Assembly: GCA_023374045.1 (NCBI GenBank)
Contig: CM041778.1
Coordinates: forward strand, 285,921,533-285,985,532
Length of the DNA stretch: 64,000 bases
Source of the DNA: Limonium bicolor
Lineage: Eukaryota; Streptophyta; Magnoliopsida; Caryophyllales; Plumbaginaceae
Direction of reading: 5' to 3'
In this document: positions 1-64,000 of the stretch, piece after piece
Numbering within the stretch: the stretch's first letter is position 1
Layout: the number at the start of each line of letters is the position of its first letter
The notes under the pieces: generated by a model
Seen by the model: the letters and a program-made list of their open reading frames with translations, nothing else
Databases searched by the model: none
Told to the model about the DNA's origin: nothing
Program-made: the position numbers and the translations under genes

Positions 1-2011
1 ATTAGCCTACCTTTCTTCTTCTCTCTCTTCATTTCTCTTCTTCCCACGGTTTCTTCTTCTCTTCTCCTGCTCCAAAACTGAGAGAGCTCCATCCATGGGT
101 GCTCCACCTTCAATTGCTCACCAAGTGTTCATCTTTGCTCCAAATCAAAAACCAAGTATAGATTTCTCTTAGTTAGGCCAAGACCTATCTTTCTATCTTT
201 TCAAATCCTTCAAAGCTCCATTGTGGTGCCAATAGGAAACTCCATTGATGGAGGAAAATCAAGTTTGAAGAGCCCATTTGGTTCTCCATTCATTCAAGGT
301 AAGAAAAATGTAAGAAAAACCATGTTTCCACCACTTCTTCTACATGGCCGAAAATTTACTACTCATGGGGCTTTGTTTTTATGCCTTGTTCTAGCTTGTT
401 TTATTCACCAAGGACTAGTGGAGGTCCTCTTTCATTCAATGCCCAAGTCTACCTTGAGACTTCAAAGGTAATCATCCACTTTTAAACCTTAGAACACATT
501 CTTAACTTAGGGTTTAATTCTTGAGGTTAGTGTATTGTTTAGTACTCATGGGAGTCATGGGAGTCATTGAATATTGATTAGAACATTGGCAAGGGAGATT
601 TAAGTGGTGGCCGATATTCATTCAAGAAGAAGGTCTAAGGAGGAAGATAAGATAAGCTTGAGAAAACAAGGTAAATTACTTACCTAATGGTGGTTTAAGG
701 TTTAAGGAATGAGTTTTAGATAAGTACTAATGTGGCTTAGAGCTTACATTATGCAATGGGTTATATAACCTAGGGAAAACAATTTGAACAAGCTTATGAA
801 CTTGTGACTAAGGAGCCAATGGGCATGAGTCAGTAATATAAGTTTAAGATGGGTTTTAAGAGTATTGTAACTACTATGAGATTGATGGGTGTATTTGCAG
901 GTTGAAAGCTTTTATATGTGGGAAATTCAGTGTTTAAGTTTAAGTCATTTAGGGGCCTAAGAGCCATGTCATTTAAGAGCCTTAGTGCTATGCAATTCAA
1001 GATTATTGCAATATATTGAGTTTGATGTGATTGAGTTGGTTTAGGTGAGAAGATATGATGGGAAAGAACTTGATGTGTGTGAGATGGTTGAATGAAAAAC
1101 AATGCATTTGGGCATGATAATATACTAGAGAAGCTATGGCAAAATTTGAGTAGAAAACAAAGTGTTTAAGTGGTAGTGGTGAGTTAATATGCCCTAGGAT
1201 TCACTAGGGATCATTATGAGGAGTTTGAGTGGAAATGAGTTAGGTAAAGAGTTCTTGAGGTTTGGAATGACCTAGAATTGTCTAGGAGGAGATTAGAGGA
1301 TTGGTGGGTGTATTGAACACACCAAAGTCATGTTATGAGGAATGTAAGACTTTGCAAAAATCTGGAGGAAATGATGTATAATGCTTTGAGATGGTTTAGG
1401 TATGAACTAAAGAGTAGAACAATGAGAGTTTCGGGAAGTTTGTGTAAGAGGTGGTGATGTTAGTAGTGGACTAGTAAGGTTTAGTTTAAATGGTAATGTG
1501 TGGACTTGGGTGATGGAAGTGAAAATTGTAGGAGAATGTTGTAAGTCGTCAAGGTAAATGAAGAACAATGTCAAGGTATTAAGGTAATAGAAGGAAATGT
1601 ATCAGTAAGCTCAAGAGTTTAGGAGTGATGAGTAACAAATGAAAAGAAGAGAAATTGGTGCATGGAAATGCAAGATAACCTTGGAAGGTTTAGCAAAGGA
1701 AAGATGGATGAATTAAAGATGGAAAAATTGTGTTTATGAAGTGGTCAAACTGCTAAGGAGGAGTTATATGGGTTGAAAAGAAACACTTTGGTTAGTTGAA
1801 GTTTTAGACAAAATGTACATGTTGGAAATATAAGGGATTAATTAACAAGTGTTAGGAATTTCTTGCAAGAATTGAACTAAGGTTGGAATGATCTTTGGAG
1901 GTTATTTTAAGGAGTTTGAAGGATGATTAAAGGTGGGTTTAAGGGTCTAAGTGATGTTAGAAGGCTTTAGGAGAAGTTTGGTGAAGATTTAACAATTTTT
2001 GGACATGTTCT

Positions 2012-2262
2012 GGTGGCGTCCGACCCAAGTTTGGGTCGGACGGCCTCTGTTAGACGCCAGTGAAGGGTTCTGTAATGGTCCGACCCAGTTGGTTGGGTCG
2101 GACATGGGTCGGACAGGAGAGTTTTAAAAGACGGAAAATTTCTGTAATGGTCCGACCCAGTTGGTTGGGTCGGACGTGGGTCGGACAAAGTAGAACTTTA
2201 CAATCCGAGAGTTGCTGGAATGGTCCGACCCAGTTGGTTGGGTCGGACAGTGGGTCGGACGA
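2012..2262. repeat. Tandem GC-rich hairpin array in LTR A
   Basis: Three units start with GGTCCGACCC at 2077, 2149 and 2222 (spacing 72 and 73 bp). Each pairs with a downstream GGGTCGGAC; a related CGTCCGACCC/GGGTCGGACG hairpin lies just before, at about 2017-2042. Linkers include TCCGAGAGTT, also found between the hairpins of element B. Predicted to fold as stem-loops in the RNA. Function unknown. Confidence 0.85.
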
Positions 2263-2460
2263 CCCTTAAGACTTAAAAAAAAAAAAGAAATCCTAAGAGA
2301 GTTTAGAAGTATTAAGGGTACCCCATTAAGAGGGCAATGATGATTAGAGGTATAAAGACCTAAGGGATTAAGCTAAGAATAAACTTAAAAGTTTAAGGTT
2401 AAGTTTGTAAGATTAAGTTGTAAGACTTAAGAGGTGTTAGGTGGGGATCATTAAGGGTTA

Positions 2461-2538
2461 AGTGTTAAGTAAGTTAAGTTAAGTAAGTTAAGTAAGTTAA
2501 GCAAGTTAAGTAAGTTAAGTAAGTTAAGTAAGTAAAAG
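2461..2538. repeat. (AAGTTAAGT)n microsatellite-like tract
   Basis: About 80 bp of repeated AAGTTAAGT/AAGTTAAGC units inside LTR A. Simple tandem repeat, no coding value. Confidence 0.85.
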
Positions 2539-3908
2539 TAAGTTGAATCGAGTTAAGTGATTAACAACCAAAAACTGAATGAATGTTTTAGGACTTGGAA
2601 ATTGGACTCCGGAAGAGATTAAGCAACCGAACGACCAACGGTGAACGATACAGTTCTTCTTGTGACCTGCTTGCTAACGAGGTGTCCCTCGGCTTGTGTG
2701 CTATTTGTTTTTGTGTGCTCACTAAACAAGATAAAGCATGCAACCGGAATATTATGTTTATTGTATTGTTGTGTGATGTTTGAAAACTAACACAACATAC
2801 CGTGAGAACTTACTAACCAACGTTTAGTAAGGAATTGAGTGAGACTAAGGAACACTCCCTAATATGAGTTTGATATAAACCGAAAGAGGTTAACCAACAA
2901 ACATGGTCTTGAGACTACTACTAACTGGAACTTAAGGGGGAGTGAGGAACCCGGACTGACTCCGGTCATGCATGCTAAGGAAAGGGGGTCGGTATCTATA
3001 GCAGATTCGACTTCCGCTTAAGGACTTGTCTTCGGACTTGTAGCCTAGGGCCGGTTGCTGGCTCAGCTACGCTGGACTCCCGTCCAGGGTAGGTGGCTTT
3101 AAGATGGTGCGGTGGGATCACCTAAATCCCAGGTTTGAAATTAAGCTACAACCATTCCCCTCCAGGAACGGTTTGTATACTGAGAATAAGTTAAGGTTAA
3201 GATTAAGGTAAGGTTAAGATAAGTTGCAACCATTCCTCTTTAAAGGATGGTTTGTATTATTAAGACTAAGATAAGCTACATCCACTCCTTATTAAAGGAT
3301 GGTTGCTTCTAAGATTAAGATAAGACTAAGATTGAGGTGAGATAAGGATGGACTAAGATTAAGAGGAAATATAACTTAAGGAGTTAGATAATTAACTCTG
3401 TAATTAAGGGAACGCATTTAAGTCGTTCGTTATCTTTGAACTTTGATTGTTCATATTTGGTTTGTTGTTTACTGCACCTTCTATCATGTTGTGCATCTAA
3501 TCAACCTCCATGCTATCGACAATTAGTCGTCGTAGCCACGTTAGCTTGGGGGCCATGAGAGGATCGTACCAGCATTCGTGTGACCCCCTTTGGGGGCTGT
3601 TTTTACTACACAGGAACATCAGGAGGCGGCCGTCGCGAGAGTAAGAAGGGGTACAAGTGTTAAGGGTTAAGTGTGGCCTACGAGTTGTGCATGTACACTC
3701 GTATGGCAAATGAGTTAGTAAGATGTATAGGATGTGAGGGGATTGTAAGAAGGATATGTATTTGGTTAAGGTTGTTATGTACTAATGTTCGGTATATTCT
3801 GTAGTCAGACCGTGGCAAGGTCCTGAAGTGTAAAGAATTCCGTTGTGACATGTATATATATATGCTGTTAAGTTGCGCGACCACATTTGGATTGAGTTGG
3901 GGTGTTAC

Positions 3909-4465
3909 AATTCCGATTATAATTATACGGGTTATATATTATGTAACGTATTAATTGGATGATTGAGTATTATATAATATGGTGGATTCAGTTTTTGTGT
4001 TATACGTTACGTATATAAAATAATATTCGCACATGATATTAAAGTGCTGCTTTCTAGTTTTTTTTTCATTTACTCATTTTATCTACTTTGTTATCATTAT
4101 ACAAGGTTAATTACATAAAAAAAATTCTACAACCGGTTTCAATTAACCTGAATTACCGTATCACTCTAAATGATTAACTTAAATACAATTAACTGAAGTA
4201 AATGAAATATTAACAATTTTTAAAAACTGTATTTCCCATTTAACGGCACCGAATACCTTACCGTGAACAAATATTGATTATACTTGATCTCTTATATGTA
4301 TATCCTCTGCGCCATTCCCACTATATCGGTGCTTAAAAGGACACAAATTCGTTTCTCCTCAAATAAAAAAGACACAAAATCGCATTTATATGTTTTTATC
4401 GGGGGGAGGGATCTCTTTTCTAGAAGTTATTTGTTTCAGTAAAACTGAGAACCCAAATTTTTAGG
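3909..4465. other. AT-rich spacer
   Basis: AT-rich sequence between LTR A and the MULE. I see no ORF, RNA gene or recognisable repeat here. Confidence 0.6.
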
Positions 4466-4710
4466 GAAAATTTTCGTAAAAATATCGATCTCATAAAAAA
4501 ATTACATGCGGTGGTCAATTTTGAAAAAAATTACGCGGACGTACCGAACCAGTGTAAAGATCAAAAACCGCCCGGTAGCAGGGCAGCTTCTACATTTTTT
4601 TGCTTGAAGCAGCCCTGGGTCTGGGCGGCTTCAGGCAAAATTGCCGGAAGGAGCCTTGAAGCCAGGGCGGCTTCTTTGCATTGTAGTATTGTAGTCGAGG
4701 AAAAAAAATT

Positions 4711-5349
4711 CCAACTTTTGAATCATTCATGCGATGCTTTAACGGCTCCGGAACTTGACCAAATTTTGTACGACGATAGTTGAACAGTTATACTTTGGAT
4801 CTAAGTCATTTCCCTGGAGTTTTAGGACCATATGGGACCCACGTGACTTCATATAAATGGCACTAGAGTTAACGTTTTCTCGGTTTTGAACTTTTCAGGT
4901 AATGTCATATTTTGTGTTATTAACCAGTTTTGTACTTATATTAAAGTCCTATGATGCATTTGCAACCATTATAACTTCTTACGGCATTAAGACGACTTCA
5001 TTGGGTTGGTCACTTGAGCTAGTTTTTTTTCTAACTTTTGAATCATTCGTGCGATGCTTTAACAATTCTGGAACTTGACCAAATTTTGTACGACGATAGT
5101 TGAACAGTTATACTTTGGATCTAAGTCATTTTTCTGGAGTTTTAGGACCATATGGGACCACATGACTTCATATAAATGGCACCAGAGTTAACGTTTTCTC
5201 AGTTTTAAACTTTTTGGGTAACGTCATATTTTGTGTTATTAACCAGTTTTGTACTTATATTAAAGTCCTATGATGCATTTGCAGCCATTATAACTTCTTA
5301 CGACATTAAGACGACTTCATTGGATTGGTCACTTGAGCTAGTGTTTTTT
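4711..5349. repeat. 320-bp tandem duplication inside the MULE
   Basis: Two head-to-tail copies begin at CAACTTTTGAATCATTC-type sequence (4711 and 5031) and end with CACTTGAGCTAGT followed by a T-run. They differ by scattered substitutions. No ORF is conserved across them. Confidence 0.9.
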
Positions 5350-5638
5350 CCAATTTAGTGAACATGTTCGTTAATTAAACAATGCCTTCGAAACAAACAA
5401 AAAATTGAAAAAACAACAATCAAACACCCATACTTTCGACTTGTGTATTTGCTATAGCCGATGTAACCCAAATATTTCATAGATTATACGGAATTCTTAA
5501 AGTAAAAGGGCACATTTATATTAAACACTCAACATAAAACACACTTCATTGCTATTTAGAAAAAATTACATTTTTTGTGTGCTTGCTAAAGGCACTACCT
5601 GTCTATGCAGGAGCATATTTAACATCTGAAAACCACAA

Positions 5639-5980
5639 TCAATTATACCCTCTGTTAGGGCAGTTCCTCCTGTTATGACCCGTTTGTAAACAATGTCGAC
5701 AACGTCTACGTTCTGTAGTCGTTTCATTTTCATCCATTTCATTTTGAATCCTAGAATACCTAGGTCTTCCCCTGACAGTCCGAATGGCATCTGGTTGTGG
5801 TACCACCTTAACCCCTGTATATGCTGGCCAGTTTTCTTCATTACCCAGCGGTGTAAAAGGATCACCGCCATATGCCTCGATCATTGTTTCCAGCTTGTAC
5901 ACTGGGTGCACGTAATTTTCCCACAACATACTGGTTCTGCAACAGACGGCCATGACATGAGAGCATGGGTATTTGAACAT
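5639..5980 (-). pseudogene. MULE transposase C-terminal remnant (SWIM + zinc knuckle)
   Basis: A 113-residue open stretch holds the end of a Mutator-type transposase. Near its start is the second half of a SWIM zinc finger (PCSHVMAVC, matching the CxH part of CxCx(n)CxH). Near its end is a CCHC knuckle (CRHCLQTGHNRRNC). Between them lies the usual low-complexity linker with VYKLETMIEAYGGD-like sequence. In the family, SWIM and the knuckle follow the catalytic DDE domain and help bind the terminal repeats. The DDE domain is absent, so this is a remnant. It lies within the MULE inverted repeats, which agrees with the call. Confidence 0.85.
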
Positions 5981-6780
5981 TGATAAAAAAAAAATGGCAT
6001 AACACTATAATAACATAAACAAAATTAATTAGTGCATAAAACCACCAAAATTGGTACTTTAATAAACATAATAATTAATCATAAATAAACAATACAAAAA
6101 ATGAAAAAAAAATTAAATATTGCAACTTACTTAATCGAATTCGGAAGTAAGAATTTTGTAGAAGTGGGAGAATGAGAGTTGAAGAATTGTGTGGAGAATG
6201 GAGAAGATTGGGGGGGGGGTTTATAGGATTTTCGGCTGTTGGAAACCGCCCTAAGCCCAGGGCGGCTTCAATGCAAAATTCCGGATAACCTTATCCGTCC
6301 AGAATCTGAAGAAAATCTAGATTGACGGCTCTGATTGGCTGTCGAGATTTTGTGGATTAGGGGGAGATTTGCAAAGAAGTCGCCCTGGCTTCAAGGCTCC
6401 TTCTGGCAATTTTGCCTGAAGCCGCCCCAGACCCAGGGCTGCTTCAAGCAGAAAAATATAAAACTGCCTGCTACCGGGGCGGTTTTTGACAAGCTGCCCT
6501 GATCCGAAGGCAGCTTCTTTACACTAGTTTGGTACGTCTGCGTAATTTTTTTCAAAAATGACCACCGCATGTAATTTCTTTATGAGATCGGTATTTTTAC
6601 GAAAATTTTCAGAGGATTTATATATATTTTGACTACGTTTGGCAAGAGCTTTAGATCAATTCGAAAACAGCGGATATAGTAGTAGGGTATGTTTAATGTT
6701 TTTTCGTGAGAAGCGAATAAACCCAAACTTTAAATTAAACTAATAAAATTTGAGCTACTAATAGAAATGACATTTAATTA

Positions 6781-6995
6781 ACTCCATCTGTTCCCATTTT
6801 ATTTATTATTTAGACTTATTGTTTGATTTCAATATTTAACATGTATAATTTTATAAATTTAAGTTTTATAATGAAATTCTTATAAAAATTATTATGTTAT
6901 AGAATTTTATTTTATGAAATTATTTTATCTTATATATTTAATATTTAAATAAAAAAATGTACTAAAAATAAACAGAAAGATCAAGACGGAGGTAG
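6781..6995. mobile_element. Stowaway-type MITE, copy 1
   Basis: Bounded by TA on both sides, with ends CTCCATCTGTTCCC and GGAGGTAGT, divergent forms of CTCCCTCCGTCC. The interior matches the copies at 10498 and 28266 (TATTGTTTGATTTCAA, TTTTATCTTATAT). Tc1/mariner-derived, non-coding. Confidence 0.8.
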
Positions 6996-7054
6996 TATAA
7001 AACTTCATCTATAAAACAATATCGAACAGCATCAGTTTCACATACTATAAAGTC

Positions 7055-8510
7055 TCTCCTTTTTTTTTTTTTGAAGAAAACCTGCATATTCTCATTAAAG
7101 AAGGCATACCATATTACATACTTAATTCCTTGTCCAAAAGACAAGCACTAGTAATGCTGAAAGGAATAAAATCCCTTTCCCAAACTTTCAAACCCAAGGG
7201 AGAGTCATTAAATATTCTAGCAACTAACTTACTAGGGAAATTAAAATAGTCATTTGAGTTGTAACACACATGAAGACTAAGCGAATTACACAAATTTGTA
7301 AACTTCAGTCTTTCTACCTTGATCTCCAAATTATGATCGTTGTCACCCCCAAACACCATCTTGAGGTGCTCCTCCTTCATATTATCAAAATAGATGCACT
7401 CGTTACCTCCTGAACTAGCAAGTTCCACTGCATTACAAGCTGCTTTGATAACAGCAATTTGCACTTTACAAGTGCTTAACATCTTCTTGTTGAAAGCTAA
7501 AATTGAAGTACCTTCCACATTCCTCAATAGGCCACCAATCTGGTGTGGATGATTCCTTCTTGTGAAGACATTCAGAGAGACAGAGATTAAACCTGGGGGA
7601 GGAGGATTCCATTTGACACCTTCTCTTATTGCATGAGAATGCATATTGTTAACAACTTTATATGCCTCAATATATGCAATATTTTTGTCGATCACATTCC
7701 ACCAAGCTAGAGATGAGTCATGTTTACATCTATTTCTATCATATATCACCCACATGAGATTAATGACAGAGGAAAGCTTTTTCCTCCCCCACCCTCTTGC
7801 TTGATCAATGAACCAATCAACAATGGCAGCTCCATCAATACTTGGAACCTTCTGAAGATTGATATTAAGTCCCCAAATATCAGAGACCGCACAACACTTA
7901 AAAAAACAATGCGCAGGAGTATCTATATCCCACAGAAGAAACAGGTAATTGCTCCACCAATTCTGTTACCTATGTTACCTTGACACGGAGTAATTCCTTT
8001 CAGAACTTCCAAATCACCAATCTAGCTCGAGGCGGGCTGATATCTTTGTCAATTTTCTTCCTAAGAAGAGAAAAACAGTTAGGCAAGGACGCCTGACCGT
8101 CTTCCTTTCCTTTTTGAATCAAATTGTAACCAGATTTTACAAAATACTTTTTATCTCTTGTGAGGTCCCAAACCCAATGATCATTTTGAGAGGAATTAAT
8201 TGGCAGGGAGGCAATGAAGTTACTTTATGTGAAGCTAAGAGCTTGTTGGAGTTTTTGAATGTTCCAACAATTCTGACTAGGATTGATGAAATGAGAAACC
8301 AACTCGGTAGGAGAAGAGGAGGGTGGTTTTGGCGAGATAATGAGAGTAGCATCTTGTCTTGGAACCCAGGGAAAATTCCAAAACAAAGTAGAAGTCCACT
8401 TCCTACTTGCTTCCTAATTCCCGCTTTTAAGAGACTGATGTTAGGAAGCAAGGATTTCCAAATCTGGCTAGCCTTCGAGGGAAGCAAGGAGATAATATTG
8501 GAATAAAAAG
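7055..8510 (-). mobile_element. LINE (L1-type) 3' fragment, 5'-truncated
   Basis: On the minus strand the order is: C-terminal reverse-transcriptase region (about 8500-8137, with an IWKSLLPNISLLKAGIRKQVG-like string), a zinc-finger region (about 8050-7760; TPAHCFFKC is visible across frames), then an RNase H-like tail, and a poly(A) end seen as a T-run at about 7059-7071. Frames are broken several times. The 5' part, including endonuclease and the RT active site, is missing, as expected for incomplete target-primed reverse transcription. Confidence 0.8.
7114..7755 (-). pseudogene. LINE RNase H-like tail (degenerate)
   Basis: A 213-residue stretch with WNPPPPG followed by a beta-strand-like segment is the entry to the RNase H-like domain (RVT_3) found at the C-terminus of many plant LINE ORF2 proteins. 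The upstream sequence in the same strand continues the zinc-finger region (IVDWFIDQARGWG). The acidic catalytic residues are hard to place and the segment is degenerate, so it should be inactive. Its place directly before the poly(A) end fits the LINE order. Confidence 0.75.
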
Positions 8511-9495
8511 GTCAAATACTAGTAACAAAATAGGGTACGTATATATCTCCAAATTGAAGGCATATAGTACAATTACTTCTCATACACACATGCGTGGATG
8601 GATGGACGGTAATAAGATAAAGGTAAGATCGTAGTCTAGGTAGGGCCATCCATTCTATACTAGTATTGATCTCCAACTCATCAAATAAGGCCTCATTCTT
8701 TTGTTATTTGATCAGTTAGTTTATTATCTCTGTATGTCACATACATCAATTGTCATATCAATTATTTTCTCCTTACTTTTTCTAACTTTCAACTGAGAAC
8801 TGACATTCCATTCATATATGTGGACAATACACTAGTACTATATGATATGATGACACTCTGCATCGACCCGTGACGCGATCAATATTCGATGTGTATTAAA
8901 GGATTATTAACAATCTTCTCGTACCGAATTTAAATAAAATTCTGGTCTTTAATTTTATAATATTGTAAATAATTTTTAAATTAATCAAAATAACATTTAT
9001 AAATAATACTAGTGGATATACTATATAATACTTACTTACCCTATTTGCTTCAAAAATATATATGTATATACTGACTCTATGTAACAGTGACCATTTTGGG
9101 TACAATATCGCTACGCCGCCCCTAGGACGGAATTAGAAGCATCGTCCATTATCATCATCATCCTCATCCAGTTCAATTATTTAATTACTTAAGTGTCGCC
9201 CTATGTCACAACATAGGTCCTATTACTATCTAGTTTGATGTTGAGAAGGGTTTTCGTTTGAGACTGTAAATACATTGTAACGATTAAGTTTCATTCTGCT
9301 AATATCGTTTGAACAGCCATGTGAGATTTAGTCAGTCCAGTTTATAAGTTACTAAAATAATATATTGACATGTAGTTGATATTAAAGGTTAATTTTATTG
9401 ATGAATGGAGTTTATTTGATTAAGCTATGTTTTAAATCATTTTAAATTTTCGGTATGATATTATTAATTTTAGTTATACCGACCTAAAATATATA
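8511..9495. other. AT-rich intergenic sequence
   Basis: No gene or RNA gene seen. The sequence is AT-rich and lacks any recognised repeat boundary. Confidence 0.5.
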
Positions 9496-9700
9496 GGGTC
9501 CGTTCGGTGACGGCTTGTAAAAGAAATCAAACGTAGATTTTGTTGCGTTTGAATAGAGCTCACTCTAGTTAACTAATTATAACTAGACATGTGTGCTTTT
9601 TGTCTGACAAGTTAAACAGAATCCAATAAAATCTAGACATATGTCCACCACTTTTTTCTTAAAGTAGATTAATATCAATTCGCTGGGAACGAACAGCACC
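9496..9700. mobile_element. hAT-like MITE, copy 1
   Basis: Ends GGGTCCGTTCGG and CGAACAGCACC form short inverted repeats. The interior (AGTTAACTAATTATAACTAG, ACATATGTCCACCAC, TAAAGTAGATTAAT) resembles the copy at 13594-13967. I found no clean 8-bp target duplication. Confidence 0.65.
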
Positions 9701-10497
9701 ATAGGCAAAAAAAAATGTGTATATATTACACATGAGTTATTTTGATTTTCTTTATATGTCATGTATATAAATTAAAATATTTCTTTTTTATATTTGATTA
9801 TATTCAAACTTTAAAATTCTTAACTTTATTTGTTGTATTTTTCATTAATTTCTGATTGCTTACGCAAATTTGTCCTAAGAAACTTTAGCTAATTAAATAA
9901 GTAAACGGTCAACTAAACTTAAACAACACCGCATGCAGGTTTTGTGATTTTATGATATTGAGGGGGATACTTTTTAATAATACCATACTTGATGGGTTGG
10001 AGATGTAATTTCCGTAAGTATTGATTTATTGACCCATTGACCACTCTACTGTTCTGTTACACCGGTAGGCGGTAGCGATTAACTGTACTCATTCGCTTAC
10101 GTGGCTAGCCTTCCCTCTTTGACCAGTAGTATCCTAGCTACCTCCCCACTAAATTTCTTGGGATGATTAACGTCAGGACCAAGTAACACCGGGGAATAAT
10201 TATTACTAACGTCGGTGTTATTAGTAATTAATAGGAGTAGCTCAGTAACTAAATTTGAATACATCTGCATTAAGGACCGTACTATCCGTTGCGGTCATAA
10301 TTACAAACTAGCCCCGTGATTGATTGCTGACCCGACCCGTTGTTAGTAGCACTTAGCATTATTGAAGTGGTATTTCTAGTTTTATAAACGAAGCACTTTT
10401 TATGCATCCCTATCCACATTAAAAAGCTAGATGTATCTCCTCTTTCAAAAAAGAGAAAAAAAGTTTAGTTGTATCAATATATGTACCGTTTATAATA
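9701..10497. other. Intergenic sequence
   Basis: Mixed AT-rich and moderately GC-rich DNA. No supported ORF or repeat. The stretch 10040-10330 is less AT-rich than its surroundings but holds nothing I can name. Confidence 0.5.
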
Positions 10498-10735
10498 CTC
10501 CCTCCGTCCTGAATTGACCGTCCTGTTTACTATTTGGACATATTGTTTGACTTCAACTTTTAACATATAAGATTAAATAATTTTTAAAGTTTAAGTTTTG
10601 CATATGGTTCCTTACATGTTAAACTATATATTACAAAATTTAGTTTTATAAAATTATTTTATCTTATATGCTTAATAATGAAGTGGAAAAACGTGTCATA
10701 AAGCAAACAAGACGGTCAATTCAGGACGGAGGGAG
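10498..10735. mobile_element. Stowaway-type MITE, copy 2
   Basis: Flanked by TA (10496-10497 and 10736-10737). Ends CTCCCTCCGTCCTGAATTGA and its complement are near-perfect inverted repeats. This is the best-preserved of three family members in the window. Confidence 0.93.
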
Positions 10736-11239
10736 TAAAATACATACAACTTTTCGGGAGCAGATCCTGCGACGGAAGATAAGAATAAATGATCCAGACT
10801 ATATTGATAAATCAAAACTTATCATGTCAAATCAAATTCACGCGCCATGTTCAGTTGTTCACTCGTGGTCTATAGAATTGATAAATATGAAACTAATATT
10901 ATTAACATAAAACACACTAATTAGTTACATCATTTTCCGTCACTTTTTTAATAAATTGTTATTATTCAATTGCGATTATTTTTTATACTACACATATCTG
11001 GAGTGGCTAGGTGTATTAATATAATTTTTTCTTTTACAATAATATAATGACATAATTGATTAATTTTTTAATTATACAAAACTTTTCCATAACAATATAA
11101 AAATAGAGTATAACAATTTTAAAATTGTTAATATAAAATACACTAAACTAATATTTATATTATTTTCTAATTCAAAAGTGAGGTATAATGCTTTTAAAAA
11201 ATAATGAAAGTAAACAGTTATATGCTATCATGCATACAT
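10736..11239. other. AT-rich intergenic sequence
   Basis: No gene or clear repeat. A short stretch directly after the MITE is mildly GC-rich (GGGAGCAGATCCTGCGACGG). Confidence 0.5.
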
Positions 11240-11990
11240 AAAAATCAAAAGTTGATGAATAAGTAAAATTAACTACCTTATTGTTTATCTATCAATCAAG
11301 TTCGATACACTAAAATGCTAATAAAATATTTTTATATACATGATTCGACATGAATGGAAAAAGAAAATATATATAACAATTAGTGACATCTTTTCTATAA
11401 TAGTGATAGAAACAATTATAGAAGGTTGTGTATATATTTTTAATCATTGATGGAGGCGTTTATAAACTATCGTAGATATGTAAAAATCAACGTTAATGAA
11501 TATGTAAAATTAAATTCAACTTATAGTATCTAAATGGTTATAGTCTTCAAGTTTATCAATCAGTCAAGCTTGATAAAATGATAAATGTTAATAAAATATT
11601 CTTATACTGAATTATTCGATAAGAATGGTCAAATGAAAATATATATATAACAGTCAGTGTCATATTTTTTATAATGGTGATGGAAACGATTATGAAGGTT
11701 GCGTATACGTTTCTAATCAATAGTGGAAACGTTTATAAGCTATCGTGGATAAGTAAAACCAACGTTAAGAAATAGTATAAACGATTATAGAAGGCTGTGT
11801 ATATATAACAGTCAGTGTCATATCGTTTCCTTCAGGTTTATCCATCAGTAAAGCTCTGTGAAGTGATAAATGCTAAAAAATATTCTTCTACACCATGATT
11901 CGATAAGAATGGTCAAATTGAAGGAAAATATATATAACAATTAGTGTCATATTTCATATTATAGTGATGGAAACGATTATACATGTTTAT
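11240..11990. repeat. Three degenerate tandem repeats of about 240-270 bp
   Basis: Units begin at about 11240, 11482 and 11754 with an AAAATCAACGTTAATGAAT-like string. Each contains CAAGCTTGATAAAATG-like sequence, GATTCGATAAGAATGG, ATATATATAACAGTCAGTG and GTGATGGAAACGATTAT. Non-coding and diverged. Possibly the body of an old DNA transposon or a satellite-like array. Confidence 0.7.
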
Positions 11991-12094
11991 AAAAAATTAA
12001 ATATATATATCAATTCAAAATTAAATGGCCGTCTATGAATGTATTCATCAAATAGCTAAGGATGTATTTATGAACATATTGATATGTCTATGAA

Positions 12095-12205
12095 CGATCC
12101 ATCACTATCTACAAACATGTCCACCACTGTCTACACACGTGTCCACCACTATCTACAAATGTATCCTTCACTGTCTACAAACGTGTCCATCACTGTCTAC
12201 AAAAT
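12095..12205. repeat. Minisatellite, unit about 24-27 bp
   Basis: About four to five copies of a CGTGTCCATCACTGTCTACA-type unit in direct orientation. It sits directly after the longer tandem repeats. Confidence 0.8.
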
Positions 12206-12214
12206 GTTACATTT

Positions 12215-12615
12215 AATTGTGACATGGAATATATAATTGTGTAAATGTATATATGTAATCATGACATGTAAATGTTTATATATAAATCGTGGAAACGTAT
12301 TGTGGCATGGAAATATTCATATACAATTATTTAAATGTTTATATGTAATCATGCCATGGAAACGTTATATATAATCATGGAATCGTAGAAACGGGAAACG
12401 TTTAAATAAAAACGTGGAAACATATGTATAACAATGTGGAAATGTTTAAATAAAAAGGAGGAAACGTTTAAATAAAAAGGTGGAAACGTTATCTGAACTC
12501 GTGGACTCCTTTATGTATAACGGTGGAAAAATTATATATAATTGTGCCATGGTAACATCATATATAGTTATAAAAATGTTTATATATAATCATGCGGTGG
12601 AAATGTTTATATGTA
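12215..12615. repeat. Region of dispersed GGAAACGTTTATAT motifs
   Basis: Roughly a dozen diverged copies of GTGGAAACGTTTATATGTAA, some with inserted ATAAAAACG, follow each other without a strict period. No coding content. Confidence 0.65.
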
Positions 12616-12618
12616 ATC

Positions 12619-12650
12619 GACCCTAAACCCTAAACCACAAACCCTAAAAA
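12619..12650. repeat. Short interstitial telomere-like repeat
   Basis: CCCTAAACCCTAAACC, then a mutated ACAAACCCTAAAA. This is the plant telomere unit CCCTAAA in two exact and about two degenerate copies. Confidence 0.7.
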
Positions 12651-13593
12651 CTGTCGAGTTAGTGACGACGATATAAAGTGCAAAACTAGTGCCAAAAAAG
12701 ATTACCCTACACCCTAAACACCTTAAAAACTACCATATGCTAAAACATCGGTGTCAATAATTTTAGTACTTACTTATATGGCTTTTAATCATTGTATTTA
12801 TACTATAGTTGTAATACTATTTCATTGACATTATTGTTTTTACTATATTGTTGTAAATTACGGAAATTCAATATTTATCTTTATAGATCAATTTTCAGCT
12901 TTGTGATAAATCCTGACATTTATTTACACCCTAAAATTATAAAAATATTTATGATTAATTAGTATGTATAGTAAAATATATATGTACATACAAAAAATAA
13001 AAAAAATTAAAATTTATCAAAACATACTCATGTTGGGTCTTATTTTGAAGGGCTCAAATTATGATAAATAATGATATAAAATTTCTGTTATTTGGACTTA
13101 TATATAATAAGATATAACATTTTAAAATTCATAAAAGGATAAATATAAAATGTCAAATTAAGTGTCACCCAGAACAGGATCAAAATCATCTTTATACTAT
13201 TTATTATTATATGTCATGTCATCAAAACAGCACACTTGTATGAGAGAGGGGAGATGGTGAACTGAAAAAATAAAAAATGAAATACTGATTTTGTAGGGTT
13301 GAGATTAGAAGTTTGAGAATTTAATCAGTGGCTTGAAACTTTTCCGTCGCTGACGGAAAAAATGGTTCCGTCATAAAATCCTTGTCGCAACTTTTCTGTC
13401 CACTCTACTTTTGATGGGTTTAAGTTTAAGAACAGAAATATTGTATACAAAAAAGACATGTGCGGTATCTTTTTTACCTGCCCTAAAATCAGTGGAGAAG
13501 AAAAGCGGTGGTAAGCCGGACCCAACTCTCCGGATGCATGGCCCGACTCTTTCCGATACACGATTGAGTTAGTTTTTTTTGTCATATAATTTA
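12651..13593. other. AT-rich intergenic sequence with a relic TIR
   Basis: No gene. The segment about 13015-13140 (CAAAACATACTCATGTTGGG, TTTTGAAGGGCTCAAATTA) matches the terminal repeat of the element at 26068-27137, so an old member of that family lies here. A short TTTTCCGTC-GCT-GACGGAAAA hairpin is at 13340-13360. Confidence 0.55.
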
Positions 13594-13967
13594 GGGGCCG
13601 TTCGGAGTTATTTTCAAAATGCAGCTATTGCTGCTTTTGGTTAAGGGATTATTTTGTGGCAGCATAAAAAAAGCTACTCATATCAGTTTTTTGTTTAATC
13701 CCACCATGGTTAACAAATAAGAAAGTGTCAATTATGCTTGTGGGTCCAGTTACTTTAAATGATCCAACAGACAAGTGACAAGTGTCACATTAATGTAAAA
13801 AAAATAGACTGCAGTGAAAGAACGCGACCTAAAGCTATGTGTAGTTAACAAATATGAGTTAGATATGTGTACCATGGTTATAGATAAAACCAATTAAAAG
13901 AGGACACATGTACTCCACTTTTTTTTAAAGCACATTAATCCTTCATTTGCTATGAGCGAACAACCCC
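13594..13967. mobile_element. hAT-like MITE, copy 2
   Basis: Ends GGGGCCGTTCGG and GCGAACAACCCC are short inverted repeats. The interior matches copy 1 near the right end (ACATGTACTCCACTTTTTTT, TAAAGCACATTAAT). No clean target duplication. Confidence 0.75.
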
Positions 13968-14002
13968 TTATTTATAGTATAGATTCTTATTCATATTTTA
14001 GG

Positions 14003-15160
14003 GTGTTCATTTTACGCAACAGAAACATAATGGAATCAGGAAAGAGAATGTTAAAGGAATGGGAAAAGATTTCCTTTGATTTAATAAACTGGTTGGTTTT
14101 AACTTAGAAACAGAATAGAATTATGCATCATTCCTTTTGTTGTTGTTTGGTTTTGAATATAAGGGAATTACCATTTTCTTCAAAAAAAAGTTATACTTGT
14201 TTGATTCAATATTAACATAATGCAATAATTTTTGTTTCCAAATCTCAAAATGATCATCATGTTCATTAATTTCATAAAATTATTGATAGTTAAACAAAAT
14301 ATAAATTAGAAATAATCGTAATTATACATTCAATAAAAGTATAAACACTTTAACCAAAATAAAAAATTATTAATAATATCAAAACTATGTTAGAATTCAA
14401 AAATATTTACACTATATTATTGATATTTATCTAATACATACATTAGATAATGTTTAATATTTTAAGAATAAGTTTATATGAATATCTTGTTTTATATTTC
14501 TCAATATCTTTTAGTATTATCTAAAATAATTTAGTTCACATTTAATTAAATAATACTAAAGTGAACTGTTATGATAATGAAATAATTAATAATGACTATA
14601 CTTTTGTTAGTACTTATAATATAGTCATTTATTTCACATTAGTAAGTTTTTTAAAAGTTTTATGGTATAACTTTTAAATCTAAAATTTTATAAATTTTGT
14701 TTTGAATATTATTATATGTAGTATTTAATATATATATATATATATATTATAATTAATAGAAATAATTAGTATATAGCAAAAATTACTAAATGAATCATTG
14801 TAAATATTTTATTTAAGATAAAACATCTAACATATTTGTTCATACATAAATTGTTTATTTTAATTTTTTTAAGTATATGTTACTCATAATTTTTAATTCT
14901 TAAAATATTTATTTAAATTAAACATTGTTTGAAACAACGATGATGATGAGTTATGTGGTGGGATAAAATGATGAAAAAGGAAAAAAAGGGAATACCATTC
15001 CCCATGATTTTAGGGGGAATGAGTAAGAAGGGAATTGCGGGTTTTTAAAACCGGAAAGAGAGGAAATATAATCATTAAAAATTAAAAACAAACCATCACA
15101 AAGGGAATGAGAATCATTCCCATTCCCATTCTTAATTACCCCCAAGTGAACACACACTTA
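14003..15160. mobile_element. Putative non-autonomous DNA transposon
   Basis: The left edge GGGTGTTCATTT and right edge CCCCCAAGTGAACACACAC look like imperfect inverted ends. Next to each lies similar sequence (GGAATGGG-like left, its complement CCCATTCC-like right). The interior is AT-rich and non-coding, with an (AT)n tract at about 14725-14745. Superfamily uncertain; hAT-like is a guess. Confidence 0.45.
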
Positions 15161-15181
15161 GTATATGGCATGATAGTACTT

Positions 15182-16951
15182 ATATTATTTTTTTCATTTT
15201 TTTGAATGAAAGGTAAGCTATATTAGAACAAAGCTGGAACATTTACAGTATTTTCCTGCAACAAGCTGTAGGGCAAACTCCCTAATTACATCAACCTATA
15301 AACTCACTTAACCCAAAACATAATAACGCTCTTTTAGTTTTCCTAGACGGGGTGAATTTGAACTTTCCCCATCTCTGTTTTAACTCAGCTTGAATATCCA
15401 ATACATATTTCCTCTTATCAGAAAAGATGAAATCATTCCTAACTTTCCAGATGTGGTATAACACCACTCCAACTGCAGCAGCTCTCATTTTGTACAAGAA
15501 ACCTCATCGGACTTCCAAAGATTAAACATACAATCCGAAAAGACCCAAGGCAGTTTGCATTTCAACCATTTATGAAGCACGGATTGAAAAACTTCAATAC
15601 AGAAAGCGCATTCAAATAATAAATGGTCCCAGGATTCTTTTCTGTCGTAGAACACACACTGCTCATCTATATCCAGGTTCCATCTCCTCATTCTATCCTT
15701 AGTGGCTAGTCTATTATGGCACGCAAACCACCAGACAAATGAGACATGGGGGGGGGGGGGTACAAAACGAATTCCAAATGATTTTGTCCCACTCACCCCT
15801 GGGAGGAGCAGGGAAAATAACATTAAACACTTCAGTAACTACAATCTTACCCTGCGCACCACTTATCTCCATTAGTGGAGCAGCCCGGTTGTTCATACTG
15901 ATTTCATCTCTAAGCTTCAGACAAGTATTCCACCAATAGGCATGGTTTCCTCTATATTTAACCTCCCAAATACTTTCATTTCTCAGAGTGTAAGCCCTAT
16001 ACCATCTCATCAAAGCAGACTAGTAATCACCATCATCATTCAGCCTCAGTAGAATGGCAATCATAGCAGCTTTATTCCATGACAGTATCTCCTTGATTCC
16101 CAATCCACCATTATTGCACAGATTAATCCATGCCACCGGAGCTTTCCTGCCTGTCTCACCTCCACTCCAAAGGAAGATTCCACATCTTCTTTCAATCAAC
16201 TGTATAACATGCTTGGGAAACAAGAGATGTTAGACCAAAAACACTGGATACTCATCAGTGTACTTTGAACTAACAGCAGTCTACCAGCATAGATTAGTTT
16301 CCTAGTTTCCCAATGAGTAATTCGAGAAGTAATCTTGTTTATTAAGGGCATAAAATCAGCATAGGATAACCTTTGAGATGAAAGAGGAACACCCAAGTAT
16401 CTAACTGGCAAGTTAGCTTCCTCAAATCCCAGCACATTCAATATCCTCTCCATTTCAACATCTGAGACTCCACCAAAGAATACCTTGTATTTCTGACTAC
16501 TAACCATAAGTCCTGAAACAGTAGAGAACTCGTCTAACATATCCTTAATGATCTTTATAGAGCCCACATCCCCTCTACAAAAGATCAAGAGGTCATTAGC
16601 AAAACAAAGGTGATTCAACCCAATTCTACTACATTTGGGATGATAATTAAAATATGGATTCTCCTGTACTAGAGACAGTTTCCTACTTAGATATTCCATG
16701 CATAGAACAAAGAGGAGGGGGGAGAGAGGGTCACCTTGCCTAAGCCCTCTTTCACCCTTGAAAAACCCTCTTAGTTGCCCATTAATCAAAACAGAATAGC
16801 TTGAAGATGAAACACAGATCATAACCCAGCCATTGGATTTCTTATGAAAGCATAGACCAGAGAGCACCTCTTCTGAAAATTCCCAGCTTACATTGTCGTA
16901 GGCTTTATGAATATCTATTTTAAATGCACATCGAGGAGAGACATTCTTCCT
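15182..16951 (-). mobile_element. LINE 2, 3' segment (RT, zinc finger, poly(A))
   Basis: This is the downstream third of a LINE split into three. On the minus strand it carries the RT palm (about 16950-16196), a zinc-finger/linker region (about 16013-15485), a short tail (15497-15291) and a poly(A) end seen as T-runs at about 15188-15203. RT motifs include GLRQGDPLSPLLFVL and CFANDLLIF. The second is normally FADDLL, so a catalytic Asp is replaced by Asn. The reading frame continues across the CACTA insertion into 18246-18454, which proves the segments are one element. Confidence 0.9.
16196..16867 (-). pseudogene. LINE 2 reverse transcriptase core
   Basis: A 223-residue open stretch holds the L1-type RT palm and thumb: SSSSYSVLINGQLRGFFKG, then GLRQGDPLSPLLFVL, then CFANDLLIFCRGDV, then LPVRYLGVPLSSQRL. 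The FADD box reads FAND, which should abolish polymerisation. Upstream codons through 16950 in the same frame give KIDIHKAYDNVSWEF, the expected N-terminal palm motif. A stop near 16196 separates this from the zinc-finger region, so the protein is broken as well as mutated at the active site. Confidence 0.88.
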
Positions 16952-16954
16952 TTT

Positions 16955-18242
16955 CGCTAGTGGAAAAAATGTTTTAAACCACGGTTATTTTGCTTATATA
17001 CCACGGTTAGGAACCGTGGTTTATGCTCCCGTCGCATATAGAAAATTGTCTATATACCACGGTTGATAACCGTGGTATAAAAGTAGACTATATACCATGG
17101 TTCTCTCCTTAACCGTCGTTTAAGACCGTTTTTGGACGCAGTCCTCAACGATTTTAAACGACGGTTAAGGAGAGAACCGTGGTATAAAGCCCTTTTATAT
17201 GACGGTTAAAGGTCAAAACCGTGGTTTATTATCTATAAAATCAACGAATAAACCACGGTTATACATATAACCGTGGTTTATAGTCTATGAAAGTTTTTCA
17301 AAATCGCCGGCGATTCAGAAGCGCCGCTTCGCAGATATCAAACACAGCACAGAAGAGAATGAGAGGCTAGAACATGTGTGTTCCTTGTTTGCGATTTATG
17401 GTTGCAAAATAATGAGTGAAGAATGGCGTAGTATGTTCCTTGTTCGCGGTGGGTTGCAAAATTACCGTGAAGTTGAAGAGAATGAAGAACGGAGGCGTAG
17501 GTCATGTACCTTGTTCGCCGGTTATGTTGCGAAAATTACAGTGATAATGAGTGAGTGAGGACGAGCATGTTCCTTGTTTGCAAGTGTAAGCTGCAAAAAT
17601 TACCGAAAAACAAGAGAATGAGTGAGGAAGAGCATGTTCCTTGTTCGCGGTTTAGGATTGCAAAAATTACCGTGAGCTAGTTGAAGAGAATGAAGAATAG
17701 TTGCAGAAAATGTTCGTCGGTTTGGGTTCCAAAATTATCGTGAGGTTAAAGAGAATGAAGAAGAGTTGTAGAGCTCGTCGGTTTGGGTTCCAAAATTACC
17801 GTGAAGAGAATGAAGAAGAAGAGTGCGTCGACATATATGAGAATAGAGAGAAAGCGCCGCGTTAAATTTCGGCCGAAAATTAAAATTCCCGCCTAGATTA
17901 TATACCACGGTTGATCAAAAAACCGTGGTTTAATATAGCAAGATGTGCAATATAAATGACGGTTGCCTAGGAACCGTGGTATATAGGTACCTTATATATG
18001 ACGGTTCTTGAAGAACCGTGGTATATTCACTTCGGCATGTACTATATACCACGGTTCCACTGAAAACCGTGGTATATAACTAACCTATATACGACGGTTC
18101 CGGAAAAACCGTGGTATATGCGCTCTGGAATGCACCTTAAACGACGGTTTCTATTAAAACCGTGGTTTATAAACTTTAAACCACGGTTTTCCACTTAACC
18201 GTGGTTTAAACGCCGTCATTAAAAACATTTTTTCTACTAGTG
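16955..18242. mobile_element. CACTA-type non-autonomous transposon
   Basis: The right terminus is ...TTTTTTCTACTAGTG and the left is CGCTAGTGGAAAAAATG, a CACTA end with one mutated base. A 3-bp TTT duplication flanks it (16952-16954, 18243-18245). Subterminal regions are packed with ACCACGGTT/AACCGTGGT pairs on both sides, as CACTA transposases require repeated binding motifs. The centre (about 17290-17870) is a set of diverged 60-90-bp tandem repeats with GTTCCTTGTTCGCGG and CAAAATTACCGTGA strings. No transposase is present. It interrupts LINE 2. Confidence 0.93.
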
Positions 18243-18245
18243 TTT

Positions 18246-18454
18246 GTATCCTTGAACTATTTCTTGGCAAAACAGCACATTATGTGCAAGACTTCTACCA
18301 GTAACAAATGCACCCTGACAGTCACTGATGATCTCTGGTAAAGCCTTTTCAGTCTTGCTGTTATGATCTTTGAAATAATTTTATATAGCACGTTACAGCA
18401 TGCTATAGGTCTTAAGTCTTTGACTACCGTACGGTTTTCCACCTTAGGTACCAG
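18246..18454 (-). mobile_element. LINE 2, middle segment
   Basis: On the minus strand this encodes the start of the RT domain (VPKVENRTVVKDLRPIACCN, then LYKIISKIITARLK), between the copia and CACTA insertions. The frame joins ATLIS at the right of the copia element to LVPK here, and continues to the palm left of the CACTA element. Minor frameshifts are present. Confidence 0.92.
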
Positions 18455-18459
18455 AGAAA

Positions 18460-18752
18460 TGACAGAATGATATGGACTTATATTTCATATAGTTTGTATC
18501 TAGGACTTTATGACTTGTACTCTTTTAGTGTGTATTAGGCTTATATGTATTTGGGCTGCTTGCCCCACGGTCTGTTGACCGGTATTCTTTTATTTCCTTC
18601 ATCGGTTATCAGTACATATAGTCTATACACAGATTACATCTTATTGTACTGAAACTCTCAAAAGAAAGATGCAGAAGCAAGAAACTAGTGTCTCGGTTTC
18701 TTCTTCGTAATAAGATGAGATGTTTTTCTTGAGAGTTTGTCACCAATTATCA
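18460..18752 (+). repeat. Copia element 5' LTR
   Basis: 293 bp, starting TGACAGAATGATATGG and ending CACCAATTATCA. It differs from the 3' LTR at four positions by my count (about 1.4 %). The 5-bp flank AGAAA (18455-18459) is repeated after the 3' LTR. Confidence 0.95.
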
Positions 18753-18764
18753 TGGTATCAGAAG
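18753..18764 (+). promoter_or_regulatory. Copia primer-binding site
   Basis: TGGTATCAGAAG directly follows the 5' LTR and is complementary, with one change, to the 3' end of initiator tRNA-Met, the usual copia primer. Confidence 0.85.
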
Positions 18765-18787
18765 CACTACTACCAAACTGATTGAAG

Positions 18788-20152
18788 ATGAGCAACGAGA
18801 AAGAAGATCCTGTGCTGACTGGAAAAGAATCACTGGAGAAAGCAGCGATGAAGGCAGCGACAACCATAGATCCAAATGATCCGCTATATGTTGCAGCAAC
18901 AGAGCAGACTGGACAATCGCTTGCTCCGAAACTCACCAGCACCGGCGATGGCTTCCTTGGCTGGAAATGGACCATGCAACAAGCTCTTGGGGCGAAAAAC
19001 AAAATTGGCTTCATAGACGGCACCCTGTCGCGTCCCGATCCCTAGGATACCTTCCGCACAACAGCATGGAAAAGGGCCAGATCCCTAGTGGTGACTTGGA
19101 TAATCTCTTCTATATCACCCAACATAGCAAGAACGGTCATGTATACCGAAGACCAGAAGGAGATTTGGGACTGGCTATGTCGTCGGTTCGAAAAGAAGAA
19201 CATGGCAACCCTACACGCCGTGAAAATACAAATTGCAAATCTGAGGCAGGGAGAAGATTCAGTAACTGACTATCTGATGAAGTCCAAAGAAACATGGGCG
19301 CAGTATGATTTGGCAAAGCCACTGGAGGCATGTAACTGTTGTGATTCTTGCACAGCTTTGGAAAAACAAAGAAAAAGACGGGAGGAGGAAGAGGCCATAC
19401 ACTTCTTAATGGGTATAAACAAATCATACTCACATTTGCGGGGACAAATCCTAGCTTCCAGTCAACTCCCGAATCTTGAAGAAATTTTTTCAATCATCGC
19501 CCAAGAGGAGCAGACGAGGCTCTCCAGCGACGACAAAAATCAGATTGAACAGAGCCTAACCCTAGCGATGCGAACGACAACGGGGAACAATTTCTCTTTT
19601 GGAAAAGGAAAGAGTAGCAACCCTAACGTCGGCAACTACAAATCGACATTCAAGAAGCAGCCCGCCAAGAACGCAAGCCCTGGATCGAGAAAGGATCCCC
19701 AAAAATGTCAGAATTGCGGTAAGGTGGGGCATTCTCGGAATGAATGTTGGTGGCTAGTGGGCTTCCCCTCTGGCGAATCAAAGCAACAAAGAGAGGGCCA
19801 AATCGGATCAGTTGTCGCACAACAAGAATCTTCAACCAGTCAAGGGACCGAAGTCAACCTAGAGTCACCGGTCAAGGGTTTTTCCAGTGAACAACTCCAG
19901 CAACTCGTTGCTTTCCTCCAACAACAGAAAGATGACTCATGGACAACAAAACAAACTGATTTTGGAGAATTTTCAGGTAACACCCAAACGCCTGTTAATT
20001 TTTTACCCTGCTTAAACTCAAATGCTGCTCCTGTGATACATTCTCTGCAAAATTTTTGGATATTGGATTCAGGGGCTACTGAACATATTAGTGGCAACAT
20101 AAATTTGCTCTCTGATTGTGAATTATTGAAAGAAAAGAAACAAATCGCATAG
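18788..20152 (+). pseudogene. Copia gag and protease (internal TAG stop)
   Basis: ATG at 18788 starts gag. After about 85 codons a TAG interrupts at 19043, and the same frame resumes with TTAWKRARSLVVTWIISSI, so it is a point nonsense change. Further on are the UBN2-type gag core, a Gly/Lys-rich basic stretch, a CCHC knuckle (CQNCGKVGHSRNEC, about 19707) and the aspartic protease active site (FWILDSGATEHIS, about 20055). A second TAG at 20150 stops the frame just after the protease motif. The knuckle packages RNA and the protease processes the polyprotein in the family. Confidence 0.9.
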
Positions 20153-21403
20153 CCTGATGGAAACAGAAAACATGTTGATTATTGTGGAAAACTGATAATC
20201 GATGGTGTGACATGTTTACAAAACGTTCTATATGTGAAAAGCTTCATGTTTAATATTATCTCTGCGGCTAAACTGATTCAGCAACTGAATGTGCCCATAA
20301 TTTTCAATCAAAACTCTTGTGCCTTGCAGGATTCTGAGAAAGGCCAGTTCCAAGAAATTGGAAAGCTTGTGTGTGGTCTATACATAGTAAATGTGAATGC
20401 CTTGCATGATTTTGTCTTGAGAAATAGTGATGTCCATAGGGTCTGTGTGAATTTTCCTGCTGATATCTCTGCGCATACATCTAATGTTTGTAATGTCAAT
20501 GACTACCTTTTGTGGCATAAAAGAATGGGTCATATCCCTCTTTTGAAATTGGCAAAGATTATAGACATTGATATTCCTAGTAATGTGAAAAACACACCCT
20601 TACCTTGTGCAATCTGTTACAAGGCCAAAGGAAAATGCAGCAAATTCCCTTTATCCACAATCAAAACTTTAAAACCTTTTGAACTCATCCACATAGATAC
20701 ATGCGGACCTATGAGAACCCAAAGCATAGGCGGACACAAATACTTCCTAACCATTGTTGATGATCACACTAGGGCCACTTGGGTTACCCCTTTAAAACAC
20801 AAATCTGAAGCGACACAAAACATTAAAAATTTCGTTAACCTTGTTGAGAGACAAATGAGTAGTTCTGTGAAAACCATTAGAAGTGATAATGCCATGGAGT
20901 TAGGAAAGTCCCTTGAAGGGACTACTTTCTACTCCAACAAGGGAATCGTTCATCAAACCACATGCCCTCACACTCCGCAACAAAACGGAGTGGTCGAACG
21001 GAAACAAGGTCACCTAATGGAGATCACTAGAGCTTTATTATTTCAGTCAGGCTTAGGTAATGAATTTTGGAGCTACTGCGTTGAACATGCAGCATATCTA
21101 ATAAATAGAATACCTAGCAAACCCATCCTTGACACTTCTCCATATGAGAAATTGTATGGGTCCAAACCTGACTATGATGATATAAAAAGCTTCGGCTGTC
21201 TTTGTTACATAACCAACATTGACCCTGGTTGGGGAAAACTAGACCCTCGATCATCTGCATGTGTGTACATTGGCAACTGCAAAAACACAAAGGGATACAA
21301 ATTTCTTACTCTAGAAGAAAGAAAGATTAAAGTCAGTCGGGACATTACCTTCTTCGAAAACATATATCCCTTAACTAGTGATGATTGGAAAAACAATGCC
21401 TAG
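20153..21403 (+). pseudogene. Copia integrase
   Basis: Same frame as gag, resuming after the TAG at 20150. It shows the zinc-binding GAG-pre-integrase region (LWHKRMGHIPLLKL, then CAICYKAKGKC) and the catalytic core: IDTCGPMRTQSIGGHKYF, IRSDNAMEL and QNGVVERKQGHLME, giving the D-D-E triad. A FGCLCYI string and KGYKFLTLEERKIKVSRDI mark the C-terminal part. A TAG at 21401 ends it before the RT, again in frame. Confidence 0.93.
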
Positions 21404-23270
21404 AGAGACCAACAAAACATTGACATTTTCCCTAAATCTCTCCCAATCTTAGAGGACGATGTTTGCACGTCTCAGCCTTCTGAGATAAGAGAAACACTTG
21501 TTCCTTCAGATCTCATTCCAGATCAAAATACCACCCACGACACAAGTCAAGATCAATCTCAAGATCCACCGATAGTCAGGAGGTCCTCCCGTCCGCACAT
21601 TTTCCCATCCAAATACAATGACTTCCTCTGTTCCACAAGCTACAACCAGAAAGACCTCTTCTCTTCTATCCTTATAGAGAGACTTGAACATAAAGACTCT
21701 ACAAATCAGCCTCTATCCACCGTTAACACTCTAACCGACCACCTGACCTCCACCATCATTCTCTCATGCTCCATACACCAGGACACCGATAGAATCATCA
21801 AACACATCAATAACCTTAATGAGCCTCCAAACTACCAAATTGCCAGCAAAGATCCCAATTGGACCCGTGCTATGGCTGAAGAATTTGAGGCTCTTAGACA
21901 AAACAAGACTTGGTCCATAGTAGACTTGCCCAAAGGCAAGAAACCCATAAGCTGCAAGTGGGTCTACAAGACCAAACTTAAACCAGATGGTAGCTTGGAG
22001 AGATACAAAGCCAGGTTGGTCGTTCGAGGCTTCACACAAAAACAAGGCCTCGATTACGAAGAGACTTTCTCCCCCGTTATAAAGCTCACCACCGTCCGTG
22101 CCCTCATCATAACAGCGGTTAAGAAAGGGTGGATCCTAGACCAACTAGACGTCAACAACGCTTTTCTTCATGGGGATCTCCATGAAGACGTGTACATGAC
22201 GATACCGCAAGGTCTAAAGGTGCAAGGAGAAAACAAAGCTTGTAAATTACACAAGTCTCTCTATGGATTAAAACAAGCTTCCCGTCAATGGTACGAGAAA
22301 CTTGCTTCCTTCCTAAAGGTCCTTGGTTTCAACCATTCCCAAAATGACTACTCCCTCTTTGTCAAGAAAAAGAAAAACAACATAACACTTCTAGGCATTT
22401 ATGTGGACGACATCCTTGTTGTGGGAAATGATGCGAAAGAGGTAAAACATCTGAAAACACAACTAGACAAGCAGTTTAAAATAAAAGATTTAGGAAAACT
22501 AAATTTCTTCTTAGGAATGGAATTCCTAGAAACGGATGATGGCCTCATTATGTCCCAACAGCGTTACATCAATCAAATTCTTCATGAATTCAACATGCAA
22601 AACTGCAAATCTTCAGTTTCCCCTCTTCCTCTCAACCTCAAACTATATAAAGATTCTGGCTCCAAATTAGAAAACCCAACCGAATACAGGTGCCTTGTGG
22701 GGAAACTCAATTTCCTCACAAACACACGTCCAGATATAGCATTTGCAGTCCAATATCTCAGCCAATTCCTCCAATTCCCTACTACAGAACATTTCAAGGC
22801 TGCCCTACATACTCTCTCCTACATAAAGGGGACTTCCACCTTCGGTCTGCTCTTCAACAAGAAACAAAACTTTGATCTCCAGGCTTACTGCGATTCGGAT
22901 TGGGCATCTTGCCCAATCACACGCCGGTCAGTTTCCGGGTATTACATTCTACTTGGAGACTCACCCTTGAGCTGGAAATCTAAAAAGCAAACCTCCGTGG
23001 CCTTGTCTTCCGCTGAAGCGGAAATACAAATCCATGCGACAAGTTAGGGGACTAAGTTGGCTAAGTAGACTCTTAGTGAACTCGGAGTTCCTAACATAAC
23101 ACCCATACCATTGAAATGCGATAACCTAGCAGCCATCCATATAGCTAGGATCCAGTATCACACGACGAACAAAACATGTAGAATTAACTGTCATTTTGTT
23201 CGCGAGAAACTGCAGGGTGGTCTTATATAGGTACAGACGTCCCGAGCACGCAACAGCTGGTGCTGATCTT
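21404..23270 (+). pseudogene. Copia reverse transcriptase and RNase H
   Basis: The same frame continues through a linker into RVT_2 (ISCKWVYKTKLKPDGS, YKARLVVRGFTQKQGLDYEE, VNNAFLHGDL, LHKSLYGLKQASRQWYEKL). The active site is IYVDDILVV and is intact. RNase H begins AYCDSDWASC and runs to KQTSVALSSAEAE. There one extra A near 23026 shifts the frame, giving a stop at 23045; homology goes on in other frames (LSELGVPNI, LKCDNLAAIHIA, CHFVREKLQ) to about 23270. Confidence 0.93.
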
Positions 23271-23458
23271 ATGACCAAGCCACTGACGGGAAAGAGTTAT
23301 CAAAACTCTTTCAAAAACCTTTGGGTTGCCAGCAACAACAAAACAGGTGAATGCATCTCCCAGCAGCAGTTCCGCTTTCTTCCTACTCATCTCAGCGACA
23401 GCACAGCCAAAGAGCTATCCTTTTATCTTCTTTTCAGCACATAAAAGGAGTACTCTTT

Positions 23459-23467
23459 GAGGGGGGA
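23459..23467 (+). promoter_or_regulatory. Copia polypurine tract
   Basis: GAGGGGGGA directly precedes the 3' LTR and is the expected plus-strand primer. Confidence 0.85.
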
Positions 23468-23760
23468 TGACAGAATGATATGGACTTATATTTCATATAG
23501 TTTGTATCTAGGACTTTATGACTTGTACTCTTTTAGTGTGTATTAGGCTTATATGTATTTGGGCTGCTTGGCCCACGGTCTGTTGTCCGGTATTCTTGTA
23601 TTTCCTTCATCGGTTATCAGTACATATAGTCTATACACAGATTACATCTTATTGTACTGAAACTCTCAAAAGAAAGATGCAGAAGCAAGAAACTAATGTC
23701 TCGGTTTCTTCTTCGTAATAAGATGAGATGTTTTTCTTGAGAGTTTGTCACCAATTATCA
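23468..23760 (+). repeat. Copia element 3' LTR
   Basis: 293 bp with the same termini as the 5' LTR. It is followed by AGAAA, the target duplication. Confidence 0.95.
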
Positions 23761-23765
23761 AGAAA

Positions 23766-24622
23766 TAAGAGTAGCATTGATCTGTCTCAGAATTTTCCCT
23801 TTCTCAAACACCTCCTTGACTGGTGTAATCACATCTTTCCCCAAGATATGCCACGTAGACTTATAGAACAGTGAGCTAAAACCATCAGACCCAGGGGCCT
23901 TTGAGTTTTTAATGGAGCTGAGGGCGTCCCATATTTCCTTATCCATTATAGGCATAATAAGTCTATCATTCCTCTCTCCAGAGACTGCTTTACCTTTCTC
24001 AAACACTCTCAGGTCACACTTATCTCTTCTTACCATCTTACTACCCAGGAGCTTCTGAAAATCAATAATATGCTCTGCTATCTCCTCTTTCTTAGTCAAT
24101 TTCATTCCAGTCTCATTGTATAGAAGATGGATTTTAGAGAAATGCCTCCTGGAATTCATTATTCTATAAAATAGGAGCTCGATTCATCTCCAAGCTGCAA
24201 CCAATCGATCTTAGCTTGCTGTGATATCTGAGAGTGAAGCAGACTGATATTTTGATTATACTCCATGAAAAGAGCATTCTCTTCTCCTATCAGATCTCTA
24301 TCAAATGGGCTACTCTAAATCTTTTTCTGAATTGTGAGCAAATTATCTCTGTTGATCTCCAATTTCCTCTTTAAATTACCAAACTTCAAAGAGTTCAGTC
24401 TTTTCAGTTGAGCTTTCACAGCTTTCATATCCTCTGTGTAATCCTAAACGTAGGACAACCTGCAACCTCCATACCCCAACAATCTTTCACCAAGTCCTGA
24501 TAGTCACCATTTGTAATCCAAATGTTTCTGAAACGAAACAGATTGAGCTTTCTGCTACACTCACTGTCCAATATGACCGGAGCAGGTGAGTGATCAGAAA
24601 TTTCAGGCGGAAAAGTCAGCAT
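23766..24622 (-). mobile_element. LINE 2, 5' segment (endonuclease end, RT start)
   Basis: On the minus strand, 24622-24425 encodes the last part of the endonuclease (PPEISDHSPAPVIL; SDH is a conserved endonuclease motif). 24159-23766 encodes the pre-RT region with SSIKNSKAPGSDGFSSLFYK and the ATLIS end that continues beyond the copia element. The element starts mid-endonuclease, so it is 5'-truncated. Without the two insertions it measures about 2.8 kb. Confidence 0.9.
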
Positions 24623-26067
24623 TATTAATATGCATTATTGATTGTAAAGTTATATCTTAAAAAATCTTTTGCTAATGTATATTGCATCTAGTAATTTAGT
24701 TTAAAACAAAATTAATTTTCATGTAAATCTCTACTTCCTCATATTGAAAATACTAATGTTTAACTTTTTTAATTACAAACTTTATAAAGTGATTTAAAAT
24801 TAGATTCCAAAATAATTTATAGTAAAAGTTATCAGAAAATGTTACTAGAACTATTATTCCACATAAATTATTATATACATTGACATGTAGTTCAAGCTAC
24901 ATTATTTTTTTAGGTGTTTGTTATAAAAAAATCTAAAACAACTTACATTTTGAATAGACTTAGTATGGGTCTAACTAAAATAAACTTTTTTAAATGTTAC
25001 TCAGTACTAGAGAGTATATATTACATGGTATAAAAAATATATGTAAAACATTAATATTACTGACATTATAATTTCATATAAGCTGTGTAATCTAAGTTAA
25101 GGATCTCGTCCCATTATTACAAAATAGTTAAAAGAAGCCAGTTTTATTATAGTTATTAGAGCAACTACAACAGAGTTTCTAACTCATTCCTTACTGACAC
25201 AAGAATTTAAAGAAAAAAATAAATACTTACATAAAAGAGAGAAGTATTGAGAGGACTTCTTAACTAAAAACCTAAAAAGTGGATTTCTTAACATAAGATG
25301 AGAAATTAACAAAGAAATAAATAAAATATATTATATTAGAATTCCTTAGCATATGATTAGTGTGGATCCTCTTAATAGTAGAAATAGACAATGGATATAC
25401 TTCTCAGTTCCGAACTAGCCTCGCTATTTTTTTATATGTGGTCCGGAAGGTCTGGTTCGGTCCAGCGGTAGCACAGTTTATTAGTACTATTAAGTAGTAT
25501 TAACCTAGCTAAGCTACCTTGGCTAGGCCACCCAATAACTTTTTTTTTTTTTTGAGAAAAAGGCCACCGAGAGTTAGCAGAGACAGACCCTTTTTTTTAT
25601 GCGCGGTGGTCAAAAGGAGGAGTAATATCATACCCAGCATTATTTACGGTACGGTAGCGGGAACTTGTACAGCAGTACTAGTAGTATAAAAATGGGGAAA
25701 AGTCAGATCTACGGTTATAGATGCTCGTCTGTTACTTTGCCGTTTAGACACCGAGATAGCTCATAACTCAAAACTGATGACATCTGTATTTTTGATTAAA
25801 ATAAAATTATGATTTGAGTGCAAAACAGTGGAGAAATAAATCAGTAAATGATATGAAAGAAATATGGTCATATTTATTTTTCCACCTTTCAACTATTGTA
25901 GGTATTATTATTTGAATTTATCAGTCTATTGTTTTAAAATAAATTATGTATCAATATTAGTTTTTTTGAAAATAAAAACTTGTTTTAAAATAAATTATGT
26001 ATCAATATTAGTAACTATATAGATATACGTAAATTCTATTGTGTGGAACTTCCGCCCACAAGTTTGT
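24623..26067. other. AT-rich intergenic sequence
   Basis: No gene found. A T-run within a short insertion flanked by AGGCCACC direct repeats is at 25525-25568. A GAGCAACTACAACAGAG string at about 25160 resembles a MITE end, but I could not find the other end. Confidence 0.5.
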
Positions 26068-27137
26068 GCAGTCCAAGTGATTTGGCAGTCCAATCAGCTG
26101 TTGACTGAATTATTTGTTGACTGGGCTGCCTTTTTACTATATAAATTTTAAATTGTTGTAACTTTTAATATATAAGTCCAAAATAAAAAAAATATATATC
26201 ATTGTTCATATAAATTCAAGCTCTTCAAACACAAGACCAATCATGGATATGTTTTGACAACTTTCAAAAAAAATTATTTTTATATGTAAACGATGATACA
26301 CTAAAATGATAATATGATTCATTAATTTTGTATTATGATTCATTAAAATTGATATCATGATATTAAGTAATAAGTGTTGAATTAGATTACAAACTTCGGA
26401 ACCGATCAAAAATCATTATTGTTTTGTAGTATATTATTATTGTTGTATGGTGTATTTTAAACTTTATATGATGAATCATGTATTTTTCATATATACCAAA
26501 TATTGTTTTGTATTGTATTTTGTTTGAAATTTTTATTTTTATATGTTTTCGATGATACACTAAAATGAAGATATGATTCACTAATTTTAATATTATGATT
26601 CATCAAAATTAATATTATGATTCATTAACCAGTAAGTCGTGAATTAGATAACAAACTTCGGAACCGATAAAAATCATTACTATTTTGTAATGTATTATTA
26701 TTGTTGTATGATGTATTTTAAATCTTATATGGTGAATCACGTATTTTTTATACATACCAAATATTATTTGGGTTGTATTATTGTGTAAAAAATTTTATTC
26801 TTATATATTTGCGATGATACACTAAAATGAAGATATGATTCATTAATTTTGATATTATGATACACTAAAATGATGTTGTGAATCATAAGTCTCATTGATA
26901 TATATGGATATATACATGTAAATAATATAAAATTTAAAAGTTGTCAAAACATATCCATGTCTGGTATTGTTTTGAAGAGCTTGAATTTAGATGAGCAGTG
27001 ATATATTTTTTTTTTATTTTGAATTTATATTTGAAAAGTTACAACTAATTAAAGTTAATATAGTAAAAATGCAGCCCAGTCAGCAAAACAGTCCAATCAG
27101 CTGCTGACTGGACTGCCAAATAAGTGAGACCGTACAC
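26068..27137. mobile_element. Long-TIR DNA element with three internal repeats
   Basis: About 205-bp inverted repeats (26068-26272 and 26935-27137) share TTTGGCAGTCCAATCAGCTG, TTGACTGGGCTGC, AATTCAAGCTCTTCAAA and CATGGATATGTTTTGACAAC with their complements. Between them are three tandem units of about 270 bp (starts near 26270, 26535 and 26805), each with GCGATGATACACTAAAATG and ATGATTCATTAATTTTG. No transposase. Long TIRs suggest MULE or a foldback element; I found no target duplication to decide. Confidence 0.75.
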
Positions 27138-28265
27138 TGTCAGGTGTGAGCGTCCGGCGGCGTCGACCTGCTGATAGATATAAATTATCTCTTATTTACT
27201 GGTTTTATCTATTTGATTTGATTAATTAGATATACCTATATCAATTAGTATGAACGATCAACTAACAACTCATAAAAATTAACACAATAATTAACTTCTC
27301 CAGTTTTCCTTCAAGCAAAGTACCCACCCATAGTTTTATAACTGAAACTAGTTACATTATATACATCACAAACAAAATAATGATAAATTTCTTTGACAAC
27401 TTTTGCTTATAAATGGTTAATAAAAATGGTGGAACAATTAAATGTAATATTGGTCTAAAACAATCTAACTAAATAGCTAAATATAATTTTATCTTGTTTC
27501 GGATTTAGAGTTCAATTCCGACATGAATCGAATTCTCTTATTTGTTTAGTTGTTTAATCCGCATTAAATCATGTTAAAATCAAAAGTGTAAGTAAGATTT
27601 AGATATTGTACAACTTTTTAGAATTACAACTGAGATCGATTATTAATTTCAACTTTTATTAAAAATAGTGACAGAATATTAGGTTTTACTGTTTAACTAT
27701 TTATCATTAATTTGACGGAGGTTGTCAATTGTTGGTTTGTAGTATTTGGATGAAGGTTAGCCGATGGAATAGAAATCTCTTATTTTGGTTGTACATATAG
27801 TTCCTTGTGTTCCATTTAGTTAAAAACTGTATTTAAAAGTAGAAATTTCTAATATTATTTTTGTTATAACTTTAATATAGTTTTTTGTATCTGATAATTC
27901 ATATAATTAATGTAAGTATTTTTAATATAAGCCAAGACTTATATGTTATCCAAAGGGTAACCACCAGCATATGGTAATTACAAATATGTGGGAACAAATT
28001 AAAGGCAGATTGAAAAATCAGGAGTGAGTCAGCAGCACGCTCTTTCCATCTAGAAGCACCCAAACATAACCCAAACCCGAATAGAAAAGCCAGAGCCAGC
28101 CACCCACCGACCCGATATTCGTACCAAACATCACCTAAAACAGGGGCCCTCACCACAAGCATAGCACAGCACAGGGGCAGCACACCTCTGTTTCCTCACA
28201 GAATAGAATATCACGGCGCAGTTCGAGAAAGACCAAATCCAAACCAAACACATTTCAAAATAATA
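27138..28265. other. Intergenic sequence upstream of the TBL gene
   Basis: AT-rich to about 28010, then a more balanced C/A-rich stretch (28040-28260) that probably belongs to the distal promoter. No ORF or element I can support. Confidence 0.5.
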
Positions 28266-28485
28266 CTCCGTCCGTTTTACTATTTGGACATGTCATTTGA
28301 TTTCAATTTTTAACATATAAGATAAATTAATTTTGAAAATTTAAATTTTGCATATGATTCCTTACATGCTAAACTATATATTACAAAATTTAGTTTTATA
28401 AAATTATTTTATCTTATATGCTTAATATTGAAGTGAAAAAATGTGTCATAAAGCAAACAAGACGGTCAATTCAGGACGGAGGGAG
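28266..28485. mobile_element. Stowaway-type MITE, copy 3, in the TBL promoter
   Basis: Flanked by TA (28264-28265, 28486-28487). The right end TCAATTCAGGACGGAGGGAG equals copy 2; the left end has lost part of its repeat. It lies 240 bp upstream of the TBL start codon. Confidence 0.92.
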
Positions 28486-28722
28486 TAGTAGTGAAAAAAA
28501 AAACATCCGAGTTCTGTTCTCCACGCAAAAGTGATTTTCAGTGTGAGATTGATTATTATTTACTCCTACTTTACTTGCTCCTTCCTCCGACCTCCCTCCC
28601 TCCTTCATCCTCCTCCTCCTGCAGTACAAAGCAAACAGTACTACTACGCTCTGTTCCCTTCATTTCATTCCCCTTTCTCTTTTCTACCCCAAAGCAAAAA
28701 AGACAGAAAATAAAAGAGAGAC

Positions 28723-30750
28723 ATGGAACTTATGAACTCCACCATTAACGAGACATGGAAGCTCTGCACTATTGGTGGATTCCTTGGATTCTTTGTCTTA
28801 GCTGTGTTTCTCACCACCAGTCCTCAGACTGTTGAGCTCTCCACCGCTCGTAGTAGCACCGTCATTACTTTCGTCTCTACCACATCCTCCTCGTCGCCGG
28901 TTGTTGAATCTCAACAACAACAACAACAACAACAACAACCCGTCGTCAACCATCAGAATATCTCCGACCACTTAACATCCTCCTCCATTTCCACAGCTGT
29001 CAATTCCACTACTTTTACTCCTCCTCCCTCCGGCGAAAACAACTCAACCACCACTAGTATTAGTAATACTACAACTACTGACACTTCAAACGTGAGTAGT
29101 TCTACTACTTCACCATCGCCCTCACCGTCCCCCAGTGACAGCTTTAGCACATCAGCAGATGTGTTAACACAGCCTCCTCCTATGTCCACCACTGTTACCA
29201 CTATCGACCGTGTTTATGACCTTGACAACGCGGAGGAAGTGGCGGCGGACGCAATAACAACAACAACAACAACAGAGGATGATGAGAAGCAGAGATGTAA
29301 CATATTTGAAGGGAAATGGGTATACAAACCAAACGTAAGTCCAATGTACAGTGTATACCAATGTCCATTTCTAGAAGATAAAATGAGTTGCCGGAGAAAT
29401 GGAAGACCAGATTCCGAATACGAAGGTTGGAGTTGGGAACCTAATGACTGCGAGATTCCTCTGTGAGTTTCCTCCTGTTCTGTCCCGTACCGTACATGTC
29501 TAAATCTAATTAATCATTCACAAAACCGTGTTTTTGTTTTTGATTTCTGGGTAAAAAAAATCAGATTTTGATATGAAGTGTGTTTCTGTGAATGAATCTG
29601 AAACAGGTTTAATGGGAAAGATATGTTAGAGAGGATGAGAGGGAAAAGGATGTTAATAGCTGGGGATTCACTTAACAGGAATATGTGGGAATCATTAGCT
29701 TGTCTTCTTTACACTTCAATCTCAGATCCTTCTAAAGTCTTTGTCAACGCCGCTGGTTCATTGTACAAAGTTCTCAAAGCTAAGGTTTGTTTGTAACAAC
29801 ATCTAATGCTCTACTACTGTAGTTACTTTTTTCCGCAATTAATTGAGTTTAGAGCTCCCCCCTCTCTCTTGGCTCATCAATTAGTAGAGTGGTAAAGAGA
29901 GAGAGAGAGAGACTCATTAATTTAGCCTGGATTTCCACTGAGAAATTTGAATTGATTATTCTGGCTAACTGTGTTGCTACAGGAATACGATTTCACACTG
30001 GAGTTCTACTGGTGTCCATTCCTAGTTGAACTAGAGGAAAAACACCACAAGCATGGCAAAACAATTCTCCATCTCGACAAACTTGTAACTTCCTCAAACC
30101 AATGGCGTGGTGCTGATGTGATGGTTTTCGATTCCGGACACTGGTGGACACACCGTGACAAGTAAAAAAAAAAACACTCATCTCATCTTTATCAACTACG
30201 TATTATTTTGCATTTCAATCGAATCCATCACAGCTTACCTTTTAAATTTTCAAAACACAGGTGGGATGTATTCCAATACGACGGGAAGACAGTACAAGAC
30301 ATGGAAATTGAAACCGCATACACTCAAGCATTAACCACTTGGAAAAACTGGATAACCGAAAGCATAAACCCTAACAAGACCAAAGTTTTCTTCCGGAGCA
30401 TATCACCAGAGCATAAAGGGAAACAATGGTGTTTCAATGCGACAACACCTATACTTGACGAATCATACATAAATATTTATCCAAAATCGATGATCGGAGT
30501 AGTGGAGAGTGTGGTAGGCTCAGCAGCTTCTACGACAGGAGTAATAAGGTATTTGAACATAACAAAGTTGTCGGGTTATAGACGAGATGCACATCCGGCG
30601 ATGTACAGGTATGAGGAATGGAAATGGAAGGTATTGACGGCGAAATACATGAGGTTAGTTCCACAACAAGCGGATTGTAGTCATTGGTGTTTGCCTGGAT
30701 TGCCGGATACTTGGAATCGGTTGTTGTATGTTAGTTTGTTTTATGAGTGA
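28723..30750 (+). CDS. TBL: TBL-family polysaccharide O-acetyltransferase (4 exons)
   Basis: Exons 28723-29462, 29607-29784, 29983-30161 and 30261-30750 join through GT-AG introns to 528 codons. Residues about 14-30 are a signal anchor (type II Golgi protein). Q64-Q72 and a Ser/Thr/Pro-rich stalk reach to about 190. The TBL domain (192-246) opens CNIFEGKWVY and contains CRRNGRPDSEYEGWSWEP. The PC-esterase domain has the catalytic GDS at 266-268 (LIAGDSLNRNMWESL) and DxxH at 504-507 (ADCSHWCLPGLPDTWNRLL). Characterised family members O-acetylate xylan, mannan or pectin in the Golgi; the substrate here is unknown. Length and motifs are typical and intact. A MITE lies in the promoter and the next gene faces it. 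The family call is firm, the subfamily open. Confidence 0.95.
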
Positions 30751-32534
30751 TTGCGCCGGCGGGTCATGACGGTGGTGGTAATAATGATGGGAAAGATGAG
30801 AAATTGAGGATAATTCGTGGATTGAGGAAAAAACGATAAATTGGGGAACTGAAAACTGGGATTCGAATATTAGGTTAAGATTAGTTGTTAGTGGATCAAA
30901 AGTAGGTTTGCACAGTTTTGTTTGTTTATCTTTGTTTTGTTTTTTTATCTTTGTTTTGTTTTTTTATCTATTGTTTCATCTCGTCGTTTGTTCATTGTTT
31001 CCAAGTGTATGTATGAATATGATAGTGGTAAGATAAGGTTAAACAAAAAGAAAAGAAAAAAAAGGAGCTGGTGTTTCCATGTGAATTGTATTTTTTTTTT
31101 ACAAGTTCTATGTGAATTGTATGTTTGACAGGGAATAGATTTGTTACTTACTGGCTAAGATTGAGAGATTAGGTTGGGAATTCCAATAAATTAAGAAAGC
31201 CTGAAAGTTAGGTTAAGATTATTGTCTTCTCCTTTTATTTATTTAACAGCTGTAATAGAAATCTAAGTTGTACATTTGTTTGTTTGTAATCAGTTTGATT
31301 GTTTTGATGCTGCTAACAGTTTATAAATGGTTTTAAATAATCGTGTATGTGCTAGCTAAATGTATCATTTTATATTATTACAACTAACTATGTCTATATT
31401 CTATAACAAAGACTCTTTAAAATAAAATAGTGTTTGTAGAGAAGCTTCAGATTGTAAGAGTTCAAAGTTGGATGAATAAACTCATCTATTCCTATAATAC
31501 CCTTTGATAATATTTATTGACACACAATAATACTAGAAAAGTTGTCTGTCTCTGTCTCGGCTTTTTTTTACAGTTGTTGGTAAGTGCGGCCAGTCCACCA
31601 ACCATTGACTTCCAAATTGAAACTTGATTTAAAACATCCAAATAATGAATGTTCTATTGAGATATCCTAAACAGGTGACATAATTCTGTACTCCTACTTT
31701 CGGTCTCCCAATGCTCTTAGAATGAACCAAGTATGGAACTCTTATCATATGCCCTTTCCGTTGGAACCATATTACACAAATTCAATGTCACAGACGAACC
31801 TTTAACCTTAAATATCCCAATATTGATGTCTGACAGAAAACGGCCTAAGAAACAACCAACATGGGTTTCACGTGCAAAAGTCACATGTTACCATAAACCC
31901 TAGAGTTAGAACAGAATGACATAACATTATTCCAGAGAAAAAAAAAAAAAGTATGGAATCTCTCACATGAACCGTTCTCAAAGCAAAGAATAAATAAAGA
32001 CAGCCACAAAGCTTTTTATCTCCCATCTAGCTAGCTACTAGCATAAGAAAACACTGGCATATCATATGGCCAGTAAGAAAAAAGCAGCATAATCTACATA
32101 AGAGTGGAATTCATGAACTATATTATACAAGCATCAAATTCCAAAGTAGGCTCAAAAGTTGTGCGTGGAACAGATCATTATTAAGTTGGAAATACCAAAT
32201 TCATTCCACACAGCTCATATATACTCCAATCATCGACCCAAAAACCAAGCAGCACAGTAAGATACCGAACTACTACCCACATGAGTATTTATGAGTTATA
32301 AATAAGAAAGAGCAAACTGATTTAATTTATTAATGTATTGCTGATCACCTAAATCACAAGAAGTCACCCCCACCCATGGTAAATACCATGCCTTCTACTT
32401 AATCAGGAGGGGGGCTCACTAATTGGACCAAATTAACACTTCCATACCATATCTAAATGGTTTCATTTATACAATTTTTATTCACAAACTTGATCATGAA
32501 ACTCATACTCTTATGTGCCAACCAGAAATATGAT
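30751..32534. other. Shared 3' region between convergent genes
   Basis: Holds the TBL 3' UTR (T-rich, to about 31350) and, at its right end, the 3' UTR of the minus-strand gene. AT-rich between. No further gene seen. Confidence 0.6.
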
Positions 32535-35453
32535 TTAGATGAGCTCCCATTCTAAGTCATCCTCTGTTCGCAATTTGGTGGTTTTAACTGGCTCCACGGC
32601 ACTAGTAGTAGTACTGATGAATACTGCTGCTTCCACCCCAATCTTCTTGTTCTTCTTGGCCCACACTCTTCGGTACAGCACGTCCCTCAACTTCTTCTGG
32701 AAACAGTATAAACAAAAAACAGCTGTTCAGTCTGTGTGACCATATCATGTGCGCCCGCCATAACCAGCTTCTACTAACGCAATGGAGAAGAAGCAACACA
32801 ACTTACTTACCCATTTTCATATGAGGATGCTAGAGTGCAACACGAGTTGTTATCATTATCTAAAATCTAAAAACCACAACTAAATTAAGCAGGTATGTAA
32901 CTCATCTCTTTTTTTTTTTTTGCAAGATGGGTTATTGAAAACATATTTAATTGTCTATTACCTTGTAAGATCTCCGTTGTTGCTGGCCTTGAGCATATGA
33001 AACTGGAACTAGTTCAGGCTCGTCCACTTGTACATATGAAGCTGGAACTTGTTCAGGCTTGTCCACTAGCACACAAGATTCTCCAAGCCTCGTCATCATC
33101 ATGCCTTGCTGACAGTAAACTTCTTCTTCTTCTTCTTCAGGAGCAGCAGTAGCAGCAGCAGTATTCCCACTCTCTAATCTAGTGGGTCTAACTTGTAAAT
33201 TATTCAAACCTAACCATCAAAAAACCAAATTAGAGAAAGATTTTGAGTTACTCATGTACATGAAACCTTGGGCAGAGAATCAAGTGTGTGTCAATTATCC
33301 CAAACACATAAACAACTCCAGGCAAGTGTGTTGCTTAGAATTAAAGAGACTCTCGGCAGAATCACAAATAAAGTGTGATCCTCTATAGACAGACAGTGGT
33401 ATGATGTGGAACTACAAACCTAGCCCTAAATCCTACCTGGAAGAACCATTGGACATGGAAACAGTCAAAAGTACAATAATATAAGGTCAAAACAACAGGA
33501 GATGCTATAGCAACAAAGTCAAAGGATGTCCTCAACTCAAAGACCTCTTCAAACATACAGATACCTAGTTGACAAAAAACTCACAAATCACAGAGCATCC
33601 ATCATACAGATAAAAAACACAGAAGCAGCAATACTTTTTTTTTTGTTGTAGTTAAAGCCAGAGCTCATGAGAAAAAAGAACTCTGAAATTTTGAAAGGTC
33701 AATAGACAGACACAGAGAGTAGTCTGAGGCATCAAGACTGACCGACTCACCAATAGAAGTAGTTTGACTTGACTCACAAGCTTCAGATTCTTCTCTAGGT
33801 ATTGATGATGCTTCAGACTGATAAGGTATCTTTTCAGAACTATCAATAATACCGACATTCATTTCTCTGGGATCTTCCTGCTTTGCTTGAGAAGATTCAG
33901 ACAGATCTGCCTTAGCAACCCTGTCATCTCTGGACAGTAGTTCTTTACCACCGTCCATATTCTCAATATCTGAAGTAATAGCGATGGAGTCACTGTTCAG
34001 AATCATTGTATCGATGTTCGCTTGAGCTTTCTTGAGGACATTATCATTAGCAGACGTGTCTGTCGGCTGTGTAACCCGGTCATATCCTGACAGCAGTTCA
34101 TTGTCACAATCAGTTTTCTCAAACTCTGGAGTAATAATGGAGTCACCACTGTTCAGAATCATTCTATTTATGTTTGTTTGAGATTGCACTGGGGCATCAA
34201 CAACAGACAAATCTAGTAGAGCGATCCTGTCCTCTTTGGACAGCACTTCTTTCCCACCATCAATATTCACGAAGTCTGGAGTAATTATGAAGTCACCATT
34301 TAGAATCATTCTATTAATGTTCCCTCGACGTTCCTCGGGGCCAACATCAACAACCAACTCAGACAACTCTTTCTTCACTTCAGAGTATAGCTTTTTGAAT
34401 AATGAATCTTTCTTGCATAGCTTGTTGTTTTCTTCTTCTTCTTCCTTCACCAACCCTTCTTCCTCAGACTCCGATTCAGATTCAACATCCCCAGACAATA
34501 GAAGTTCACTGTCACCATTAGTATTTTCAAAGTCCGGAGTAACAATGCAGTCACCATTCAGAATGGTTCTACTGATGTTATCCTGAGGTTCCACACGTAC
34601 ATCATCACCTACCAAATCAATCAGCTCTGAGTACAGCTTTTTGAAGCAAAAGATTTCCTTGGGTGAATGAGGGAGTATTTCTTCATCAGTGGAATCTTCC
34701 AAATCCTTTATTATGTCTGAGTAGAACTTTTTAACACGAGTCCCAACAGTTTTCACCTGATCTTCAACAAATCTAACAGGTCCCTGAAACAAATATAACT
34801 TCTTCATTCAGACAGGAAGAGTGAGAATGACAACAGTGAAGAGGAGAGAAAATAGAGCACATCATAATGGTGAGTAACCATTACTACGGTCCCTACTGAA
34901 ATGGGATGGCTAGAGTACTTGCCATTCAAACCTATTCTGCCAACAACGGAGTTTCCATAGACAAAGACATCATACAAACATTACAATAATACTAGAAAAT
35001 ACAGTATTCTGTCAATGGTAACTGCAAACCCTATAAGCTCCAAATTCAGATTATACTTATAAAATTTCTAGAATAAATTTATCCACGTGTGCTCAAACTC
35101 TTTTCTCAGTTCCTACCAACGGGACAGGCTAACTCTCTGTCACTAAACAAGTGACCAATTTCTGTATTGTCCTCGAGTAAAGTTTCAATTATCAAACTTA
35201 ACATTACTATCTCCACATCACTGCTGCACATGTTACAGATTCAACAGTTAGAATTCAGCTGCTTTAACAAACTCTTTAACTAGCCAGCATAAAAGACAGA
35301 AATGTAAAAGTGAGCAAGCAAAAGACACCAGATACAAAATATAGAAAAGCTTGAGAACAATGGTACCTCATTCATGTTTTCTTCCACCTCCACCCGCAAT
35401 GCATCAAATTGACCACAAACCTTATCAACCCAAGACACAATATTTCGCTCCAT
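32535..35453 (-). CDS. Uncharacterised acidic repeat protein (4 coding exons)
   Basis: Coding exons on the minus strand: 35453-35367, 34783-33751, 33209-32962 and 32696-32535, with GT-AG introns that keep frame and give 509 codons. The ATG at 35453 is the first in frame after a stop in the probable non-coding first exon. The N-terminus (MERNIVSWVDKVCGQFDALR) looks helical. Three KKxYSxxxK-type motifs (residues about 47, 77 and 158) and four repeats of an ILN(G/S)D-x-I-x-TP(D/E)F type (about 98-128, 184-214, 233-264, 285-318) follow, in a strongly acidic, probably disordered chain. The C-terminus is basic (RRVWAKKNKK) and ends EDDLEWELI. No membrane segment or enzyme motif. I do not recognise a function. 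Reading through the third donor would give a form ending at 33665. Confidence 0.8.
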
Positions 35454-35948
35454 CGTGATCAAGAATGAAGGTCTCCCTGATGATATATCACTCACTTTAA
35501 GAAATTGCCACAAATTACACGACCGCTCCTGTAAATGAAGCAGAATAGAAATACAAAACATAGCTTTTCAATAAGACATGTAGAAATAAGAAAATTCAAC
35601 AGGAGATGCAGGACAGGTTTAAATGTACATTTGTAAGAAGCTACTAAATTTAGTTAAAACCTCATGTTTTCACAACAATATCGATTTGAAAAGACTCCAA
35701 CAAGTAATGGCAGACTAATTCTCTAAATCACTGTACTAATAAAAAGACAGGTAGGTGCCAAACCTCATGTTATAAAAGCGTAAACCAACCGGACCGATCC
35801 CTAGAACAGGTAATTTAAAAGCCAACATACCTAAAATCTAGAGCCACACTGGAAGATAGGATTAACTACTAAATTGCACATAAACATGAAAAAATTATAA
35901 AAAAATCAATAAGGCCGTATGAAGAGGGATGCCCGGTGGTGTGTTTGT

Positions 35949-35950
<2 letters not shown>

Positions 35951-35984
<34 letters not shown>
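35951..35984. repeat. Run of 34 consecutive G
   Basis: An uninterrupted mononucleotide tract in the predicted first intron of the minus-strand gene (C-run on the sense strand). It may be a real G-tract or a sequencing or assembly artefact. Confidence 0.9.
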
Positions 35985-35986
<2 letters not shown>

Positions 35987-36228
35987 TGAGAATTGGTCAC
36001 CGAGCTTTGGGAAAAATCGTGAACAGAACAAAATACTATGGTATAATTTAACACAATACAACAACCGACTATCACCCAATTGTAAGTATAAAAAAATTCT
36101 ATTCATTACCGGTGAACCTAAAGCCTCCATGATCTCTGGGGTATAAACCCCAAAAACCCAGAAACAGCAGGAAGACCAACCAACGACGATCAAACAGAAA
36201 TCAGAGCGCAACTTAGCAAGTTACCTAC

Positions 36229-36602
36229 CGGCAAAACAACGAAACCGAATGTCTAGTATGTTGTCCACCTGACAAATAAGACCTACTAAGCAGCGCCGCC
36301 TCCACGGCAAACCAGAGACAATAATAGATAGAAGGAAATAGAATTGAAAGTTAGTTTTCGTGCAAGGAAAAAGATTTTGAGCTTTAGCTTAGCACGGCTA
36401 TAAAGCAAACATAAAGGTAAGGGCTCGAAGAGATGAAGAGAACCGAAGCATGATAAACTAAAGATTAGAGGAAGAAGAAGTATCAGGAGAAGAACTAAGG
36501 CAGGTGGGTGCCTTCGAGATAGAGAAGGGGTTGAGTTGAGCCGTGGGAGGAGAACAGGGAAGTCCCCGAACGTAGTCGTATGTTTACTTTAGGGACACGT
36601 GT
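36229..36602 (-). promoter_or_regulatory. Probable non-coding exon 1 and G-box of the acidic-protein gene
   Basis: On the minus strand a GTAGGT donor at 36228-36227 ends a purine/pyrimidine-biased leader that probably starts near 36540. A CACGTG G-box at 36596-36601 sits just upstream, in the expected promoter position. The transcription start is inferred, not seen. Confidence 0.45.
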
Positions 36603-37019
36603 GGAAACCCAGGTTCGGAGATTTCTGTAAGCAATCTTAAGAGTTCGATTTTAAGGCTACCCAGGTACATCCTTTTAAGCTAATTTGATTTCATCTAATT
36701 ATTTTGTTCTTTTGTGAACGTCAGATTTAGTTATCTTTTCTTTTTAAAAAACAAAATTCTTATCTTTCGTAGATAATGCAATATTTTCCGCGTCAAAGAA
36801 TCGTTTGTATATTTGACCAAAAAAAAGAATCGTTTGTATAAAGGGAATAAATATTTGTCATTTTACAGTTACGGCGGGGATGATTATTTCTAGCGTAGTA
36901 ATAAAATCAGATTTTTATCATACTAATGGCTCTGTGTAAACGGAATATATATTTGTCATTTTCTCTTTTTTAGGAAGAGTTATATATATATATATATTAT
37001 AAGTAATAAAACCACAATC
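36603..37019. other. AT-rich intergenic sequence
   Basis: Upstream of the acidic-protein gene. Contains an (AT)n tract at about 36980. Nothing else recognised. Confidence 0.55.
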
Positions 37020-37643
37020 TTTTTTATAGAAAAATGGCTTCAATTAATTTGTTTTTGGGTAAGAAGAACAGGGGAGCATTGCCCTCTTTTTATTAAGTAA
37101 TCAATGAATATCATCGTCCAATTTGGGATTGTATACCACTGAGGGCATTGCAGAACTCTGCACCCAGGAAATACCCAATTCTATTTAGCCCGAGAGCATC
37201 TGCTGCCATATTATACGATCTAGGGTGTGCATCACCTCAAAAACCAGTCCTGAATTCTCATCTCTTCTACATTCAGAGAAGACCGATTTACAAGGGTGAT
37301 TAACTGGGCAATCTCGAAACAGATCTACAACTAAGGAATAATCACTGCAGATACACACGTTTGCTAAGCCCGTTTCGAGTATAGCTCGAATCGAATGCAG
37401 TAGAGCCATAGCTTCTGTGTGTAGGACATCCTTTCTTCCAAAAGTCACGACGAAGCCAGTGACCCATCTTCCCTCATGATCTTTACAAATCCTCGCAGTT
37501 GCTGCACAATCAGACAAACTAGAATAAGCCCCATCATATTAAACTTAAAACATCCAAGAGCAGGAGGAATCCAGGAATTGACTTCCCTGTGTTTAGTGGT
37601 TTCTCTTCTTCTGTGCACTCAGTCCAAGATCTAGCAGTTTCAC
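37020..37643 (-). mobile_element. LINE 3, 3' segment with RNase H-like tail
   Basis: The poly(A) end appears as a T-run at about 37020-37025. 37517-37185 on the minus strand encodes an RNase H-like domain (ARICKDHEGRWVTGF, LHTEAMALLHSIRAILE, VCICSDYSLVVDLF; the Glu and Asp of the catalytic set are visible) and MAADAL appears shortly after in another frame. It is separated from the rest of LINE 3 by the hAT insertion at 37644. Confidence 0.85.
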
Positions 37644-39514
37644 TAGACCTGGCAATTTTGACCCAACCCAAACCCAACCCGAACCCAACCCATACTTTTA
37701 CGGGTTAGGGTCTTGATTATTGACCCATTTTTTTTGGTTGGGTTAGGGTAATAGGCTAATTTTGTGGGTTTGGGTTAGGGTAGAGCTCTTAACCCATGAC
37801 CCAACCCGAAACCCGAAAATATATTGTTAATAATAAAAATAAGAATATTAATTCACATATAATATATTATTTTCAGATCAAACTATACCTTTAGCCTTAA
37901 GCCCAAGTGCATTGACTATCTCACCTTTCATAATATACACAAATCTTAACTAAACAAATGGCCCAACCAGCTGCATATCAAACAAAGGGCCCAACCAGAC
38001 CTTTACATAATATTAAAAACCCAATGCTCTTGTCTTGTGACTCTAGGGGTGTGGAACAGTTAAATAAATCCGTTAATCGTAGTTTAAAATAAAGTACGGT
38101 GTTCAGTTATTTCGGTTATAATCGAATTAACTGAATTTAATACTAATATCCATTTTAACCCGTTAACCGTTTTGACCGATAACCATTTTTTATGTTACAC
38201 TAATAATCGTTAACCACCCGATAACCAAGTTCCTGAAATAACCGAACTTGCTAAAATAACCGAAATAACTGAACTTCCTAAAATAACCGAAAAACCAAAC
38301 TTTATGATTAACCAAAATAATCAAAACCTAAACCTAATTGAGTGAGTAGTAAAATATTAGATAAAATTACTGGGCTTAAAAAAATTTATAAAATATTATA
38401 TAAAGTTCGGTTACTATGGATACCAAAGTTTGAATTTCAATATCCGCTAACCAAACCTTCCTTTATTACGGATAACCGTTTTAAACCGAAATAACCGAAC
38501 TTTTGTAAAACGGTTAAAAATAAGGTGATCGAATTTTAAAAAAGAGCGGTTATCCGAAATAACCGCCCCGTTTGCTCACTGGCCCCTAGCAGACTCACAT
38601 CTATTTTTCTTCTCTATGTCGTTGTTCATGTCTATGTCGCTTTTCATCTCTGCCCAAGGTTTGTTTTTCTTATTCTCACTGCCATAGTTGTTCTTGAGAA
38701 CATATATATGTTTAGATTATATAGAAGGGTGAACAAAAGTAGGTGATATGTATTTTTTTGTAAGTAGGATCTTGATTATAGACCTCCTAGTGAATTCTGA
38801 AGCCAACAATGAGGATAACGTGCTGCATAAAAGTTCCTCAACTGTTGATTACGATTAAGTGATTGTGATTATACTTTTCTCAGGCATGAGCACTCAAGTT
38901 AACAGTGTAATTATTGTAAAACTATCAGTCATAGTTTGAGGCTTTAAGCTCTCAGTTTATAAATTATTTCTAACTTTAGAAGATCTGTCTTTAGTATTTC
39001 TCTAACGCATAATGAAGATTTTCATTTTCGTTCCCTTTTTATTAAGGGCACTAGGATCATGTGCATATTTAGACAGGATTCTTCCCCAGCAGTGGTAGAG
39101 CTTTAGACACAGATTGATAAATATAAACTTATGAAAAAAGTACTTGTGAAACTATTCATGGGAATTGGTGCAGTAGTTTTACATTCTTTGCATAACATGG
39201 AATTCGTTTAATGTTGGGTAGATCAAGCAAGATTACTTCTCATATTTTTTGTTTCATCTTAATTAGTGTGCCAGCTAGCACTGCTTGTTTTTGGATTTTT
39301 TTTATTAATTTCTACTCCTAATCCATCTAATTTATTGTATGCTTAAAAATGGGTTGGGTGGGTTGGGTTAGGGTTGAAGGATTTAAAACGGGTTGGGTTA
39401 GGGTCATGATTTTCCGACCCATCAATTTTCGGGTTGGGTTGGGTTGATGATATTTTAAATGGGTGGGTTAGGGTTGATATCAACCCAACCCAGCGACCCA
39501 AATTGCCAGGTCTA
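37644..39514. mobile_element. hAT element inserted in LINE 3
   Basis: A perfect 8-bp duplication AGTTTCAC (37636-37643, 39515-39522) flanks termini TAGACCTGGCAATTTTGACC and AATTGCCAGGTCTA, which are inverted repeats. 8-bp duplication and end type define hAT. Both subterminal regions are dense in ACCCAACCC/GGGTTGGG and GGGTTAGGGT motifs, like plant telomere-repeat boxes, probably transposase-binding sites. There is no transposase. A second hAT-like element is nested inside. Confidence 0.93.
38046..38586. mobile_element. Nested hAT-like MITE
   Basis: The left end GGGGTGTGGAACAGTTAA and right end ACCGCCCCGTTTGCTCACTG with GCCCC resemble hAT MITE termini. The interior is full of ATAACCGAA/TTCGGTTAT strings in both orientations. 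No clean target duplication. Confidence 0.6.
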
Positions 39515-39522
39515 AGTTTCAC

Positions 39523-41805
39523 CACTTTCCAAGCTCTACAATTCTGTGCCATTGCTATCGTAACAGATTTAAGCTACAAAAACATTCAGTTTTCTCTACC
39601 AAAGACCTTGGAATTTCTCCAAGACCATAACATATAACATAGTATAGGAAACAGGGCCTTGAGTTTATCTCGCATTAGAAATTCACCTTGCTTACCAATA
39701 TATGTCGTTAGCCACTTATCTAGGGACAAGTTATAAAACGACAATCTGTTTACAGAAGAGATCAGTTTATCCCAAATCTGTCTAGCAACCTTACAATCTC
39801 TTAAATATGAATGATAGTCCCCTCTTTCCCACAAAAGCGACAGCTGCAATCCCTTGTGAAACCCAAATCAAAACGTTTAGAGTTTGTCATAAGCTTCCCC
39901 TGGCAAACCCTCCACAGAAATAATTTGATTCTCTCTCCTGCACTTTAATTTTCCAGATTTTGTTGCACAGATCAGAAAACTCCTCATTTTTATCATGGAG
40001 AGAGGATTTACCAAAGAGTAAATTATATGCGAACTTTACACTATAGACCCACTGGGCTCAAACTGCTAGCTCACATAATCAGAGACTCCATTAGGAAAAA
40101 CAATGACACTACTTAATAAAGTATGATATTCAGCAGGAAGAAAATTAGATAAGATATCCCAGCGCTAACCCTCAACTTGCTGCCAGTACTTAGCAACATC
40201 ATCACTTAATAAATCCTAGGCACTTCCTTAGTAGCTACTGATAAAAGGTTAGAGAAAGTAAGCCAGAAGTCCAGCCAAAATTTAACAGTTCTGCCGTTTC
40301 CTATGACCCTACGAGCCCCTTATTCAATGATCTCAGAGCACTTTCGAATATTTTTCCAATTTACTGAACATCTTTTGGAATTTAAATTTGAATATTTACC
40401 AAGAGAGTTCTCTGGCAAAGATTACTAGGCTTGCTAATCAGATTCCACACAACTTTCCCAAAACATGCTCAGTTCATTTCTTTAGACCTGCGTATTCCTA
40501 AACCCCCTTTATCTTTAAAGTAGCAAAATCTTTCCCAACTTATATCATGGAGCTTTCTACTTTCCGAATCATGACCCCAAATAAAGTCTCTACATAATTT
40601 ATCTATATTATTGCAAACTGAAATCAGCATAATCTGGCATTGCATTGTATGCACTGGGATAAAGGAAACTGCACTCTTGACTAAACAGATCCTACCAGCC
40701 ATGGAGAGGGCATTCCTCTTCCAGTCGCCTAACCTCTCTCTAACTCTAGACAAAATAATATTATACTCCTTGTTTGATTTTCTGTCCTGAAGCACATTAA
40801 TCCCCAAAAAGTTATCAAACTTCCTAGTTGTGGGCATACTTGATTCAGTCCGAATAATATCTTCCCTATCACTGCTTACATTCTTAGACACTAAAACAGA
40901 AGATTTTTCAAAGCTTACTACCTGACCAGAGGCTTTACAAAACATATTGATACACTCACGCATAACCTCAATTTGCCTCGGATTAGCTGAACCAAAGAGA
41001 ACCAAATCATCAGCGAAGAAAACATGTGAGAGAACGTTATCCTTACCACCTAAACGGAGAGGATTCCAACATTTCCTATCCACTTGGGTCTGTATAATTT
41101 GGGAAAGCCTCTTCATACAGAATACAAAAAGGTACAGTGATAAGGGATCACCTTGATGTAATCCCCTCCCAGCAATGAAGGATTTTGAAAGATTTCCATT
41201 CCAACTAACCTGAAATGAGACTGTGGTAATGTAAAAAATAATAAGATTTTTAAAACCTACGGGAAGACCCAGGCAGTCTAGGGTATCTACTATAAAGCTC
41301 CAGGACATAAAGTGATAGGCTTTATCTAAATCGACTTTCATAGCAATGTACCCCTCCCTCGCCTTTATGTGTTCCATGCAGTAGACTGCTTCTTGAACAA
41401 GAATTATGTTCTCAAAAATACTTCTGCCCGGTACAAAGCTAGCTTGGCTATCCGACACCCACCCTGACATGAAGGGTTTTAATCTATTCGCTATGATCTT
41501 GGCAAGGATTTTGTACTACACTTAGAAAAGGGAATGGGCCTAAAATGTTTAACCTCCGTGGGAGACTCAATTTTGGGGATCAAAGTTAAAACAGTTTCAT
41601 TAATTCTAGGATTAAAGAACTAGCAGAGAAGGCATTTGCAACAAACCTCACAAGATTAGCAGAGACTACATCCAAAAACTGTTTATAGAAACCTACAGAA
41701 AAACCGTCTTTTCCAGGGGCCTTAAATGGTTCATGTACTTAAGAGCATTCCTAATTTCTAAAGAAGTTACCTGAGAGTCCAAAGAGGATTTCTCCTCTCT
41801 ATTAA
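39523..41805 (-). mobile_element. LINE 3, RT and zinc-finger segment
   Basis: Minus-strand order: the KAPGKDGFS-type pre-RT region in broken frames (about 41760-41640), RT (41470-40469), a degenerate linker, and a zinc-finger region (39849-39586, LLWERGDYHSYLRDCKVARQ). It is cut at 41805 by the LTR of element B, so the 5' part is lost or lies beyond the right end of that element. Confidence 0.88.
40469..41470 (-). pseudogene. LINE 3 reverse transcriptase
   Basis: A 333-residue open stretch with L1-type RT motifs: QASFVPGRSIFENIILVQE, MKVDLDKAYHFMSWSF, GLHQGDPLSLYLFVFCM, and the active site HVFFADDLVLFG with both Asp residues kept, unlike LINE 2. The C-terminal part shows NFLGINVL, LGDWKRNALSMAGR and WGHDSESRKLHDISW. 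No start codon belongs to it; it is an internal piece of ORF2 from a truncated element and probably inactive. Confidence 0.9.
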
Positions 41806-44800
41806 TGTAACACCCCTACCGTTAATCCTATTCTTACCGTCTAATCGTCCTGTTAATTCTATCAGTTCGCAGCGGAAATACTACTATTACTACGGCGGGT
41901 GGTACAACGCCACTAACCGCCCATACTGCTAGCAATGCTTACACTACCTACAGTGACGGTCTGATGCCTAAGTATACCGAGCTACTACTTCCCATACCAA
42001 TTACAAAAGATAACATACTTACGTTGCTGGATTACCGAGTATTTAAAGTATTTAATTACATCTCTTACTAGTCTTCCCAAAGAATGAGTTTCTACCAACT
42101 ACTCAACTATACCAATTCTCCATCCTTCCTTTATCCAAAAGGGTGTACCCTATGGTACACCGGCTAACAAAATCCTACAGCCGTGTACAACATAGTACAC
42201 CATTCACGTTTCATTGTTTACAGACAAAAAGAAGTCAAACTAGAACTCTTCGTCATCTTCATCCTTCTCGAGTACCTGCGTGTAGTAAAAACATCGCCCC
42301 AAGGGGCTCAGCAAAAGCTGCGCATGAACTCCGCATATACCGCGTGCTAGCTAGGGCACGCCGACTATTTAGGGTCGACTGAACATGCAGTTCATTAATT
42401 TCATACATACATGCTTCACATTCATCATACATTCATGCTCAATACAATACATAATTCAGGGCAACAATCCAATAGCATACACAATCTTTACCTTCACAAG
42501 GGTAGCCAAGTTGCGCATCCGGGTTAATCGGAATGCAATTTACTCTTTTACTCATTACACATTACTTACTCTTACTTACACTTACTTACTTTTCCATACT
42601 TATTACTCATTCTTACTTACTTACTTTTGCTCATGTTAAGTCGGTATGACCTCCGGCCCGGGGACTACACCATCCCACCACCGGGATTTACTTGACTCAC
42701 CAATCCGGGATGCTACCCATTTAAGGGGTTTGGGCCGCGGACCAGTTTAAGAGTCAGGACTTGGATCCAACCTCTTGTGTCTCCGCATCCTCACACGTGG
42801 CCGAAACTATATCGGACTTCTACTCATTCCAATTTAATTACCAATTTAAGTTAGATTGGTTAGCTTGTTAGGAATCAGTTAGAAGTCCAATCACAACTTA
42901 TTCGGTCACAGTACAGTACATCATACATACACACACTCATGTTCATCCATACATTTCATGAATTATACAAACTACGATTTAAGAAGATATGCAACAAGGA
43001 ACAATCTCATGATATTCACAAGTAAGCATAATATATCCGATTCGTGCGTTTATCTTATTTGGTGATCAATTAGCACACAACACACAAATCAGAGTAACCA
43101 AGATAGCATACGGGGCATAAGGAATTCATACCGTTCTCCGTTGTACTTGTACCCGACGTTCCTCCGGTGTACACAATTCAAATCCTATGATATACATACA
43201 ATCGAGTGATTAATCTAACTATCATTAACTTAACTCGACTACTCTTACGTTCCTAACTCATACTTACTATACCTGTACAATTCTTATACTTACATATGGT
43301 TTACTTACTCTTTATTACTTTTAAAACTTGTTTATACTCTTAATAACCTTTAAACATCCTTAATTAAGTCCTAATTATCTTATACTATCATTACCATTCA
43401 CTTCCTTACCTTAATACCCATTTAATACACTTAATTTTACATTTTTGGTTGGTCCGGGACCTTGTCCAGGTCTTATGTCCCGGACCAACACATGGTCACA
43501 CTCTCGGATATTTTTAATGGCATGGTCCGGGTCCTCATACAGGACTTGAGTCCCGGACCAGAGGCAGTTAAAAGTCTCGGCATGTTTTTGTAGGGTGGTC
43601 CGGGTCTTATACATGGGACCAAGTCCCGGACCCATGTTGCAGAAAGTCTTGGCTATATTTCAGGGGGGTCCGGGTCCTTGTATGGGACTTAAGTCCCAGA
43701 CCACCTCCTTGTTCCAACTCTCGGCTATATTTTCCAGTATGGTCCGGGTCCTTGTCCATGGACTAAGTCCCGGACCCGCTGCAGTATTTTGCAGATTTCA
43801 ACATTTTCTTTATCTGTTACAAACCAAACTTTGTCTAATTAATCCCCCATTGTTCCTACACTTACTCCCACATATTTTAGCACCTAATTAGGCTCCTAAA
43901 CATGTTTAAATCCATTGCTAACCTATTACTCCTTCTATGCTAATTCACTCATCTATTTTCTTAAGTCCTCATTTCAGCACTTACATTCTTTTCTCTAGTT
44001 GCATTATGCTACAAATTCCAACTCCCACTTTCTCCACCTTTAGCTCCCTCTTCTAATGTCATTTCTAATGCTTACAAAGTATTTACCATCTCTCATAACC
44101 TACCCATTAACTAGATCAAATCAAAATCTGTCACAAGACTATTTTTACCTAGGTTTCTAGTTTCTAAGTGTTCTAGTTCTAGGTAAATTTTGACATAACC
44201 TCCCCTATAAATGTACATTCTCACCACATCATTCTCACATTTTGTTACCCAATTCACCTGTTTTCAACAATCATAAATATACAAAGCTCCCATACACAAA
44301 TGCCAAACACTAACCACTCTTAAAGATTCCTGCACACTAAATTCAATTCCCATCTAGTTGTGACATTTTTTTACTTGTCTTTCAAGCTTCAATAATAGTT
44401 TAGTTCTTCTTCTCATTATACTACTACTCCTTACTATTTTACAATACACATTTCAAACTTCTAAAATCTGTTACATAAGTATATACAAGACTACACAAGG
44501 ATAAGCATAATGTACCTTGTTTCTCTTCTAGTTTTTCCTTTTCTCCTTCTTGCTTCTTCCTTGTTCCTTCTCTCTCTTTCCACCGGTTTTAGTAACCCAA
44601 ATTCTCTAACACTACAACCCATACATACACACCATTTTAATTCCAACTAGCCCTTAGATTATATTAATGCTTTAAGGTAAATTTCTAGGGTTTAGAATTT
44701 CATTACCTTGCAAGGAGAGTAGATGAAGCTTAGAGTAGCACAAGGACAATATTTCTACTCCTCCAACAAATGCCAAAATCGGCTGGAACAAGAAGGAGGG

Positions 44801-45695
44801 GAGTTCAACACTTAGGAATCTCTATTTTGAGAATAAGAGCAAGGAAAAGTAATGCTTTTCGATTTCTTTTTACCTTAAACCAAAGAGGTGAAAGAGGGCC
44901 TTCTAATGGTGGTCTTAAAGCTCCAAACAAGAATACCCATGGAGATGAAAGTTCTTGTTTTTGAAAAGAGGGAAATGTTCCCCTTGATGAGAGGAAGACA
45001 ATGGTGTAATTTTTGTAATTTTTGGAGTAGGTTTAGACACCTAACAAGATGAGAGAAGTGGAGTTTTGTGAGTGTTCTTCTTTCTCCATTGTTATCGGCT
45101 AAAGAAGGAAGAAAGAAATCAGAGAGTGAGGAGGAGGTAGGGGTGTACGTGAGTGAAGGAGAAGGAGAGGTGGGGAGAGAGAGGTGAGTGAGAGAAGGAA
45201 AGGAGTAGAAGAGAGTGTAGTAAAGTAAGTTATTTAGTTTGTTGTGTTGTTGAGAGTAGAGATGGGAGTGGTTGTGTGTGAGAGAGGAGAGGATGGGGGC
45301 CGGCTGGCACACAGCACCACACACACACACTCTACACTTTTATTTTCAAAAGTGGACACATAAGTTTGTGTTATTGTGCTTTTACCCCACAACTTCCGTT
45401 TTTGACAGTTTTTACTATTTTCTCGTTTTATTGGTTTTATTGGTTCTGAGGCTTCACTAATATTTATTAATGATTATTTAGTTGACAAAATTGTTATGAG
45501 TCTATTTGACCCGCTTAAAGTCACGTTTTCCTGGTTTCCTCGAAAAACGTGCTTTAAGGTTCGTTGGTGTTTTTAATCCGTTTTAAGGATCCGTTTTCTT
45601 CGGGATTTATTCCCTTATGATTATTTATACTTAATTAAGCTTCTAAAATATTTATTAGCCTAATTAATCACTATTTCTAATTACGGGGTATTTCA
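41806..45695 (-). repeat. Element B 3' LTR
   Basis: 3,890 bp, TGTAACACCCC on the left to GGGGTATTTCA on the right (plus strand), so TGAAATACCCC...GGGGTGTTACA in transcript sense. It has a C/T-rich leader region (about 45330-44900), a donor-like AAG/GTAAAA at 44873-44872 and a hairpin array at 43440-43780. It aligns with 58499-62216 throughout, with many small differences. Confidence 0.93.
43440..43780. repeat. Tandem hairpin array, element B 3' LTR
   Basis: Five units begin GGTCCGGG or GGTCCGGGTC at 43451, 43524, 43597, 43667 and 43741 (spacing 73, 73, 70, 74). Each closes with a GTCCCGGACC-type arm after about 15-20 bases. Linkers carry CTCGGCTATATTT and AACTCTCGG. Confidence 0.92.
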
Positions 45696-46152
45696 ATCTA
45701 CCCCCTTAAGAAACTTTGCCCTCAAAGTTGCTCAAGGTTAATAGATTAATTATTCTATTCATTATGCAAACCAATTGCCATAATGTGTCTTACTACACCT
45801 ATGAGTGTTTTTACTTCTTCTACATTACAAACATACACAAATCAAGCATCATGCACAATTCACATACACAATCCATCATTTTCAATTCATGCTATTCCAC
45901 AATACATCATTGCAATTCACATTACACATTACACATACATCACACATCGTACATACACATCCATACACTACACATTACACAGACATACCTTCACATACCA
46001 AATACACTTTGCACTACATGTGCCATACAAAAATCTATTACAATACCTACACACTATGCAATGCTTACCCCGAAGCAATGCAAACGTAAAAAGGCTCTAC
46101 CCCCCTTAAAAGGGGTACGCCCCGTACCCGTATGTACTAAACACTAGACTAT
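45696..46152 (-). other. Element B 3' untranslated region and polypurine tract
   Basis: Between the pol stop and the 3' LTR. On the minus strand CTTAAGGGGGTAGA directly precedes the LTR and is the likely plus-strand primer. The plus strand is rich in ACACATACAC strings, giving spurious open frames. Confidence 0.75.
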
Positions 46153-46889
46153 CTAGTCTATGAATAATTGTGGGTATTTCGCCTTTATGGCATCTTCCAA
46201 CTCCCATGTCGCTTCTTCAACATCATGGTTTGACCATAGGACCTTCACCATTCGTATAGACTTATGGCGAGTGTCTCTGGTCTTCCTATCAAGGATTCTC
46301 ACGAGGGTTTCAACATATCTCATTGTCGGCTCAATGGAAAGTCTCTCGGGCTCTAGGACATGAGAAGGATCAAAATGTACTTCTTGAGTTGTGACATATG
46401 AAATACATCATGGACACGTCCCAAGTCCTCAGGTAGTGCTAACCTGTAGGCTACAACTCCAACTCTCTCGGTGATAGCATACGGCCCTACAAACTTTGGG
46501 CTCTGTTGCCCTTCTGACCAAAACGGAATACGCCCTTCGTAGGTGAAACACGCAAGAACACTTGGTCGCCCACGGTGAACTCAAGGTCTCGTTGTCTCAC
46601 ATCCGTATAGGATTTCTGCCAATCTTGGGCTGCCTTTATATTGGCTCGGATTTGTTGCACTTCACTTCCGCTTGGACTTGTTCTAAATACTCCGGTCCTA
46701 TGATGACCGCTTCGCTTGATTCATCCCAACACAAAGGTGTACAGCAAGGTCTACCGTATAGGGCTTGGAAAGGCAACATCTTAATCGAAGCATGATAGCT
46801 ATTGTTGTATGAAAACTCGATAAGATGAAGCTTATCTAACCAACTCCCCTGAAAGTCTAAGGCATATGCCCGAAGCATGTCCTCTAGTG
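46153..46889 (-). pseudogene. Element B integrase C-terminus and chromodomain
   Basis: Minus strand from the element C insertion point: TLEDMLRAYALDFQGSWLDK and a FSYNNSYHASIKMLPFQALY stretch continue the integrase. A GPY/F-like region follows in other frames. At the end is a chromodomain (RYVETLVRILDRKTRD, IRMVKVLWSNHDVEEATWE, ending AKYPQLF and TAG at 46153). In chromoviruses this module steers insertion toward modified histones. Frameshifts lie between about 46360 and 46636. Confidence 0.9.
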
Positions 46890-46894
46890 TCTGG

Positions 46895-48397
46895 TGATAA
46901 GCCGCAGACTTATCATATTTTATGCACTAGATTTAGTATTTTATTTATCTAAATAAAGTTATATTTATGTTATTTATGCTTATTATGTTAAAATATAATA
47001 TTTGTACAGTCTTATGTTTTTATGAGTTTTCTGTGCAAGGAATGATTTTCTAGGCAAAAGTTCAGTTGAAGCCGGACTCCATGCCGGGTAGTTTCTGCAC
47101 GGCAGTACAGAACAGAAAGAAGCCTTGCCGGATGTGATGCCGGGTAAATGCTATCCGGCATGAGTGTAAAATCGCCTCGATTGACCATACGACAGCACAT
47201 GTGATCCACGTGTTTTCCAACCGCTGCCGGGTGTGATGCCGGGTAATTCCTACCCGGCATAAGCACTGTTTCGCACGGACATCGACGGTTTCGACCGTTA
47301 ACAGTTGGGCGCATTTATCACGTGTGCCGGCTATTGGTGACCCGGCACGATGCCCGGCATAGACACAATTAATGCCTATAAATAGGCCGAGGAAGGCTAC
47401 AACTCAACACACTTCAACACCCATATACACTCCACTCACAACTCCAATTCCGCCCACTCCATTGTTGGTGTCCAAGGAAGTTTCTACAGTTCCATCCACG
47501 CGAAGAAGAAAAAGAAGATCTTGTCGGGTTAAGGCTATGACCATTCCCTTATCCCCTTTGTATTCTCTTCTTGTAGTTGTGTGGGTGGGGATGTAGAACT
47601 CCTTGCTTATTATTGGTTAGGGATGAATTCCTTCTTGTAAACAATATGATTTCTTTAATATAATTTTCAAGTTTATTTTGAGTAAGGTTCTTATTGAAAG
47701 AGAATAGGTTGATCTCTTTTTCTCTTCATGCAATTCTTACTTGTGGAAGACAAGTCCCAAGTAAGATAGGTTAGACTCTCTTAATGGTCTTTCTACTCTC
47801 TTCTTATGAATTAAGAGTTAGTAGTAAGAGTGAGAATTAATCCATCTTTCCCATTACTTTGTTCATTTCGTGGCATGATATATGCTCGGATTGTTAATAG
47901 GTAGTGAGTCTTCTGTTTTCTTCTCGGAAACTGGAGAAAGAATATGCATTATGACTATGCCGCGGATGCACTGCCGGGTGGCCAATGTCCGGCATATTCA
48001 ATGTCTTTGAATATGCCGTGCATCTGGTATCCGGCAGGACACCCGGCGTGTTCAGTTGTTGGTTAATTCGAAGGCCTGTGTTTATGTTTAGAGTTCATAT
48101 TGATGCTTAGATGGTTTTACACCCTGGATCAAGGATAATTTCATTGTAATTACCACTTAGTTTAGTTAGTTTTGATTAGGATTAGAAAAATTTCAATTCC
48201 CCCCTTGTCTTAGAATAGGTATTACCGGATTAGGACTAGTTTTCTATAAGTCCCTTGGGTTCGATACTCTCGGTCGTAATATATTTACACTATACTCCGA
48301 CCGGGTTTTATTTTGCTACCCGTAGTAGAGTTGTAGGAATAGGTTATTATTTTATTTATTTTGTATATAGTTTTACCCTACAATTTCTCGATTAGCA
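46895..48397 (+). repeat. Element C 5' LTR
   Basis: TGATAAGCCGCAGACTTATC to CTCGATTAGCA. It contains GC-rich GCCGGGT...ACCCGGCA hairpin units at about 47070-47165, 47220-47265, 47322-47362 and 47958-48055. A CCTATAAATAGG TATA-like palindrome at about 47373 is probably the promoter core. Confidence 0.93.
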
Positions 48398-48420
48398 AAT
48401 TGGCGCCGTTGCCAGGGACT
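48398..48420 (+). promoter_or_regulatory. Element C primer-binding site
   Basis: TTGGCGCCGTTGCC lies two bases after the 5' LTR, the form usual in Athila/Tat-type plant elements. Confidence 0.8.
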
Positions 48421-48520
48421 TGGAATTAGTCCAAGTCCTAAATTCGGTAAAACGCCTTATTCTTATTCTTTGATTCCTTGATTCTTTAATTTATTTTCGC
48501 ACTTTGTTTGCAGATTTGAA

Positions 48521-49075
48521 TGTGCCGTTCAAAATGCTGGGCATCTGTCACCCGGCAAACGCGGAGGAAGTCCGATGCCGGATAGGATTGGCCCGACATC
48601 ATGTCCGGCATGTTCAAATTGTTTTCAAAATTTCATACATACGCTGTTAAGTTTAACAAATCTTAATGTATTCTTGTCTACTCCTTTCATTATTTTCCTC
48701 TTATATGAGTCCCTATACTATGTTCTTTATTTTGAATTTCGATTTTTGCGCATGCCGTGTATTGTGCCGGGTTTGATACACCCGGCAATATTGGAGGAAG
48801 TCCTATGCCGGACGGTTTGATCCGGTCATGTCACCCGGCATGATCAATTTCTCTCAATATTTTTGTCGCTCATTGTAGGGACAATTAGGAGTAATCTCCT
48901 ACAACCCCTTATTTACTCTTACATTTAATTTGATTATCCTTTACATTTTCTTTTAATTAAGTTATGTTCGATTTTTGGTCACGCCGGGCAACATGCCGGT
49001 TTGTATACACCCGGCATTAGTGGAGGAAGTCCACTGCCGGTTAAAACGCACCCGGCACACCGTCCGGCATAACCA
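48521..49075 (+). repeat. Three leader cassettes with a GGAGGAAGTCC core
   Basis: Cores at 48563, 48793 and 49022 (spacing 230 and 229 bp). Each cassette has a CACCCGGCA arm before the core, then TGCCGG, then a (C)CCGGCAT arm, giving nested stem potential. Sequence between the cassettes is poorly conserved. Lies between the PBS and gag. Confidence 0.85.
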
Positions 49076-49186
49076 AAATTTATTTCTTCTTCTTGTATTT
49101 TCATAAGTCTAATTACGTCATTATATATTTATTTATTTTTTAATATTATAACGTTATGTCTTGCTCCTCATATAGTTAAAAGGTGA

Positions 49187-50586
49187 ATGCTTCTTCGGTC
49201 AACAAGTACTCCTGAAAATTTAGCCAACTTTGATCCGGAGATCGAGAGAACCCTGCTTCAAAATTTAAGGCAACAACAAACCCTTCAAAAGCAGATCCTA
49301 CACCAATGGCAGCACCTACCGTCCGTAACATAAACCGGCCTTCTAACCAAGGCCAGAAACCAGCAATCGACCTTCCTATCCTTCCTCAAACCGAATACGA
49401 TGAATGGCAGAAACTTAAGCCATATCATCAAATTAGATGCATAAAAGAGTTAGGATTGTTCGATGGTACAAACCCGGACGATGCCTTGCTCCACATCACC
49501 AATTCTTCTTGCAACACACAAACAACCTAACCTCCACAAATAATGTCCTCCAATACGCCAGACTTGCTCTCTTCCCCCATAGTCTTACGGGGAACGCCAG
49601 CAAGTGGTACCACAGTCTAACCCCCAGTACCATCACCACAAGGGAGGACATGGCAACCAAATTTTATGACAAATTCATGCCCCCTAGTCGCACCCTGGAG
49701 ATGATCGCCGACATTTACAACTTCAGACAACCTAGCTCGGAGAACATCTGTGAGACTTGGGACAGATTCAAAGGGTTGTTGCGCACATGTCCACACCACG
49801 GCCTCACCAAGGAACAACTATCTCAGTTGTTTTACAAAGGATTGGTCAACCAATGCAAAACCATGATCCTTTCCTCCCTTGGTGCAGATATATTAAAGAA
49901 GCCTGGAGATCAATTCCTTAGTGGAGTTGAATCTCTTTGCGAAGAGATTAGAGATTGGGCCACGGTGGAACCAGGGGCAGTACCACTGGTTTATATCAAG
50001 TGGGAGAGGGCGACTCCAAACTCGACAAATTGATGCAAAGTCATGAGCAGTTGTTGGAGAGAAATGCCCAGACATCAACAAAGGTTAGTGCTCTACAGAA
50101 AGTGGTGGAGCAATAGCAATGAACAAACTTCCTCAACAAGCGAACGTGGTTAGTGCACGACCGCACGCTTCGAGCCCTGACATTCCAGACTTCCAGAATG
50201 TTGAGGAAGTCAACTATGTGAGTAACCAAGGGTATCGGCAGCCATGGCAACAGGGGAACCAACCCCCTCAGCACTTCCAGAGTCAAGCCGGCTACCAGGG
50301 AGGTCCAAGACAATACAGACCATCCCACCCTGCATCATCATCAGAGGCTGAAATGGCTGAACTTCGTGACATGATGTCAGCCCTGATGAATAAGACCCAG
50401 GATACTCAAAATGAGATCTCGACCATTCGCAAGGAGCACAAATCGTTGCAGTTGCAGTTACAGCAACTTCTGATGCAACCACGACAGCAAGGTCAGCTCC
50501 CGTCCCAAACGCAAACCAATCCACGGGATCAGGAGCATGCGAATTCGGTCACTATCCTGCCAAGGAACTCAGATAACGCCAAGTAG
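49187..50586 (+). pseudogene. Element C gag (Athila-type), frameshifted
   Basis: ATG at 49187 opens with NFDPEIERTLLQNLR, the usual Athila gag start. The frame shifts before PILPQTEYDEWQKLKPYHQI (about 49375), again near 49505, then runs through the retrotrans_gag core (YARLALFPHSLTGNASKWYH, DMATKFYDKFMPPSRT, ETWDRFKGLLRTCPHHGL, EQLSQLFYKGL). A third shift lies before 50119, where a Gln/Pro-rich tail with a coiled-coil-like segment begins (ELRDMMSALMNK, NEISTIRKEHKSLQLQLQQL). No zinc knuckle and no protease follow. In autonomous relatives, gag forms the capsid. Confidence 0.88.
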
Positions 50587-51627
50587 CCTAAAAGGCTAAG
50601 TGTAGGGCGGTTCCTCCTCACGCCTTCACTATCAACCAGGGGAGCCTTTCTTCCAATTTAATTTTTCTCCTTTAAATTTATGTTCTTGTTTTTTTTTAAT
50701 TGCTTTCATTATAGTTATTTTAAGTTTCTTTAAAAAAAAAGAGTTTTGCTTATTCATTTTCTTTCGAACACTGGGGACAGTGTTCCTACCAAGTGTAGGG
50801 CAGGGACCCCCCTTAAAAAATAAGTTTTTTTAGCAATATGCATAAGTTTTGTGTTTTATCAATGTTTTACTAAACTTTTTGCATGTTTTTGATTGAGATA
50901 AGATTAGGAATGACTAAAAGCTTGTTCTCTCAAGAGGTAAGCTTTCTAATGACTTGTAGATTCCTGTTTTTAACTTTTTGATTCCCTTTATTAACATGAG
51001 TACATGATCTTGCTCCTAATTCTTTCCTTTATGTACTTATGGGTGTTATTCTTTTCTTTTCAAATTGTGAAAAATCTTTTGGGTGAAAATCTTAAAAGGG
51101 TTTTTGTGCAAAAGAAAAAAAAAGAAGAAAAAATCTTCTTCTAAAGGAAAAGCAATATATTCCTAGAGGTTGCATAAAGTGCCTAAGAATAAAAGCAAGA
51201 AACGAGAGTTTTTCCTTTTATTTTTCTCCTAAATTCCCCGTTCTTCAATGCAAAAAAATATCATGGTTGATTCAGAAACTCTTGCAAAATAGGGCTGATT
51301 CATAAAACCATTAATGAGAGTCTTGGCCACATTCAGAAACTCTTGAAAAATAGAGCTGAATGATGGAAACCGGAAAAAGGAGAGATTACAAATCCCTTAT
51401 GCAAAATAGCCCAAAAGTTTTTGATCGATTTTGAAATTCCTTGTTTTATACCCATTAGTATGTTTTGACAAGATAAGGTAGATTAAGTGATACTTATGAG
51501 TTAGAGTCATATAGTTGGAAATATTTATCTACATTTCATTCTAGAGTTTATCTGTTTTGTGCATAAGTAATTAGTCCTTTCTAATCTTGTTTTGCTCGAG
51601 GACTAGCAAAAGGTAAGTGTAGGGCCT
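50587..51627 (+). other. Element C non-coding internal region
   Basis: About 1 kb between gag and the 3' LTR where relatives carry pol. Contains CACTGGGGACAGTG at about 50769 and three copies of AAGTGTAGGGC (50598, 50791, 51615), the last touching the LTR and probably part of the polypurine tract. No ORF of note. Confidence 0.75.
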
Positions 51628-53126
51628 TGATAAGCCGCAGACTTATCATATTTATGCACTAGATTTAGTATTATATTTATCTAAATAAAGTTATATTTAT
51701 GTTATTTATGCTTATTATGTGTTAAAATATAATATTTGTACAGTCTTATGTTTTTATGAGTTTTCTGTGCAAGGAATGATTTTCTAGGCAAAAGTTCAGT
51801 TGAAGCCGGACTCCATGCCGGGTAGTTTCTGCACGGCAGTACAGAACAGAAAGAAGCCTTGCCGGATGTGATGCCGGGTAAATGCTATCCGGCATGAGTG
51901 TAAAATCGCCTCGATTGACCATATGACAGCACATGTGATCCACGTGTTTTCCAACCGCTGCCGGGTGTGATGCCGGGTATTCCTACCCGGCATAAGCACT
52001 GTTTCGCACGGACATCGACGGTTTCGACCGTTAACAGTTGGGCGCATTTATCACGTGTGCCGGCTATTGGTGACCCGGCATGATGCCCGGCATAGACACA
52101 ATTAATGCCTATAAATAGGCCGAGGAAGGCTACAACTCAACACACTTCAACACCCATATACACTCCACTCACAACTCCAATTCCGCCCACTCCATTGTTG
52201 GTGTCCAAGGAAGTTTCTACAGTTCCATCCACGCGAAGAAGAAGAAAGATCTTGTCGGGTTAAGGCTATGACCATTCCCTTCTCCCCTTTGTATTCTCTT
52301 CTTGTAGTTGTGTGGGTGGGGATGTAGAACTCCTTGCTTATTATTGGTTAGGGATGAATTCCTTCTTGTAAACAATATGATTTCTTTAATATAATTTTCA
52401 AGTTTATTTTGAGTAAGGTTCTTATTGAAAGAGAATAGGTTGATCTCTTTTTCTCTTCATGCAATTCTTACTTGTGGAAGACAAGTCCCAAGTAAGATAG
52501 GTTAGACTCTCTTAATGGTCTTTCTACTCTCTTCTTATGAATTAAGAGTTAGTAGTAAGAGTGAGAATTAATCCATCTTTCCCATTACTTTGTTCATTTC
52601 GTGGAATGATATATGCTCGGATTGTTAATAGGTAGTGAGTCTTCTGTTTTCTTCTCGGAAACTGGAGAAAGAATATGCATTATGACTATGCCGGATGCAC
52701 TGCCGGTGGCCAATGTCTGGCATATTCAATGTCTTTGAATATGCCGTGCATCTGGTATCCGGCAGGACACCCGGCGTGTTCAGTTGTTGGTTAATTCGAA
52801 GGCCTGTGTTTATGTTTAGAGTTCATATTGATGCTTAGATGGTTTTACACCCTGGATCAAGGATAATTTCATTTAATTACCACTTAGTTTAGTTAATTTT
52901 GATTAGGATTAGAAAACATTTCAATTTCCCCCCTTGTCTTAGAATAGGTATTACCGGATTAGGACTAGTTTTCTATAAGTCCCTTGGGTTCGATACTCTC
53001 GGTCGTAATATATTTACACTATACTCCGACCGGGTTTTATTTTGCTACCCGTAGTAGAGTTGTAGGAATAGGTTATTATTTTATTTATTTTGTATATAGT
53101 TTTACCCTACAATTTCTCGATTAGCA
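51628..53126 (+). repeat. Element C 3' LTR
   Basis: 1,499 bp, same termini as the 5' LTR. Followed by the TCTGG duplication and then the integrase of element B. Confidence 0.93.
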
Positions 53127-53131
53127 TCTGG

Positions 53132-55807
53132 ATAGTCCTTTCTGTCTGACCGTCGGTCTGAGGATGGAAGGCGGTACTCAGCTTCAATTCTGTACCCAAC
53201 GCTTCCCGTGTAGCTCTCCAGTATCTCGAAAGAAATCTGGTGTCGCGGTCAGATACTATGGTTTTCGGGACTCCGTGATGTCTGATAATCTCCTTGTCGA
53301 ACAGCTCTGCGAGCTTCACTACCTTCCAGGTGTCCTTCATCGGTATGAATCTGGCAACCTTGGTAAGGCGATCGACTATAACCAAATCATGTTGAGTCCT
53401 CCCCTGGCAGGTGGGAGTCCAACAACAAAATCCATGGAGATATCGTGAAACTTCCACTCCGGAACTGGCATCGATTGTACCATTCCGCCCGGTCTACGAT
53501 GTTCGAATTTCACCTTCTGGCATGTTAAGCATCTGAATAAAAATTTTGTCACATCCAATTTCATTCCAGACCACCAGAAGTACCTCTTCATGTCTTTGTA
53601 CATCTTGGAGGCTCCCGGATGGACTGACCATGTGGAACTGTGTGACTCTCGCAGGATGCGATCCCTTAGCTCAGCATTGCTTCGGGGGATGCATAGCCTG
53701 CCATTCAATCGAATTAGACCATCTTCATGTAGCTTGAAGTCGTACTTTTTCTTCTCAAATGTACCATTTTTGATTTTTGTCTGATTTCGGTTAGGTAAGG
53801 GTCGCTCAACTGAGCGTCTAGCACCTGTCAACCAAGCTAGAAGAAGCGAGTAGCAAATGGAGCGAGTGTGCTCGACGGCTCAGGGCGTCGGCTACAATGT
53901 TTGCCTTCCCTTCCTTATACTGTAGGTCGATGTCGTAGTCTGAGAGAAACTCCATCCACCTTCTCTGTCTTAAGTTCAATTCCTTCTGCGTGAATACATA
54001 CTGTAAGCTCTTGTGGTCGGAGTAGATGGTGATGCTTACCCCATAGAGATAGTGTCGCCATATCTTCAAGGCGAAGACAATGGCTCCTAACTCTAAGTCA
54101 TGTGTCGGGTAATTCTCCTCATGCTTTTTCAGCTGGCGGGAGGCATAAGCTACAACCTTGCCATGCTGCATGAGTACGCATCCCATTCCTTTGCCTGATG
54201 CGTCGCAATATACTTCAAATCCCTCTGTGCCCTCTAGAAGTGTGAGAATCGACGCTGAGGTCAATGAGTCTTTCAGGCTCTGAAATGATAATTCACATTC
54301 GTCTGTCCATACAAACGGTGCATCTTTCTTCATCAATGTAGTAATGGGCTTAGCGACTTTTGAGAAGTCCTTTACGAATCTCCGGTAGTACCGGCTAGAC
54401 CAAGAAAGCTCCGAATGTCGGTAACAGTCTTAGGTCTAGGCCATGATCGTACATCTTCAATCTTAGAAGGGTCAACTGAGATACCTACACTCGAGATGAC
54501 GTGACCAAGGAATGATACCTGATCTAGCCAGAACTCGCACTTGGAGAACTTCGCATACAACTGGTTCTCGCGCAGTGTCTCAAGTACTTCCCTTAAATGA
54601 AATTCATGCTCTTCTGCTGATTTCGAATATACGAGGATATCATCAATGAATACTACTACTAAGTGTCCAACTGTTCACTGAATAGCCAATTCATGAGATC
54701 CATGAATTTTGCTGGTGCGTTTGACAAACCGAATGGCATGATGGTGAATTCGTAGTGGCCATATCTGGTACGGAATGCCGTTTTCTTGATGTCTTGCTCT
54801 TTGATAGCAATCTGATGATACCCAGAACGGAGGTCGATCGTGGAGAAGACTGAGGCTCCTTTCAGCTGGTCGAATAAGTCGTCGATGCGTGGCAATGGGT
54901 ATTTGTTTTTGACTGTGACCGCATTCAGCTCGCGGTAGTCAATACAAAGTCGGAGGCTACCGTCCTTCTTCTTCACGAAGAGAACCGGTGCTCCCCAGGG
55001 TGATACGCTCGGGCGTATAAACCCTTTGTCAAGAAGATCGCGCAACTGCTCTTTTAGTTTGGTCATTTCTGCAGGTGCCATACGGTACGGTGCCCTAGCA
55101 ATGGGACCGGTACCTGGCAAGAGGTCAATCTCAAATTCTACTGCTCTCTGAGGTGGCATGTCGGGTAGCTCCTTAGGGAATACGTCGGGGAATTCGGATA
55201 CAATCGGTACATCTTCACTGAACTCTGGATCTCTCTCCAGGTCTTGTACATAACACAAATATACTTCATGGCCCTTTCTGAGCTCCCGGTACATGGCCAT
55301 AACGGAGATGACTGTGGTCGAAGGCTCTCTCGGTCTCTGGCGGTAAGATACAGTAACCCCAGAAGGACTCTTGAGCAGCAATCGGTGCTCGGCGCAGAGG
55401 ATTCTACCCTTGTGCCGCTCCAACCAATTCATTCCGACTATTAAGTCAAATCCCAATCCATTAAATTCGATGAAGGAGATGGGAAACGATTCGCCTCTGA
55501 TTTCAATCGTGGCTGATTTGTAATACTTGGTGCACTGTACTCGCTCCTTCGATGGAAGAGTAACCAGGAAATTCGGTAGCTCATCCGCATCTAACTTCAA
55601 CCTCTTCACAAAAGATGGTGATACAAAGGTGTGAGAGGCGCCGGAGTCGAATAACACATTGGCGTCAATGCCGTTCACTGGGAAGGTTCCCGTTAAGATG
55701 GTGCCGCTTCTGCCGGCTTGTGCTTCGATGAGGATGCTCAGGTTACCTTCGGTACCGAGTCCACAACCTATTGAAGTCATAATTTCATAAGTAATGATGG
55801 TGGACAC
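53132..55807 (-). pseudogene. Element B pol: protease, RT, RNase H, integrase (frameshifted)
   Basis: ATG at 55807 begins a frame without gag homology. In order: aspartic protease ([14 protein letters not shown], about 55660); RT ([52 protein letters not shown]; the [10 protein letters not shown] active site straddles a frameshift near 54650); RNase H ([56 protein letters not shown]); integrase (HPGASKMYKDMKRYFWW, CLTCQKVKFEHRRP, then DRLTKVARFIPMK, FHPQTDGQTERTIQ). At least four frameshifts break it. It continues at 46889 beyond element C. RT-before-integrase order defines Ty3/gypsy. Confidence 0.95.
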
Positions 55808-55833
55808 AAGTGGAATTCAAATCAACACTGCTC

Positions 55834-55839
55834 TTTATT
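55834..55839 (-). promoter_or_regulatory. AATAAA between AlkB and pol
   Basis: On the minus strand AATAAA lies 70 bases after the AlkB stop codon and 27 bases before the pol ATG. It could be a retained polyadenylation signal of a captured 3' UTR. A single hexamer in AT-rich DNA may also be chance. Confidence 0.4.
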
Positions 55840-55908
55840 GATAAACCAACCATCATACATACCGTGTCTCTAATACACGTTACTAATACATTACATGATA
55901 CTATGAAT

Positions 55909-56645
55909 TTAATACTTCCTAAAGGTAAGGTTCAGGCGTCCTGGTTTCATGTGTGTGGCATTGATTATTGCCGGTGGTGCTGTATTCAGCTTGATCTTGT
56001 TGATCCCGTGATACAGCATCCTAGATTTTCCACCCATGATTAGGACATCTCCTGATCTCAATACCAGTTTCTGTGCGAGGTCCACACGCTTCTGCTCGCT
56101 ATACAAAAATACGGCGTCATCACCTATGGACCAAGACACTACGGGCACTCCTTGTTCAAGAGATTCCGTTGTCTCGTCCTTGTCTTGGTGTAACCCAAGT
56201 CGTCCTTCTTTCTCATAGAAGTTGACGATACAAAGGTCCGCTTCAAGTGCGGGGATCGGATCATTTTCACATTGTGTGCAAGTTCCACTGCTTGTGTAAC
56301 AAGTGTACGAAACTCTGGAGGTATTGTCGGTGGCGTTACTCCGTCTCGTGTTCGTGTCTCTTGGTAAGTCTTGGTATAAGGATTCCAATCCTTTCCCAAG
56401 CACATCATTTTCAGCTTCATTTTCGCTCCACCGGGGAATCGGTTGTATAAAATCCTCCTTGATCCGTTCCTAGTTCGTTGCATCGTCGAATGATCGAGAT
56501 TTGGGCTTCGGTGTCAGGTATCCCCTTAATAAGATCATACCTGGTCAGATGACCTGACACTGCTCACTGGAGTAGTGGTGTGTGGTGATGTCGGTCTCTT
56601 CTTGATTCGGTTTCGAAGGTATTGGATAGCAGATATTAAAACTGC
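55909..56645 (-). pseudogene. AlkB-type 2OG-Fe(II) dioxygenase domain inside element B
   Basis: Minus strand, between gag and protease. Segments in order: PGMILLRGYLT, EAQISIIRRCNELG and GGFY, then KMKLKMMCLGKDWNPYT and PTIPPEFRTLV, then ADLCIVNFYEKEGRLGLHQD, VPVVSWSIGDDAVFLY, SGDVLIMGGKSRMLYHGI and GRLNLTFRKY with a stop at 55909. Iron ligands HxD (LHQDKDE) and the distal His (YHGI) are present, as is the C-terminal RxNLTFR that binds 2-oxoglutarate. The match is to AlkB/ALKBH enzymes, which oxidatively remove methyl groups from nucleic-acid bases. It nearest resembles plant ALKBH1-type sequences by eye. A TGA (probably from CGA) and three frameshifts, one in an A-run near 56262, break this copy. 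Confidence 0.92.
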
Positions 56646-56800
56646 CTATAGTTATGAATTTTACCTACGGTGAGTACTAGTTTCAACTACTTCATTTCAT
56701 GCTCAATACACACTTCAATTCATTTACTCATGCATTCATTCTAACAGTTACTCTAATACTTAGTCATGCTCCTCAAGGATTCAAGGTTTAGATTAATTAC
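56646..56800 (-). other. Intron-like segment joining gag to AlkB
   Basis: GTAATT (donor, 56800) to CTATAG (acceptor, 56646), 155 bp, AT-rich. Removing it makes one frame run from the end of gag (VLHVIDRDGSGSKSGL) into SFNICYPIPSKPNQEE and the AlkB domain. Without removal the frame meets stops. Confidence 0.65.
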
Positions 56801-57144
56801 CTAGGCCGGACTTAGAACCGGACCCGTCACGGTCAATAACATGCAAGACGGGCTGCCTCTGGGTGCGCCCCTCTGAGGACCCCGGGATCCCTGTCCCTGC
56901 GGTGCCTGCTGGGCTGGTGCATCGCCAGATGCAACCTCCTTGCCTTCCCTTTGCTTGTAGCCCTGGAAGTTTCCTCTGGGCTTAGCATTCTCTGGGCACA
57001 TATTAGCTCTATGTCCCGGTTTCTGACAGTTATAGCACTTGATTTCTCTCCCGTAGCAATCCTTGCCGGGATGGTCTTGGTTGCACTTCCTGCACACGTA
57101 GGTGCGGCCGTCGGAGAAGCTTTTGGTGAAACCGGAGCCAGAAC

Positions 57145-57227
57145 CTAAGGTTTAGAGAATTAGCACATTTGTGCAGGAATACAAGGTATGATACTTATGC
57201 AAATACATATTTAGATTCAAAGTTTAC
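57145..57227 (-). other. Gag intron 2 (83 bp)
   Basis: AAGG/GTAAAC donor and CCTTAG/GTT acceptor. The unspliced frame contains stops; removal restores the gag frame exactly before the CRKC zinc motif. Confidence 0.7.
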
Positions 57228-57508
57228 CCTTAGGTGGGTGTGATCTCAGTGGCTTCGCTGCCACCGGCGCAGAAGAACCTAGTTGAAGAAGCTCAACTGG
57301 TTTGCCCTGCTCAGCATGGGCACTGCTCTCACTTGGGAAGTTCTTTTGGTTTTATGAAAGAATTTCCCTTTCTTCTTTTTTTCCAGCTTTTCCCTTGGTT
57401 CTGCTCCTCGGCACTAGTGTTCTTGTTGTTAGCCTTGCGCTTCAGTGCGGTTTCTTCATCCCTTATTTGGCAAGTGATCTCAACGCGAGATGCCGCGTGA
57501 TAGCACTC

Positions 57509-57610
57509 CTGAAGTTTCAGGTATTAGTCGGGATTCTCATTTAAAGAGGTAGAGGTAGTGACAAAGTATTTAAGGAATTTCAATGGTACTAAGGGTTAAA
57601 CGATATTTAC
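57509..57610 (-). other. Gag intron 1 (102 bp)
   Basis: CTTCAG/GTAAAT donor and ACTTCAG/GAG acceptor. The segment has in-frame stops; removal joins two gag pieces in frame. CTTCAG also occurs at both edges, so an insertion with a short duplication is an alternative. Confidence 0.65.
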
Positions 57611-58271
57611 CTGAAGAGAGGTAAATCGTGTGTAGCCCATACCGTACCGCAGGCGATGGCTCAGACCGCCATAGAAGCGATCGGCCAACACCTGGCCGGT
57701 GTGTACCCAAGGTCGGGTAGTAGACGGAGGATAGAAGTGAAGGTTCTGTAGTTTCATCCACAGACATCTTGTCTGTCATCTTCAGGCATCTAGCTCTAGC
57801 CTTTTCTTGGTTTTCACGTGCTCCGGATAGTATTGGATCGGAGGAGGGCTATGAAAGATTCCGGCAAGGTAGGGTCATCGACATGCTCATGCTTGATTAT
57901 CTTCCACCAATCCTGCTGCATCTTTAGATTTCTAGTAGCCGCTAACCTCACTCGAACTCCAGCAGGACATTCAGGGTTTCAATAATGCAGTCTCCATTTC
58001 GGAGATGTAAGCTTCCAGTTTAGTAGGATCGCTCTCGCCCCTAAAGCACGGAGGTCGGAGATCTGCGATAGCTTTTACCCAGTTCACTCTCTGGGTGGAG
58101 GGGGCGGGATTGGTCTCGTTGAGTCTGTTGGTTCTGTTGATTTTGTTGCATGGCGTTGATTACTTGTGGTAGCATCTGTGCTACCGTGGTGGCGACGATC
58201 TCAGCTAACGTCTGCGCGCCAGGTCCTTCAGAGGCTTCGCCTCTAGCTCGGCCTCGGCCTCGTCCTGACAT

Positions 58272-58498
58272 CTGAACATTTAGCATTTACATTAGGCTTC
58301 GCAAGATATGACCTAAGGGTCTGGTATTTAAGCAAAGATATCGTTCATAAGAACGTCAAGGGGTATCCGTTGTTCACAACGGTAGTTCCTAGTTGGGTTT
58401 ATAAGTATCCGTCTTAAGACGGTTGAAATCCTAACTCGGTAATCCCTATGCTCGGTAACCATGGACATCAGAGCGTAGTTACACTCTGATACACTTTT
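58272..58498 (-). promoter_or_regulatory. Element B leader: PBS and stem-loop cluster
   Basis: Minus strand after the 5' LTR: TGTATCAGAGTG resembles the initiator tRNA-Met site TGGTATCAGAGC. Its TATCAGAG can pair with CTCTGATG about 10 bases on. Then come CCGTCTTAAGACGG (58409-58422, perfect palindrome), CCGTTGT/ACAACGG (58367-58382) and CGTTC/GAACG (58342-58355). The leader ends at the acceptor TTCAG abutting the gag ATG. Confidence 0.7.
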
Positions 58499-61400
58499 TG
58501 TAACACCCTACCGTTAATCCTATTCTTACCGTATAATCGTCCTGTTAATTCTATCAGTTCGCAGGGAAAATGATACTATTACTACGGCGGGTGGTACAAC
58601 GCCGCTAACCGCCCATACGGCTAGCAAGGCTACACTACCTACAGTGACGGTCTGATGCCTAAGTATACTGAGCTACTACTTCCCATACCAATTACAAAAG
58701 ATAACATACTTACGTTGCTGGATTACCGAGTATTTAAAGTATTTAATTACATCCCTTACCAGTCTTCCCAAAAGAATGAGTTCTACCAATACTCATCTAT
58801 ACCAATTCTCCATCCTTCCTTTATCCAAAAGGGTGTACCCTATGGTACACCGGCTAACAAAATCCTACAGCCGTGTACAACATAGTACACCATTCACGTT
58901 TCATTGTTACAGACAAAAAGAAGTCAAACTAGAACTCTTCGTCATCTTCATCCTTCTCGAGTACCTGCGTGTAGTAAAAACATCGCCCCAAGGGGCTCAG
59001 CAAAAGCTGCGCATGAACTCCGCATATACGTGTGCTAGCTAGGGCACGCCGACTATTTAGGGTCGACTGAACATGCAGTTCATTAATTTCATACATACAT
59101 GCTTCACATTCATCATACATTCATGCTCAATACAATACATAATTCAAGGCAACAATCCAATAGCATACACAATCTTTACCTTCACAAGGGTTAGCCAAGT
59201 TGCGCATCCGGGTAATCGGAATGCAATTTACTCGTTTACTCATTACACATTACTTACTCTTACTTACACTTACTTACTTTTCCATACTTATTACTCATTA
59301 ACTTACTTACTTTTGCTCATGTTAATTCGGTATGACTTCGGCCCGGGGACTACACGTCCCACCACCGGGATTTACTTGACTCACCAATCCGGGATGCTAC
59401 CCATTTAAGGGGTTTGGGCCGCGGACCAGTTTAAGAGTCAGGACTTGGATCCAACCTCTTGTGTCTCTGCATCCTCACGCGTGGCCGAAACTATATCGGA
59501 CTTCTACTCATTCCAATTTAATTACCAATTAAGTTAGATTGGTTAGCTTGTTAGGAATCAGTTAGAAGTCCAATCACAACTTATTTGGTCACAGTACAAT
59601 ACATCATACATACACACACTCATGTTCATCCATACATTTCATGAATTATACAAACTACGATTTAAGAAGATATGCAACAAGGAACAATCTCATGATATTC
59701 ACAAGTAAGCATAATATATCCGATTCGTGCGTTTATCTTATTTGGTGATCAATTAGCACACAACACACAAATCAGAGTAACCAAGATAGCATACGGGGCA
59801 TGAGGAATTCATACCGTTCACCGTGTACTGTACCGATGTTCCTCCGATGTTCATAATTCAAAATCCTATGATATACATACAATCGAGAAATTAATCTAAC
59901 TATCATTAACTTAACTCGACTACTCTTACGTTTCCTAACTCATACTTACTATACCTGTACAATTCTTATACTTACATATGGTTTACTTACTCTTTATTAC
60001 TATTAAAAACTTGTTTATACTCTTAATGACCATTTAAACATCTTTAATTAAGTCCTAATTATCTTATACTATCATTACCATTCACTTCCTTACCTTAATA
60101 CCCATTAATACACTTAATTTTACAATTTTTGGTTGGTCCGGGACCTTCTCCAGGTCTTAAGTCCCGGACCAACACATGGTCACACTCTCGGCTATTTTTA
60201 ATGGCATGGTCCGGGTCCTCATACAGGACTTGAGTCCCGGACCAGAGGCAGTTAAAAGTCTCGGCATGTTTTTGTAGGGTGGTCCGGGTCTTGTACATGG
60301 GACCAAGTCCCGGACCCATGTTGCAGAAAGTCTCGGCTATATTTCAGGGGTGGTCCGGGTCTTTGTATGGGACTTATGTCCCGGACCACTCCTTGTTCCA
60401 ACTCTCGGCTATATTTTCCAGTATGGTCCGGGTCCTTGTCCATGGACTAAGTCCCGGACTTGCTGCAGTATTTTGCAGATTTCAACATTTTCTTATCTGT
60501 TACAAACCAAAATTTGTCTAATTAATCCCCCATTGTTCCTACACTTACTCCCACATATTTTAGCACCTAATTAGGCTCCTAAACATGTTTAAATCCATTG
60601 CTAACCTATTACTCCTTCTATGCTAATTCACTATCTATTTTCTTAAGTCCTCATTTCAGCACTTACATTCTTTTCTCTAGTTGCATTATGCTACAGATTC
60701 CAACTCCCACTTTCTCCACCTTTAGCTCCTTCTTCTAATGTCATTTCTAATGCTTACAAAGTATTTACCATCTCTTCTAACCTACCCACTAACTAGCTCA
60801 AATCAAAATCTGTCACAAGACATATTTTTACCTAGGTTCTAGTTTCTAAGTGTTCTAGTTCTAGGTAAATTTTGACATAACCTCCCCTATAAATGTACAT
60901 CTCACCACATCATTTACTCACATTTTGTTACCCAATTCACCTGTTTTTCAACAATCATAAATATACAAAGCTCCCATACACAAATGCCAAATACTAACCA
61001 CTCTTAAAGATTCCTGCACACTAATTCAATTCCCATCTAGTTGTGACAGTTTTTTTACTTGTCTTTCAAGCTTCAATAATAGTTTAGTTCTTCTTCCTCA
61101 TATTATACTACTACTACTATTTTACAATACACATTTCAAACTTCTAGAATCTGTTACATAAGTATATACAAGACTACACAAGGATAAGCATAATTTACCT
61201 TGTTTCTCTTCTAGTTTTTCCTTTTCTCCTTCTTGCTTCTTCCTTGTTCCTTCTCTCTCTTTCCACCGGTTTTAGTAACCCAAATTCTCTAACACTACAA
61301 CCCATACATACACACCATTTAATTCCAACTAGCCCTTAGATTTATTAATGCTTTAAGGTAAATTTCTAGGGTTTAGAAATTCATTACCTTACAAGGAGAG

Positions 61401-62216
61401 TAGATGAAGCTTAGAGTAGCACAAGGACAATATTTCTACTCCTCCAACAAATGCCAAAATCGGCTGGAACAAGAAGGAGGGGAGTTCAACACTTAGGAAT
61501 CTCTATTTTGAGAATAAGAGCAAGGAAAAGTAATGCTTTTCGATTTCTTTTTACCTTAACCAAAGAGGTGAAGGAGGGCCTTCTAATGGTGGTCTTGAAG
61601 CTCCCAAACAAGAATACCCATGGAGATGAAAGTTCTTGTTTTTGAAAAGAGGGAAATGTTCCCCTTGATGAGAGGAAGACAATGGTGTAATTTTTGTAAT
61701 TTTTGGAGTAGGTTTAGACACCTAACAAGATGAGAGAAGTGGATTTTTGTGAGTGTTCTTCATTTCTCCATTGTTATCGGCTAAAGGAGGAAGAAAGAAA
61801 TCAGAGAGTGAGGGAGGAGGGGTGTACGTGAGTGAAGAGAATGTGAGGGTAGGAGAGAGAGAATGAGAGGTAAAGTAAATAAAGTAGTTTACTTTATTGT
61901 TTTTGTTGTTTTGTAAATAAGAGGGAATAAGTGAGTGTGTGAGAGAGGGATGGGGGCCGGCTGGCACACAGCACACACACACACACTCTACACTTTTATT
62001 TTCAAAAGTGGGACACATAAGTTTGTGTTATTTATGCTTTTACCCCACAACTTCCTGTTTTTGACAGTTTTTACTATTTTCTCGTTTTATTGATTTATTG
62101 GTTCTGAGGCTTCACTAATATTTATTAATGATTATTTAGTTGACCCAAATTTTTACAAGTCTATTTGACCCGCTTAAAGTCACGTTTTCCTAGTTTCCTC
62201 GAAAAACGTGCTTTAA
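58499..62216 (-). repeat. Element B 5' LTR, outer end missing
   Basis: Aligns with the 3' LTR from TGTAACACCC at 58499 to GCTTTAA at 62216. The last 138 bp (equivalent to 45558-45695) are absent. It carries the donor-like AAG/GTAAAA at 61554-61553. It is diverged from the 3' LTR by many substitutions and indels, so the insertion is older than element C. Confidence 0.92.
60120..60465. repeat. Tandem hairpin array, element B 5' LTR
   Basis: Five GGTCCGGG-started hairpin units with the same spacing and linkers as 43440-43780. Several bases differ from the other LTR, for example a GTCCCGGACTTG end in the last unit. Confidence 0.92.
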
Positions 62217-62514
62217 ATACAAGGGGCTGTTGCGGAAATCATAGATGTTGGAAAATGAATTTTAAACTATGGTTTACAATGATATAAATACTATAGCTAT
62301 TAGAGTATTAGTGTGATTAAATGGAACAACTATCATTTAAACATTCACATAAAATAATGTGACATTAATGAGAAAATGGGATTTATAGACTAGGTTATTA
62401 TCAAATAAACCTTAGGAATTATAAGATATGTTATGAAATGTTACAAAATATTAAGAAAAATTCTTAATATAATTGCATAATATAATGCAACAAATGAAAA
62501 TAATCATCTTACAT
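62217..62514. other. Unclassified AT-rich spacer
   Basis: Between the broken end of element B and LTR D. No ORF and no recognised repeat. It does not match LINE 3, so the right flank of the original element B insertion is not preserved here. Confidence 0.6.
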
Positions 62515-64000
62515 TGTAACACCCCTACTACGCACATAACATTTACTTGAAATCGCAGCGGAATTTAAACAGCTAAACAATAACTAAACGATTGGTGCTA
62601 CAACGCCGTCAACCACCCACTGGTTAACAAGGCTGAATAAATACGAGTGTATCGGTCTGATGATCAGACTCCCGAGCATAGAACTAATAACCACATATAC
62701 ATTAACATATTACCGAGTATTTACTTACATCCTTCACTGTATACCATCACTGTAAACTGTTCACAACCAAAATATATAACGCCACGGGAGCACAGGCGCA
62801 TCCCGGGCCCAACATCCAAAGTAATCAAAAGTAAACCTGCATCCTAGAATCTAAAGCCATTCCGCTTCTTCGATCCTCATCCTGCAGTAAAAGAAATATG
62901 GAGCCCCCGAGGGGGTCAGCAACCTTGGCTGGTATGGTTAACGCGCAGCCCATCGGCTACCGGGGTACGCGCAACTAATTGTCATGGTGACATGGCATTC
63001 ATTTTAAAACACACGACATATGCATTATCATAACATAGGTATTGTACACAACATCACACATAACACACGAGAACAATTCCATTTAGGAAGTGAACCAATA
63101 TAATTAGTTCCCATGGAGAGCCTAGAGAATGTTGCCATGCTCATGCTAAGCTCGTTACATATCTCGTTACCATCCTGTTAGATTGAACGGATAACTTAAC
63201 ACAAGGTGCCTCGGATATAGTGATCCAAGCACACCAAAACAACACATAGTATGCCCCTGTGGCCCGACGTGAGTCAGTAAAATAGCCTTGGTTAAGCTAA
63301 AGGGAAGGTTGGAAACCAAATTGGAAAACAACCATAACATACAAAGAGAATCGAACCGGTTATGACATCGACTCCCATATTCACACGCGTGGCCGGAACA
63401 GACCGGACTCCTCACTTCCCCTGTTAGCACTTGTTAGTAGTTCAACATTGAACTCAAGTAAATAATTCACAATAATAGGTCAAGTCTTGTTAGACACACA
63501 AGGGAAGAGAGAGTCATACTTAACAACATAATAATATTTAACAATTGTAAACTCTTTACATGGTTTAATCTTACAAAGTCATTAACACACAGAAAAACAA
63601 ACAACACACAAGCCGGTGTAAACCGGTAGGCAACAGACTGCAAGAAAACCATACCTTGGTCCCTGCTTCGATTTGTTTCCACCGTAGGTCACTCCTATAC
63701 ATGATTAATAACGTCGGTTAATTAATTTATTTAACCTCAAATTTACTAAATGTTTAACATGATATATGACATGTTTTAATGTCTTCACTTATACTTGATT
63801 ACCTACATTATACCCCCTAGGGTTTATTACTTAAGCCATTCTTGTTTGTTTTATTTTTTTTTACAAGTTTAGGTCCGCCGACGACCTTACCGACCGACCT
63901 TACACAAGGTCGGTCCATTCTAGAACATATTACAGTCAAAATTTTCTACTATGACCGACTTGTAAGTTCGGTCCCATGTTCGGTCCATTCCCGAGAGTTT
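62515..64000 (-). mobile_element. LTR D: third Ty3 LTR, runs off the window
   Basis: Starts TGTAACACCCCTACTACGC, so in transcript sense it ends GGGGTGTTACA as in A and B. It shares with B a block at about 62880-63000 (TGCAGTAAAAGAAA, CCCCCGAGGGGGTCAGC, ACGCGC, CTACCGGGGTACGCGC, CAACTAATTGTC) and the GCGTGGCCGGAAC string. A hairpin array begins at about 63868. The rest lies beyond 64000. 3' or solo LTR of a minus-strand element. Confidence 0.82.
63868..64000. repeat. Hairpin units in LTR D (cut by window end)
   Basis: GGTCCGCCGACGACC with ACCGACCGACCTTACACAAGG and GTCGGTCC, then ACCGACTTGTAAGTTCGGTCC and a further GTTCGGTCC. Minus-strand linkers read GGAATGGACCGA, matching GGAATGGTCCGA of LTR A. 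Confidence 0.8.

Follow-up and report, generated by a model that had tools for sequence, protein, structure and literature searches.

The window analysed here is a 64,000-nucleotide stretch of the 2.92 Gb genome of Limonium bicolor (C3:285921533-285985532), and it contains, on the minus strand, one copy of a Ty3 chromovirus, old and decayed, in which an AlkB domain lies between gag and protease (Table 1). Assignment to the Ty3 chromoviruses follows from the long terminal repeats (LTRs), the protease-reverse transcriptase-RNase H-integrase order of the Pol domains and the chromodomain that ends the integrase; membership of the Tekay/Del clade is our guess from the long LTRs and remembered motifs. 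The primer binding site of the window copy is degenerate. In three of five fetched stretches from sister copies TGGTATCAGAGC stands directly after the LTR end, a site which we take to be of the tRNA-iMet type, and none was found in the other two.

The LTRs of the window element are 95.4% identical over 3774 columns (K2P 0.034), which gives an age of about 1.3 to 2.4 million years at two assumed rates. Both gag and pol are broken, and the integrase is interrupted by a younger LTR element whose own repeats differ by 12 substitutions in 1495 columns and which has gag-like plus-strand ORFs (by eye) near 49437-50586. Single bases account for 36 of the 42 indel events between the LTRs of the window element, but for only four of eight between those of the nested one; some of the frame changes around the window element might be assembly errors instead of decay. 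Elsewhere in the window, and likewise judged by eye, are long Ty1/copia-like ORFs on the plus strand at 19088-23047 (gag-like, integrase-like and RT-like), plus-strand ORFs at 28723-30750 resembling the exons of a host trichome-birefringence-like (TBL) gene, and LINE reverse transcriptase-like ORFs on the minus strand at 40469-41470 and 16196-16867.

Table 1. Annotated features of the AlkB-bearing Ty3 chromovirus and its nested element, in window coordinates
Feature	Position	Strand	Evidence or remark
5' LTR	58499..62216	-	95.4% identity to 41806-45557; outer end unlike that of the 3' LTR
Primer binding site, degenerate, presumably tRNA-iMet type	58482..58493 (ends approximate)	-	Sequence
gag exon 1, broken by frame changes	57611..58286 (start approximate)	-	Conserved predicted donor at end
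gag predicted exon 2	57228..57508	-	Acceptor and donor conserved in three subfamilies
gag predicted exon 3, CCHC zinc knuckle	56801..57144	-	PF00098 E=1.2e-07; conserved donor
AlkB, putative ALKBH1-type 2OG-Fe(II) dioxygenase, predicted alternative last exon	55909..56645	-	PF13532; 5xeg; conserved acceptor
AATAAA hexamer after AlkB stop, possible poly(A) signal	55834..55839	-	Sequence
Pol exon start: aspartic protease and first part of reverse transcriptase	54662..55767	-	PF08284 E=1.9e-27; PF00078 E=1.3e-19; conserved acceptor
Rest of reverse transcriptase, other frame	54375..54674	-	PF00078 E=7.6e-12
RNase H	53818..54336	-	PF17917 E=3.5e-36
Integrase zinc-binding and core domains	53107..53831	-	PF17921 E=9e-18; PF00665 E=5.6e-05 (23.8 bits, below 32.6-bit cut-off)
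Younger LTR element nested in integrase	46895..53126	+ (by eye, from gag-like ORFs)	LTRs 46895-48397 and 51628-53126, 98.7% identical
Integrase C-terminus (SH3-like) and chromodomain	46156..46580	-	PF24626 E=3.2e-18; PF00385 at 46156-46407, E=6.8e-06 (26.4 bits, cut-off 25.1)
3' LTR (matched part)	41806..45557	-	Pairing with 58499-62216

The AlkB domain of the window copy

The preliminary description of this DNA had placed a nearly complete AlkB fold between gag and protease, on the strand of both, and the position is borne out. Inside the predicted AlkB exon, whose limits agree with those first described, a Pfam profile search of the window finds PF13532 (2OG-FeII_Oxy_2) at 55912-56403 on the minus strand (E=1.1e-32), flanked on the same strand by the gag zinc knuckle (56804-57151) and by protease-RT (54662-55807). 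An overlapping frame at 56142-56483 weakly matches an earlier part of the profile (E=0.0062; 17.2 bits against a cut-off of 31.2), and the motifs CLGKDWNP, CIVNFY, LHQDKDE, GGKSRMLYHGI and RLNLTFR are all present as described. The domain is there, but not in an intact frame: by eye its coding sequence passes through three frames, interrupted by three frame changes and an upstream stop, and the window copy as assembled is unable to make an AlkB protein.

Type and origin of the captured domain

Searches of PDB sequences return 5xeg as the best solved structure both for the window domain (E=5e-40) and for a copy of subfamily X (E=1.7e-70; subfamilies are defined below). This entry and 5XOI bear the database label 2OG-Fe oxygenase family oxidoreductase, and we take them to be rice ALKBH1. 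Each search yields 21 PDB sequences at E<=0.001, among them 5xeg, bacterial AlkB and ALKBH1, and none of these 21 is named ALKBH5; the nearest named relatives of the transposon domain are plant ALKBH1 proteins, labelled ALKBH1C or ALKBH1D. Judged by these relatives, the captured domain is classed as ALKBH1-type. Six close protein relatives (P0001-P0006) show 63-74% identity, a viral scan (IMG/VR) gives three loci at 33-37% identity, and a bacterial scan (GTDB) gives two bacterial AlkB. One annotated protein of Artemisia annua (P0121) has part of the AlkB domain tandemly repeated.

Host ALKBH1 exons account for two matches of 83% on C3, which come last in the list and below the transposon copies. 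Plant ALKBH1, as represented by the host gene at one of them (L084, C3:703632-704355) and by 5XEG/5XOI, has the same domain and catalytic residues as the transposon AlkB, but the host gene carries an intron within the domain, following the HQ codons. A second intron is suggested before VKII, where an acceptor-like site is seen and the match stops. The transposon frame is continuous at both places, and the missing host intron indicates that a spliced RNA was the source of the domain.

In a full-domain tree 50 host ALKBH1 rows, that of Limonium bicolor included, form one clade (96/93) from which the transposon copies are excluded, rather than nesting with the host genes; P0001, P0003, P0004 and P0006 also fall outside it, and the transposon-like side (13 rows) has values of 91/56. 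A core tree with X and Y rows unites 17 transposon-like rows, the window and P0001-P0006 among them, as a clade (98/88), whereas in an earlier core tree lacking the X and Y rows the window and P0001-P0006 were not one supported clade. The long or odd P0009 and P0121 were left out of the trees, P0147, P0208 and P0027 were dropped when the motif was not found in them, and the short P0002 and P0005 were dropped from the full-domain tree. The position of the transposon copies outside the host clade means that this host gene was not the source of a recent capture. The outgroup of the full-domain tree is bacterial AlkB only and long branches meet there, so that the depth of the transposon clade is not a date; fast evolution and the distant outgroup may make the clade look deeper than it is. 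A host pseudogene inserted by chance is ruled out, the host ALKBH1 lying elsewhere, with an intron, and grouping with the ALKBH1 of other plants.

A fixed site in thousands of copies

Sequence comparison divides the 28 copies fetched through their AlkB domain into subfamilies X (23) and Y (5), and the window copy belongs to a third, W. Subfamily-specific AlkB 26-mers occur as exact matches at 5,152 (X), 1,336 (Y) and 1,924 (W) places in the whole genome, which are minimum counts, as the motif disappears with decay; reversed 26-mers, used as a control, occur at no place genome-wide. The AlkB-bearing family numbers thousands of copies.

A genome search with PF13532 gave 38,326 loose candidates. 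Of these 150 were scored and all exceeded the cut-off, 149 of them without an internal stop, although the list is ordered by profile score and therefore favours intact copies. The order gag-AlkB-protease/RT is identical in the window and in all eight AlkB loci fetched from this list; 20 further AlkB loci were fetched from the other 142 rows and picked for varied frame lengths. A protease-only search, which removes the bias towards AlkB, gave 45,829 candidates of which 150 were scored, and 20 places were hand-chosen at rough steps. AlkB lies directly upstream of protease at the same site in all 20, with its exon fully open in six and not fully open in 14. A single-copy accident is ruled out by these protease-selected copies.

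A 26-mer from the Pol exon of subfamily X, between protease and RT, occurs at 4425 places. The exact AlkB 26-mer lies 850-1250 bases (median 1035) upstream of 59 of 86 such places on C1, with a chance expectation of 0.0006 per place; the 86 are those of the first 100 listed that fall within the stretch covered by the AlkB list. Of the 27 places without the exact AlkB 26-mer the first ten were checked, and nine have an AlkB match upstream while one has none. Same-direction AlkB elements about 10 kb apart are seen at C1:497439466-497470353, C1:18344111-18384824 and C5:83042590-83063371; these tandem runs look like head-to-tail multimers and may share LTRs.

Purifying selection on AlkB

The HxD...H iron ligands and the R...R and NxY residues for 2-oxoglutarate (2OG) are kept in all 28 AlkB-selected copies of X and Y, and the Fe(II)/2OG ligands also in the piece of subfamily W found in the window. 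Ratios of dN/dS (NG86) for AlkB are 0.148 for X-X (210 pairs), 0.093 for Y-Y (10 pairs), 0.127 for W-W (21 pairs) and 0.127 for X-W (147 pairs) at a dS of 1.34, as calculated from 21 of the 23 X copies, all five Y copies and the seven of 20 protease-selected W copies whose frame stays open throughout the domain; no ratio is given for X-Y and Y-W pairs, in which dS is partly saturated. The protease ratios, from the 28 of 58 copies that are open, are 0.147 (X), 0.117 (Y) and 0.237 (W), the last from a sample picked with a frame-changed AlkB query. AlkB is under purifying selection about as tight as that on protease and not clearly tighter. In DNA comparisons between subfamilies the AlkB exon reaches 73-75% identity, the initial 300 bases of Pol 67-71% and gag exons 2-3 59-63%, with shuffled DNA at 53-58%.

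The W query spans the frame change of the window and favours copies sharing it; its copies entered the splice-site, protease and hexamer analyses but were kept out of the AlkB dN/dS. Frame changes at the position of that in the window are seen by eye in six of 12 other W loci (L035-L046), a sample in which the query favoured such copies. This suggests that W sub-lineages spread without an intact AlkB of their own, and these loci speak against a need for AlkB in every copy. The preliminary description had looked to further copies for support of a functional module, and the recurring gag-AlkB-protease order, the intact HxD...H residues and the within-subfamily ratios of 0.09-0.15 all agree with its expectation.

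Predicted alternative splicing

Seven predicted splice sites are kept in 366 of 385 cases across 55 copies, against 1784 of 2265 cases for other GT/AG dinucleotides of the same introns, although the cases are not an independent count because the copies are related. All three subfamilies keep the sites around AlkB. In comparisons between subfamilies the identity of gag introns 1 and 2 is close to that of shuffled DNA and the identity of intron 3 is slightly higher, but gag exons 2-3 exceed the shuffled level by only about 0.04-0.07, so that a clear exon/intron contrast exists for AlkB and Pol only.

The donor ending gag exon 3 breaks a codon after its first base, and in aligned rows of all three subfamilies the two missing bases are supplied by the AlkB and Pol acceptors alike, so that the one donor fits both exons. 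Read at the offset that this donor demands (offset 2), 14 of 23 X and five of five Y copies have an open AlkB exon, and none of 29 W copies from the sample picked by the frame-changed query has one; an open Pol exon at this offset is seen in 19 of 23 X, four of five Y and 16 of 29 W copies. Among the 56 copies with a readable stretch, AATAAA, AATGAA or AATAAT follows the AlkB stop in 51, a count with no chance control. With one gag donor in phase with both acceptors, AlkB seems to be an alternative last exon through which Gag-AlkB would be made in addition to Gag-Pol, although the shared acceptor phase has a 1 in 3 chance of having arisen once and then been inherited. AlkB could also start at an ATG of its own instead of being spliced onto Gag. 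A continuous Gag-AlkB-Pol polyprotein is ruled out by the stop that closes the AlkB exon and by the position of the Pol acceptor downstream of it.

Relation to other AlkB-bearing and spliced elements

Among 120 Pol relatives listed in a protein search none contains PF13532, and in 39 of them a gag or zinc-knuckle model and a protease model lie on one protein, so that gag runs into protease there without AlkB. The named relatives aligned over nearly the whole query come from Bienertia (62% identity), Amaranthus (61%), Cuscuta (60%) and Spinacia (59%); Bienertia, Amaranthus and Spinacia are, like Limonium, members of the Caryophyllales. AlkB-bearing plant RNA viruses, which are likewise plant genetic parasites, have the AlkB domain in their replicase. 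They are reported from the Alphaflexiviridae, Betaflexiviridae and Closteroviridae (PMC9289625).

Ty3 elements with AlkB have a precedent in Gypsy_Pa_2799 of Phalaenopsis orchids, whose ALKBH5-type domain has m6A RNA activity shown in vitro; of the 121 angiosperm genomes covered by that report, those of Phalaenopsis alone yielded AlkB in Ty3 elements (Alvarado-Marchena et al. 2022, PMC9289625). In both cases an abundant family of plant Ty3 elements has captured an AlkB domain and kept its cofactor residues. Gypsy_Pa_2799, however, is sister to Ogre within Tat, is 25.5 kb long with 6.4 kb LTRs, has a tRNA-Arg primer site in contrast to the tRNA-iMet type of site seen here, and has a single Gag-Pol ORF with the ALKBH5-type domain ending a separate ORF2, whereas in the Limonium element an ALKBH1-type AlkB lies between gag and protease and gag is predicted to be split by introns. 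The Limonium element also has a chromodomain, a feature absent in all non-chromoviruses according to PMC6317226. Membership of the orchid family is ruled out by AlkB type, primer site and AlkB position, and the differences in primer site, chromodomain, AlkB subfamily and AlkB position together indicate a second, separate capture. Among the matches listed from open-access PMC, no other report of such AlkB retrotransposons was found beyond PMC9289625 and a review citing it, and the word AlkB does not occur in two reviews on captured genes and extra ORFs. The AlkB of this family is separate from the one already described, although the idea itself, raised in the preliminary description with a call for a literature search, is not unprecedented.

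Splicing that would be comparable is reported from Ty1/copia elements, where spliced Gag-only RNAs are made by EVADE (shGAG; PMC8892269) and BARE1 (PMC3735527). There, as predicted here, splicing near the end of gag chooses between a Gag-type and a Gag-Pol product, but the short product is Gag alone, whereas a Gag-enzyme fusion in a Ty3 chromovirus is predicted for Limonium. The BARE paper also mentions splicing in Ogre, CRR and Bagy2 (PMC3735527).

Possible roles of the AlkB domain

We give about an even chance to the proposal that AlkB is spliced in frame onto Gag, is likely particle-borne, and strips methyl or alkyl groups from the nucleic acids of the element itself. Gag exon 3 would be joined to the AlkB exon to make Gag-AlkB instead of Gag-Pol, Gag-AlkB would be built into the particle, and the enzyme would there strip methyl or alkyl groups from element RNA, single-stranded cDNA and the RNA:DNA hybrid during reverse transcription; we infer the splicing, the Gag-AlkB product, its packaging, its activity and its substrate alike. 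The substrate is proposed because ALKBH1 reportedly takes as its substrate 6mA in R-loops as well as in single-stranded or unpaired DNA (PMC10469495), and as a reverse-transcribing particle would be full of such substrates, particle-borne cleaning of RNA and cDNA is favoured. A broader proposal, in which splicing picks Gag-Pol or Gag-AlkB, each particle carries a demethylase for cDNA, genomic RNA and perhaps tRNA-iMet, and the Limonium and orchid elements represent convergent AlkB arming of Ty3 from two host subfamilies, is put forward more tentatively, at somewhat less than an even chance. The preliminary description had already suggested that a host ALKBH was acquired to strip the element's RNA or cDNA; the recurrent site and purifying selection agree with this, but AlkB seems to be an alternative last exon and not a link in one polyprotein, and the idea has a precedent. 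Stripping of m6A, which it gave as an example, is not our first guess, the domain being of ALKBH1 type and not of the ALKBH5/9/10 type tied to m6A RNA (PMC9289625).

AlkB could instead be a separate protein, made from its own start codon or from its own transcript ended at the poly(A)-like signal, that clears 6mA at R-loops of the element's LTR in the nucleus and favours transcription. ALKBH1 of rice reportedly clears R-loops of 6mA and inhibits H3K27me3 or decreases the H3K27me3/H3K4me3 ratio (PMC10469495), the AlkB of the orchid element has an ORF to itself (PMC9289625), and the hexamers past the AlkB stop would suit an independent transcript; yet none of the copies read has an ATG where the AlkB exon begins, and the in-frame acceptor of that exon is conserved. 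We consider this nuclear role unlikely. Quite unlikely, too, is a role on host RNA, whether on m6A in mRNA, as suggested for the orchid element, or on m1A in tRNA, that of the tRNA-iMet primer of this element's reverse transcription included, although the primer site of the three sister stretches would fit it and a literature passage counted in its favour reportedly concerns m1A58 and tRNA-iMet. The orchid AlkB removes m6A in vitro (PMC9289625), but the Limonium domain is ALKBH1-type and not ALKBH5-type, and the primer link may be chance, tRNA-Met being the commonest plant primer at 39% of elements (PMC6317226).

Predicted splicing would fuse AlkB to the zinc-knuckle end of Gag, where the domain might be retained as a nucleic-acid-binding part that is no longer enzymatic. 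Nothing would prevent a pure binder from losing the Fe(II)/2OG ligands, however, and their retention in all 28 fetched copies of two subfamilies and in the window piece of a third makes a binding-only role improbable. Many copies of AlkB are broken, that of the window among them, as might be expected of a functionless passenger, a host cDNA caught once and carried along by amplification; this is very improbable given the low X-W dN/dS (about 0.13, at a dS near 1.3) and an exon that is still fully open in six of the 20 copies chosen regardless of AlkB.

Biological significance

One AlkB capture in orchids could be a mere curiosity. A second, separate capture, involving another ALKBH subfamily and another kind of Ty3 element, with thousands of copies and purifying selection, would point to a recurrent pressure, namely that nucleic-acid methylation or alkylation damage limits plant retrotransposons. 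Whether plant transposons are held in check through adenine methylation of RNA or cDNA thereby becomes testable, and the Limonium element would provide a clear case of alternative splicing loading an enzyme into retrotransposon particles.
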